Positions 1-64,000 of a stretch of 64,000 bases of DNA are shown here, one piece after another. This DNA comes from Cinnamomum chago (Eukaryota; Streptophyta; Magnoliopsida; Laurales; Lauraceae). The stretch's first letter is position 1, and each line of letters begins with the position of its first letter. Position numbers and translations under genes: made by a program. A model generated the notes under the pieces. It was given only the letters and a program-made list of their open reading frames with translations. It was not told the DNA's origin and ran no database searches. Where the stretch lies: the NCBI GenBank assembly GCA_038049695.1, contig CP142451.1, positions 66,965,501 through 67,029,500 of the forward strand, read 5' to 3'.

Positions 1-1001
1 CATGACAACTGTTGCGAGCAGCTTCTCCTTGGGGAGTGGGCCCCCGCCCCATCTCACCAACACTATCCATAGGAGATCTATATCTAGTAACCAGACAAGT
101 AAAAGCCCTCCGTGGGAAACGACCATTCTCAAGATGGCGCAAGGCTAATACTTTCCTTACAATGGACCTATGGTGGAAAACCATAGGGATTTCTAAATTT
201 AAATGCCCCGCTCCCACTTAATATTTTAGAATTGAGGATTTTCTTTTAGGTATATGGGCCCCCCAAATATAGACATTAAATCATCTCATGATATGTCCAA
301 TGATTGGTTCCAAGTCAAGTTATTTTATGGAAAGTCCAGTTTCTTAAATTAGTGTTACCAATGGATCCATCTCATGGGCTCATCAACTCTAATTAGAACT
401 CTTTCCAAAAATTAATTTGATTTGACCAATTTTGGAAATTCCTATGTTTGAATCAGATTTGGAAACTTTCTAAAACAAGCATTCATCCATAAATAGAAAG
501 TGCTAAAATTAGAAACTAGTCCTCTCCTCCACATGGCCCAAGCGGAATAGACTTCTTAGACTTCTAAACTTTCCAAAAATTTGGGATTCCTCAAACTCTT
601 TGGGCATCTCCAAAAGGCTTTTGGTAATCTTCAAACTCTTTGATTAGGAGTCCAACTTCACTTTCCTTCTTCGTCTCGAACATCTCCAGAATTTACAAAT
701 TTTGGAAAAATTACATAAATTCCTATGTCTCTACAATGAGACTTACATGGTAATCTAAACATGGAAATAAAAGGGCTATAGGGAAATTCACCATGCCTTG
801 CCCTTTCACGGCAAACCAAGGAAACCATGATGCCCTTTACACTTAGCCTCAAATAAACCAATAACCATAAAAAGAAAGTAAAAATCTTGTGGGCCACATG
901 GAGAGGACATTATCACCTGCAAGTTAGTATCTCATACAACAAAGCATCTCACAAAACCAGGTTACCAAACCATAATGGAAAAACAAGATGCCAAAGGTTG
1001 C
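1..1001. other. Unassigned left flank of element B
   Basis: AT-rich plant-like DNA with only short chance reading frames. I see no domain, RNA gene or clear repeat relationship to the rest of the window. The last five bases (GTTGC, 997-1001) would be the target-site duplication of element B if its LTR starts at 1002. This cannot be tested because the other end of B lies outside the window. Confidence 0.5.
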
Positions 1002-1598
1002 TGTAGACACCTCATTTTGGCCCCCTATGATAGCCTTAAACACTTATCATATATAATGATGCCCCCATTTCACCCATAATTGAATGGTTAATGGCATAAT
1101 TCAAATTAATTAATGACGATGAAAATGCTTGTTGATAATTTTAGACTTAGTTCGATGATTCATAGAAATTGTGAGAGAAAAAGCCAAATCGTGTCGAGAT
1201 CCCAAGTCAAACCCATTATTCACATAAGGGCCAGACACTGACACTACTCGAACCTTTTTCGGACCACTTAAGACATGCTTAGGCCAATTCCCACAAAGAT
1301 CACACTTAACTTGCCTAAGTATCATATGACTAACACAAATTAGGAGGTTAGAATCGTTGATCCGAATATCCCTTCTTCTTTCCGACATCCGATCACTATT
1401 ACATATGAACCAATAGATTCTACGCTCCAAGAGCTTTCCGACCATATATAGAATATCCAAATCCGATCAACGGGTCGAAAGTTATGAACTTCCGAAGTTA
1501 AGAAATGACGAAATCCGTTTAGGCACTACCCAAGACACCTGGTCACCACTCTCTTGGCGCCCATCCTATCCCATCACTAAGGAACCCTTAATTAAAAC

Positions 1599-3828
1599 TG
1601 AAAGTCCGGGGATCCGAACCCTAGAGGGGGGGGGGGTGAATAGGGTGAGCTCCATTTATGACCAATTTTAATCAATTTTAACTTCTTTAAAACAAACTAG
1701 TCACAAGTGATGATTATCAAACAAAATGCGGAAGCTTAATGAAAACAATCACCACAAAGCAAGCACCATCACACAAGGGTTTATAGTGGTTCGGCCTCAA
1801 TGCCTACATCCACTACCGGCTTGTGATCCAACACCCCACCGGATTTCCACTATTTATGCTTTTCAATAGGCTAAGCAATAACCTTTACAATATGCTTTTC
1901 AAGGCTAAGCAATAACCTTTACAATGATGTTTTTCAAGGCTTAACATCAACCTATACATTATGCTTTTCTTAGGCTAAGCAATAACCTCTTCAACCAAAT
2001 GGTTGGTTATCTCTCTAATTAGTGTCTATCATACACTTGATGGAGATTCAATTAAGCTCATTACATTTGCCTCTAAAATAGGCGAATATGAAAATGAAAA
2101 TCTAATACACACACACACTATGAATGCAAAGATGAAAGCACATGATGTGTGTGTGTGATGTCCTCAATCATTTTTAAAATGAAAGCTCATAGATGTATGC
2201 CTAAGGCTTTTGAAAGTTTTAGCTCATAAAACATTTATGATTGAGGAAATGCTAATCACATGTTAAAACTAACTTGTAAAAGATATACAATATTTGTATC
2301 CTAAACAAGTTGTGAAAATTCAAAGACCAAAACATGTGAAGCATAGGGATGTCAATCAAATCAACAATGTAGCTCATAAAACATAAAAATAGATTTGATT
2401 GAAATAAGGGGACAAATCATGTGTAATTATAAATACAACTTGAATATGATATACCAATCAATGCAAAGCAAGTTGTGAAACTTTAAAACAAGGTTACATA
2501 TGATTTGTAAAGATGTTGAATCCAAAACATAAGATATATTTTGAAAGAGATTTTCTTACGATGAAAAACAACAACCAAAGATTCAACCAAGTATATGAAT
2601 CATGTTACATATAATTTCAAAGATTCTTTCATTAACATGATCTACTTAGATTTACCAAATAAAGTACTACTTGGATTGAATCAAATGGTGATGCATCCAA
2701 AACAATAGACCTATTCAAAACATAAAACATGTTAAGGACACAACAAATCATAGTTTATCATGCTAGAAAGGATTTACCAATAATTAGAGCAAAACATGAA
2801 AACATATGATTTGTAACAATGTTGAATCCAAAACATAAGATATATTTGAAAGTGATTTTCTTATGATGGAAAACAACAACCAAAGATTCAACCAAGTATA
2901 TGGATCATGTTACATATAATTTCAAAGATTTTTCCATTAACATGATCTACTTAGTTTTACCAATTCAAGTACTACTTGGATTGAATCAATGGTGATGCAT
3001 CCAAAACAATGAATCAATTTAAAACATAAACATGTTAAGGATACAACAAAACATAGTATATCATGCTACAAAAGATTTACCAACAATAAAACAAAGCATG
3101 ACAACATATGGTTAAGGAAAGTAGAGCTTACTTGGTGATTTAACTCATTAATCCAAGCTTTAGCTTTCCTAATGATCCCCTTCATCCCTTAGTTCATTTC
3201 CCTTTGATTTGCCTCAAAACCCCTCAAGGAGGGCCTTAAAATTCCCAACATTTGGCAAAGGAAAGAACTAATATTTATAGCCAAAACCGCCCAACGGCTA
3301 GTCCCCGGTCGACCTGGCAACAGGGCTCGGTCGACCTGGCCTTCACAACGGCTATATTTCTGACCGTTGGAGCTTCAGAGACCCTGTTGACCTGCAGTGT
3401 AGCCGGTCGACCGGGTCCCCTGGGCCAGTCGACCGGCCACACTGCTGGTTGACCCCCTGGGACCAAAATTCCCATAATTGCATATTTTTAAAGTATTTCT
3501 TGGGGGAACTTTTGGGCCACTAAACCAAGCTTGGAAACATGTTTTAAATCAACCTAAGATGTTTAAAAACATGAAACACAAAAAGCCTAAAATGATTTGA
3601 AAGATTTAAAACATAGGCTAGCTTGATTTCTAAAACTCTTTTAAAAAACAAATGCATCCAAGTTTTAAAAGCAAATCATGCATGAATTGATACTTTTACA
3701 AATCTTAAAAGCAATGCATGAATAAATCAAGATTTCAAGTTTTTATAAATCAATGCATATGTGTGTAAATCAAATGATGCTTGAATGATTATGCATCCAT
3801 CAAATTGCAATCTACAAAATTCCTAAAA
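1599..3828 (-). mobile_element. Solo LTR C (same family as the tandem complex at 49-62 kb)
   Basis: A 2,230-bp LTR without internal domain, flanked by the 5-bp duplication AAAAC (1594-1598 and 3829-3833). It aligns end to end with the three LTRs at 49090, 54305 and 59520 but is clearly diverged, with scattered substitutions and indels, so it is an older copy. The minus-strand TATA (around 3271-3280) and the GTCGAC palindromes beside it (3306, 3328, 3404, 3426) are kept. It sits inside one monomer of B's GGGCGCC array: the left part of the monomer is at 1500-1598 and the array resumes after 3833. Confidence 0.9.
2498..3110 (-). repeat. About 0.3-kb direct duplication inside solo LTR C
   Basis: Two consecutive paragraphs of sequence starting ACATATGATTTGTAA (near 2498 and 2801) repeat the same order of phrases about 303 bp apart. 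The same duplication, 291 bp apart, is present in the LTRs at 49-62 kb (49978 and 50269), so it predates the split of the copies. Confidence 0.75.
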
Positions 3829-3839
3829 AAAACTTCTAA

Positions 3840-5550
3840 TTAATCACAACCCAAATTTAATCCTAATTAACATAATAAAACACTTTTAGACTTAAGAAAC
3901 CTGAAACCCTAATCAATTCGAACTCGAATCAACTTAAAAGCACAAGACCAACACGAAACCAAAAACCAGACACCTGGGCACCACCCCCTAGGCGCCCAGC
4001 CTATCAATCCGCTTAGGCACCACCCCTGTGGCGCCTATCCTACCCCATTTCCTTGGAGACCATCAATTGAAATTAAAACTTAACTAATTAGACCAGAATC
4101 AATACATTAAAACACTGTCAATTTAAAAGACTTGAAACCTCAATCAATTTGATCTTGAATTCACTCAAAACATAAAACCAATTCGAACCATAAAAACAAA
4201 TACCTGGGCGCCACCCCCTGTGCGCCCATCCTTCCACATCCACTTGGGCACCACCCTCTGGGCGCCTATCCTACCCAATCACTAGGAAACCCCACTTGAA
4301 ACTAAACCCGAATTCAATCATAATCAACACTTCAGAATTCCATTGAATTTAAAACAATTGAAGTCAGAAGTCGAACTTCAAATTAACTTAAAGATCATTG
4401 AACCAACTCAAAACTTAAAAAACTATCCGCCTGGGCGCCACCCCTTGGGTGCCTATCCTGCCATATCCACCTAGGCACCACCCTCTGGGCGCCTAGCCTC
4501 CCGAATCACAAAGATACCTAATTAATTAGAACCTAATTTAATCCTAACAACACAGCAAAACACTTTTATTTTAAAATACATCAAACCATAAAAGTTCAAC
4601 CTCAAATCCACCTAAAAAATACGAAACCGACTCGAACCATAAGACAGCCACTTGGGCATCACCCCCTGGGGCGCCTACGCATTCTTAGGAAATCCCCCAA
4701 ATTAATAGTTTAACCTAATTAATATTCAAACTAACCCCAATTAACACATTAAAACACTTTATTATCAACAGACTTGAAACCTTAACCAATTCGGACTTAA
4801 ATTCACCTAAAAACATAAGACCAACCCGAACCACAGAACAGTCCACTTGGGCGCCACCCCCTGGGCGCCTATCTTCCATTTCCACCTGGGCACCACACCC
4901 GGGGCGCCCAGCCTACTTGTTTTCATAAAACACCCCGACCAACAACTTAGCCTAATTAATTAACATTCAAACCAATCCCAATCCACATATTAAAACACTT
5001 TTAACTTAAAATACTTAAGACTTTAATCGATTCGGACTTAGCACCCAAAACCCTTATGAACCAACAAACAACTACCTAGGCACCACCCCTGTGGTGCCTA
5101 TCCTACACTTTCACCCCGACATACTACCTCGACTAAAAACAAATAACTAAACACCTTATAACTTAAATTAACTAAAACCAGAACCCAACATAATCCCTAG
5201 ACCCCAAAAACCGAAAACTTGGTCCCATCTGGAATACCTAAAGATCATAAGCCATCAACTGGGCGCCACCCCCTTGGCACCTATCCTTTCATTTGCACTA
5301 AAACGCGAATTCTTGGTTTTGTTTCAAAATCCGGATCCGAATAATTTTGACAGGTGAACACCAGAGAATTAAAACAATTTGGAACATTAAAATTCATCAA
5401 GTAAGAATCCCCAGGATTCCGAGGATAACAACGATACCACCACCACTAACCAAACCACCAAGAAACAACCACTTGGGCGCCACTGCCTGGGTGCCCAAGT
5501 CACCAGAGTGACCTAGGCGCTCCCCCTGGGCGCCCAAGTCCTCTGCCAAC
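3840..5550 (+). repeat. GGGCGCC-box array in the B LTR, monomer about 180-230 bp
   Basis: Roughly eight degenerate monomers. Most carry two boxes of the form TGGGCGCCACCCC followed by TGGGCGCCTATCC, joined by AT-rich text with recurring phrases (AATTAATT, AAAACACTTTTA, GACTTGAAACC). Monomer starts are near 3976, 4202, 4432, 4650, 4848, 5076, 5258 and 5477. A further part-monomer lies at 1500-1598, left of solo LTR C. Related boxes reappear at 48819-48840, 62006-62011 and 62681-63275 in the antisense promoter region of B. Confidence 0.85.
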
Positions 5551-6151
5551 CCTGTTCGTCGATTTTGACATCATTTCACTTTTCGAATTAAAACTTGAAA
5601 TCCCATAGCCTTAAACGACTTAAGCAAAACCTTAAAACATCCTTAAGTCACTCTTAATCAACTCATAACTTAAAACAAACCGAATCGACTAAAACCTTAA
5701 TTAACAAACTGTTTAGGCGCATGAACCATCAAACTTAGGCTATTTGCACCCTAGGATTAGATCGGATTTCCCCATTAGGTAGCTTAGAGCATTAGGTTTC
5801 GCTCCATCACTTTTCCTGTTCCGTTAGGGGTCTGGGAGAGCTGATGAGGACGGTCTAGGACCTTAGGTTAGGGTTAATCCGATGATCAGTGATAAAGCAT
5901 TAATCACGTAAATCCAAGTAAAATCCTGTAGTTAGGCCCTTCTAGCCCAATATAAAAAATCTCTAAAAATTATAAAACCAACAAAATAAACCCAAAAAGA
6001 TTTTTCCTTTATTTCTTCCTCCACCTAAGGTGCCAGATATTCAATCGAACTTAATGATAAAAGGGAATAAAGAGTTGATTTCTAAAATTGAATAAATGAG
6101 AATAATAAGATGAGATGAGTGATTTCACACACTTTGCATATTTTTATTTTG

Positions 6152-6250
6152 GCCCATCAGCCACCCTCTAAATCAATTTCGGCCCATTGGCCTCTCTAAA
6201 ACAAACACCAGCCCATTGGCCACTTTCAATCAATTACAGCCCACCGGCTT
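6152..6250 (+). repeat. Short GGCCCATTGGCC tandem repeat in the B LTR
   Basis: Four imperfect units about 30 bp apart, each built on GGCCCATTGGCC or a variant (near 6152, 6183, 6213 and 6238). The core is palindromic. It lies in the distal LTR; function unknown. Confidence 0.65.
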
Positions 6251-6821
6251 TTCACTTTATCACTCGTGTATCACACACGAAAAACACAGAAATCACAAGT
6301 CAAAGTCTCATTTGCATCATCATCTTGATTTTAAAAATCAGCTTTTAAACCCTATTTTGCCAAGGGATTAGAAGGGGGTACCCGGGAACGGGGCCGATCC
6401 TCTTCTTAAATATTTGGCACCTCCCCCCTTTTGTTTTCTTTATTTTAATTATTTCATTTCACTTGGATACACCATGATTATGCTATGTGAGGATTAACCT
6501 TATTTAGACTTTGACTCATAACCCTGAATTGACCCAATATTAAGGAGACCCAAAGAGACCCAAATTAATGTGATAGGAAAACCGTCGTGTGTTGCCGGCA
6601 GCACATTAGACGAGAGAAGAACCCACCCATTTATTTTCTCCCATTTTTCTTCGGCTTTTGTCGAAGAACGGTGTTACGACCGTTACCGTAGCTGGCGATC
6701 GTGATCCGTCGATTTTGAGGGTAGTCGGAATCCTCATTTTCGATGTAAAATTTAAATAGCACATATAGATGAATGGTGATTTCCCTCCCCTGGGGGGGAT
6801 CAAAATTCACGTCCGACAGCC

Positions 6822-6839
6822 TGGCGATCGTGATGGGAC
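6822..6839 (+). other. Element B primer-binding-site candidate
   Basis: TGGCGATCGTGATGGGAC begins three bases after the LTR end. Spacing and shape match element A, where TGGCACACCCGGTGGGAC follows its LTR by three bases. Both have the TGG start expected for pairing with a tRNA 3' CCA. The tRNA identity is not determined. A partial copy, TGGCGATCGTGAT, lies upstream at about 6691. Confidence 0.65.
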
Positions 6840-7318
6840 CCCTTGTGCTTTCCTGTCACTTGTTTGGGTATTTCTTGAGTATTGTTCTAGGACACGAACA
6901 TCCATTCAATTATCAGATGTCCATGTCCCGTTCAGTTTAGGGTTGTTATGAGTCTAGTCCGAAACTAAACCTAAGGTCCGAATGCACTGTCCACTAAGCA
7001 AGCTTTCCCCCATTACATCATAAGAAACAAACCTTCACCAACAAAATTACATAACGCGTGCTCTTCTCTTCCCTTCACTCTTTCTCTTCTCGTCTAAGCA
7101 TTTCTTCACAAATGGAGTGCCAGACATTCGGAATGTCCGACTTTCAACCCCTTTCACCCCCACTAGTGATCCGCACCACTGGCGGGTCACACCAAACCCT
7201 GTAGAATCCAGAACCCTCTAGGGTATTAGCTGGATCCTTAGCAACTTCAAGCTATGACCCACAACAGATAAGACGGTCCCTCTTCGAAGGGGGGCCGCTA
7301 CCAGCTAATACCATTACA
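6840..7318 (+). other. Element B leader between primer site and gag
   Basis: Noncoding stretch with a pyrimidine-rich run near 7060-7100 (CTTCTCTTCCCTTCACTC) and no reading frame of note. It ends at the gag start. No repeats recognised. Confidence 0.5.
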
Positions 7319-7591
7319 ATGGGGAGGAATCATTCCAATACGTCAACCCCTTCTCCTTCGTCAGGGGAGAATCAACATTCCTCGCATTCAGGGGTTACTT
7401 ACACGGACTTAGTCAGTCCCACTGGCCAGGTTATAAGATATAGGGTCCACGATAATACTTCGTTGAGAGATCACTCTCATCGCCCGAGTAATCCTATTGT
7501 CTCGCAGGTTGTACCCTATTCTTCCCTGATCAGCCAGACCGAGCCAATTACGTCTTCTATCCCACAGTACGGGATGCCTACTGATGCACCT
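7319..7591 (+). pseudogene. gag: Element B gag, N-terminal part, cut by element A
   Basis: An open frame starting MGRNHSNTS, rich in Ser, Pro, Thr and Asn, as the variable N-terminus of Tat gag proteins often is. It runs up to the target duplication CACCT (7587-7591) of element A and continues on the far side at 31459 in the same compositional style (Pro, Gln, Asn and Tyr rich). It belongs to a fossil gag gene split by a nested insertion. No domain is visible in this part. Confidence 0.7.
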
Positions 7592-7895
7592 TGTTGACAC
7601 CAAAAATGTCACTTTGCCTCCTCACACCAAAAGCTACACGGAGCCGCATCCTACCAAAAATAGGCAGGCGCTACTTCAAGCATCAGATATTGTCAGAATC
7701 AAACAAAAACTGCAAGGTCATTCAAAACAACCAAAAGAGAGGTACACATGAAGTTTCGGGCCATTCCGACATCATTCGGCCTAACTTCACTTCTCCAACA
7801 GCTGAACAGCAGCTCCCGGCGGCGATAGTGTCGAAGACTTCAAATCTTCGATCAGAGCCTACGGATGGTTACAAAATACCTCCAAAAGGCTCCAT

Positions 7896-8545
7896 GTCGA
7901 ATTTCAGGTCAATCGGGCATCGTTTGACCAAAAGTCAAAGCTCGGCATTTCCCTCGCGGTGAAATAAAGGCAAGCGTTTGCATGACTCCAAATGGCTTCA
8001 AAACTCAAACGAAAGCCTATGGTTGGTCTTATCTACTGATGAGGGAGTCACACGTCGAATTTCAGGTCAATCGGGCATCGTTTGACCAAACGTCAAAGCT
8101 CGGCATTTCCCTCGTGGTGAAATAAAGGCAAGCGTTTGCATGACTCCAAATGGCTTCAAAACTCAAACGAAAGCCTATGGTTGGTCTTAACTACTGATGA
8201 GGGAGTCACACGTCGAATTTCAGGTCAATCGGGCATCGTTTGACCAAAAGTCAAAGCTCGGCATTTCCCTCGCGGTGAAATAAAGGCAAGCGTTTGCATG
8301 ACTCCAAATGGCTTCAAAACTCAAAATAAAGCCTATGGTTGGTACTATCTACTGATGAGGAAGCTACCCATCAAATTTCAGGTCAATCAGACATCGTTTG
8401 ACCGAAAGTCAAAGCTCGGCATTTCCCTCGCGGTGAAATCAAGTCATGCATTTGCGGGCCACCAAACGGCTTCAAAACTCAAACAAAAGCCTATGGTTGG
8501 TCTCGTCTATTGCTCAAGAAGCTACACGTCGAATTTCAGGTTGTT
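7896..8545 (+). repeat. 158-bp tandem array in the A 5' LTR
   Basis: Five starts of the phrase GTCGAATTTCAGGT (or ATCAAATTTCAGGT) at 7896, 8054, 8212, 8370 and 8528, exactly 158 bp apart each time. The first units are nearly identical and the last two are diverged. It lies in U3, about 1 kb upstream of the TATA box. Confidence 0.95.
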
Positions 8546-9532
8546 CTAACATCGTTTGACCTAGTTTCGACGCTTGACAAAAAATCGACAGTTCTCCACG
8601 GCAAAGTCTTCGGCTTTTCCGGAAAATAGGAAACTTTGCGATCTGATTTGCACGGATTCTCGTCAGGTTTTCTTGAGAGAAATCCAACCAATAAATGAGA
8701 GGAAATTCCAAGAAAAATGTAGAAGAAAACAGAAGCGAAAACGGACGAAAAACGGCGGAGAAACGGCGACCGAAAGTCGGCCAAAAAATGGGCCAAGGCC
8801 CATGGTCGCCGGCCCCATGGTCGCCGGCGACCATGGAACTCCGGGTCGCCGGATTTCGCCCAAAATGCCCGTTTTTCGGGTACTTTTCGCGTTTCGAGAA
8901 TTCCGGCCCCTGTGATTTTCTGAAAATCTGATTTTTGGTGCTCGGAATCAGCTGATCTTCGCCAACATCTCAGATCTACCATCAAAAGCATGTGATCATC
9001 ATCGCACGCCTCAAAATTACCAAACGGCTAACCAAGAAAGCACACTTTCTGCCCGCCCGATCGCAAAATCGACTGGATAGATGTTGCTGGCCCGCTGACA
9101 TCAACCAATGTTTGAAATTGGATCACCATTCGACATCAAATAGCATGTGGGTCCATTGGTGATCATCGCAAGAAGAATCCCAAAGGACGCGGCACGGCTC
9201 GCGACTCTTCAAGCGCCCGGGCAATCAATTAATGAAGTTAAAATGACCCGTTTATGGCAAGTTAATGCGGTCATTAACTCATTATTTTGAACGGCCCAAT
9301 CAAAAGCAAGCAAATGGGAGTTACAAATCCAAGTATTCATGGCATTAAAACCATGAAACTCCCCTCATCATGGAGATTAAAGGCAACTAAATGCCCATTA
9401 TCCTCCACCGGCCAATCAGAAGCCAAGAAAAAGGAGTTACAAAACAAGTAAATTAAAACTTGTAACTCCTTCCATTATGAGCATTAATATAAATCAATGC
9501 TCATAAACTCTCCTAAATGGCTACCAAAGGCC

Positions 9533-9540
9533 TATAAATA
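9533..9540 (+). promoter_or_regulatory. TATA box of the A 5' LTR
   Basis: TATAAATA in the context GGCCTATAAATAGGAGGG, the only strong TATA in the LTR's promoter-proximal part, and conserved in the 3' LTR at 30531-30538. It would set the start of the sense transcript near 9560-9570. Confidence 0.8.
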
Positions 9541-9736
9541 GGAGGGTCATTCCAAGGGAAAGGGATCTAGAAAAATCGCTGGAAAATCATTCAAAGATCC
9601 AGAAAAATCGCTGGAAAATCATTCAAGGATCCAAAAACTCTCCGAAAAATCCAAGAAAAATCCAGAACCTCTACAACAAACTCTCCTCTATTGAAGAAAA
9701 CTCTGCTGTAACAAGCACTACATGGTGATCAAAGCC

Positions 9737-9770
9737 CCTTGGGGGGGGGGGGGGGGCACCCCCCCCAAGG
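9737..9770 (+). repeat. Poly-G/poly-C palindrome in the transcribed part of the A LTR
   Basis: CCTT, then 16 G, then CA, then 8 C and AAGG. The 3' LTR copy at 30735-30761 has 8 G, a 3-base loop and 8 C, forming a perfect 12-bp stem. The G run has therefore changed length since insertion, or is a sequencing length error. Confidence 0.85.
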
Positions 9771-10091
9771 CCACCTCTCCTTCTATCCAACATGGCTAGA
9801 TGCGGCTTTTCAACCCGTCTACTCTCTTTTTTACCGGATATAGGACCTTACCTTGGTCCTTATCCTCTAAAAATCTGAGGTTGGAGCCAAGCCAAGAAAT
9901 CAAGCACTATGTTCTCATCTGAAGGACGATGGCGGAGCGCATACATGACTCACGATCGTCGATCTGAACGAGCCCTCCCACAATCGCATGAGAAGTCAGA
10001 TTCCTTTTTCTTACTTTTCTGTTGTAAATTGTATTTTTTTTAAGAGACAAAAAAAATCACAATTCTTGTCTTTTCATTTTGATGAGATTTG

Positions 10092-10196
10092 TAAATCGCC
10101 TTTTACGGCAAAATCGCCTTCAACGGCACCAAACCGCCTTCTACGGCACAAAAATGCCTTTCACGGCAAACAAATGAAAAACGCCTTTCACGGCAT
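10092..10196 (+). repeat. GCCTT-n-ACGGC mini-hairpin array in the A LTR
   Basis: Consecutive short units of the form CGCCTTTTACGGCA, CGCCTTCAACGGCA and GCCTTTCACGGCA, each with a GCC/GGC stem, spaced about 17-22 bp. The 3' LTR (31086-31208) carries one unit more. Confidence 0.85.
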
Positions 10197-10446
10197 TCAA
10201 AAATTGTCTCTTTCATTAAAGTATATTTGCAATGGAAAACTAGAAAAAAGTTTCATTTCCCTTTTTACTTGTGATGGTGGATCTCCGGATCACCATTTCT
10301 AAATTCCAAGTATAAAAGAGAAATTGGCATACCCGTACAAAAAAAAAAAACCGATGCCCGCTTTTCCTTTCTTTCCCTCCACCGTACCCCGTCAGCCCCG
10401 GGGCGGAGGCAGCTTTGGAAAAAGAGAAAAGTGCGGTCCATCAAGC

Positions 10447-10464
10447 TGGCACACCCGGTGGGAC
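10447..10464 (+). other. Element A primer-binding-site candidate
   Basis: TGGCACACCCGGTGGGAC, three bases after the LTR end at 10443. The TGG start suits priming by a tRNA 3' end. I cannot name the tRNA with confidence. Confidence 0.75.
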
Positions 10465-10655
10465 CTTGTTCATTTGAGAACACGATGCTTGGATTCTTTG
10501 GCTCCGTTTTAGTTGGTGGCCTATGTTGGATCTTGCATCTAAAAAAAAAACACATGAGATGGGATTCTTGGAAATTTCTTCTTTTGAGTTTATTTCCAGT
10601 CTTTCTTGTTTCTAAAAAAAAATTCTCAAAAAGAAACAAAATCTGATTTATAAAA

Positions 10656-11632
10656 ACTTCAGATTTCTCTCTTTTGGGTTTAAGTTGAGAAACTTTGGTT
10701 TCTTCCTTTTCGGACTTCGAGATCGCAGAAATGTTGAACTCATTTTCGGAATGGAACACCATTCGCTCTCTTCTATGAAAAAAAAAATCGATTTAAAAAA
10801 AAAACTTCAGATTTCTCTCTTTTGGGTTTAAGTTGAGAAACTTTGGTTTCTTCCTTTTCGGACTTCGAGATCGCAGAAATGTTGAACTCATTTTCGGAAT
10901 GGAACACCATTCGCTCTCTTCTATGAATCCACAAAAAAAAAATCGATTTAAAAAAAAAACTTCAGATTTCTCCCTTTTGGGTTTAAGTTGAGAAACTTTG
11001 GCTTCTTCCTTTTCGGACTTCGAGATCGCAGAAATGTTGAACTCATTTTCGGAATGGAACACCATTCACTCTCTTCTATGAATCCATAAAAAAAAATCTT
11101 TCAAAAAAAAAAAAACCACTAAGGTTGCACCAATTGCGTTCTTTGACCAAAGTGGATCTAAGAAAAGCCTTGTCCAGAGTGTGGAGACAGCTAGACTGTT
11201 CTAGGCAAGGGTCCTCCAAACGGGTTCATTAAGTAATCCTACCCTTACCTGGGGGCTGATCTATCAACTGAGGTTTCATAAGATCGAATTGGAGATCTAT
11301 GTGAACTCTTTTTTTTAAAAAAAAATTTCAAAAAAAAAAAAAAAAAACTTCTATCATTTTTGGATTTATATTTGAGAAATCCTGGTTCCTTCCTTTTCGG
11401 ACTTTCGAGCTCGCAGAAATGTTGAGCTCATTTTCGGATTGGAATACCATTTGCTCTCTTCTATAAAGTCCAATCTTGACACTTTCAAAATAAAAAAAAA
11501 AACTTCCGTCACTTTTGGATTCACACTTGAGAAATCTTGGTTCCTTCCCTTTCAAGATTTCGAGCTCGCAGAAATGTTGAGCTCATTCTCAGAATGGAAT
11601 ACAATTTGCTCTCTTCTATGAATCCAATCTTG
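10656..11632 (+). repeat. Tandem leader repeats of element A (five copies, about 150 bp)
   Basis: Copies start with ACTTC at 10656, 10804, 10959, 11347 and 11502. The first three are nearly identical (148-155 bp apart, separated by A runs); the last two are diverged, after a 260-bp unrelated spacer (11090-11346). Each copy reads: TTGAGAAA, then TTGGTTTCTTCC, then TTCGGACTTCGAG, then TCGCAGAAATGTTGA, then ATTTTCGGAATGGAA. They lie in the transcribed leader between LTR and gag. A relative of the core motif is found upstream of the antisense gene (26614-26827). Confidence 0.9.
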
Positions 11633-11639
11633 ACCTTTC

Positions 11640-12043
11640 AAAAATCCCATCTCGTGTCCTTTCCAAGGATGCGCTTTGCAACATTTGTGCCTAGCGGTGC
11701 TAGTACGCCCTTTTGGGTCTACTGTATTCGTAACCGACACATTTGTATCTCAACCTTATATCATTTTACCTCGAGTGAGCTTTGCTTCTCGGTAATTTGA
11801 ATTAAGGTTCACAATTGCTTCTAGCAGTCACTAGGACGCTCATTCTGAGCTGACCCTACCTGCGTTTAGAACAATTGTGCCCTCTATGGCTTTTCTGCCT
11901 TCCTCATGTTGCTTGGGCTGGGCCAAGTCCCCTCGGGCGACTTGAAGAGGCGAAACCATAGTATTTTCCACTTATGATCACCATATTCTTGTGATTACTA
12001 ATGGATATGGTCTTGTTTCAGAAGTTTTTCAAAAAAACTAACA
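11640..12043 (+). other. Distal leader of element A
   Basis: Unique noncoding sequence leading to the first ATG in the gag region, which sits in the context AACAATGGCAGCT. No repeats or strong secondary structure noticed. Confidence 0.5.
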
Positions 12044-14617
12044 ATGGCAGCTTCGTTAACCATCACCTTCGATGAGAACAAGTACCAGCTCATGCTCCAA
12101 GACAAACAAACCAAGCGCACTTACAAGCGCCCTGCCAGCTGCCGAAGCGTCATCTCCCTCGGCAACTCAGAAGACACCGGGTCAAACTCTACTCCCCGGA
12201 CCATTGTCTTCGGGTCATTGGGACCATTCCCACTACCCGCAGAAGAAACCGCACCTGCCAAGAAGCAGAGAACCGCCCCTCAACGTATCACTACAGTGAT
12301 ACCAAGGGCGATCATCAAGAAGTCTGAGGCCCGTAGCGCTCCTGCGAAGCCTCAACCAGCAAGAAACCAGGTCTACTCAAAGACTTAGTCCCCAAGACCT
12401 TCATCCAAACAAAGAAGGTCACAAAAATCTGCAAAGCCAGCCTACCTGGCCCCGCTAAAGGAGAACCGGTTCTACCCTCTTGCATACATGAAAGAGGAGA
12501 AGCCTACCATCCGCAAAACAAAACCAACTCAGCATGAGCCGGCTTGCTCCTACAAGCCCAAAATCAAGTCATGCATCATCAGGCCTCCGCAAGAACCTGC
12601 CAAGGCCTACATTCCTGCGAGTCGACCCTTCCTCTCAACAGGAGCCGAACTCGCAAAATTCAAAGCTTCGCTACGACAGGCCAAGGACCGCGTCCAGATC
12701 CTGTCCCTGCCAGTCTTCAAAGAAGACAAGCTCGGTTGCTGCGCACCAGGGATTACGTCCTTCATTGCCAGAGCACAACCAGAGCTAACTGAAGCTCAAA
12801 TCGCTCGTCGTATGCGCCGCCGTGCGGCATATCGACAAAAGAGACTAGAGAAGCAAAGAACCCAAGATTCTGCACTTCAGGTATCCCAAAAATGGGTCGA
12901 AAAAGAAAGACCCGACCAAGTTGCTGCTGTCCATGTGGTTGGCAAGACCAGAAGACGTCAGAAGTCAGCAACAAAAATCCATGTCAGGCGTCCGGTGACT
13001 CGCAGCGTCTCCCGGACACGAAGACATAAAGAAAACTCTCCCGCTCCTTCAAGCCAAGGACATCGGAGTGACCACTCTTCGAGCTCTTCATCTAAAAGAA
13101 TGAGCTCTAGCTCAGTCACCAAGACAATATCTTCATTCAACTCTCGAGGAATGAACGTCCTGGTCACAAATGCTGAGCAACCTCCGCCGCATGATGACGT
13201 AACCGCACGCATCCAGCAGCTGGAGCAAGGGCAGCAGAGGATAGAGACTCTAATAGAGAACCTAATTCTCAATCTTCAGCGTCCACAAAACAATGAAGCT
13301 CCTCCGAGCCATCAAGGCGATGAGGAAAATGCGAAAAACAGTGAGTCACGCGCCCTTACCAAAAAGGACGTTGACGATATCCTCGCCAAAGCAAAAGAAG
13401 AGGATACACTAAAGGAGCATGGGATCAAGCCACCATATCCCTTGTGGATGGACTCGGTCCCGTTCCCTACAAAATTCAAGCAACCTACTCTCCAAACATA
13501 TACGGGGAAAGGTTCAACCAGACAGCACGTCATCCATTTCAAGATCCTGACGGGAGCTATTGCGGATCAAGATGCCCTCAAAATCCGCCTCTTTGCAAGT
13601 ACCCTAAAAGGTACGGCCTTTGAGTGGTACTCCACTCTGCCGGAGGATTCCATTCAAAATTGGGCAATGCTGGAGATACGCTTCCTAACCCACTTCAAAG
13701 GCGAGGATCATCCTGTTACTATGGCTCAGCTCTGCAGCCTAAAACAGGGAGAGAATGAGTCAACATATGACTTCATTCACAAGTGGAAGGCAATGGGATA
13801 CAAATGCTCCGATGTACTGCCACAAGCGTCACTGGTCGACATCTGCCGAAACATTATGAGAGCAAGAATCCGCTCCATGATCATCGGCAACAAATCAAAG
13901 AACCTGGGAGAACTCCTGGAAGCAGCTATGGAAGCTGAAACGGTGATCAAAGACCTCAATAGTCAGAAATCATCAAAGAAAGAGCCGACTGCCATTGCAA
14001 CCTCAAAACCAAAGAAAAAAGAGGTTCTCAATGTGCAAACCAAGTCAGCTCCTCAGCAGCCAAAGAAAGCTGAAAACAAAACTGCAGGTAAAAAGCCTGA
14101 ACTCTTTGATGCCTTCAAAGAACGAGTAGAGAAGAAATACCCGTTCGATGAAGATGTTGAAGAAATCTTTGGGGCACTTCTCGCAAACGGTAAACTCACC
14201 TTGCCTGACCCCAAAAGACCAGGAGATGTTGGCAAAACCAACGATCCTCGGTACTGTCCATACCATCAGATGGTTTCGCATCCTCTCAGTCAATGCTTTG
14301 TTGTGAGAGAGAAGATAAATGAGATGTGGAAAAACGGAGTCATTACCTTCGACAAGAACTATGGGTCTGCCTCCGTCAACATGGTGTCGTGTGGACAAAA
14401 GCAAAAATCACCAAAAGAGAAGATCACTGCTTCTTTCAAGGTGATAAAGATGACCCAAATGTCCCAAGAGTTGGTTCCATATCCAACATCAGACGGACAA
14501 CCCATATGGGTACACCCCGATATCCTAGAAGATGAAAATTGGGAGGTCGTCAAAACAAAGCCAACCGCTCGACAGCGAAGGCAAGCCAGGAGACAACTCC
14601 GCAAGCTCAAACAGTAG
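12044..14617 (+). pseudogene. gag: Element A gag region
   Basis: Codes for the particle-forming Gag protein of a Tat-type element. The N-terminal part (from MAASLTITFDENKY) is basic and Pro/Lys/Arg rich, with a Ser/Arg-rich stretch near 13000-13120. A short coiled-coil-like segment (about 13190-13270) precedes the conserved capsid-like core (about 13420-13960, with KIRLFASTLKGTAFEWY and the following FLTHF). Near the C-terminus is a knuckle-like CPYHQMVSHPLSQC (14256-14297), a CX2HX4HX4C pattern; element B has the matching CAYHRMPGHHLTQC, so this is a lineage trait rather than decay. Length is generous for plant gag, as is usual for this lineage. Most of the region is open, but the element as a whole is a fossil. 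Confidence 0.9.
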
Positions 14618-16150
14618 GAGAAAGCTCCGAAAAAGCAAGAAGTCACTGAAAAGGCAGAGACCTCCTCTACTGCTTCACTGGGGGCAACAGAAGAGTCTCC
14701 TCCCAAGACTTCAAACGCGGCAAGAAGATCCACTCTTGGTGATTTCATGCCACCACACCTCAAAGATGAAACTATGCAAGGGGCATCATACTCTTGCAAC
14801 TCGGTGGTCGGATTCCCCATGGATGGATACGAGTCCAGTGACACCGCCAGTGACATCGATGAATGGGAGGAATCCCTCGAAACAGGAGAATATCTCTCTG
14901 ACGAGGAATGGATCCCTGAATCTCATCTTATGCCAGTAATCTGGTATAACCCATTATAGCCGCAAGGATCCTAGTCTGATGATGAAGAAGACCAAGAGGT
15001 TGTTCAAGAAAACACTCCAGTGGAACCCAGCCATGTTGAACCACAAGGAGCAGACGAAGAAGAAGATTTGGCTCCTGTGCCTGATCTCGATGAATACGCA
15101 AGGATCTTGCAGCACCTTGCTATAGAGCAAGAACAAGGTCGCATCAATCAGCTTCGTCACAACCCAGCACCGGAAGTTCCTGAAAATCTACAGGAATCTC
15201 CTCCGGTAACCCCGGAAAATGAAGAAAGTTGTTGGATCGATGATCCTCCTACATCTGAGGACGAATCTGATTCCCAACAGTTCATCTTGGAGGCATCTTC
15301 CGTTAAAGTTACTTGCAATGCAATAGCTCAGGATGATAATTCCTCACCTTCTCAGGCTTCGTCTCCTGGAACAGTGACATCGGAACTCAAACCTCTTCCG
15401 ACTGATCACCTTGAAGAAATTCCAGCCGGTGAAATCTTCTTCAGAGAAAATCCGGTCAATTGGTCCCAAATGCCCGATCTCATCGGTGATGACTGGACCG
15501 ACAAAATATTCGATAAAGAAGGAAAGTTGCTGGATGCTGTTCAGGACTTGCTCCCGGAAAATGCTCCATGCAACACAATTACTAAAGATGGCAATGCTGA
15601 CACAGAGACATCTTCAGCAAATGAGAAGGAACAACCCCTCGATCTCGAGGGTGATCTTCCAAACAAAGACCCTTCTCCAGAAGCTCTTGAAGTTGGTAGA
15701 GGTACCCGTTCTGGCCGGGATTACCATAAAAACTACAACCAACCTTCTGCTTCTTATGTAAATCCTTCGGGAAAACAAGCTGTAAACGCCCCTAGTGGCA
15801 AGAATAATGAAAATGCAAGCCCCAAGGAGGCTTTCAAGTACGACTTGATTCAGCACTTCAAACACATACCTGCACGTCTGCACATCCTAGACTTATTATG
15901 AATGTCACCACAGACTCGTGATAGTTTCATTTCAGAACTACAAATGCTGGATGCGGATGTCGACAAACATGCCCCACAAGTCCTACAAATTGAAATGGAC
16001 TATAGGGTCAAAAAATCAAAAACTCCCTCAAAAGGAGAAAAGAAGAAAACTGAGGGATCCTGCATCGAATGCCTCTCGGTTCAAAAAGCAGCAAGTGCAA
16101 CCATCGCCTTCACCAAGGAAGACCTCCTGCTAGGCGAGACAAAGCACAAC
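14618..16150 (+). pseudogene. Acidic linker between gag and protease of element A
   Basis: About 1.5 kb of weakly conserved coding-like sequence, rich in Glu, Asp, Ser and Pro (for example DEEEDLAPVPDLDEYARIL near 15050). It holds no catalytic motif. The end of the block (HIPARLHILDLL, near 15860-15897) matches in style the segment just before the protease of B (KIPAKVSILDLI, near 34040-34077), so this short motif is shared by both elements and marks the approach to the protease. Confidence 0.7.
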
Positions 16151-16183
16151 TGACCCCTGTACTTCACCGGGTATATCAAAGAG

Positions 16184-17270
16184 GTGCCAGTACGCAGAAT
16201 CCAGATCGATCCAGGTTCTGCACTCAACCTCATCTCCACTTCGGCACTCGAAGAACTGGGCATTCCACCTAGCAAGCTAAGCCACACGTCTGTGTCCATC
16301 TTTGGATATGATGGCAGCGCTCAAAGGCCGATCGGCAAAATCAGGTTCAAGTTGCAAATCGGTGATCTTATCTCCGAGGTCACTGTCTATGCAATAAAGA
16401 CCCCTTCATGCTACAACATCCTTCTCGGACGCCCCTGGATACACGAGAATGGTGTTGTCCCTTCGACTTTACATCAGTGCATCAAGTTCGTTGGCAATGA
16501 CGGCTTGATACATCGAGTGTTTGCAGACAAAAAGCCCTTCAAAGGCAAAAAAGTCTATTTAGCAGATGCTCAGATGTACAAAGATGAAAAAGAAGAAAGG
16601 GAGGAAGAAACAACACCCTTTGCCAAAAATCTCCAGAAAGACAAAGGCAAGGCTCCTCAGCAATCACCGGAAGAAAACAAACCTTCTATCAAAACCGAAG
16701 AGAATAATCAATCTCCCTTCATGGTCTCCCTCAAGTCTTCAAAGCCTCTAGTGATCACCACCAAAGCAAAGAAGACAAAACAAAAGACTGGGGGCAAGTT
16801 TGCTATCTCCTTCGTGTCTATCTTGCAAGACACGGATTCGGACTCAGAGCCGGAAGACGACACATCGTCAAGCCAAGCTGATGATCAACAAGTCCAGCCC
16901 GCTCTCACTCCGATGGAGACAACCGTTGACATAGAAGATCCGGCATCTGCTTCCTTCGTTGTTCCAGCAACATCAGCAGAAGAAAAGCCAATCTTCTTCC
17001 ATAAATCGGGAGTTTCTTCATCAAATTCTTCACTTGAACCTTTCCAAAATGAAGGTATGCCTCAACTATCCCTGTATAGTCCAAAGGCACAAGCTATCAT
17101 GAAGAAAATGGGCTACGACGCTCAGAACCCAATCGGTTTGGGAGGTGGCCGTGGTATTATCACGTCATTGGAACCAACCTTGACCAAAAGTCAACTGGAA
17201 GGTTGGAAACCCCACCGCCACATAGAAAAGTCTTCACATGGGCTGGGGTATGATCCTGACGCCCCCTTGA
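16184..17270 (+). pseudogene. pro: Element A aspartic protease and G-patch
   Basis: The retropepsin-like active site reads QIDPGSALNLIS (about 16202-16237) and the flap/C-terminal part reads YNILLGRPWIHENG (about 16411-16452), as in plant Ty3/gypsy proteases. An acidic linker follows, then a G-patch-like segment at about 17077-17260 (KKMGYDAQNPIGLGGGRG, then HGLGYDP). G-patch motifs bind RNA or partner helicases in cellular proteins. Element B has the same order, protease then G-patch, so it is a stable feature of these elements. Confidence 0.85.
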
Positions 17271-17738
17271 GACAGTTGACACAAAGGCTGCAAAGTCATC
17301 CTGCCGACCAAGCCTCAACATCTCATATTAATGAAGACATCGATCTCCCTGGATATCTCTTTGAAGAGTTGACCGTCAAGGATCCAGGAAGTTCATCCAA
17401 TTGGTACGATTCCTCTGATGATGAAGAGGAATTGTCCGATAATACAGACACACGGTTCTCTGACCCAGAAGAACCACTGTCTCCAAAACAAGTGCCCTAC
17501 TTCGACCTAGTTTCAACAGGTGATTGGGACCATCTCATAGCAAATCTTGAGAAAAGTACCAATCAAGAAGACCCATGGACAAAAGCAGAGCCGTGGTCTG
17601 TAGATACCTTTGGAACTCCAGAAGGCTTTGTTGGGCTGGAAGCCTCCGAAAATATTATGGAGGAACCACCTTCAAACCTTCCAACTGAAGATTCTGTTCA
17701 AAAGATAGACTTGGGAACACCTGATAACCCACATCCTG

Positions 17739-19650
17739 TATTCATAAGCAAGAATATAAAGGATGATGAGTTACCCGAGTATATCGCGTTTTTTCATGAG
17801 TTCGTTGATTGTTTTGCATGGTCTTACGCTGAGATGCCTGGCTTAGACCCCAAAATAGCAGTCCACAAACTCAATCTTCAAAAAGATATCAAGCCTGTCA
17901 AACAAGGCCAAAGAAGGTTCCGTCCTGACGTGATGGACAAAATTGAACAAGAAGTTCAAAAACTCAAAAGCGTTGGCTTCATCCGTGAGGAACAGCATCC
18001 TGAATGGTTGGCCAACATCGTCCCCGTGACGAAGAAAAATGGGCAAATCAGGGTCTGCATTGATTACAGAGACCTGAACAATGCATGCCCAAAAGATGAA
18101 TTCCCGCTCCCTATACCGGAGGTGATGATCGACAACACCTGTGGGTTCGAGCGAATGACATTCATGGATGGCTTCTCTGGCTACAATCAGATAAAGATGC
18201 ATCCTGAAGATGAAAAACACACAGCATTTCGAACCCCGTTTGGCGTGTATTGCTACACTGTCATGCCATTCGGTCTGAAGAATGCCGGCGCTACATATCA
18301 GAGGGCTATGATGAAGATCTTCCAAGATATGCAGCACAAGACGAATGTTATGTCGATGACCTCGCCGTCAAAAGCAAAAGAAAAGAAGACCATCTCAAAG
18401 ATCTTCGAGAAGTCTTCCTCCGACTTCGCAAACACAAACTACGAATGAATCCCCTCAAATGCTTCTTCGGTGTTTCATCGGATAAGTTTCTCGGATTCAT
18501 AGTACGGAAAGCTGGCATAGAGCTTGACCCCACCAAAGTCAAGGCTATCATAGAAATGCCATCTCCAAGAACCTTAAAGCAATTAAAAGGGCTCCAAGGA
18601 AGATTGGCATACATTCGACTGTTCATCTCCAACCTATCAGGGAAGTGCCGTCCATTCTCTCGGTTAATGAAGAAAGGTGTCGATTTTGTCTGGGATGCTG
18701 AATGTGAAGCCGCGTTCCAGGACATCAAGTCATACCTGACTAAACCTCCAGTGTTGGCTGCCCCCACAACTGGAAAACCATTCCTCTTGTACACAAGAAC
18801 CCTTGACTGTTCTTTAGGCGCTCTACTCGCACAAAAGAATGACGAGGGAAAAGAAGCTGCTCTATATTACCTTAGCCGCATGTTGATAGGTGCAGAGCAT
18901 CGCTACTCTCCAGTCGAAAAAGAATGCTTGGCAGTGATGCTCGCCGTACAAAAACTGCGTCACTACCTGCTATCCAACACAGTGTACCTGATTTCGAGGA
19001 TCAACCTCCTAAAAGTCCTTGTCACAAAAGCAGGTTCTCTCAATGCCCGACTGGCAAAATGGTCCATCCTCCTGTCACAATTTGACATTAGGTATGTACC
19101 ACAAAAAGCAATCAAAGGCCAAGCTCTAGCAGACTTCCTCGCGGAGCATCCATTGCCTAAAGATTCTCCACTCAGGGATGACCTCCCAGACGAATCGGTC
19201 TACAGTGTGGAGACTTCCTTATCAAATGCTTCCTGGCACAAGTACTTCGATGGCGCAACCAGGACAAATGAAAAGGGAAATCAAATATCGGGAATTGGCA
19301 TTCACTTTGTTAGTCCCGACAAATACATGATTCCACACGCATTCTCGCTACTGGAACCATGTTCAAACAATGCAGCTGAGTACCAAGCCCTCATCGTAGG
19401 ATTGGAGCTCGCCCTTGAATCCGGCATCACTACGCTGGAAGCTTTTGGAGACTCTCAACTGATCGTCAACAAGATGAATCAGAAATTTGAAGTCAGGAAG
19501 CCCGATCTGTTGCCTTACTACAACAAGGCACAATCGCTTCGACAAAAGTTCGACATCTGTCACATCACCCACATCCTCAGAGGTGAAAACATTCGTGCAG
19601 ATGCCCTGGCTGGACTTGCTGCGTCTATGGCAATCCAAGAAGGGGAAAAC
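17739..19650 (+). pseudogene. pol: Element A reverse transcriptase with two RNase H domains
   Basis: The RT part begins near 17739. It shows EWLANIVPVTKKNGQIRVC, FMDGFSGYNQIKMHPED, TPFGVYCYTVMPFGLKNAG and the catalytic YVDD with a following KSK. A Ty3-type connection/RNase H follows (about 18650-19140, with VFLL-like strands and the RYSPVEKECLAV segment). A second, plant/archaeal-type RNase H lies at about 19230-19650 (WHKYFDGATRTNEKGN, then NNAAEYQALIVGLELA, GDSQLIVNKM and ENIRADALAGLA). A double RNase H is diagnostic of the Tat lineage. The region is a fossil with a small number of interruptions. Confidence 0.93.
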
Positions 19651-19839
19651 ATGCAAGTTACAGTGTGTCAAAAAAGGATTCTCCCTCCTCTCAACACACA
19701 TCAAGCAGTTGCTGAATGCCACCAAGTGGTTGGAAGTCGGATCTCCATTCTTAAACCTCTGATCGGCGACTGGAGGGATCCGTTCATTGATTACATCATG
19801 TTCGGAATCCTACCTGAGGATCCAAAAGAGCGGGTAAGC

Positions 19840-21026
19840 ATCCAAAGGCGAACCCCAAACTTTCATTTGGATATTCCTTCAAAAATGCTTTATAGGAAAT
19901 CCTACAATGGAGTACTTCTACGCTGCTTGCACAACAAGAGACTGAGGAAACACTCAAAGAAGTACATGCTGGTCTTTGTGGAGCCCATCAGGCTGGGCCT
20001 AAGCTCTACGATCAGATAAAAAGGTTAGGTTATTATTGGCCTACCATGGTGGCTGATGCAATGCAATTTGCTAAGCGCTGCCAACAATGCCAAGTTCATG
20101 GAGATTATGTCCACATGCCTCCGGAATGGCTACATCCTACAGCAATCTCATGGCCTTTTGAAGCCTGGGGCATGGACATCATAGGTCCTATCTCTCCCCC
20201 ATCAAGCAAAGGTCATCGCTTCATTTTCGCTGCTACGAATTATTTCTCCAAGTGGTCAGAAGCATTCGCGCTCAACGAAATGAAGACCTAGTCAGTCCTT
20301 CAATTCTTACGCACTAATATAATTTGTCGCTTCGGCATACCTAAAAGATTCGTCCATGATAACGGACCACAGTTCCGCGATCACCGATTCTACAGGTTCT
20401 GCGACAAATACAAAATCCAAAGTTGTCCTTCAACTCCGTACAATCCGGCAGCGAATGGACTAGCAGAGGCTTTCAACAAAACGCTCTGCAAAATCCTCAA
20501 GAAAATGGTCTCTAGTCACAAAAGAGATTGGGGCGATAAACTGCCTGAAGCTTTGTGGGCCTATCGAACCACCGTTCGAGGACCAACCCATAGCACACCA
20601 TTCTCCTTGGTCTATGGATGCGAAGCTGTTGTCCCTTTGGAAGTTCAAATTCCTTCCTTAAGGGTATCTCTGCAAAATGACATGACGCAAGAAAGTAATG
20701 TCAAATTGAGACTCCAAGAGCTGGATAACCTCGATGAGAGACGGCTCGAAGCTCTACAAAGCATTAAACTCTACCAAGCACGCATGGCAGGATCTTTTGA
20801 CAAGAAGGTCAGGCAACGCGCCTACAAAAAGGGAGACTTGGTTCTTACAGTAAAAAGACCAATGGTTTTTGCCAACAAATCCAAAGGCAAATTTGAACCA
20901 AAATGGGAGGGACCTTTCGTCATCGACAAAGTCTTCTCCAACGGCGCATACGCTCTTCTAAACATGGAGGGTGACAGATGTATGCTCCCCATCAATGGAA
21001 AGTTCTTGAAGCGGTACTACCCTTGA
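19840..21026 (+). pseudogene. int: Element A integrase
   Basis: Joins the element's DNA copy to the chromosome. The zinc-binding N-terminus ends with CQQCQVHGDYVHMPPEW (about 20077-20130). The catalytic core shows WGMDIIGPI (first Asp, about 20170), HDNGPQF (second Asp) and NPAANGLAEAFNKTL (Glu). The C-terminal part has FEPKWEGPFVIDKVFSNGAY, the GPY/F module of Ty3/gypsy integrases, and ends in LKRYYP at 21026. No chromodomain is visible, consistent with Tat rather than chromovirus elements. The region is a fossil. Confidence 0.9.
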
Positions 21027-21399
21027 AGGCTTCTTCCATCGGGTCAGAGCGACGCCTGCACGGCCAAAGCCTATTCCTAGGTATCTGCTCGTCAAACCCA
21101 CTCCTTTTGGAATTTTCATCCTCTTGTTGAAATTTCTAAAAAAAAAAACCTCAAAACAATGTCTCTTTCATCGCTTCATTGTTAAAAAAAAAAAAAACAA
21201 ATCCAAAAATCCAAGTTTAGGAGCCTCTTCCCAAACTTGACCAAACTTTTCGACCCTTGAACCCAAAATTCATGGTTTGAAACAAAATAAGGACCTAGGG
21301 ATTTCAGCCCTAGTCCACCCCGACTTTTACCACCAAAATGGTTTTGAGTCAAAATTTACGACCCTCGTGTCTTTAAACAAAAAATGGTTTTTCAAAAAC
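21027..21399. other. Noncoding tail after integrase of element A
   Basis: AT-rich, with several A runs; no gene. It leads into two short-repeat arrays. Confidence 0.5.
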
Positions 21400-21800
21400 C
21401 GCAGGGAAGCAACGTTCAGTCGATACTTGCAAAACCCAAAATCGGAAGGATGCGAACCCCATTCGATACTTCCAAAACCCCAAAATTTCAAAAATCGTGG
21501 AGACGCAACGTTCCAATTGATATCCACAACCCAAATTTCAAAACAAACAAAAAACAAAACAAAGGTTCGAAAAAACCTCAAACTTCAAAAATCACGAGGA
21601 AGCGACATTCCATCGATACCCACAAAACAAAATTTTTGAAGACAAAAGCAGGGAAGCGACGCTTAGTCGATACTTGCACCCAAATCTGCGAGGAGGCGAC
21701 ATTCCATCGATACTTGCAACCGAATGAGCAAGGAGGCGACATTCCATCGATACTTGCAATACCATTCAGCAAGGAGGCAACTTTTAGTCGATACTTGCAT
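21400..21800 (+). repeat. Short repeat array built on GATACTTGCA
   Basis: About seven units with GGAAGCGACATTCCATCGAT or GGAGGCGACATTCCATCGAT followed by ACTTGCA or ACCCAC, spaced 35-75 bp. The units are most alike at the right end (21640-21800). It lies between the ends of the converging sense and antisense genes. Confidence 0.85.
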
Positions 21801-22390
21801 TTTTGAAAACCAAAAATCCAGCTTTCACGCCAAAAAACCAAAAACCTGGCTTTCACCCCAAAAACTCGGCTTTTATGCCAGAAATCAAAATTCGGCTTCC
21901 ATGCCAACAAAACAAAACTTGGTTTTCAAAAATTTTTGGCTTTCATGCCAAAAACAAAAAATCTGGCTTTCATGCCAAAAAGAAATTTCGGCTTTCATGC
22001 CAAAAACAAAATCTGGTTCTTACACCAAAAACAAAACCGGCTCTCATGCCACAAACCAAATCTTGGCTCTCATGCCACAAAAAAAATCTTTGGCTCCCAT
22101 GCCATCTCAAATTCGGCTTTCATGCCACCTCAAAAAACGGCTTTCATGCCATCTCAAAAAAATTGGCTCTCATGCCATCCAAAATTTTGGCTCTCATGCC
22201 ATAAACCCAAATTCGGCTTTCATGCCATCTCAAAACTGGCTTCCATGCCACCAAAAACTTGGCTCTCATGCCAAAAAGAAAATTTTGGCTTTCATGCCAT
22301 AAACTCGGCTTTCATGCCATCTCAAAATTCGGCTTTTCAAGCCATAAAAAAACCAGGCTTTTTGCCATAAAATCAGGCTCTCATGCCTAA
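21800..22390 (+). repeat. GGCTTTCATGCCA short repeat array (about 25 units)
   Basis: A run of 20-25-bp units, each with GGCTTTCATGCC or GGCTCTCATGCC followed by an A-rich spacer with CAAAA. The frame stays open over several hundred bases only because the unit lacks stops, so I treat it as DNA repeat and not protein. The array fills most of the 1.5-kb gap between the integrase end (21026) and the antisense gene end (22591). Confidence 0.92.
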
Positions 22391-22590
22391 AACAACCCTT
22401 TTGACAAAAGATTTTCACAAAATGGCAACCTTTTGATCAAAATTTTCAAACAAACATTCTCATCCAACCTTTGCTTATTTTCATCAAAAAGAATTTAAGT
22501 AAAAGGTACACAGAATACAAAAAATGTTTTACATAGAGGTACCAAAAAAGAAGAAGAGAGAAAAGAAGAAAAGAGTTTGTTATAAAGAGC

Positions 22591-23531
22591 TCAGTCTAGC
22601 ATGGTCTTCAACCAAAGATCCAGTTCCTCAAGCAGACTCTTGGCCTTAGCCTCCAAAGCTTCAAGACCGCGCTTCTTCAAGATCTTGCCATAAAACGCGG
22701 CAGAACGCCGCGACCCATCTTCAGCACGAGGAAGCTCTTCCCAGAGAATTTGCCACTGCTCATACTCCTGAGTCTTTCTCTGAAGGCTGCTACCGACTTC
22801 TTCAACTTGGCGAATTAGAGTTCCCTCTTTAGCACGGGCTTCTACAATGGCAGTCCATTTGATAGCATTTTGTTCTTGCAATTGCTCAAGGCGCTGCCTA
22901 GCTTCTGTGACGTCCCAATCAAGACGGCGCAGGTCCTGTGTTAGCTCGATGATAGCCAACTCGGTAACGTTCCTCTCCCGAACGAATTGCTTCCGAGCCC
23001 GTGAGATCTCATCCATTTCAGATTTGATCTTACCGGATGGCTGCAAAAACATCTCATTGAAAAAGTCACTGCTTGGGAAATTCTTGGTCTTAGTCCATTT
23101 GTCGCCTAAAGCAATGACTTCATCAACAAAGGCCTTGGCACTTGCAATGTCCAGACCGACCTCTGCACTGTCAGCAAGGATGTCCTGTACATGCTTGACC
23201 ATGCCAAAACCAGCTTCCAAATGGCCAGAAAAGAGAGTTTCAACCCATGAGCTCAGCACACTCTTCAACACCTTCTTTGCATATTGAAGGGATGGTCCGG
23301 ATGGAGATTCACCACGCTCTGTTGGCTGACTGCCCACGTCAGGCCGTGGTGGAGAAGAAATCAAAAGTCTCTTTCCAAGCGGAGCCACTGAAGAAGCAAT
23401 ATCACCACAAAGTCCCGCCTCTGCCGTGACGGGACTGGTAGAAGAAACCCCTACTTCTGGATCGGCTGCTGGCATCTCCTGCTCTGGCCCTGAGGAAGGC
23501 GAAGGAACTTCTCCTGTTGCTTCACAACCTG
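22591..23531 (-). CDS. Antisense gene of element A, last block with coiled coil
   Basis: Starts after acceptor-like TTTTGCCAG and ends at a stop at 22591, giving about 313 codons. The first third is Pro/Ser/Gly/Glu rich. The rest is helical with heptad-like patterns (RQFVRERNVTELAIIELTQD, then RQRLEQLQEQNAIKW), indicating a long coiled coil suited to self-association. No catalytic motif. Similar coiled-coil ends occur in plant-mobile-domain proteins; here this is an inference from composition and order. Confidence 0.65.
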
Positions 23532-23612
23532 CTGGCAAAAACACAAGAAAAGGTATGAATATGATCTTGTCAAAAAAAAAAAATCAATGTCAAGATTATC
23601 ACTATGGAATAC

Positions 23613-23720
23613 CTTCTTCCATGATGGGTGGAGTACTTTCTGTCTCCATTTGCTCATCTGAGGCATCGTCAAAAGCTATATCCATAAACGTCTCGAAGTC
23701 GGAATCCTCTGGCAAGTCAG
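23613..23720 (-). CDS. Antisense gene of element A, small acidic block 2
   Basis: A 108-nt block flanked by acceptor-like CTTGTCAG and donor-like GTATTCCA. It encodes a very acidic segment (PEDSDFETFMDIAFDDASDE). The length is a multiple of three. Together with block 1 it may form a low-complexity acidic linker between the domain block and the coiled-coil end. Confidence 0.6.
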
Positions 23721-23792
23721 CTGACAAGAAAACAAAAATATGTGTCAGCAAATAAAAAAAAAAATAATAATAAAAAATCATCATCCTCATAC

Positions 23793-23906
23793 CAGGTGGA
23801 GATTCTGGGTCCTCCCCAGAGTCCCTCAATGCTTCTTCAGATGCCGCAACTGGATCCATCACCGCCTCATCGACAGGAACCTCGGGCATCACCAAGTTTT
23901 CATCTT
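23793..23906 (-). CDS. Antisense gene of element A, small acidic block 1
   Basis: A 114-nt block flanked by acceptor-like TTTTGCAG and donor-like GTATGAGG. It is rich in Glu, Asp and Pro (VPVDEAVMDPVAASEEA). No domain. The length is a multiple of three, so inclusion or skipping would keep the frame. Confidence 0.6.
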
Positions 23907-23989
23907 CTGCAAAAGAAAGAAAACAGCAGATAAAAAAAAATCCCTCATAAAAGGAAAGAAGCGGAAATAGAAAAGAAGGAGAATCATAC

Positions 23990-26472
23990 CAACATCGGCG
24001 GTCTCTTCTTCACGACTCCTCTTCTTTGGAGGCTCACCAGCATCTCCTGATACCTCCTCAGCAATAGTAGGAGGGACTTCCAGATTATTAGAGTCTTCGT
24101 GACGTCTCTCAATGCGACGCTGTCCTCTCCTCCTCTTTTTTCTACGAGCCGGTCTACTTGAAGTACCTGCCTCACTGTCAAAGTCAGGACTTCCACTTGG
24201 CTCCTCACTGGATGGCCCGCTCCTACCAGTAGACCCCATGGAAGCCTTCATTTGCTCTGCTTGCATCCAAGTGTCGATCTCGGCTTCCTCCTCCGCGAGC
24301 TGTCTCAAGACCTCAATAGGTATCTCTTGTGCGGCCCCGGATCTGATGACATCCTGTTCCTCGAGAAAGCCTATCCTATGCTTCTCTCCAGAAAGGAAGA
24401 ACAAAACTTCCTCTCGACGGACGCCATCTGATCTACCAAGACCCTTCCCAAGAGATTGCTTGACATTCAGCTCCTTCTCGGAAAGCCCTCGGTACACAGC
24501 AAAGCTCTCCACGAACCACTTCGTGAAGCTAGCAGTCCGGAAAGTGGGCAACTCAGGATAGGAAATCATGGCAGTAGTGTCCTCCGCACTATAGAAAGCC
24601 CTTGCATTTCTCCCGTCCTGCAAACCTCCAAAACGCTTCACCATGCTCGAAGGCGCTCCAACAACGCCTTGAGAGAAGCCTAACTGCAACGCAAAACGCG
24701 AAGGGACATACGGCTGGATGTCAACAAAAAGATGTCTGCGGTACACCATCGTGCCAACACGTATGTTTAAAAGCCACCTCTTCTCTGCGTTGGTCAAAGA
24801 ATAGTGTCTTCCCGATCCTGCCCTGGTGGAATCACGGGAGACACCAAAATCAAAAGCCTTCTTCCGCAAATCTGGAGAAAGATTTACTGAAGATTGCCCA
24901 ATCTCGACATCCCTGAATCGTCGGATTCTCAAGCGGGCGGACAGAAGTGAATCGGAAACGGCTTTTTCCCTAGCCAACCGAATCATAAAAGGGTCATCAT
25001 CCTGTGCAACGCCTAAACGGTGAAAGTCAGGACAGTGGTACACATACCACGAATAGAAAATATGGGCTGAAAATACTCTGTTCATGGGGAGACAAGCCGG
25101 ACCAAGAAAGCAGCAGCCTGAAGTTCGGTACATAAATAGGAGTAAAGAGCCGGTACCAAAGCTAGCTGCTCTCCAAACGCCATCTGACAAGCCGGAAAAA
25201 TACAATGCGGCCTGATGTGCGTCCCATCTCCTCCAGCAAAGACAGCCTCACCTAGCCAGTAAGTGAGGTACATAGCGAGATCTCTTCGCAGCGCGATGTC
25301 GGAACAAATGGCGCTTGTGCTTACAAAGAATTCCTTCAGATTTTCTCGCATAACGGAGATCTTCTTCGAAGCCAGATTCTTATCAGAAGATTCTCCACTG
25401 CCAAAGAAGTTGGGAGATAAAGAGCCAAAATTCTTCCAACTGCTGCACCGGACTTTCAAGCCCTCCTTCTCCTTCAAAAAATCATAGAAGGCGACGAGCT
25501 GAAAGTACAAAATCCTGAACTCCTCGGACTGTTCCTTAAGGACGCTGTCGATCAGCATAAATTCCTCATAGAGTTTGCCGAGGATGGGCAACCCGGTAAT
25601 GGCTCTCAGCTCCTTCAAAGAAAAACCAATCTCACCATTCGTAACAATGAAGGTGTTGGTTTGTGGAAGGAAGGACTCCAGCATGGCCATAAAAGCCTCA
25701 TCGGAGAAAACTACGGTTTGCCTAAAAGCGCGAACCGCATCAAAAATCTCGGCCTCCTTCAGAATGGCACCGCCGATCTGCAGGATGTGATCAGTCCACG
25801 ACTCCCAGCCTGGGTCTGCACTGAAGCGACCACGAAGCCGAAATGGCTTTACCCAATTGCTGCCATCACCCCTGAAAATGCCAAGGCCCACCGGCCTCAA
25901 ATCAACCGATGGATGATCAGATCCTTGGTAGCCGCTGGCCGGCATCAACATGTCTAGACGGACAGGCGACTTCTCTGGATAACCAGAAGGACCGCCAACA
26001 AAAACCCCGGTCTTGACCACATTGGTCCTCTTCACCCAGCTTGGAGGATCTTCTCTCTTAGAGCATGTGGGAGAAAGACTCATGATCGAAATAGTACGAT
26101 CAAAAGGCGATCGGGTAGAAATGGTTCTCTCCTCACCATCAGCTGTGTAAGAGAATTGAAAGCATCTCCTTTGGTATGACGAGTCATCAGGGGGTGCATC
26201 ACCAAAGAAAAAAGTAGGCTTGGGCACAACGCTCTGATCGTCCATGACCCAAGGACGATTGCTTGCCATAATCTTGTAGAACTCCTCATCCTTGAAAGCG
26301 ATCAGTCGCTGTCTCATCTCATCTCGGTTGAGCGAGTCACACTCTTCCAAGTTTCTCTCCACATACTGGACCTTCTCCCAGGCCTGCTGTACGGCCGCAT
26401 TGGAAGATTTGGCAGATCGACGAGGTGCATTGGTAACTGGTTCCTTACCCTTGTTCGTTCTGGAGGAACTGC
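23990..26472 (-). CDS. Antisense gene of element A, main coding block (plant-mobile-domain-like)
   Basis: The N-terminal part is Ser/Lys/Arg rich (SSSRTNKGKEP). A folded-looking middle follows, with a segment near 25640-25560 reading GEIGFSLKELRAITGLPILG and then KLYEEF. That pattern (sensitive-to-ITGLP, then a Glu/Phe tail) recalls the aminotransferase-like plant mobile domain found in many plant transposons and in host MAIL-type proteins. The C-terminal part is acidic, then strongly basic (RKKRRRGQRR near 24130), a possible nuclear signal. The product's function is unknown. The reading is split over two overlapping open stretches. Domain assignment is from memory of the motif and needs a profile search. 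Confidence 0.6.
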
Positions 26473-26613
26473 CTGCAAAGATTGAAAGAAAGAAATCAAT
26501 CAACAGAATGACAGAATTTTGCTAAAAAAAAAATCCTAGCGAAATTTTGGCATGACTCCGGGGCAATTCCGAAGAAAAGGGAATCACCCCGAAAAGAAAG
26601 GAAGCCTGAAGAT

Positions 26614-26827
26614 GAGCTCAACATCGCCGCGAGCTCATGATCAATGAAGGATTCTCAAAGAAGACGTGAACTCAAACATTGCTGTGAGATCAAGACAGTC
26701 TTCTCAAATTTCCGCAAGAATCGGAAAAGAGCTCAACATTGCTGCGAGCTTCAAATCCCAAAACTTGCAAAAAGCTCCTTGAAACCCCCGCAAGACTAAA
26801 GAAAGAGCTCAACATTGCTGCGAGCTT
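26614..26827 (-). repeat. Leader-motif repeats inside the antisense first intron of element A
   Basis: Four copies (26614-26636, 26668-26691, 26729-26751, 26805-26827). Read on the minus strand each is close to GCTCGCAGCAATGTTGAGCTC shortened by a base or changed at a few. The sense leader carries GCTCGCAG then AAATGTTGAGCTC five times (cores at 10721, 10869, 11024, 11409, 11564). The motif has the same orientation relative to each gene. Confidence 0.9.
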
Positions 26828-26999
26828 CAAATCTCGAGACTTGCAAAAGATTTCCAGGTGTGCATCATCATCATGCTCCCAATTCAATTTACCAAAAATC
26901 ATGCATAAAAGAAAATCATCATGCACTAGATGCTAGGAAAACCTTGACAAAATTTGACCAATTCCAACCCAATTTGGTCAAAATCAAACTTTGTCTAAG

Positions 27000-27450
27000 T
27001 CAAAATTCATGTTGGCTTAGCATAGAAATTCTAGCCTTCTATCTTGATGCATAAAAAAAAAAGGAATGCATGAGCATCTTGGATTGTATAAATCTCATTA
27101 TCATGGAGAGCAAAAAGAGGGGAAAAGAAAGTTTTCTTTCTTAAAAAGAAAGAGAAAAAAAAAGAGAAAAAAAAAGAGAAAAGAAAATTTCTGGGCTGGC
27201 CCACAAGCTGAGGCCCACAGGCCGTGGCCCATGGGCCGCATGGCCGTACTGCCCAGGCTGTACGGACATGTCCATACAGTAGCAAAAAAAAAAGAGAAGA
27301 AAGAGAGAAGAAAAAAAAAAAGAAAAGGGCGTGTAAAAAAAAAAAAGGAAAACAACACGTGCAAAAAAAAAAAAAAAAGAGAAAAAAAAAATGATGATGA
27401 AACTTTCTTTACATGGAATTTCTTGTAAAAAAAAGAAAAAAAAAACTTAC
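27000..27450. repeat. Purine-rich low-complexity stretch in the antisense first intron
   Basis: Runs of GAAAAAAAAAGAG, with a GC-rich island of GGCCCA-type words (27190-27270). On the minus strand this is a long pyrimidine tract typical of plant intron interiors. Reading frames here are low-complexity Phe/Ser/Leu and not credible. Confidence 0.7.
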
Positions 27451-27580
27451 TTGAAGCCATGGATGGAGAAGAAAGAAGAACTTGAAGACTCTTGAAGAAG
27501 GAGGATTCTTGATCTTAGAGCAACTCTTGAAGACTTTTGCAAAAAGAAAGCAATAGGAGCAAGAGATCCCACCTCCCTTG

Positions 27581-27589
27581 CTTTTATAG
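27581..27589 (-). promoter_or_regulatory. TATA box of the antisense gene of element A
   Basis: CTATAAAAG on the minus strand, about 120 bp upstream of the first ATG (27460). Transcription would start near 27555, giving a leader of about 95 nt. The position directly downstream of a repeated box array supports a real promoter. Confidence 0.7.
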
Positions 27590-27674
27590 AAGAAAGCAAA
27601 CCAAAAGAGGAAAGAGAAGAAAACTAAGGAGGCAAGTGCTAAAAATTGGCAACCTTCCCAAAAGAAAAGGAAAC

Positions 27675-27870
27675 TTGGGATATTCTCTCCCAAAACAAAG
27701 ATTCCTTGAGAAATTCTCTCCAAAAAGAAAAGGAATGATAGATATTCTCTCCCAAAGAAAGATATTTTGAGAGAATCTCTCCCAAAATCAAGGAAACTTG
27801 AAAAAAATCTCTCAAAGTAAAGATATTTTTAGATATTCTCCACCCAAAAGAGACATCTTTAGATATTCTT
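27675..27870 (-). promoter_or_regulatory. Repeated GGGAGAGAATATC boxes upstream of the antisense TATA
   Basis: Six or seven imperfect copies (near 27680, 27711, 27741, 27768, 27811, 27832 and 27860 on the plus strand as GATATTCTCTCCC), spaced about 30 bp. They begin about 90 bp upstream of the TATA box. Some copies extend to an inverted repeat TTGGGA/TCCCAA. A promoter array is likely; the binding factor is unknown. Confidence 0.7.
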
Positions 27871-28208
27871 TATGAAAATGACACCATATGAGATCTAAGC
27901 CATCTTCAAAGCTTAAGGTCCCATGGGTTAGCCCATATGAGCCAGGTTTGACCACCTAGGCACTAAAAGTGGCTTTTAGTCAAAATTTCTCTTACCAAGA
28001 GCATACAAAAAATGGTCCCATGCCTCTTTTGAGTTGATTGGACCATACCATACAAAAATCCAAGCTTCATGAGTTTCCAAAAATCCAAACCATCCCACCT
28101 CATGAACCAAATTAAGCCAAAATCTTGAAATTGACATTCCACAAAAGCCCAAACCACTCCAATGGACCCAAAATTGTCCCAAAGAGTGAACCAAAACACC
28201 AAACCATG

Positions 28209-28385
28209 GTCCCCTAACTCGCCACATACAGCTTGTTAGGTCACAAGACCAAAACAAAAAATCAAAACCCGACCCCCTAACTTGTCACATACAGCCTGTT
28301 AGGTCACAAGGTCAAAACCAAAACCAAAAACCTGACCCCCTAACCTGCCACATACAGCTTGTTAGGTCACAAGGTCAAAATCAAA
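28209..28385 (+). repeat. 63-bp tandem repeat near the 3' end of element A (three copies)
   Basis: Three copies of CCCCTAACTTGTCACATACAG followed by CTTGTTAGGTCACAAGG (first word given to 20 bases: CCCTAACTTGTCACATACAG) and an A/C-rich spacer. The ends CTAAC and GTTAG can pair as a short stem. Confidence 0.85.
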
Positions 28386-28599
28386 ACCACAAAACCAAAA
28401 CCAAATCCAAATCCAAATGTCATTCTCAAAATCTTGCCTTGAGATGGTACGTGATCCCTCTCACTACCATAAAATCCCCAGGAAGCTCAAAAGGTTACTA
28501 AAAAAAAAAAAAAGCTCAAAGACTCTTGGTCAAGCCAGAAGCTCTTCTTCAAAATTCTCTTCGAGGCACATCGACTGCAAAAACCATATCGTCGCTGTA

Positions 28600-28614
28600 C
28601 CTCGAGGGGGCATT
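28600..28614 (+). other. Polypurine-tract candidate of element A
   Basis: CTCGAGGGGGCATT directly before the 3' LTR start TGTTGACACC at 28615. The purine core GAGGGGG is short but in the right place to prime plus-strand DNA synthesis. Confidence 0.6.
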
Positions 28615-31453
28615 TGTTGACACCAAAAATGTCACTTTGCCTCCTCACACCAAAAGCTACACGGAGCCGCATCCTACCAAAAATAGGCAGGCGCTACTTC
28701 AAGCATCAGATCTTGTCAGAATCAAACAAAAACTGCAAGGTCATTCAAAACAACCAAAAGAGAGGTACACATGAAGTTTCGGGCCATTCCGACATCATTC
28801 GGCCTAACTTCACTTCTCCAACAGCTGAGCAGCAGCTCCCGGCGGCTACAGTGTCGAAGACTTCAAATCTTCGATCAGAGCCTACGGATGGTTACAAAAT
28901 ACCTCCAAAAGGCTCCATGTCGAATTTCAGGTCAATCGGGCATCGTTTGACCAAAAGTCAAAGCTCGGCATTTCCCTCGCGGTGAAATAAAGGCAAGCGT
29001 TTGCATGACTCTAAATGGCTTCAAAACTCAAACGAAAGCCTATGGTTGGTCTTATCTACTGATGAGGGAGTCACACGTCGAATTTCAGGTCAATCGGGCA
29101 TCGTTTGACCAAAAGTCAAAGCTTGGCATTTCCCTCGCGGTGAAATAAAGGCAAGTGTTTGCATGACTCCAAATGGATTCAAAACTCAAACGAAAGCCTA
29201 TGGTTGGTCTTATCTACTGATGAGGGAGTCACACGTCGAATTTCAGGTCAATCGGGCATCGTTTGACCAAAAGTCAAAGCTCGACATTTCCCTCGCGGTG
29301 AAATAAAGGCAAGCGTTTGCATGACTCCAAATGGCTTCAAAACTCAAATGAAAGCCTATGGTTGGTACTATCTACTGATGAGGAAGCTACCCATCAAATT
29401 TCAGGTCAATCAGACATCGTTTGACCGAAAGTCAAAGCTCGGCATTTCCCTCGCAGTGAAATCAAGTCAAGCATTTGCGGGCCCCCAAACGGCTTCAAAA
29501 CTCAAACAAAAGCCTATGGTTGGTCTCGTCTACTGCTCAAGAAGCTACACGTCGAATTTCAGGTTGTTCTGACATCGTTTGACCTAGTTTCGACGCTTGA
29601 CAAAAAATCGACAGTTCTCCACGGCAAAGTCTTCGGCTTTTCCGGAAAATAGGAAACTTTGCGATCTGATTTGCACGGATTCTCGTCAGGTTTTCTTGAG
29701 AGAAATCCAACCAATAAATGAGAGGAAATTCCAAGAAAAATGCAGAAGAAAACAGAAGCGAAAACGGACGAAAAACGGCGGAGAAACGGCGACCGAAAGG
29801 CGGCCAAAAAATGGGCCAAGGCCCATGGTCGCCGGCCCCATGGTTGCCGGATTTCGCCCAAAATGCCCGTTTTTCGGGTACTTTTCGCATTTCGAGAATT
29901 CCGGCCCCTGTGATTTTCTAAAAATTTGATTTTTGGTGCTCGGAATCAGCTGATCTTCGCCAACATCTCAGATCTACCATCAAAAGCATGTGATCATCAT
30001 CGCACGCCTCAAAATTACCAAACGGCTAACCAAGAAAGCACACTTTCTGCCCGCTCGATCGCGAAATCGACTGGACAGATGTTGCTGGCCCGCTGACATC
30101 AACCAATGTTTGAAATTGTTTCACCATCCGACATCAAATAGCATGTGGGTCCATTGGTGATCATCGCAAGAAGAATCCCAAAGGACGCGGCACGGCCCGC
30201 GACTCTTCAAGCGCCCGGGCAATCAATTAATGAAGTTAAAATGGCCCGTTTATGGCAAGTTAATGCGGTCATTAACTCATTATTTTGAACGGCCCAATCA
30301 AAAGCAAGCAAATGGGAGTTACAAATCCAAGTATTCATGGCATTAAAACCATGAAACTCCCCTCATCATGGAGATTAAAGGCAACTGAATGCCCATTATC
30401 CTCCACCGGCCAATCAGAAGCCAAGAAAAAGGAGTTACAAAACAAGTAAATTAAAACTTGTAACTCCTTCCATTATGAGCATTAATATAAATCAATGCTC
30501 ATAAACTCTCCTAAATGGCTACCAAAGGCCTATAAATAGGAGGGTCATTCCAAGGGAAATGGATCAAGAAAAATCGCTGGAAAATCATTCAAAGATCCAG
30601 AAAAATCGCTGGGAAATCATTCAAGGATCCAAAAACTCTCCGAAAAATCCAAGAAAAATCCAGAACCTCTGCAACAAACTCTCCTCTATTGAAGAAAACT
30701 CTGTTGCAACAAGCACTACAAGGTGATCAAAGCCCCTTGGGGGGGGCCACCCCCCCCAAGGCCACCTCTCCTTCTATCCAACATGGCTAGATGCGGCTTT
30801 TCAGCCTGTCTACTCTCTTTTTTACCAGATATAGGACCTTACCTTGGTCCTTATCCTCTAAAAATCTGTGGTTGGAGCCAAGCCAAGAAATCAAGCACTA
30901 TGTTCTCATCTGAAGGACGATGGCGGAGCGCATACATGACTCACGACCGTCGATCTGAACGAGCCCTCCCACAATCGCATGAGAACTCAGATTCATTTTT
31001 CTTACTTTTCTGTTGTAAATTGTATTTTTTTTAAGAGACAAAAAAAAATCACAATTCTTGTCTTTTCATTTTGATGAGATTTGTAAATCGCCTTTTACGG
31101 CACCAAATCGCCTTTTACGGCAAAATCGCCTTCAACGGCACCAAACCGCCTTCTACGGCACAAAAATGCCTTTCATGGCAAACAAATGAAAAACGCCTTT
31201 CACGGCATTCAAAAATTGTCTCTTTCATTAAAGTATATTTGCAATGGAAAACTAGAAAAAAGTTTCATTTCCCTTTTTACTTGTGAAGGTGGATCTCCGG
31301 ATCACCATTTCTAAATTCCAAGTATAAAAGAGAAATTGGCATACCCGTACAAAAAAAAAAATGATGCCCGCTTTTCCTTTCTTTCCCTCCACCGTACCCC
31401 GTCAGCCCCGGGGCGGAGGCAGCTTTGGAAAAAGAGAAAAGCGCGGTCCATCA
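28615..31453 (+). mobile_element. Element A 3' LTR
   Basis: Matches the 5' LTR end to end, including the TATA box (30531-30538), the perfect G8/C8 hairpin (30735-30761) and the mini-hairpin array (31086-31208). It differs by scattered base changes, a 26-bp shorter GCCGGCGACC-type repeat near 29845, one extra mini-hairpin unit and a shorter G run. It is followed by the duplication CACCT (31454-31458), where gag of element B resumes. Confidence 0.95.
28920..29570 (+). repeat. 158-bp tandem array in the A 3' LTR
   Basis: Same array and unit order as in the 5' LTR, so it was present before insertion. Units again start at GTCGAATTTCAGGT. Confidence 0.92.
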
Positions 31454-31458
31454 CACCT

Positions 31459-33425
31459 ATCATAACCCCAATTAGGACCATCGCCCCTTCTCAGACCCTT
31501 GCGATAATTGAAAACCCATATCATCAGGTGAGTCATGGTCCAGTGAACGTAGGTCAGTTGGCAACATCTAACACCTTGCACCAAAACTCTTTAATCCATG
31601 CAGGGACACTAGATACCTACCGACAATATGAGATGGCCCGACCCCAATTCCAGGTAATGACTCCTCCACCAATGAACCAAGCCCGTTACAACCCTGTAAC
31701 GGTCGACACTGGTATGTTATATCCCCAGCCGATTCAATACGAGGGGGGGCCTCCCACTTATCAAAACCAAACAGTCCCGATCTATCAGGTGCCCAATACG
31801 GACCAGAATCCCCCGATCCAGAACGTGCAAGTTACTAACCCCACGGGCCTCAGAAATTCTTATCAAGAACCGCGCTATCAGCAGGCTTATCCGCCGCCTA
31901 CCTTAAGCCTGATAGTTGACCCATACAGAGGACAATCGGTTACTCATGGGGGAGCTCAGTTGAACCAAAGCTATCAGCTCATCCCATAACCGTATTTCCA
32001 GGGCCAATTCCAAGAACTAGCCTATGCCTCTACTTCGCTAGAACCACAAAGAGAGCATCAGTCGCAGACAATTCAATACCTGGATCCTTTAGCATTCAAA
32101 GAACTGCAGAAAAACGTAGAGGAGCTTAAGAACGAAATTAAAAAGAAGTCCTCGAGCTCAACTGGTAAGAAATTAGGATTTTACGACTTTACCAAAAAGG
32201 AAGAAAAAGAGAAATCACCTTTCCCTGTTAGGACTCCTAAATTCATACCTTACGATGGGACAACTGACCCTCAACACCATCTAGTCTCATTCTGCAACAA
32301 ATGTCGTGCCATCGCTGACAATGACTCCATGCTTATAAACTATTTTCAGGAGTCATTAATCGGGGATGCATTGACTTGGTATACGTCCGTACCTTCCCAC
32401 GGAATTAATACCTTCGAAGATGTAGTGGAAAAATTCCTGGCACGATACCAGCACCTGACTAAAAACAAACCTCTCTGGCATGACTTAGCAAACCTCAAAC
32501 AAAAGAGCAACGAGGATTATGAGGAATTCACAGTGAGGTGGCAAAACCAATTCGCACGATCGGACTGCAACATGCAAGAAGAAGAACAAATGAGAATGGC
32601 CATATCAAATATGAAGAATCCGATGAGAGCTTTGATGACAATCGGAGAGGTTGTTAGTTGGAGTGGCCTATACCGTAGGTTGTCTAGGATGAAACAAAAC
32701 TTAGACGAGGGTGTGTTGAACACCATCATTGACCATAAGAAGAACATACGTAGGGCAGGCACAACCGCCCAACCAGAGAGCCACGCAACTCCTGAGGTAA
32801 GCTTGAATCAGGAAGAGGTCTACCGACCGTACCAAGAGCGTACCAATGTTAGCTTTAACCAACATCAAAACCAAGGGCAGAATGACAATCCCAGTTTCTA
32901 AGGTGGTAACCCAAATTACCAAAGGAATAATCAGAATTTTCAGCGGAACAATCAGAACTACCGGAACCTTCCGAGGAATAACCAAAGTTATGACCAACCG
33001 GCAAGGAACCAAGGACCTCTAATGAATCAAAATCAGAATCCTAATCCTATACAACCGGTCCAAAATCCGACGGCTCCGCCGCAAAATCGAAACGTGAATC
33101 CTCAACCCAACTATGGTACTGTCCCCTTCAATTACAATAGAGACAACAACGGCAACCAAAATAACCCGAACAACGGAAATAGAAGAAGATTCGGACCTAA
33201 AAGGGCAAACTACCCATCCCTTCCTCAACCATGGACTGCTGTCTTCTGGTCTCTCTTAAGCCAGAACGCCCTCCAACTCCCACCGGAACGACTGCAGGCA
33301 TGGTCCGAACACCTGGACAAAACCAAGTTTTGCGCCTACCATAGGATGCCGGGTCATCACCTCACCCAATGCTACATGGTTAGAGATTTGATCTATGACC
33401 TCAATGACGAAGGTAGAATTGATTA
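31459..33425 (+). pseudogene. gag: Element B gag, main part
   Basis: Resumes right after the CACCT duplication of element A. A Pro/Gln/Asn/Tyr-rich stretch (31459-31990) leads to a short coiled-coil-like segment (KELQKNVEELKNEIKKK, about 32098-32150). The capsid-like core (about 32230-32760) contains GDALTWYTSVPSHGINTF and FLARYQHLTKNKPLW. A Asn/Gln/Pro-rich region follows, then the knuckle-like CAYHRMPGHHLTQC (about 33332-33373). The core is of the same family as gag of element A but well diverged. Fossil with several interruptions. Confidence 0.88.
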
Positions 33426-34178
33426 GGGTAACATTAGGCCAATAGGCGGGAATGACCTGCGAAATGCCCCTCCTAATCAAAAGTCATCCGCCAATCTAGT
33501 GCAGAATATTCCCAACATGCAGATCTATACGAACCCGTTACCTCAGCATGGAGCATCAACCTCTGGACAGGGCCCACAGACCCAATTAATAAACATTGCC
33601 GTAATAGAGCACAAGCACATTGATGTCCCAGCTTAAGGGAGTATACACCATAGCCAACCATGTCATGATGATTTCTTTGAAGAGGAGGATTATCGAAAAT
33701 ACATTACGCCATGGGATGGGAAGACCAAATTCAAAATCTTTAACTCAAGGATGGATGCGGTCGTTGACTCCCCTGACCTTTACAAGGTAAATTATGACGA
33801 GCCAGACGACCAAGGATCACCCATCATCATGAATTCGCAGCCAGATCCTCACCCAGATACAAATGCACCTCAGGCTCTGGTACGATCTGGACGGATCCGT
33901 CCTCCCCGGCTACCTCCTCACCCAGTTACTCAAAACTTAGATTCGCAAAATCCCAATGATCTGGTTGAGGAGACAGTTGATGAAAGAGCTTATACTTCGA
34001 TAGAAACGGGGACAGAGTATGACCTCTTAGGACACCTCACTAAGATCCCAGCTAAGGTGTCCATCCTTGATTTAATTAAGACATCCCCAAGCATCAGCAA
34101 CAACTACTCAAGGCTATTACGCGCTTACAAGTCCCGGTAGGCATAACTCCAGAGGAATTAAGGACATCAATCACGGCC
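33426..34178 (+). pseudogene. Linker between gag and protease of element B
   Basis: Coding-like, without catalytic motifs. It ends with the block LTKIPAKVSILDLIKTSPS (near 34034-34090), which matches the segment in element A just before its protease. Confidence 0.6.
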
Positions 34179-35054
34179 TTGGCCCCGGGAGCTTCACTCC
34201 CTGCCGTCACTTTTACTGAGGAAGAATTAAAGGAGATACCACCTGAGGGGAGGACGTCTCCTCTACATCTGACAATCAAGATAGCGGGGAAGGAGATGTC
34301 AGGAGCTTTGGTTGACACTGGCGCATCACTGAATATTTGTCCGTTGAAAACCTACAAAGCTTTAGGGCTCACAGTAAAAGACCTAACTCTAGCCCCTATG
34401 GTTGTGACCGGTTACGACGGGAATAAGAAAACGGTTTGTGGGAAAATTATGTTATTAGTGCAAGCGGGCCCGATCTCAATGCCGGAAGAATTTTATATTA
34501 TGGATATCCCCGCCACTTTTAACTTAATCTTGGGACGCCGATGGTTGAATCATATGAATGCCGTCATGTCAAGCAGGCATCAATGCGTCAAATTCCCCTA
34601 CTTAGGCAAGATCATGAAACTAATGGGGGACCCGCCTGTCATTGAACTGGAAGAACTTCAGATACTCCCAACCCTACAACCCGCTCCTATTACGCCAGAA
34701 GTCAAAATTCATGGATACAGGGTCGACCCTCTCATCTCCTTGATGGATATGGACCTGATGCAAAATATGTTCTCCGAACTATCTTGCCTGCAGAATCCTA
34801 CAGTAGACAACGAAGGTCGAGATCGAGGATGGACTCTAATGAAAAAGATAGGGTATCAACCTGGATTTGGGCTAGGAAGGAACACAGAAGGAATTATCGA
34901 CCCCTACATACCAGACCCCAGAGCGAGAGCAGGAGGGCTAGGGTACGACACGCACGATGACATAAGGCATAAACGGGAGGACTGGACCTTAAACGAACAT
35001 TTTGTGAAGTACGACAAGGCCCAGGGAGGGATGCTACAATTTAGACCCGAATGA
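34179..35054 (+). pseudogene. pro: Element B aspartic protease and G-patch
   Basis: The active site reads ALVDTGASLNICPL (about 34303-34344), a classic DTGA retropepsin motif, followed by NLILGRRWLNHM (about 34522-34557). A G-patch-like segment lies at about 34839-34960 (MKKIGYQPGFGLGRNTEGI, then GGLGYD). It shares domain order with element A. It is one of the better preserved parts of B, but belongs to a fossil element. Confidence 0.88.
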
Positions 35055-35940
35055 TAAAAGTAAGTTCGTTTTAGTAGAGGATTGGGGAGATTCGACATCT
35101 TCCGAAAGTGAGACTTACGAGGAAATCTTTGGCACTTGGAGAGAGCTCCATCCGCTAAAGGAAGTGAACAATATAGACCACACCATTGACCTGAGGTTCC
35201 ATACCCTATCATGTAACATATTGAGTGTGAGTGAGTCAACTCATTTACCCAAAAAAAAACTCCGATTGCCAAAATCCCGAAAAGTCACGAAACATGGGAA
35301 ATTGAGGACCCTACTAACGAAGAAGTGGTATATTGGCCCGTTGCCTGGCGCCACTGGCGAGAAGACCCCTCTCAAGAAGACCACAAAATCTGGGAAACCG
35401 ATGACCTCAATGATCACGAAGTGGTATACCGCCCCACCACCTGGCTACGCCAGCGGGGAGGATCCTCCTCGGTAGATAACCCATCCTCGATCCCATCTGT
35501 ACCATATCATTCCAAAAATCCCAAAAAAATAGAAAACCCCAAAACCCCAAAAAAATTAGAAAATAGAAAACCCAAAAGCATAGGAACCGTCGGAGTAGAA
35601 GACTTTAGTCATCATCAGAATATGGGCAACCTAAGGCGATGGAAGATACCACTGGTAGAACAGTCTCGACTAGAGGAAATTATGACCAACATCAATAAGT
35701 AAGGCTGCGAATCTCTACCTGTCGTTTCAGAGCCCGAGCATTCCACAGAACATGCAAACATTAATGATGAAATGGGTGTTTATGAACTAGTGGACGCCGA
35801 AGAAGGGGATGATGAAGTCTCTGAGGAATTTAGGAGAGTAATCAAGAAGTTTTATGAGGAAACATAAGCAGCAGCTGAAAAGAAAAAAAAGATAAACCTG
35901 GGGACTGAAGAGAGATCCAAACAAGTCCAAATCAGTGCAT
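35055..35940 (+). pseudogene. Spacer between G-patch and RT of element B
   Basis: Degraded coding-like sequence with A-rich runs (for example 35515-35560); no catalytic motif. In Ogre elements the family is known to remove an intron between protease and RT. I do not see convincing splice signals here, so I make no such call. Confidence 0.45.
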
Positions 35941-35944
35941 GTCT

Positions 35945-37800
35945 AGAACCTAACGAAGAGAGTAAGATCCTTGAAGTCCTAAGAAAATACCAAGACGCGT
36001 TCGCATCAGATTATAACGACATGCCCGGACTTGCACCCGACCTGGTAGAACACAGGATCCCATTAGAGGAAAATGCTAGACCTGTCAAGCAAAAGTTGAG
36101 AAGAATGCTCCCCGATGTTGCGCTGAAAGTGAAGGAGGTTGACAAACTCCACCAGGCTAAGTTCATCAGGGTTGTGTTGTTTCCTCAATGGGTCGCCAAT
36201 ATAGTCCCGGTGAAGAAGAAAGACTGACGCATCCGAGTCTGTATTGATTTTCGGAATTTGAACAAGGCGTCTCCCAAGGACGATTTCCCCTTACCTCACA
36301 TCGATGTGCTTATTGACAATACCGCAGGGCACGCTATGCTATCATTTATGGATGGTTATTCGGGATACAACCAAATCAGGCTATCACCAGAAGATCAGGA
36401 GAAAACCTCGTTCACTACACCCTGGGGAACTTACTGTTATGTTGTTATGCCCTTCGGCTTGAAGAATGCCGGCGCCACTTATCAAAGGGCCATGATGGCA
36501 ATATTTCATGATATGATACACGATTGTGTGGAGGTCTACGTGGATGACATTCTAATCAAATCCAAAACCCGTGACGCCCATGTCATGGCCCTCAGGAGAG
36601 TCCTTCAACGATCTAGGGACACCCAACTGAAGATGAATCCGAAGAAATGCGTTTTTGGAGTATCCTCTGGCAAACTCCTGGGCTTTATGGTGAGCAATCG
36701 AGGAATTGAAGTCGATCCTTCTAAGGTAAAAGCCATTCTTGAAATGCCGCCCCCGAAAAACCTAAAAGAATTGAGGGGCCTCATAGGACGACTACAGTTC
36801 GTTAGAAGATTCATTTCACAGCATTCACAAAGATGTGAACCATTCTACAAATTGCTAAAAGGAGGTGTGGAGTACCACTGGGATGACGACTGCTAGAAGA
36901 CATTCGAAGATTTGAAGAAATATCTATTGAGTCCTCCCGTTCTGAAGCCCCCTACTAAAGATAAGCCTCTCATTTTATATGTATCGGGGACAGAATCCGT
37001 AATAGGCATAGTCCTGGGTCAACACGATGAGACTGGCCAAAAGGAGAACGCGATTTTTTACCTGAGCAAATCTCTCCTGCCCTACGAAAGAAAATACTCC
37101 CCGATGGAGAGAACCTGCTTAGCAGTTGTTTGGGCTGCTCAGAAATTGAGACACTACTTCCTAGCCCACCAAGTCAAACTCTTAGCTAGGATGGACCCTT
37201 TGAAGTACATTTTCGAGAAACCCGTTACTTCGGGAAGAGTCGCGCGATGGAAAATGCTCTCGGCAGAATTTGACATAACCTATGTTACCCAGAAGTCTAT
37301 AAAGGGACAAACAATCGCCGACCATCTGGTACACCTCCCTTTGCCACTGTACGAACCAGTCAGAACCGACTTCCCCGACGAAAGCGTCTTGTTGGCAGAT
37401 ATTGAAGAAGCCAAAGATGATGATTTATGGACCATGTACTTTGATGGAGCTTTGAATCAAAACGGAAAAGGAGTCGGAGTAGTTCTATTATCCCCGGAAG
37501 GAGTTGTCATCCCAAGGGCCTACAAAATCTGATTTCCGGCAACCAATAATACGATGGAGTACGAAGCCTTACTGGCAGGACTGAGAGAAGCCCAGGCCCT
37601 AGGTGTTGAGAAGCTAAGAGTCTTTGGTGATTCTAAAGTCGTTATTTTCCAAATAGCCGGAGAATGGAAGGTTAGTGCCTTCAAACTTGCGCACTACCAC
37701 GAGAAAGCCAAAGAACTAATGTCTGAATTTAAGAAGATTTCATTTCTCTACATCCCACGCGCCTTGAACCGATTGGCTGACTCATTAGCAATTTTAGCCT
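35945..37800 (+). pseudogene. pol: Element B reverse transcriptase with two RNase H domains
   Basis: RT motifs in order: FASDYNDMPGLAPDLVEHRI, WVANIVPVKKKD, FMDGYSGYNQIRLSPED, TPWGTYCYVVMPFGLKNAG and YVDDILIKSK (about 36538-36567). The Ty3-type RNase H follows (about 36900-37340, with KYSPMERTCLAVVWAAQKL). A second RNase H of the plant/archaeal type lies at about 37420-37800 (WTMYFDGALNQNGKG, then MEYEALLAGLREAQ, FGDSKVVIFQI and LNRLADSLA). The order equals that of element A. It is a fossil, more decayed than A. Confidence 0.93.
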
Positions 37801-38038
37801 CAATCATAGAGATGCCCTTTGATAAGGATTCCAAAGAATTCTTGATTAAAAGGCTAGATTCTCCGTCCGTCAAACCAATAGACCTGACCAAAGGGGACCC
37901 TGCCGAAGTCCTGCCAAAAGTTTCAAAAGATAGGAGTAAGAAAGCCAAGAACAGAGAGTCTGATCATGAGGAGAAAACCAAGCCTGAAGGGGTCCTAGCC
38001 CGCATACAACATGACGATGACTTGGTAGACGATCACCC

Positions 38039-39328
38039 ATGGTACTACGATTTTGGAATTACTTGCACGATGGCTACATCCCTGAATACGCCACCCGATC
38101 GGACAAAAAAGCATTGAAAGAAATGGTTCAGAGATATGTTATAGTCGCGAGACTATTGTACCGTAGATCATTTAGTGGAGTTCTCCTACGATGTGTGACC
38201 ACAGAAGAAGGGCAAGAGATAATTGAAGAAGCACACTCTGGAGAGTGTGGAGGACATGTCAATGGCCAGATGTTGGCTAAGAAGATTATCCGTTTAGGTT
38301 ATTATTGGCCATCCCTAGAGAAGGATTCAGTCCATTATGTTAGGAGATGCAAAGAATGTCAGCTGCATGCCGACCTAATACTTGCCCCCGCATCATCCCT
38401 TCACCCTACCATAGCTCCATGGCCTTTTTCGACATGGGCCTTTGACATCATAGGACCCCTGGCCCCTACACTAGAAAACACACAAAATAAGGCATTCATA
38501 TTAACAGCTACAGAATATTACACTAAATGGGCAGAAGCAGAGGCATATGTTAATATTAAGGCTACCTCTGTAGTTAAATTCATCAAGAAGAATATAATAG
38601 CCAGGTTTGGCATCCCTAAGGTATTCATAACAGACAATGGCCCCCAATTTATATCTCAACAAATGAATGAGTTGTGCACAAAATATAACATAGAATTACA
38701 TCATTCAACCCCATATTATCCCCAAGCAAATGGTCAAGCCGAAGCCACCAACAAGACCTTACTGAAGATCATCAAGAAGACTGTGCAAACCGCCAGAGGT
38801 AATGATTGGCCAGACCGTTTAGTTGAAGCGTTGTGGGCGTACCGGACTTCTATAAGAACTCCTACAGGAGAAACCCCATACTCTTTAACCTACGGAACGG
38901 AAGCAGTCCTTCCACTCGAGGTCCTTCACCCGTCACTGCGTGTCCAGTTAGATGAAGATATAACAGAAGACCAGAGGAGAGAAGCACTACTACTTCAGCT
39001 AGACCTACTCGATGAGAAAAGAATGAAGGCAGCAGAGCATGCACAAGTGTATCGGAAGCGGATTGCTAGAGCCTACAACAAGCATGTCAAAGAACGAAGA
39101 CTCAAAGTTGGTGATTTCGTACTAAAGCGCATCACTCCATCCCAACTTCTGCATCCCAGAGGTAAGTTACGACCCAATTGGGAAGGCCCTTATGTAATTA
39201 AAGAAGTATATTCTGGAAATGCATACAGGCTAGTAAATGCAGAACGGGGGGAGCTCCCCGATCCATGGAACGCTATGTACCTGAAAAGGTACACAATTGG
39301 ACCCTTCCCTACTTCTTGCGGAATATGA
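38039..39328 (+). pseudogene. int: Element B integrase
   Basis: Zinc-binding N-terminus (HSGECGGHVNGQ and CKECQLHADLI), catalytic core with FDIIGPLAP, ITDNGPQFISQQ and NGQAEATNKTL giving the D, D, E residues, and a C-terminal GPY/F module (RPNWEGPYVIKEVYSGNAY). It ends soon after LKRYTIGPFP. The whole stretch is open over 429 codons, the longest well-preserved piece of B. No chromodomain. Confidence 0.93.
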
Positions 39329-41295
39329 CCCTCCTTGCCCCTTATCGTAGTTGAAGAAATCCCGTAGGAGGACCGAAGAGATGCACTCTGATCAAACTTG
39401 GAACTCAAACACACACCAGCACCTAAAAACACACGAAATGGTGAGTCTACCCCACACAAATTTCGGACGGCTAAAGGCACCCAATGTAAGGGTTTGAAGG
39501 TGGGATCGCCCGTGTCATGAAAGCGTTTTGATTTCAAAAAAAAAAAAAAAAATGGTGACTAGTTTGGGTTTGTGGCCTTTTTAACCTGAGCCAGTAAGCC
39601 CGTAGAGGTATTTACATGCTCAGTGCCCTAAAGCCATCTGGTTTGGGAGTCATTGGCTGAATGCTCGTTACATGGGTTAATTAGAAAGCTTAAGAGACCT
39701 GGGCATTGCACAGTCACATGTTAAAAAAAAAAAAAAAAGAGAAGAAAAAAAAAATTTAGTTAGAAGTCTTGAAAAGAATAAAAGTTTTTTGACTAGTCTG
39801 GGTTCGTAGCCTTTTCAACTCGAGCCAGTAAGCCCGTAGGGGTATTTACATATCTAGTGCCCTGAAGCCACCTAGTTTGGGAGTCATTGGCCGAATGCTC
39901 GTTACATGGGTCAATTAGAAAGCTTAAGGGACCCAGGCATTGCACAGTCACATGACAAAAAAAAAATCTATTAGGATTAGGCCTGCTGAAATGACATGGG
40001 TACTCACCAGATAAACTAAGCAGAAGGTGGTCGAAAACCACAACACCAAAGAAACACGATGACTTGCTACTCCCACACACAGACACAATTGACGAATGAG
40101 CCCCAGGGGTGGTCAAGTGCTTTCCAAGTCCAGCCGAAAAGACTAAGCAGCTACAAAAAAGGGGGCCTGTGAGGGCTCGACCTCCAAATGATAGTTAGGG
40201 AAGAACACGTTACCGCCATGGTGACAATCATGGAACGAGGGTACATCCTACCCACAGCCAAAATGAACACTAGTCTTATGCTGGGGCATTTTTTTTATAT
40301 ATACATTCTTATTAATATCTATCTATCTTACACGGCCTCCCAATTTGGGTCCTCATCGCATACACGATTGTCACGAGCACTCACTAGCCTGCACACACAC
40401 ACTCACCTCATGCATACTTTCGTTACTAACAACTTTTGATTGAATGCAGGAAAGAACACATCCCCTAAGGTATCGATTCCATTTTGTTCTTTCCCAAAGC
40501 TTAAATGCCAAAACGGCCCCCTGGCATTTTTACCGAGAAAGAAAGATACCACCTTAGCCGAACTATGCAGGGGGCCTAAAAATATTAAACTAACGAGTTT
40601 GTTTCGAGACCTTGCAGGGAACCCAACCCCGATCACATCCAAAACATCCCACAAGCTGGGGCATTTTTTTTATTTTACATGCATAATTTTGCACACAACT
40701 CCTCATGGTTTGAAAAGAATACAATGGTGGTAATTAAATTTGAGATATATAAATTATGTCTGTTACGATACTTTATGATGAATTTAATTATAAATGCCTA
40801 TCGTTCACACCTTTCTATGATATCACATGTTGTGCTATTTAAAAAAATGCAGTTATCTTGAACCTCTGTCTTTACATTTGTAGCTAGCAATGTGAATGCC
40901 TTAAAACATAGAACTGTTTAGGCCACAACATCACACACCCAAGCACTCCCATTGTCTGAGAACCCTAAGTCTATATTACATCTCCAGTACGAAATTGTAG
41001 TCATTTGGTCTATTATATAGGTTTCATTCCGGCTATCTCTGATTACCAATGACCTTCCATATGAGATCCATGCCTAGAGCACGAATTTCGAGAAATTCTA
41101 GAAAAATTTCGGCAACATCTCCCCTTGTTTTTTTGGCCCCCCGAAAAATTTCCGGATACAAAAAACCTGTTGCCTGTGAAGAAAAACACTTCATATATTC
41201 CCCGACATCCCCAGAAAAGCTCCTCATCAATCAACCACATCAACCATAACACTTCTAAGGCATTAAACATACTATCTCAACTACACATACATGGC
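39329..41295 (+). other. Element B 3' noncoding region, left part
   Basis: No gene. It holds a duplicated 164-bp unit (39557-39954), A runs, a PPT-like AAAAAAGGGGGCC near 40155-40167, two copies of GCTGGGGCATTTTTTT (40280 and 40655), and two places that look like intron 3' ends (a TACTAAC box at 40424 with CAG at 40449, and CTAAC with TTGCAG near 40617). Confidence 0.6.
39557..39954 (+). repeat. Duplicated 164-bp unit in the B 3' region
   Basis: GACTAGTTTGGGTT to CAGTCACATG at 39557-39720 and again at 39791-39954 (234 bp apart), about 90% alike by eye, each preceded or followed by an A-rich run. Confidence 0.9.
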
Positions 41296-41300
41296 ATATA

Positions 41301-43284
41301 TGTTGGGATTGGTGTATGCCCTAAAGCCCACTGACTGCACTCACATCTCTGTTACTGGATATTTATTGGTTATTTAATGGAATGACATCTTTCTCTTAAT
41401 ACTTGTGTATATGTATGGTTGTGTAAGGCCCATTGTTTTCTAGTAATGACTTAGATGTGTAGTGGCTACACACAGTTAGGTCTGAGTCATGGACACTTGA
41501 AACAATAAACTTGTTCATAACTGAGAGATGGAGTTGGGCACTTCATCTTGGTATAAGTTGTAATGAGATACTCTCCTGTATTCAGGGTGACTTACCTAAG
41601 TCACGGGAGGCTTTTCCGGATTTATCTCATTAGTGCATGTGTCATGCATTGAACAGGACCACTTGTAGGTGTGATCTCTAAAATAATACTATCACAGAGA
41701 GAGATCAAATCACCTCTTACTACTGAGTGACCAGTGCTCTTAATCTTGAGCATTTGTGGATGAACTGACGAAGTCGAGTTCTTGTACTTTAATTCACTAT
41801 GGGTGAGATCCTGTTCATGGGTCAACAGCTCTATGTTTTGGGTACTCGGGCTTGATTAGTTGGGACGTGCAAATGCAATATGGAATCTATGCCATCGTGT
41901 GATGGAATGATCGTCCCCTTAGAATTATCCGATTAATCATCAGAATCTAAGATCTTAGTATATGGATGTTCCATATGGATATTGAACTTGTGGATCGCTC
42001 CCTGGATCAAGAGAATGATATCCGGATGATGATTAAGTCAAGGGTATGAAGTTCTAAGGATAAGATGTAATCAAGAAGGTGGATAGTACATCGGTTAACC
42101 TACTTGATTATGGATGTTACATAGAGGGGCATTGTGGTCATTGTACTTGGTAGGTCAAAGACAATCGTCAATTTATGATGAGCTTAATTTGCAATTTAAT
42201 ATTTGTCCCTGGAGTGCAACCATAACTCTTTAGTGGAATGAGTTAGGGTTAAAATGATCCTAATGTTGCTATGGGGTTAGCATGGACATTTTGGTCATTT
42301 TGGGAGCCAAGGGCAAATATGTCTTTTGGTCCCTCTTCTAGCCACTTTCCTATATTGGCATGGTTTCCTAATTTAATTAGATGATATGTGGTTGAATTAA
42401 TTTTGTGGAAGAATAATTTTGAGTTTAAATTCAAATAGGCTTTTTATGGCATACATGAATTTAACTCTAGCTAAATTATTAACTAGTGGGCCATAGTGTG
42501 TTTATCAATCTTGTGGGCCAGCCATAAGGGGAGCCACTTGTGTGAGGTTTCCAAGTATGAGCAGGTATCTTTACTTGGAAGGAACAACTCCTCTTTGGGT
42601 AAGGATTCCTATAATTAAAGGTTACTAAATTTTAGTATCTTTAATTAGAAAGTGTTGCACACTAAAGGGGGCTGGTTGCTTATTTTGTGGGATTGACATT
42701 CCTATTAGAAAGATAACTCTTAAAAGGGAATGTGATCTTTATAAAGAGAGAGGGAATTGCCCTTGGACGTGCAACATAGAAAGAAAGAAAGAAACACCAA
42801 GGAAACCCATTGGCCGCCCAAGACAAGTAGACAGAAACCCACGCCCAGCCCATTGCTGCCTTCTTCTTCTTCATTGGAGAGAGGAGATCAGTTCCTGGGT
42901 TGTTTCCATAAATTGTAAGTTCAGAAAACCCATCTAAGAAAGCATACTCTGATCCCACAATCAAAGCCAATCAGGTTGGGAAGTGGAATAGAAGAGAAGA
43001 TCAAAGGAGAAGTTGCTGCAGAAAATTCCTGCAACACACATTGCTGGTTGCAGGCTGATTTCAGTCCTTTGAAGTCTTTCTTTTCAGAGTTTTGAGGCAT
43101 TCAAATCATCAAGGTAATAGTCCTCTATTATCTCCTTGCATTATACACATGTTGATTATGATTTCATGGAGTTTTATGCATGTTTCATGGCTGGAAATCA
43201 GATCTGGGTTCTTGTTTTTAAAACTTGAAAAACCAGAATCAGCCATGGCAATCCAAGTTCAGATCTGTAATGCATGAACTTTCA
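41301..43284 (+). mobile_element. Solo LTR D
   Basis: A 1,984-bp sequence starting TGTTGGGATTGG and ending GAACTTTCA, flanked by ATATA (41296-41300 and 43285-43289). There is no internal domain, so it is a solo LTR left by LTR-LTR recombination. A TATA-like CTTTATAAAG lies near 42733 on plus, so the LTR probably reads plus. Family not determined; the start resembles Ty1/copia LTRs in my memory, which is weak evidence. Confidence 0.85.
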
Positions 43285-43450
43285 ATATACACACATATGA
43301 TACATCTCAGACCAAATACATGCGAGCCCACGCCATGAGCCAAGTACAACATGAAATAACATAAATACATGGCCAGCACATATGAATACAATATAGGACA
43401 GAGATACACAAGAGATGGGTCCCTGGGAGATCAGTCGAAAAACGATAACC

Positions 43451-43855
43451 CTACGGAGCAGCTCCATTATGACGAGCCGATGAAGCAAATGAAGACGGAC
43501 CAGGAGCATGCTGAGAAAGAGCTCGCATCGAGTCCGAAAATGCATATCCTCTCTCTTCCGCCCTCTGGCGATATTGATTGAGGCGCCTTCGCAGATCAGC
43601 AACCACCTCCTCATGACATCGCGCCATGCAATCCATGCGCTCGTTGTACTGATCAAGGATAAGAGCCCTCTCCTCTCCCGGACTGAGACGTGGAGGAACA
43701 GAAGCAACGATAGCACCACTCTGCAAGACGACATTTTAAAGAAACGTTACATTCAACAAACCTTGTAGCAACAAATAGAGGACTTAAAAGGGAGAAAGGG
43801 CCCTCACTTGCGTAGAGGCCTCATAGCTCACAAGCTTGGCATGTAGCTCGTTAAC
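43451..43855 (-). CDS. Antisense coding blocks of element B (coiled-coil end)
   Basis: Two blocks on minus: 43855-43808 and 43720-43451, separated by an 87-nt intron-like gap (43807-43721) with GTGAGG at its start and TTGCAG at its end. The second block ends at a stop and reads SGAIVASVPPRLSPGEERAL, then a helical, charged stretch (CHEEVVADLRRRLNQYRQRA). It resembles in style the coiled-coil last block of the antisense gene of element A. It may be the tail of B's antisense gene or a second gene. Function unknown. Confidence 0.5.
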
Positions 43856-44514
43856 CTGCAAATCTACCTGGACGCAAGCAAGCCTACCTGGACCTCCCTC
43901 GCTCCTTTCCTTTATCCACTCCACTCCTAGCTCCTTACTCTCCACCTGAACTCACGTCCAAAAGAGAAAGAAGAAGTGAAGAAACGAAAGAAAGAAGAGA
44001 GGGAAAGAGAGAATGAAAAAATGAATAAGGGGAAAAGACCCCAGCCATTTTGACCTAGCGCCCAAGGCTGGGCGTGTGATGGCCCAGCACCATCACGTCG
44101 TGAGGCCCCCTTGAACAGGACCCACCCAAAACGTGGGCCTATTGCTCTCGCCCAGGAGGTCTAAAAAAAAAACTGAATTGAAATCTAATCTAAATAAATA
44201 ATAATAATAATAATAATAATAAAAAGATGAAAAAAGATCAAACCTGACATTTATTCAAACATCAGTGGGGATGAAGTTGAAACATAATCCACCCACAGCT
44301 CATGTTAAAAAAGAAAAAAGAAAAAAATCAATCTTTATTAGTAATTGTGATCCAGCCTTAGCAAGATTCAACTCAGCTTGACTGCCAACCTCGGCACTAG
44401 ACAAGATTCACGATTATCAGCAGCACAACAGTGGTCCATTTCAACCTACAAGGAAAAGCAGCACAAACGACGTACAAAGGTCAGTTGATTAAGCTTTAAC
44501 ATAAACCATGGACT
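43856..44514 (-). other. Element B 3' region between solo LTRs D and E
   Basis: Noncoding, with an (AAT)n microsatellite (about 44198-44221), purine runs (43970-44035) and, on minus, an AATAAA signal (44339-44334) that could end the transcript of the 263-codon antisense gene upstream. Confidence 0.45.
44334..44339 (-). terminator. Candidate poly(A) signal for the antisense gene of element B
   Basis: AATAAA on the minus strand. Without the inserted solo LTR E it would lie about 0.7 kb beyond the stop of the 263-codon gene. A single hexamer in AT-rich DNA is weak evidence. Confidence 0.3.
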
Positions 44515-44519
44515 CATCA

Positions 44520-47346
44520 TGTAAGACCCCGACCCGAGTGAACCCGTTTAGTGCTAATTAAGTTGCGTGTTAGTTCTAAGCTTGATTAGTGATTTTGACT
44601 AAGTTGGGTTTGGAATAGCTTTTGAATTAGTTTTGGGGAATTTTGATTGCTTTGTGTTAGTAGGGCCCTTTGGGGGTTCCTTTTCATGACATTGCATATG
44701 TTTGAGGATTTATCGGAGATTTTTGCATTCATGATTTTAATCCTGTTTTATTGGTATTGTTAACCCCTTCAACTTTCATGTTGATCCCGTCCCCGTTTGA
44801 GATCCCGAAACTCAATTTCATAGCCTTGAGGGCAAAACAGTCATTGCACACAAAATCTGTACCCAAAACTTGATATTCCCGAAACCCGCGAAACATATAC
44901 TTTTTGGAAACTAGATATTTCGACGATCATTTCTTCCCTCTTCGTCGAATTCATCCGAGGTCCCGAAAGAGATGATTTCAGCCCAATTAGATTTGTTGGT
45001 GGTGGAGCCCACTCCCCACTTGTTTATAAGGAAACCTTTCCCTTCCATTTCCTTTTTCCAGCACAAGAGAGTGAGAACCTAGGGTTTCCATTGCCTTCTT
45101 CTTGCTCTTGCCTTCCATCACCCAATCCACCACCAACCTTGCACAACTTGAGAAGTGGAGATCATCATCTTCTTCCTCATCACCCTAGCTCTCCATTGAC
45201 ACCATTGCTAGAGAAAATCATTCATCACAAGACTCTCTTTGAGCTCACCATTGCCATTAGAGGACCTTGCAAGTAAGTGACCCTTCTCTTCTTCTAGATT
45301 TGTGTTCTCCAAGATTTAGGGAATCTCCATCCTTGTTATTGAAGTTTCTCTCTTCCTATTCTATGTTTTTGACTCTTTAGGGTTTTATTTTGGGATTTTC
45401 CTTGTAGCTTGGACCCTTGATTTGAAAGACTTGTTAGAGCTTGATTTACTTGATTGAAGACCTAAGGCAAGTGGATGATATGATCTTTTAAGAGTTTTCA
45501 TTGTGTTTATGAGAAGTGTAGTTGGTTTTATTAAATTTCACTCATGCCTATTTATTGTTGTCTTGCTTTGAAATAAATGCTCATGAAGAGCCTTATTAGT
45601 GCATTTATGGTCATAGAGGAGTGTTGGTTCATAGTATTTAATCCCCCTTGTTTTGTCTCAAATATATATATTATGTGTGAAATGGTTTCCTTCTTTCTTT
45701 CCTTGTATGGAATGTGATATGGATGGAGGAGAATGAGATGGATATGATGAAGGATTTGATGTAGTTTGAATGAAGTATTAGACTCCTCATTTGATGTATA
45801 AGAAGGGCTAAAAAGGAGGTTGTAAAAAGGAAGAGTTATAGAGGAGCTGAAACCATATCACAATATTTAACTATTTCAATGTTTTGGGACTACTCTTTGG
45901 GAAACCCTCTATGTCAAGGAGATTTGTTAAGCATTGTATGAGGCCATTTGAGGAAGAAACCATATCACAAAGATTTCAATTGAAGTTTTGAAAAATTCAA
46001 GTGTATAAGGAGCCCCGGGATGTCCCCAAACTCGAAGAGTACCAAATTGTAATTTGATTGACATACGGGGTCCCTATTCACTTTAAACAAAAAATTTTGA
46101 ACCCGATACTTTACCGAAATTCCATTTGGTTATTATACTTCACTGATCCCGAGATTTATACTACATGTCTCGTTTTCCCGAAAGCATTGAATTACACTTG
46201 AAACTGTTACTTATCTTGAAGTGCATTGCACCACATGAAATGATAGTGTGCCCTTGAGCACCCTCGTCTTGCCCGTGTATCTATTGTACTTGATTTACTT
46301 GCATATGTATCAATTGTGATTTGACCTATGAGTCGGCACCACTAAGCTTGGATAACCCTGTTGGTCTGATCCACCGACTTGGAGATCCCCCTCTTGTCCC
46401 GCCAGCTGCAGTTTGGATCCCGCTACCCGGTCATTACCGTGGTCTTGTCCCGATGCCGCAGATTGCTACTGTGGTCCCCGATGCCCGGCTCGCTACCGTG
46501 GTCATGTATAGTATATGTATATGTATATGTATTTATATGAGATCCACTGTTTCTCCTCACCTCGAGTGACTGAGATCAGTGCCTAGTTATTGCTCTATCA
46601 CCTTAGTGATAGAGGACTTAGCCTCGTGTGGTTGTCATCTTGCTTGTTTCCGTTTCCTTGGTCACCTTACATGTTTTACATTGCATCCCTGTAATTGAAT
46701 AAATGTTTTATCTCGTTCATAGAAATTGTTATTTGAACAGGTTTACATGTTTTGAAGGTAAATTCATTTATTATCATATTGTCGTTGTATTTTCCTCCAT
46801 TTGCCAAACCGTCGTGTTTGACCTACTCTTTGGTACTCAGGTCCCGTTGTCGGTTATCCCGAGGAGGAGCTTGAGGAGGCGGTCGTAGAACCGCAACAGT
46901 TAGTTGAGTGGTGTGCTGATGACGTCATGTAGACGTTCGCTTGCTATGAGAGACTTATCATTTTGGGAAACTTTTTAACCATTCTTTGAATTGGTATTTT
47001 GTTTATTGGCTTTTGTTGGCCTCTATTTTTGGGAAATGTAATTAAATGATATTTGTATAAACTTTAATTTACTTTGGGTAACATGCTAACGATCATTGTT
47101 CATTCTGATACAGTATTTTATACTTGTGATATTGTCTTTATGACCAAGGATGGTTTGACCATTTGATTTGCTACACGCTTCCGCACTTAATAGAAATGCT
47201 CATTTATGGTTGTGATATCCTCACCGCGGACACCTGTGGGAAATTAAATAAATCGTATGGTATTATTAAACAGATGTGTGGTTCTCATCATCCCAAACAG
47301 TCTCGATCCCGGAGTAGTCCTTCGGGCCCGGTCCGGGGTCGCGACA
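44520..47346 (+). mobile_element. Solo LTR E (Ty3/gypsy, Tekay/Del-like ends)
   Basis: A 2,827-bp sequence starting TGTAAGACCCCGACCCG and ending GGTCCGGGGTCGCGACA, flanked by CATCA (44515-44519 and 47347-47351). The ends share the inverted words GACCCCG/CGGGGTC, as in Del/Tekay-type LTRs. A TATA-like TTTATAAGG lies near 45019 and is followed by a pyrimidine-rich stretch. A short GCTACCGTGGTC repeat lies at 46380-46510, followed by a TATATG run. No internal domain. Confidence 0.88.
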
Positions 47347-47351
47347 CATCA

Positions 47352-47884
47352 TATATGCATCATGCATTAATTGTTCATGCATCATTCCAAAATCCAATTC
47401 CATGCATTTACTCATGTATCCCACATCATTATATGTCAATTAACATGCACACACATCTAATAAAAAAAAGGGGGGTACAAACGTAAAATCATAATCATGA
47501 TTACCACCACCATAATCAAACATCAATGACAAATAGCTAACCATCATAATTCATCATTAAATCCCATAACTCGTCATCACTAATATTGTCATAAAAAATC
47601 ATTACCACATAAGAATCTATAAAAAAAAGAAAAAGAAAAAAGGAATGGGCAAGAGTAAAAATATAAATCAACTTTTGTTAAACTCCAATCAGAGTCTTCA
47701 AACAATAACTATAGCAATAAACTGAATCAACCAAATCCTAAACATTGACTAAAACAGAGGTCACCACCTTTGCCCCCAATACCCTAGATGGAGCCTATAA
47801 CTAACTAAGATGGTCCTAATGACCCGACCTCACATTTATTTAAAGGGAAAACCTAGCCTAAAGTAGAAGCTCCCAAAGAATCAG
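47352..47884 (-). other. Element B 3' region downstream of the 263-codon antisense gene
   Basis: AT-rich, noncoding, with ATCATAAT-type words and an A/G run near 47620. It is probably the 3' untranslated part of the antisense gene. No domain seen. Confidence 0.45.
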
Positions 47885-48676
47885 CTAGAGTGGATGGACC
47901 ATCCCGTTAAAGACAGGGAAGCGAGCTAGCCGCGCTTCCATTCCGACGATGTAAGCTTCAAGTTGCCTTTGCGTTTCTTTAAAATTATCTGGAGGACCCT
48001 GGAAAGCACCACAAATCTCCCGAATACGCTCAAAGTCATTCAGATAAGCAGTGTACACCGGGTGGATAAGTGCGGAAAGGCTAGTATTTTGCATCTCGAA
48101 GTACTTTCTGTAGCGCCGAGGAACGGACGACTCAACTTCGTGGGGGCAAGACATCACCATGAGCTCCAATTGATCCATCCGCCTATGTAAGGTATTAAAA
48201 TCATCAATGGGAGCCCGTACATTGGCAGCCTTTGTAGCCTCCCATACCTCAAACATTCCCCTGACATCCAACATGCTCCATAAAAGAAATTGGAGCACGC
48301 TGCTGATGAAAGCCGGTAGATCCTCTAGAAGCCCATCATAACTATTCAACCTATTCAGAGCGGTCCTGCCCACAATACACAAGTCACCATACAGCCCACA
48401 GATGCCTTTGTACTTCATAACCAATAAATCATATCTGCTGCGTCTAATATCCACAATGTGCTTGTCCATCATTTCTTCAAATTGAAATATACAATCATAG
48501 GTAGCAGGAAGGGAAGATTCATGTTCAATGTAGAATTCCACCCGTTCTTCAGAGCTGTAATATCCCGTCTTTTCAGCCCCAGGAGACCAATATTCGTCCC
48601 CTGGCGAATAAGGCATGCAGGCGGAAGGGCCCCCGACACCATCAACCACAAACGAGGATACTGGAGCCCCAGCCAT
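47885..48676 (-). CDS. Antisense gene of element B, 263-codon coding block
   Basis: Starts at an ATG in good context (TTCAATGGCTGGG) 16 bases after an acceptor-like TATCTACAG (ending 48693) and runs to TAG at 47885. The protein starts MAGAPVSSFVVDGVGG and has a mostly helical middle (EEMMDKHIVDIRRSRYDLLV, and a Leu-rich stretch LPAFISSVLQFLLWSML) with no Cys/His cluster or catalytic motif. I do not recognise the family. The open frame extends further upstream (to 48892), but that part includes the acceptor and GGGCGCC boxes, so I prefer the internal ATG. Its promoter is probably at 62.6 kb, across a first intron that now holds the tandem complex. Confidence 0.65.
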   Translation of the reverse strand: MAGAPVSSFVVDGVGGPSACMPYSPGDEYWSPGAEKTGYYSSEERVEFYIEHESSLPATYDCIFQFEEMMDKHIVDIRRSRYDLLVMKYKGICGLYGDLCIVGRTALNRLNSYDGLLEDLPAFISSVLQFLLWSMLDVRGMFEVWEATKAANVRAPIDDFNTLHRRMDQLELMVMSCPHEVESSVPRRYRKYFEMQNTSLSALIHPVYTAYLNDFERIREICGAFQGPPDNFKETQRQLEAYIVGMEARLARFPVFNGMVHPL

Positions 48677-49084
48677 TGAAATGGAACAAGACCTGTAGAT
48701 ACACATACAAAGATTTAAAAATCTCTCACATAATGAAAGCAAGTCAAAAAGCTTAGACTTCAAGAATTGGAAGGGTCCCAAAGACGACATAAAAAAAAGT
48801 AAAATCAAGGGGCCACTTGGGCGCCCCTGGGGTGGCGCCCAGGTCTGTTTCGAGGCATTCACCCCGAAGAGTACGGGTTCGGCTTTGGTCATTCTACCAT
48901 GCCTTCTTAAATCTATGGATGATATTCTCAGAGGTACTGCACACTGTCCTAAACCCTTTTGAGAACTAAGAGGTCCAAACTACATGCCCATATAATACAT
49001 CATCTTAACACAAAGGAACGAAGCTAACACAATGTTAACAAAAGAAACTCCATGAGATTGAAAATAATGCAATAGTAACCAACT
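48677..49084 (-). other. End of the first intron of the B antisense gene
   Basis: Short exon part (48692-48677), acceptor-like CTACAG (48694-48693), then noncoding DNA with a pair of GGGCGCC boxes (48819-48825 and 48834-48840). Its right edge is the target duplication AAAAG (49085-49089) of the tandem complex. Confidence 0.6.
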
Positions 49085-49977
49085 AAAAGTGTAAGTCCAT
49101 GGGGATCCGAACCCTAGAGGGGGGGTGAATAGGGTGAGCTTCAACTATGACCAATTTTAACAATTTTAACTTCTTAAAAACAAACTAGTCACAAGTGATG
49201 ATTATCAAACAAAATGCGGAAGCTTAAAGAAAACAATCACCACAAAGCAAGCATCATCACACAAGTATTTATAGTGGTTCGGCCTCAATGCCTACATCCA
49301 CTACCGGCTTGTGATCCAACACCCCACCGGATTTCCACTATTTATGCTTTTCAATAGGCTAAGCAATAACCTTTACAATATGCTTTCCAAGGCTAAGCAA
49401 TAACCTTACATTGATGTTTTTCAAGGCTTAACATCAACCTATACAATGTGCTTTTATAGGCTAAGCAATAACCTCTTCAACCACAAGGTTGGTTATCTCA
49501 CTAAGATAGTGTCTTTAATACACTTGATGGAGATTCTATTTAGCTCATTACAATACCTCTTAAATAGGCGGATATGGAAGTGAAAAACTAATACACACTC
49601 ACACTATGAATGCAAAGATGAAAACATATGAAGTGTGTGTGTGTGGTCCTCAATCATTTTGAAAATGAAAATTCATAAATGTATGCCTAAGGCTTTTGAA
49701 AGTTTTAGCTCAAAAACATTTATGATTGAGGATGTAATGCAATCACATGTTAAAAGTAACAACTTGTTAATGATATCAAAGTTACACAAGTTGTATGAAA
49801 TGGATTAGCTCTAAACATGTGATGCATAGGGATGTCAATCAAATCATCAATGAAGCTCAAAACATAAAAATAGATTTGATTGAAATTAGGGGACAAATCA
49901 TATGTAATTATAAAGACAACTTGAAAATGATTTGCCAATCAAAGTAAGGCAAGTTGTGAAACATTAAAACAATAATA

Positions 49978-50560
49978 CACATATGATTTGTAATGATGTT
50001 GGATCCAAAACATAAGATACATTTGAGAGAGATTTTCTTATGATGGAAAAACAACAACCAATGATTCAACAAAGTATATGAATCATGTTACATATTTCAT
50101 TAACATGATCTACTTAGATTTACCAAAGATAAAGTACTACTTTGATGAATCAATGGTGATGTATCCAAAACAATAGATCTATTCAAAATATAACACATGC
50201 TAAGGATACAACACATCATAGGTTAACATGTTACTAAGATTTACCAATGATAAAACAAAACATGAAAACATATGATTTGTAAAGAAGTTGAGTCCAAAAC
50301 ATAAGATACTTTTGAAAGTGATTTTCTTATGATGGAAAACAACAACCAAAGATTCAACCAAGTATATGGATCATGTTACATATGATTTACCAAGTTCTTT
50401 CATTAACATGATCTACTTAGATTTACCAATTCAAGTACTACTTGGATTGAATCATATGGTGTTGTATCCAAAACAATAAATCAACTCAAAACATAAAATA
50501 TGTTAAGGACACAACACAAACATAGTTTAACATGCTAGAAATGATTTACCAAAAATAAAA
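49978..50560 (-). repeat. 291-bp direct duplication inside the LTR of the tandem complex
   Basis: Two paragraphs beginning ACATATGATTTGTAA at 49978 and 50269 share the order of phrases (AAAACATAAGATAC, GATTTTCTTATGATGG, AACAACAACCAA, TTAACATGATCTACTTAG). Also present in solo LTR C and in the other two LTRs. Confidence 0.8.
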
Positions 50561-50743
50561 CAAAAGCATGAAAACATATGATTAAGGAAGGAAGAGCCTA
50601 CTTGGTGGTTTAACTTCATTAATCCAAGCTTTAGCTTTCCTAATCATCCCCTTCATCCCTTGGTTCTTTTCCCTTTTGATATGCCTCAAATCCTCTCAAG
50701 GAGGGGTTAAAAATTCCCAACTTTTGGCAAGGGAAAGAACTCA

Positions 50744-50751
50744 TATTTATA
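50744..50751 (-). promoter_or_regulatory. TATA box of the tandem-complex LTR
   Basis: TATAAATA on minus in the context CCCTATAAATATGAG. Repeated at 55959-55966 and 61174-61181, and conserved in solo LTR C (near 3271-3280). It lies about 27 bp from the nearest GGTCGACC palindrome. Confidence 0.8.
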
Positions 50752-50777
50752 GGGAAAAGTGGCCAACGGCTAGTTCT

Positions 50778-50906
50778 CGGTCGACCGGCAAACAGGCCTC
50801 GGTCGACCGAGAACACACAACGGTCATATTTCTGACCGTTGGTGCTCCCAGGCAATTTTTGCCTGCAGTTGTCTCGGTCGACCGAGACCTGCCTCTCGGT
50901 CGACCG
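50778..50906 (-). promoter_or_regulatory. Paired GGTCGACC palindromes and hairpins beside the LTR TATA box
   Basis: Four copies of CGGTCGACCG at 50778, 50800, 50875 and 50897, arranged as two pairs each 22 bp apart. Between the pairs lie the inverted repeats CAACGGTCA/TGACCGTTG (around 50818-50841) and CAGGCAA/TTGCCTG (around 50848-50865). In solo LTR C the boxes sit at 3306, 3328, 3404 and 3426, with the same 22-bp spacing. Identical copies lie 5,215 and 10,430 bp further right. This has the form of an upstream activating region for a dimeric factor. Confidence 0.85.
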
Positions 50907-51299
50907 GCGACACTGCCGGGACAGCCCCCTTTTTGCAAAATTTCCAACTTTTGCACATTTCAAAGTTATTTCTTTGGGGGACCTTTTGGCCACTAAATCA
51001 AGCTTGAAAAACATGTTTTAAAGATTTTAATGGTTTTTAAAACATGACATAAAAAGCCTAAAAAGATTCAAAACTTTTAAAACAAAGGCTTGCTTGATTT
51101 CTTGAAAACTCTTTTCTAAAAACTAATGCATCCAAGTTTTAAAAACAAATCATGCATAAATCAATACATTTACAAATCTTAAAACCAATGCATGAATAAA
51201 ACAAGATTTCAAGTTTTCTAAAACCAATGCAAGTGTGTAAATCAAATGATGCTTGAATGAAATGCATCCATCAAATTGCAATCTATAAAAACCCTAACA

Positions 51300-51312
51300 A
51301 TCTCCCCCTTTG
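51300..51312 (-). other. Polypurine tract of the tandem complex
   Basis: On minus, GCAAAGGGGGAGAT abuts the LTR start TGTTAGGG at 51299. The wider context CATCAAATTGCAAAGG resembles, from memory, the 3' ends of Ty1/copia elements of the SIRE/Maximus kind, hinting at the autonomous parent. Repeated at 56515-56527; absent after the third LTR, as expected. Confidence 0.8.
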
Positions 51313-54291
51313 CAATTTGATGGCAAACACACTCACCACTGAAAATACACACTTAGTCTTCAGCTCCCCCTCAGCTGGACAAGGCTTGAAATCTTCTTGG
51401 ATGCTCCTTCTCATAGCTTGGGCTCTTGGACTTCAATCTTCATGATGCTTGGAGCTTGATCAACCTTCAAGCTTTCTTTCTTCTTTCTTTCTTTATCCAA
51501 GCATCTTCTTTAGCTTCCAAGCTTTCTTTCTTCTATTAGCTCTCCCCCTTTGACCATGCCTCTTTCTCCCTTTGGCAAGCTATGCATTCTCTCCCTTTGT
51601 AGAAGATCATACACAACTCTCCCCTTAGGAAGCTTGGACATTCTCTTCACCCTATTGAGAACTTGCATAATTTCTCCCCCTTTGCCATTAAATTGCAAAG
51701 GTACCTACACACATGAAACAAGGAAAATACCATTAGTAGCACCTGTTAACAAATGAAATCGAAGATGAAATACATAACAGGCTATCATGTGAGGTAGTAG
51801 TCTCTAAGGGTTCAAAGGCAATCCTAGGGTCAATTTGATCACAACTAATACTTCCTATGAAGGTTTACACTCCCCCTCAATCCATTCTCTTCTTTTGTCA
51901 AACTTTTGACAAAGATTTAACTATTAGGTACAAGAAGAAGATGGTTTAACCAAGTGAGGGTCAACTTCAAAGAAAGGATTAGATTCATTTAACTATCAAG
52001 CTCATATGATCAAATTGCCAAAAGAAAGCAAGGTCTATGGGAAAAGCCATCATGGATATCAATTGGAAAGACAAAGAATACCAATTGAGATTTAGGATAT
52101 GACTATTTAAATCAATCACTCTAAAATGGATTTAAAAATATACCTATTAGGAAAAATCCAAATTAGAGCTATCCATGATATGGGGTTTACTCAAACATAG
52201 CATCAATCAATATTACTAATGAAAATCATATGCTATGTAAGAGTTTGAAAATCATTTCATTCAATCAATAAATATGACTTATTAAGGTGCATGAAAGAGT
52301 GAAATGAAATTCAAACATGAAGCCAACCTCAACTAATAACCAACCAATATTATGAACACATAAACATGGTGGTCATGAGATATACCTATATGAGCAAAGA
52401 GAGGTGGCAACATGAGCATAATGATGCTAATGGTGTGTGACATGGAACAACCATATTACTTATCAAGTTCAATCCAATGCACACAAGATTTATCACATTC
52501 ACAAGAAATCAAATCAATCAAACATTATACCAATTGAATCCAATTGAATTTGATAACATGATAAAGAGCAAGAATGTGACAAAATTCCATCAAGCATCAT
52601 AAATGCATATTCATCACTTTTAAAGATATAACTATAGAGCATAGTGATGAACAAGGTAAATTGCAATGCAAAAGGATATTACTTTGAAATGCATGCAATT
52701 TAAAAAGTGACTAAATCATATGAATTCAACATCTAAGTTATCCATCAAACACATAGAAATATGAGGAATGGATTTCAAAGAGTTTCATATGATCAAGATC
52801 ACTACTATGAAGTTGAAACATGTCTAAGGATGATATCACTTAGAGAATACACATGAATCAACATCATAACCATCCAAATAGAAATGACTATAAAAGCATA
52901 GAGGATGGATTTTAGTTCTAGTATGGTTTCTACAAATGTAATAAATAACACAACCATACATAGAACACTTTGACATTTGCATAGAGAGGATCAATCAACA
53001 CTCAAGATCTAACTCATACCAATCATTAAAAAGAATATTACTATTTAGGCACAAGAAGGTATGAAGTTAAAAAGGATCAATCTATCATGTAACATCTCCA
53101 CTCTTAGCAAATGTACTAAGCTTACAATGCAATGGACAATAGATATGAGGTTTATACCAAATGAACTTAGCACATAAAATCACATATGTACCAAAAAAAG
53201 TTCAAATACAAGATTTTACTATAAAGCACATAAACACTCATTAATTTGCATTAATGAAACTATATACCAAAATAGGCACAAACATGCAAATCAATGAAAC
53301 CATATCCAACCATGCAATGTAAGACAACAAAATCAATTTGCATAAAGAATGTAACTCAAAGAGCAAAGATGCAAATTGTTTGTAAAAATTATTTCATTTC
53401 AAATGATACAATCATAATTAGGCACAAGGAAATAAATTCAAGGAAAATGCTTCAATAAATACAACCAATAAAGCATAGAACATTTTCCAAAGTTTCTCAA
53501 ATCACTTCAATTTATGAAAGAATCATTTATAGAATTAAGAGCAAGTGATTTTGAAAAACAAGAAGTGTACTATTGTAAATTTTCAATTTGTAAAACAATA
53601 GACACTCACAAAGTTTCCATACCAAGAGATATAACTTGAAAATCAATGGAAAACTTAAATAGATTCAAATCATTTGATTCAAAAAGGATATAACTATGAC
53701 AATCATCAAATGATTTTCCAACATCAATTGATCATGAAAAACTAGCTATGAAAGCATTTGTAATCACAATCAATTGATCATGAATAGATATGCACTACAA
53801 GAGATATAACTATATGAACAAAATGCAAATCCATCATGAAAGTAATGCAACCAAAGGATTTTGAAAACCATGAGATATAACTTAGAAGCTCATGAATACA
53901 AAATCAAATGATCACAAAGAAACATTGCATTTTAAAAGAAATGTGACTATAAAGCAACAAAATGCAAATGTATCAAGACCAACAAATAGATATAACTAAA
54001 AAGCATAGGCTGGTCTAGGGGTATCAAGGCCTTAAGGTTACTCAAATAGTCTACCTTTGAAAATTCACCTAAAGCCTTGAAAAGGTTGTCCTTGAAAGAT
54101 CACTTTGAGGACTCACCAACTCTAGAAGATATAACTTGAGAAAGTCTTAGAGTGGTGCAATGAGGCTAGGGAAATTCATTTTCAAACATAGTGGAAATCT
54201 TTAAAAAGATATGCAATAAAAACACAACACTAGGGTTCAAATCTAGCAAGGATCAACTCCGGGTTGTTAAGCCCTAAAATGGAGTAACCCT

Positions 54292-54302
54292 CTCTGATAC
54301 CA
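54292..54302 (-). other. Primer-binding site (initiator methionine tRNA type)
   Basis: On minus, TGGTATCAGAG follows the LTR end ACA by two bases. TGGTATCAGAGC is the usual complement of the 3' end of initiator tRNA-Met used by many plant LTR elements. Repeated at 59507-59517. Confidence 0.88.
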
Positions 54303-54304
54303 CT

Positions 54305-56514
54305 TGTAAGTCCATGGGGATCCGAACCCTAGAGGGGGGGTGAATAGGGTGAGCTTCAACTATGACCAATTTTAACAATTTTAACTTCTTAAAAACAAAC
54401 TAGTCACAAGTGATGATTATCAAACAAAATGCGGAAGCTTAAAGAAAACAATCACCACAAAGCAAGCATCATCACACAAGTATTTATAGTGGTTCGGCCT
54501 CAATGCCTACATCCACTACCGGCTTGTGATCCAACACCCCACCGGATTTCCACTATTTATGCTTTTCAATAGGCTAAGCAATAACCTTTACAATATGCTT
54601 TCCAAGGCTAAGCAATAACCTTACATTGATGTTTTTCAAGGCTTAACATCAACCTATACAATGTGCTTTTATAGGCTAAGCAATAACCTCTTCAACCACA
54701 AGGTTGGTTATCTCACTAAGATAGTGTCTTTAATACACTTGATGGAGATTCTATTTAGCTCATTACAATGCCTCTTAAATAGGCGGATATGGAAGTGAAA
54801 AACTAATACACACTCACACTATGAATGCAAAGATGAAAACATATGAAGTGTGTGTGTGTGGTCCTCAATCATTTTGAAAATGAAAATTCATAAATGTATG
54901 CCTAAGGCTTTTGAAAGTTTTAGCTCAAAAACATTTATGATTGAGGATGTAATGCAATCACATGTTAAAAGTAACAACTTGTTAATGATATCAAAGTTAC
55001 ACAAGTTGTATGAAATGGATTAGCTCTAAACATGTGATGCATAGGGATGTCAATCAAATCATCAATGAAGCTCAAAACATAAAAATAGATTTGATTGAAA
55101 TTAGGGGACAAATCATATGTAATTATAAAGACAACTTGAAAATGATTTGCCAATCAAAGTAAGGCAAGTTGTGAAACATTAAAACAATAATACACATATG
55201 ATTTGTAATGATGTTGGATCCAAAACATAAGATACATTTGAGAGAGATTTTCTTATGATGGAAAAACAACAACCAATGATTCAACAAAGTATATGAATCA
55301 TGTTACATATTTCATTAACATGATCTACTTAGATTTACCAAAGATAAAGTACTACTTTGATGAATCAATGGTGATGTATCCAAAACAATAGATCTATTCA
55401 AAATATAACACATGCTAAGGATACAACACATCATAGGTTAACATGTTACTAAGATTTACCAATGATAAAACAAAACATGAAAACATATGATTTGTAAAGA
55501 AGTTGAGTCCAAAACATAAGATACTTTTGAAAGTGATTTTCTTATGATGGAAAACAACAACCAAAGATTCAACCAAGTATATGGATCATGTTACATATGA
55601 TTTACCAAGTTCTTTCATTAACATGATCTACTTAGATTTACCAATTCAAGTACTACTTGGATTGAATCATATGGTGTTGTATCCAAAACAATAAATCAAC
55701 TCAAAACATAAAATATGTTAAGGACACAACACAAACATAGTTTAACATGCTAGAAATGATTTACCAAAAATAAAACAAAAGCATGAAAACATGTGATTAA
55801 GGAAGGAAGAGCCTACTTGGTGGTTTAACTTCATTAATCCAAGCTTTAGCTTTCCTAATCATCCCCTTCATCCCTTGGTTCTTTTCCCTTTTGATATGCC
55901 TCAAATCCTCTCAAGGAGGGGTTAAAAATTCCCAACTTTTGGCAAGGGAAAGAACTCATATTTATAGGGAAAAGTGGCCAACGGCTAGTTCTCGGTCGAC
56001 CGGCAAACAGGCCTCGGTCGACCGAGAACACACAACGGTCATATTTCTGACCGTTGGTGCTCCCAGGCAATTTTTGCCTGCAGTTGTCTCGGTCGACCGA
56101 GACCTGCCTCTCGGTCGACCGGCGACACTGCCGGGACAGCCCCCTTTTTGCAAAATTTCCAACTTTTGCACATTTCAAAGTTATTTCTTTGGGGGACCTT
56201 TTGGCCACTAAATCAAGCTTGAAAAACATGTTTTAAAGATTTTAATGGTTTTTAAAACATGACATAAAAAGCCTAAAAAGATTCAAAACTTTTAAAACAA
56301 AGGCTTGCTTGATTTCTTGAAAACTCTTTTCTAAAAACTAATGCATCCAAGTTTTAAAAACAAATCATGCATAAATCAATACATTTACAAATCTTAAAAC
56401 CAATGCATGAATAAAACAAGATTTCAAGTTTTCTAAAACCAATGCAAGTGTGTAAATCAAATGATGCTTGAATGAAATGCATCCATCAAATTGCAATCTA
56501 TAAAAACCCTAACA
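54305..56514 (-). mobile_element. LTR 2 (middle LTR) of the tandem complex
   Basis: Flanked by the primer site on its left and the polypurine tract on its right, with no target duplication. It therefore serves as 5' LTR of the left unit and 3' LTR of the right unit. Nearly identical to LTR 1; I noticed changes matching LTR 1 positions near 49557 and 50577. Confidence 0.95.
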
Positions 56515-59500
56515 ATCTCCCCCTTTGCAATTTGATGGCAAACACACTCACCACTGAAAATACACACTTAGTCTTCAGCTCCCCCTCAGCTGGACAAGGC
56601 TTGAAATCTTCTTGGATGCTCCTTCTCATAGCTTGGGCTCTTGGACTTCAATCTTCATGATGCTTGGAGCTTGATCAACCTTCAAGCTTTCTTTCTTCTT
56701 TCTTTCTTTATCCAAGCATCTTCTTTAGCTTCCAAGCTTTCTTTCTTCTATTAGCTCTCCCCCTTTGACCATGCCTCTTTCTCCCTTTGGCAAGCTATGC
56801 ATTCTCTCCCTTTGTAGAAGATCATACACAACTCTCCCCTTAGGAAGCTTGGACATTCTCTTCACCCTATTGAGAACTTGCATAATTTCTCCCCCTTTGC
56901 CATTAAATTGCAAAGGTACCTACACACATGAAACAAGGAAAATACCATTAGTAGCACCTGTTAACAAATGAAATCGAAGATGAAATACATAACAGGCTAT
57001 CATGTGAGGTAGTAGTCTCTAAGGGTTCAAAGGCAATCCTAGGGTCAATTTGATCACAACTAATACTTCCTATGAAGGTTTACACTCCCCCTCAATCCAT
57101 TCTCTTCTTTTGTCAAACTTTTGACAAAGATTTAACTATTAGGTACAAGAAGAAGATGGTTTAACCAAGTGAGGGTCAACTTCAAAGAAAGGATTAGATT
57201 CATTTAACTATCAAGCTCATATGATCAAATTGCCAAAAGAAAGCAAGGTCTATGGGAAAAGCCATCATGGATATCAATTGGAAAGACAAAGAATACCAAT
57301 TGAGATTTAGGATATGACTATTTAAATCAATCACTCTAAAATGGATTTAAAAATATACCTATTAGGAAAAATCCAAATTAGAGCTATCCATGATATGGGG
57401 TTTACTCAAACATAGCATCAATCAATATTACTAATGAAAATCATATGCTATGTAAGAGTTTGAAAATCATTTCATTCAATCAATAAATATGACTTATTAA
57501 GGTGCATGAAAGAGTGAAATGAAATTCAAACATGAAGCCAACCTCAACTAATAACCAACCAATATTATGAACACATAAACATGGTGGTCATGAGATATAC
57601 CTATATGAGCAAAGAGAGGTGGCAACATGAGCATAATGATGCTAATGGTGTGTGACATGGAACAACCATATTACTTATCAAGTTCAATCCAATGCACACA
57701 AGATTTATCACATTCACAAGAAATCAAATCAATCAAACATTATACCAATTGAATCCAATTGAATTTGATAACATGATAAAGAGCAAGAATGTGACAAAAT
57801 TCCATCAAGCATCATAAATGCATATTCATCACTTTTAAAGATATAACTATAGAGCATAGTGATGAACAAGGTAAATTGCAATGCAAAAGGATATTACTTT
57901 GAAATGCATGCAATTTAAAAAGTGACTAAATCATATGAATTCAACATCTAAGTTATCCATCAAACACATAGAAATATGAGGAATGGATTTCAAAGAGTTT
58001 CATATGATCAAGATCACTACTATGAAGTTGAAACATGTCTAAGGATGATATCACTTAGAGAATACACATGAATCAACATCATAACCATCCAAATAGAAAT
58101 GACTATAAAAGCATAGATGATGGATTTTAGTTCTAGTATGGTTTCTACAAATGTAATAAATAACACAACCATACATAGAACACTTTGACATTTGCATAGA
58201 GAGGATCAATCAACACTCAAGATCTAACTCATACCAATCATTAAAAAGAATATTACTATTTAGGCACAAGAAGGTATGAAGTTAAAAAGGATCAATCTAT
58301 CATGTAACATCTCCACTCTTAGCAAATGTACTAAGCTTACAATGCAATGGACAATAGATATGAGGTTTATACCAAATGAACTTAGCACATAAAATCACAT
58401 ATGTACCAAAAAAAGTTCAAATACAAGATTTTACTATAAAGCACATAAACACTCATTAATTTGCATTAATGAAACTATATACCAAAATAGGCACAAACAT
58501 GCAAATCAATGAAACCATATCCAACCATGCAATGTAAGACAACAAAATCAATTTGCATAAAGAATGTAACTCAAAGAGCAAAGATGCAAATTGTTTGTAA
58601 AAATTATTTCATTTCAAATGATACAATCATAATTAGGCACAAGGAAATAAATTCAAGGAAAATGCTTCAATAAATACAACCAATAAAGCATAGAACATTT
58701 TCCAAAGTTTCTCAAATCACTTCAATTTATGAAAGAATCATTTATAGAATTAAGAGCAAGTGATTTTGAAAAACAAGAAGTGTACTATTGTAAATTTTCA
58801 ATTTGTAAAACAATAGACACTCACAAAGTTTCCATACCAAGAGATATAACTTGAAAATCAATGGAAAACTTAAATAGATTCAAATCATTTGATTCAAAAA
58901 GGATATAACTATGACAATCATCAAATGATTTTCCAACATCAATTGATCATGAAAAACTAGCTATGAAAGCATTTGTAATCACAATCAATTGATCATGAAT
59001 AGATATGCACTACAAGAGATATAACTATATGAACAAAATGCAAATCCATCATGAAAGTAATGCAACCAAAGGATTTTGAAAACCATGAGATATAACTTAG
59101 AAGCTCATGAATACAAAATCAAATGATCACAAAGAAACATTGCATTTTAAAAGAAATGTGACTATAAAGCAACAAAATGCAAATGTATCAAGACCAACAA
59201 ATAGATATAACTAAAAAGCATAGGCTGGTCTAGGGGTATCAAGGCCTTAAGGTTACTCAAATAGTCTACCTTTGAAAATTCACCTAAAGCCTTGAAAAGG
59301 TTGTCCTTGAAAGATCACTTTGAGGACTCACCAACTCTAGAAGATATAACTTGAGAAAGTCTTAGAGTGGTGCAATGAGGCTAGGGAAATTCATTTTCAA
59401 ACATAGTGGAAATCTTTAAAAAGATATGCAATAAAAACACAACACTAGGGTTCAAATCTAGCAAGGATCAACTCCGGGTTGTTAAGCCCTAAAATGGAGT

Positions 59501-59519
59501 AACCCTCTCTGATACCACT
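56515..59519 (-). mobile_element. Internal region 2 of the tandem complex (noncoding)
   Basis: A second copy of internal region 1, same length (3,005 bp), with one difference that I noticed (near 58118 against 52903). It has the same primer site, polypurine tract and periodic motif. Confidence 0.92.
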
Positions 59520-61729
59520 TGTAAGTCCATGGGGATCCGAACCCTAGAGGGGGGGTGAATAGGGTGAGCTTCAACTATGACCAATTTTAACAATTTTAAC
59601 TTCTTAAAAACAAACTAGTCACAAGTGATGATTATCAAACAAAATGCGGAAGCTTAAAGAAAACAATCACCACAAAGCAAGCATCATCACACAAGTATTT
59701 ATAGTGGTTCGGCCTCAATGCCTACATCCACTACCGGCTTGTGATCCAACACCCCACCGGATTTCCACTATTTATGCTTTTCAATAGGCTAAGCAATAAC
59801 CTTTACAATATGCTTTCCAAGGCTAAGCAATAACCTTACATTGATGTTTTTCAAGGCTTAACATCAACCTATACAATGTGCTTTTATAGGCTAAGCAATA
59901 ACCTCTTCAACCACAAGGTTGGTTATCTCACTAAGATAGTGTCTTTAATACACTTGATGGAGATTCTATTTAGCTCATTACAATGCCTCTTAAATAGGCG
60001 GATATGGAAGTGAAAAACTAATACACACTCACACTATGAATGCAAAGATGAAAACATATGAAGTGTGTGTGTGTGGTCCTCAATCATTTTGAAAATGAAA
60101 ATTCATAAATGTATGCCTAAGGCTTTTGAAAGTTTTAGCTCAAAAACATTTATGATTGAGGATGTAATGCAATCACATGTTAAAAGTAACAACTTGTTAA
60201 TGATATCAAAGTTACACAAGTTGTATGAAATGGATTAGCTCTAAACATGTGATGCATAGGGATGTCAATCAAATCATCAATGAAGCTCAAAACATAAAAA
60301 TAGATTTGATTGAAATTAGGGGACAAATCATATGTAATTATAAAGACAACTTGAAAATGATTTACCAATCAAAGTAAGGCAAGTTGTGAAACATTAAAAC
60401 AATAATACACATATGATTTGTAATGATGTTGGATCCAAAACATAAGATACATTTGAGAGAGATTTTCTTATGATGGAAAAACAACAACCAATGATTCAAC
60501 AAAGTATATGAATCATGTTACATATTTCATTAACATGATCTACTTAGATTTACCAAAGATAAAGTACTACTTTGATGAATCAATGGTGATGTATCCAAAA
60601 CAATAGATCTATTCAAAATATAACACATGCTAAGGATACAACACATCATAGGTTAACATGTTACTAAGATTTACCAATGATAAAACAAAACATGAAAACA
60701 TATGATTTGTAAAGAAGTTGAGTCCAAAACATAAGATACTTTTGAAAGTGATTTTCTTATGATGGAAAACAACAACCAAAGATTCAACCAAGTATATGGA
60801 TCATGTTACATATGATTTACCAAGTTCTTTCATTAACATGATCTACTTAGATTTACCAATTCAAGTACTACTTGGATTGAATCATATGGTGTTGTATCCA
60901 AAACAATAAATCAACTCAAAACATAAAATATGTTAAGGACACAACACAAACATAGTTTAACATGCTAGAAATGATTTACCAAAAATAAAACAAAAGCATG
61001 AAAACATGTGATTAAGGAAGGAAGAGCCTACTTGGTGGTTTAACTTCATTAATCCAAGCTTTAGCTTTCCTAATCATCCCCTTCATCCCTTGGTTCTTTT
61101 CCCTTTTGATATGCCTCAAATCCTCTCAAGGAGGGGTTAAAAATTCCCAACTTTTGGCAAGGGAAAGAACTCATATTTATAGGGAAAAGTGGCCAACGGC
61201 TAGTTCTCGGTCGACCGGCAAACAGGCCTCGGTCGACCGAGAACACACAACGGTCATATTTCTGACCGTTGGTGCTCCCAGGCAATTTTTGCCTGCAGTT
61301 GTCTCGGTCGACCGAGACCTGCCTCTCGGTCGACCGGCGACACTGCCGGGACAGCCCCCTTTTTGCAAAATTTCCAACTTTTGCACATTTCAAAGTTATT
61401 TCTTTGGGGGACCTTTTGGCCACTAAATCAAGCTTGAAAAACATGTTTTAAAGATTTTAATGGTTTTTAAAACATGACATAAAAAGCCTAAAAAGATTCA
61501 AAACTTTTAAAACAAAGGCTTGCTTGATTTCTTGAAAACTCTTTTCTAAAAACTAATGCATCCAAGTTTTAAAAACAAATCATGCATAAATCAATACATT
61601 TACAAATCTTAAAACCAATGCATGAATAAAACAAGATTTCAAGTTTTCTAAAACCAATGCAAGTGTGTAAATCAAATGATGCTTGAATGAAATGCATCCA
61701 TCAAATTGCAATCTATAAAAACCCTAACA
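59520..61729 (-). mobile_element. LTR 3 of the tandem complex (5' LTR on minus)
   Basis: Nearly identical to LTR 2 (one difference noticed, near 60364). Followed by the duplication AAAAG (61730-61734). As the upstream LTR on minus it would drive transcription through both internal regions. Confidence 0.95.
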
Positions 61730-61734
61730 AAAAG

Positions 61735-62537
61735 TACAGAGTGAGAGTTAAACAAATACCTATGACAAGCAAGCCAACAAACAAAAAAAAAAAGAAAGAA
61801 AAATAAAACCATCTGGGAGCCACCCAGCCTTGAAATATCTCCCATGAAGAGATCATTATTTGACCAAGTAAAGGCTCTTAGTATCTCTGAGTCGTGTCTT
61901 TATAATATACTGCGAGGTTGGAGAGAACCATAATGTGAAAAGACACCCCAAAATCCGGGTTCACAAGTCCTTAGTGTAAACCAGGAAGATAGGCACCACA
62001 AGGGTGGCGCCTACCCTCTCCTATTGATCCTTTTTTAATTAAGACACCCCAATTCTAACCATGAAGGATTTGCCTATAACATAAAACATTCTTGACAAAG
62101 TAAATAAAGAAAACGTGGGACAAAGCATCATCACACCAAGACAAAAGCCAACATTAACACAAGAGCATAAGACTAGTTTCAAATTCAAATCAAAGATTGT
62201 GCACGTGTGTGACAATAACTACAAGTCAAAAGAACTAACAAACTGAACATAATTATGAAATATCAAACAAAAAAAAATCGCCAAACACAAAAAAAAAGCA
62301 ACAAAAAGGCAAAAACATGATCACGGAGATAAAAAGAATGACCAGCCATATAAATCTAAGAGAATAAAAGCAAATTGAACATTAGAATAAGAGTAATTGA
62401 AAGAACAAAAAAAAAGAAAGATGCTTTAATTTGAAATTATATACCAAGTTGATCAACGAAACTATTCAGACAATTAGAGATACGTACATGAGACGTGCCA
62501 TTCATCCCAAAAGAAAGAAGGGTGGAGAGGAAGCTTA
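61735..62537 (-). other. Start of the first intron of the B antisense gene
   Basis: AT-rich noncoding DNA right of the tandem complex, with a GGCGCC box pair (61991-62011). It begins, on minus, at a donor-like GTAAGC (62538-62533). Joined over the insertion with 48693-49089, the intron would have been about 1.2 kb before the complex landed. Confidence 0.6.
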
Positions 62538-62596
62538 CTTTGGAGCAAAGAAGAGCTTGCAAATTCTGAGATTCGAAGTCTGAAAGAGCAGGAGTT
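62538..62596 (-). other. First exon (leader) of the B antisense gene
   Basis: From the expected start about 30 bp after the TATA box to CTCCAAA at the donor. Probably noncoding leader, since the clear ATG lies in the next exon (48676). Element A has a matching first exon of about 105 nt. Confidence 0.5.
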
Positions 62597-62621
62597 GTGG
62601 GAAATCCGTAGCCTTGATTCA

Positions 62622-62630
62622 CTTATATAG
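62622..62630 (-). promoter_or_regulatory. TATA box of the B antisense gene
   Basis: CTATATAAG on the minus strand in the context CATCTATATAAGTGAATC. The GGGCGCC array starts 51 bp upstream (62681), and a short exon with a donor follows downstream. The layout equals that of the antisense promoter in element A. Confidence 0.7.
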
Positions 62631-62680
62631 ATGAGAGTTCGAACCCCATGAGGACTTTAAAAGGACCCAAACTGCAACTT

Positions 62681-63275
62681 GGGCGCCACTCCCTGGGCGC
62701 CCAGGTCACCTGTTTCTCCTAGAATTTGGGGCTTCTCTTTGACAGGGACTCTAAGTGCCAAATATGCAGTCCCACATGGGCACCACACCCTGGGCGCCCA
62801 GATCACCTATTTTCTAGAAATCCAGCCTTCATTCCGACAAGGATTCCTAGTGCGATACGCTGTATACAAATCCTACTCCGAGACTAACTCAAAATTCAGT
62901 CTGGGCGCCACCCCTTTGGCGCCTAGGTCACATGCTTCCCAGAATTCGGAGTTCTACCTTGAGACCAACTCAAAATGCAGTTTGGGCACCACTCCTTGGG
63001 CGCCCAGATCACTTGTTATCCTGAAATCGGAATTCTACTTCGAAACCAACTCAAAGTGCAACCTACTTCCCTGAAGTCAAAAACTCCACTCTAAGACGGA
63101 CTAGGACTGCATCTTGCGTGCCACTCCTCAAACGTTTAGGTGACTTGTCTTCCAGATTCAACATTCTACTTCGAGACGGATTCTGTCTATGCAACTCCAC
63201 CTAGGGGCCATCCCCTGGGCGCCCAAGCTGTCTTCTTTCACAGTCCTTGAACCAAGGTCCAAACAGGCTGGGCAC
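62681..63275 (-). promoter_or_regulatory. GGGCGCC-box array upstream of the B antisense TATA
   Basis: About ten boxes, mostly in pairs 14-15 bp apart: 62681 and 62695; 62778 and 62792; 62903 and 62918; 62984 and 62998; 63217; 63270. Repeat length is about 95-120 bp, shorter than the monomers of the LTR array, but the boxes and their close flanks (TTGGGCGCCACTCCCTGGG) are the same. Confidence 0.85.
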
Positions 63276-63330
63276 CACCCCTGCGGTGCCTATCCATCGC
63301 CTTAGAAAACCAAATGCCCCTTTGAGCCAA

Positions 63331-64000
63331 ACTGTCCTAGAACTTTGAAAAGTTGAACCCGAACAAGAATTGATGATGATCATTGATAAAAATAATAATG
63401 AAAATCATAATAAAAAAACCCAACAACAAAAAAAAATAAAAAAATAAAATAAAAAACTGATAAAAAAAGGGAGAGAGAGAAAGGAAGGAAGTTAAGAGAG
63501 GCACACACAAAGACACGACGCACCTTGTTAAACCAAATATTATCCCATCACATAAGGTCCCGTCACATGCACAACATTAGTCCCATCACGCATACATCCA
63601 TCATCGTGCATTGCACCTCGTGTCGTCTCCATCGATAAAATTGAAGTAATATTTTTGCAAGATGCTGTTACTAAATATTAATGACAAAAAATGCAGAATC
63701 TTCTAGTGTTTGTTCAATACCGGTTCCCAAAGAGAAATTGAAAACACCAAAAGTGGAAGACCTTCAAGTACACTAATGAGGATGAACGACATAAGCTTCA
63801 GCGAACAAACAACACAAAAGCGGCAATGATCCCCAACATTGGATTTACGTAAAGCTCTTGAGGTAAGTATCCCTAACTACGATTTTCATGATTTTACCTC
63901 ACGTATGGAAAATTGAGTCACCGTAGGCCTCCCTTAAGCGCCTATAATCGGTACGGCAACCATAATACCATGTTCTCACGAATTGTGGTGTTCGCTGACT
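63331..64000. other. Element B 3' region, right end of window
   Basis: AT-rich noncoding DNA with an A run and GAGAGAGAAAGG tract (63400-63480). No LTR start of B (TGTAGACACC) appears before the window ends, so the 3' LTR lies beyond 64000. No gene seen. Confidence 0.5.

Follow-up and report, generated by a model that had tools for sequence, protein, structure and literature searches.

Signals of a probable antisense accessory gene with putative leader and first intron in a nested Tat-type retrotransposon of Cinnamomum chago

The 64-kb stretch of the Cinnamomum chago genome analysed in this study (CP142451.1, referred to as the window in its whole length) consists of plant retrotransposons nested in one another. 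On the minus strand of the outer element, B, we found a TATA-box-like sequence, a splice donor, an acceptor and a frame of 263 codons, each of them where a sequence-only reading of the window had placed it. These signals probably represent the 5′ portion of the accessory gene that elements of the Tat clade of Ty3/gypsy carry in antisense orientation, named eORF-3′R or aORF-3R. Antisense extra genes have been described for Grande, RIRE2, Retand and Ogre. With 263 codons on the minus strand the frame exceeds the at least 250 antisense codons required of this gene kind, and it lies below the end of pol at 39328, the placement in the eORF-3′R slot being judged from the pol side. The antisense gene of B would be an ordinary member of this known kind; the leader-plus-intron layout that it has in common with the antisense gene of a second element, A, is modestly new.

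Nested elements and the class of element B

The features of the window are compiled in Table 1. Between pol and position 64000 three interruptions were recognised, the two solo LTRs and the tandem element C, and each is accompanied by 5-bp duplications, for which reason the remainder of 39329-64000 is taken as a single older sequence running on from the pol of B. The units of C are 99.9% alike. Its minus strand holds 11-nt primer sites at 54302 and 59517, which we take to be iMet-like, and C therefore shares the orientation of B's antisense gene. tRNA and Rfam scans were both empty.

Table 1. Features of the window, with positions counted from its first nucleotide
Feature	Position	Strand	Remarks
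Element A	7592-31453		two LTRs 96.2% alike; CACCT duplication on either side; interrupts element B
A antisense gene	22591..27588	-	TATA at 27588; ATG in exon 1; downstream frames reach 22591
B gag-pol, degenerate	31454..39328	+	several broken frames
Solo LTR in B post-pol region	41301-43284		flanks ATATA; ends judged by eye
Two more exon-like frames	43945-43808, 43720-43451	-	tentative
Solo LTR in B post-pol region	44520-47346		flanks CATCA; ends judged by eye
AATAAA, presumably poly(A)-signal-like	47835..47840	-	below stop
B putative exon 2	47885..48692	-	start ATGGCTGGG at 48676; 263 codons; TAG stop at 47885; no family match
B putative first intron, proximal part	48693..49084	-	acceptor CTACAG ends at 48693
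Tandem element C	49090-61729	-	LTR-internal-LTR-internal-LTR; 12.64 kb; AAAAG at each border
B putative first intron, distal part	61735..62538	-	T content 0.45; donor GTAAGC at 62538
B putative leader exon	62539..62597	-	without ATG; assumed to begin about 30 nt past the TATA
TATA-box-like TATATAAG	62622..62629	-	TATATAAG occurs nowhere else on this strand of the window
Six-copy GGGCGCC-ACCCC-GGGCGCC array	62676..63290		directly upstream of TATA

The domains of B follow one another in the order gag, protease with G-patch, reverse transcriptase (RT), RNase H, second RNase H (RVT_3) and integrase. The RVT_3 domain (PF13456, E 4e-18), which we take to be an archaeal-type RNase H, is located in the frame 37554-38117 between RT_RNaseH and integrase. 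B thus contains in its pol the second, archaeal-type RNase H that characterises the Tat clade. Tat elements with the archaeal-type domain between RNase H and integrase (RH - aRH - INT) are Ogre and Retand (PMC6317226), and the same order is found in B. B, an old and degenerate copy, is accordingly classed as a Tat-type Ty3/gypsy element, Ogre/Retand-like. In Ogre an intron-like gap splits the gag-protease and RT frames. The protease and RT frames listed for B (at least 150 aa) are separate. The stretch between the listed protease and RT frames (35055-36257) contains no listed frame of at least 150 aa and has 9, 21 and 35 stops in the three plus frames, the copy being degenerate; it is longer than the protease-RT gap of Ogre, for which an average of 274 bp is reported (PMC6317226). 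The Ogre primer is described as tRNA-Arg (PMC9289625), and for Retand, regions of 2.9-6.6 kb between pol and the 3′ LTR are given (PMC6317226).

Putative promoter, leader and first intron

Transcription of the antisense gene would start near 62597, as suggested by the distance assumed from the TATA box. Since the leader is free of ATG and the two intron parts contain 29 of them (18 + 11), the frame would hardly be reachable without splicing. At position -1 of the donor there is an A, not a G. Without C the intron parts come to 1196 nt in total, or to 1201 nt if one AAAAG is retained, which agrees with the first intron of about 1.2 kb proposed in the sequence-only reading after removal of the inserted complex.

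The pairing of promoter and donor was searched with a strict pattern, TATAWAW followed by GTRAGY 60-160 nt downstream, which was picked after the signals had been seen. On both strands of the 64 kb there are four such pairs, all on the minus strand (62629/62538, 34497/34372, 27588/27450 and 3279/3131), and two of them mark where the B gene and the A gene begin. At least one strict pair occurred in 69 of 2000 shuffles of 61735-64000, and with a looser pattern the number rose to 212 of 2000. Given this rate and the post hoc choice of the pattern, the pair is suggestive for B taken alone, short of proof, and exceeds chance only moderately. The same shuffles could be cited in favour of a coding frame whose gene starts elsewhere: what was read as TATA, leader and donor around 62.5-62.6 kb would be fortuitous or foreign and the true promoter would be situated nearer to exon 2, for which 392 nt of B between the exon and C offer space. 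We regard such a start as unlikely, because it would have to pass the 11 ATGs present in these 392 nt, TATA and donor are placed right at a transition to T-rich sequence, and the order of the signals is identical in A. On the minus strand of B, T makes up 0.24 of the sequence above the TATA, 0.45 and 0.36 of the distal and proximal intron parts and 0.30 of exon 2; the corresponding fractions in A are 0.43 for the intron and 0.28 for exon 2. T-richness by itself is unspecific, since the sequence below the stop of B (0.43) and the upstream part of A (0.40) are likewise T-rich.

A search for the motif GGGCGCC-ACCCC-GGGCGCC (22 nt, at most 5 errors) delivered 23 matches in the window, while each of 20 whole-window shuffles contained 0 or 1. 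Fourteen matches are spread over 1540-5534 and six form the array upstream of the TATA (62676, 62774, 62899, 62981, 63200 and 63268). Two inverted copies are located inside the antisense intron itself (48820 and 61992), and one loose match was found in the LTR of A (8803). This distribution over the intron, the region upstream of the TATA and 1540-5534 ties the antisense gene to the outer element, of which 1540-5534 would be a part. The array is possibly a promoter array or a portion of the 3′ LTR of B; the antisense promoter may sit within this 3′ LTR and 1540-5534 within the 5′ LTR. When the 5′ part was aligned to the 3′ parts in search of a B LTR pair, all matches were of motif length (22-44 bp). 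The outer ends of B may fall beyond the window.

The motif also bears on another origin of the antisense stretch, namely as a fragment that stems from a host gene or a different mobile element and was captured by or inserted into B, so that it would not be an accessory gene of B. A product unrelated to the A gene and to any Pfam family would be in line with this, and separate captures could yield widely differing products. We nevertheless consider it quite improbable, as the stretch lies below pol, where Tat elements carry antisense genes, the dispersed motif of the outer element is present on its flanks as well as in the intron, and, short of a dedicated search, no terminal repeats or duplication were noticed around it.

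For intact relatives carrying an accessory gene of this kind, we propose that RNA polymerase II transcribes from the gene's own TATA near the element's 3′ end, opposing gag-pol, and that the 1.2-kb first intron would be spliced out, joining the ATG-free leader to exon 2. An intron on the sense strand can be lost during the RNA stage of the element. An antisense intron persists through reverse transcription, because the genomic (sense) RNA does not show it as an intron, and antisense would therefore be the best placement for keeping an intron-bearing accessory gene. In the B copy, C has entered the intron in the direction of the gene and would supply the start and stop signals of its own LTRs. 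The insertion would very probably cut the antisense transcript, and with C lying within the intron in this direction, the gene is very probably dead in this copy.

Putative exon 2 and its predicted product

The start codon lies 16 nt into exon 2. The frame is open further upstream of 48676 and comprises 335 aa if counted from the first ATG. Above 48676 it scored -0.24 bits per codon with an earlier codon model, a non-coding value that fits a splice acceptor or intron at this site. The chance tests took in the frame and the TATA-donor pair; acceptor motifs are cheap. When 47342-49089 was shuffled 2000 times with its dinucleotides preserved, 263 open codons never arose in any of the six frames; for 47885-48892 they arose in one of 2000 such shuffles. 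The frame is longer than expected by chance.

Its coding bias is weak. In a codon model for which 14 gag-pol and A-antisense frames served as training set, the 263 codons reached 0.059 bits per codon, the highest value among the six frames, and one of 672 non-coding windows scored as high, a rough figure, as these windows overlap and were partly used for the background. The first 143 codons scored 0.013, with one reverse frame slightly higher (0.035), and the last 120 codons 0.113. The earlier model, from which the score above 48676 was obtained, contained one training stretch out of 14 (18470-20019) that was out of frame; there, the best of 342 non-coding windows (0.070) exceeded the frame (0.051). 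Such a weak bias could also be expected if the transcript rather than a protein were the working product, pairing with the genomic RNA and restraining the element by small RNAs, as has been proposed for antisense transcripts of this kind (PMC7264820). This seems very improbable to us, given that a frame of a length almost never reached in the shuffles was retained in a broken copy and that a start codon right below the acceptor would not be required for an RNA product.

The accessory-gene reading would have the spliced transcript translated into a protein of 263 aa. No Pfam family was matched at E values up to 10, and PF10536 and PF04195 were absent. A sequence search against PDB gave three weak matches (E 0.13, 0.13 and 0.67), none of which was used. 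AlphaFold2, run on the single sequence, predicted seven helices at a mean pLDDT of 49.6, with residues 1-117 below 50; according to this low-confidence model, the protein is possibly all-helical. In viral contigs no relatives of the protein were found, and among the bacterial and archaeal genome contigs four stretches fit the pattern, none of the four encoding a relative; for a plant element a negative outcome in such collections carries little weight. The product may act in the nucleus on transcription or silencing of the element, by analogy with what was proposed for related genes.

Further downstream, the two exon-like frames are separated by an 87-nt gap (GTGAGG...TTGCAG) that keeps the phase, and they possibly belong to a second gene or to a downstream portion of the B antisense gene. 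Their codon scores are 0.200 and 0.198; frames on the opposite strand score higher (0.206 and 0.279), which keeps both of them tentative. In Pfam the second weakly matches DUF5955 (E 0.023, under the cut-off) and the first has no match. An early end of exon 2 at the donor-like GAG/GTATGG (GT at 48247), by which it would join the small exons, was rejected because the 120 better-scoring codons (0.113) would be lost.

Comparison with element A and with known antisense genes

The sequence-only reading had ascribed the same architecture to the antisense genes of A and B. This holds for the TATA, a short leader and a T-rich first intron of about 1 kb, which follow in the same order in both. From the assumed starts the leader is about 60 nt long in B and about 105 nt in A, and the first intron of A (27450-26473) has 978 nt, the length given in the reading, compared with the 1.2 kb of B without C. 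The likeness does not extend to the exon with the start codon and to the product domain: in A the start codon is in exon 1 (ATGGCTTCAA/GTAAGT), in B it is in exon 2, and exon 2 of A encodes a plant mobile domain (PF10536, E 4e-13). The sequence-only reading had seen no obvious likeness between the encoded proteins, and this was borne out by BLASTP of the B product against the three antisense frames of A, in which no match was obtained (best E 1.2, 0.86 and 2.2). Nor did the promoters and introns of A and B match convincingly in sequence (best E 0.057 over 27 nt). The idea that the layout is steadier than the product would be based on two genes, from which conservation cannot be judged.

Divergence of the antisense products is already in print (Neumann 2019, PMC6317226; PMC7264820; PMC11963269). 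The antisense proteins were described as highly divergent, with rapid evolution or separate acquisition as explanations, and a plant mobile domain was reported for 57% of Ogre and Transposase_28 for 23% of Retand elements (PMC6317226). By its domain, the antisense gene of A belongs to the Ogre eORF-3′R genes of the plant mobile domain type. B agrees with Ogre in being a Tat-clade Ty3/gypsy element with an antisense gene below pol, but differs in that its 263-aa product has neither the plant mobile domain nor another family. From the Retand antisense ORF with Transposase_28 (PF04195) the product differs by the absence of a PF04195 match. The aORF-3R is present in Grande, RIRE2 and Retand (Vicient and Casacuberta 2020, PMC7264820), and all Retand clusters examined carry antisense coding regions (Vicient 2025, PMC11963269). 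Gene23 of maize Grande, by its description in PMC7264820, resembles the model of B in being antisense, in having its own promoter and in lying in an element with a long 3′ internal region.

A comparison outside plants is offered by HBZ of HTLV-1, a gene whose transcripts are spliced. HBZ, which is named in PMC11963269, is likewise an accessory gene that a retroelement carries in antisense, its promoter being located at the 3′ end. The resemblance is confined to the layout and implies no relation in sequence; HBZ differs from B in belonging to an animal retrovirus and in having its antisense promoter within the 3′ LTR (PMC7264820).

Plant LTR retrotransposons are mostly without introns, and antisense genes are not among the exceptions named in a 2025 review, which lists Ogre and EVADE (PMC12786077). 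In the literature searched, the scope of which did not include Grande 2013 and Steinbauerova 2011, we recognised no description of introns in such antisense genes. The surveys sort frames by length and domain (PMC6317226, PMC11963269), so that leaders and introns can escape them. One may go further and suppose that Tat elements hold a fixed antisense cassette of TATA, short leader and T-rich intron of about 1 kb, and that unrelated proteins, helical or with a plant mobile domain, have been swapped into it, the antisense placement being a route by which an intron-bearing gene is kept through the RNA stage. We give this rather little credence.

Large plant retrotransposons commonly carry antisense accessory genes, which are without established function (PMC7264820, PMC11963269). 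The leader-plus-intron layout, with two examples, is worth a systematic survey. Should it be general across families, the true gene starts would become predictable from sequence, and it could be asked whether the cassette stays while the protein changes. A search for antisense and spliced transcripts has been called for (PMC7264820), and with A and B the window supplies two gene models open to cDNA testing.

The tandem element

Element C, which lies within the first intron of the putative antisense gene of the older Ty3/gypsy element B, is a recent tandem insertion. Its units are 99.9% alike, there is one AAAAG duplication, and among the frames listed none of 150 aa falls within it. A degenerate solo copy of its LTR (86% alike) occurs in the 5′ part of the window.

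Features in the window
Feature	Position	Orientation	Description
GGGCGCC-ACCCC-GGGCGCC arrays	1540-5534; 62676-63290		One at each window end
Solo copy of C's LTR	1590-3832
Direct repeats	39538-39966		Immediately below B pol
Two exon-like frames	43451-43945	antisense	Between the two solo LTRs inserted below B pol
C	49090-61729	minus	3 LTRs (2210 bp) and 2 internal parts (3005 bp), in tandem

The dispersed motif

Almost all matches to the GGGCGCC-ACCCC-GGGCGCC motif in the window (22 of 23) are located outside C and the nested retrotransposon A, and two inverted copies lie inside the antisense intron of B.

Antisense frames in B and A

The phases of the two exon-like frames match across an 87-nt GT-AG gap; these frames may represent an additional antisense gene, or they may form the 3′ part of the one in B. 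The direct repeats form a pair of 195 bp, 86% alike. At 25082-25247 in the A antisense gene, the plant-mobile-domain frame ends and an overlapping frame continues with similar-looking sequence; this is a frame break or a splice.
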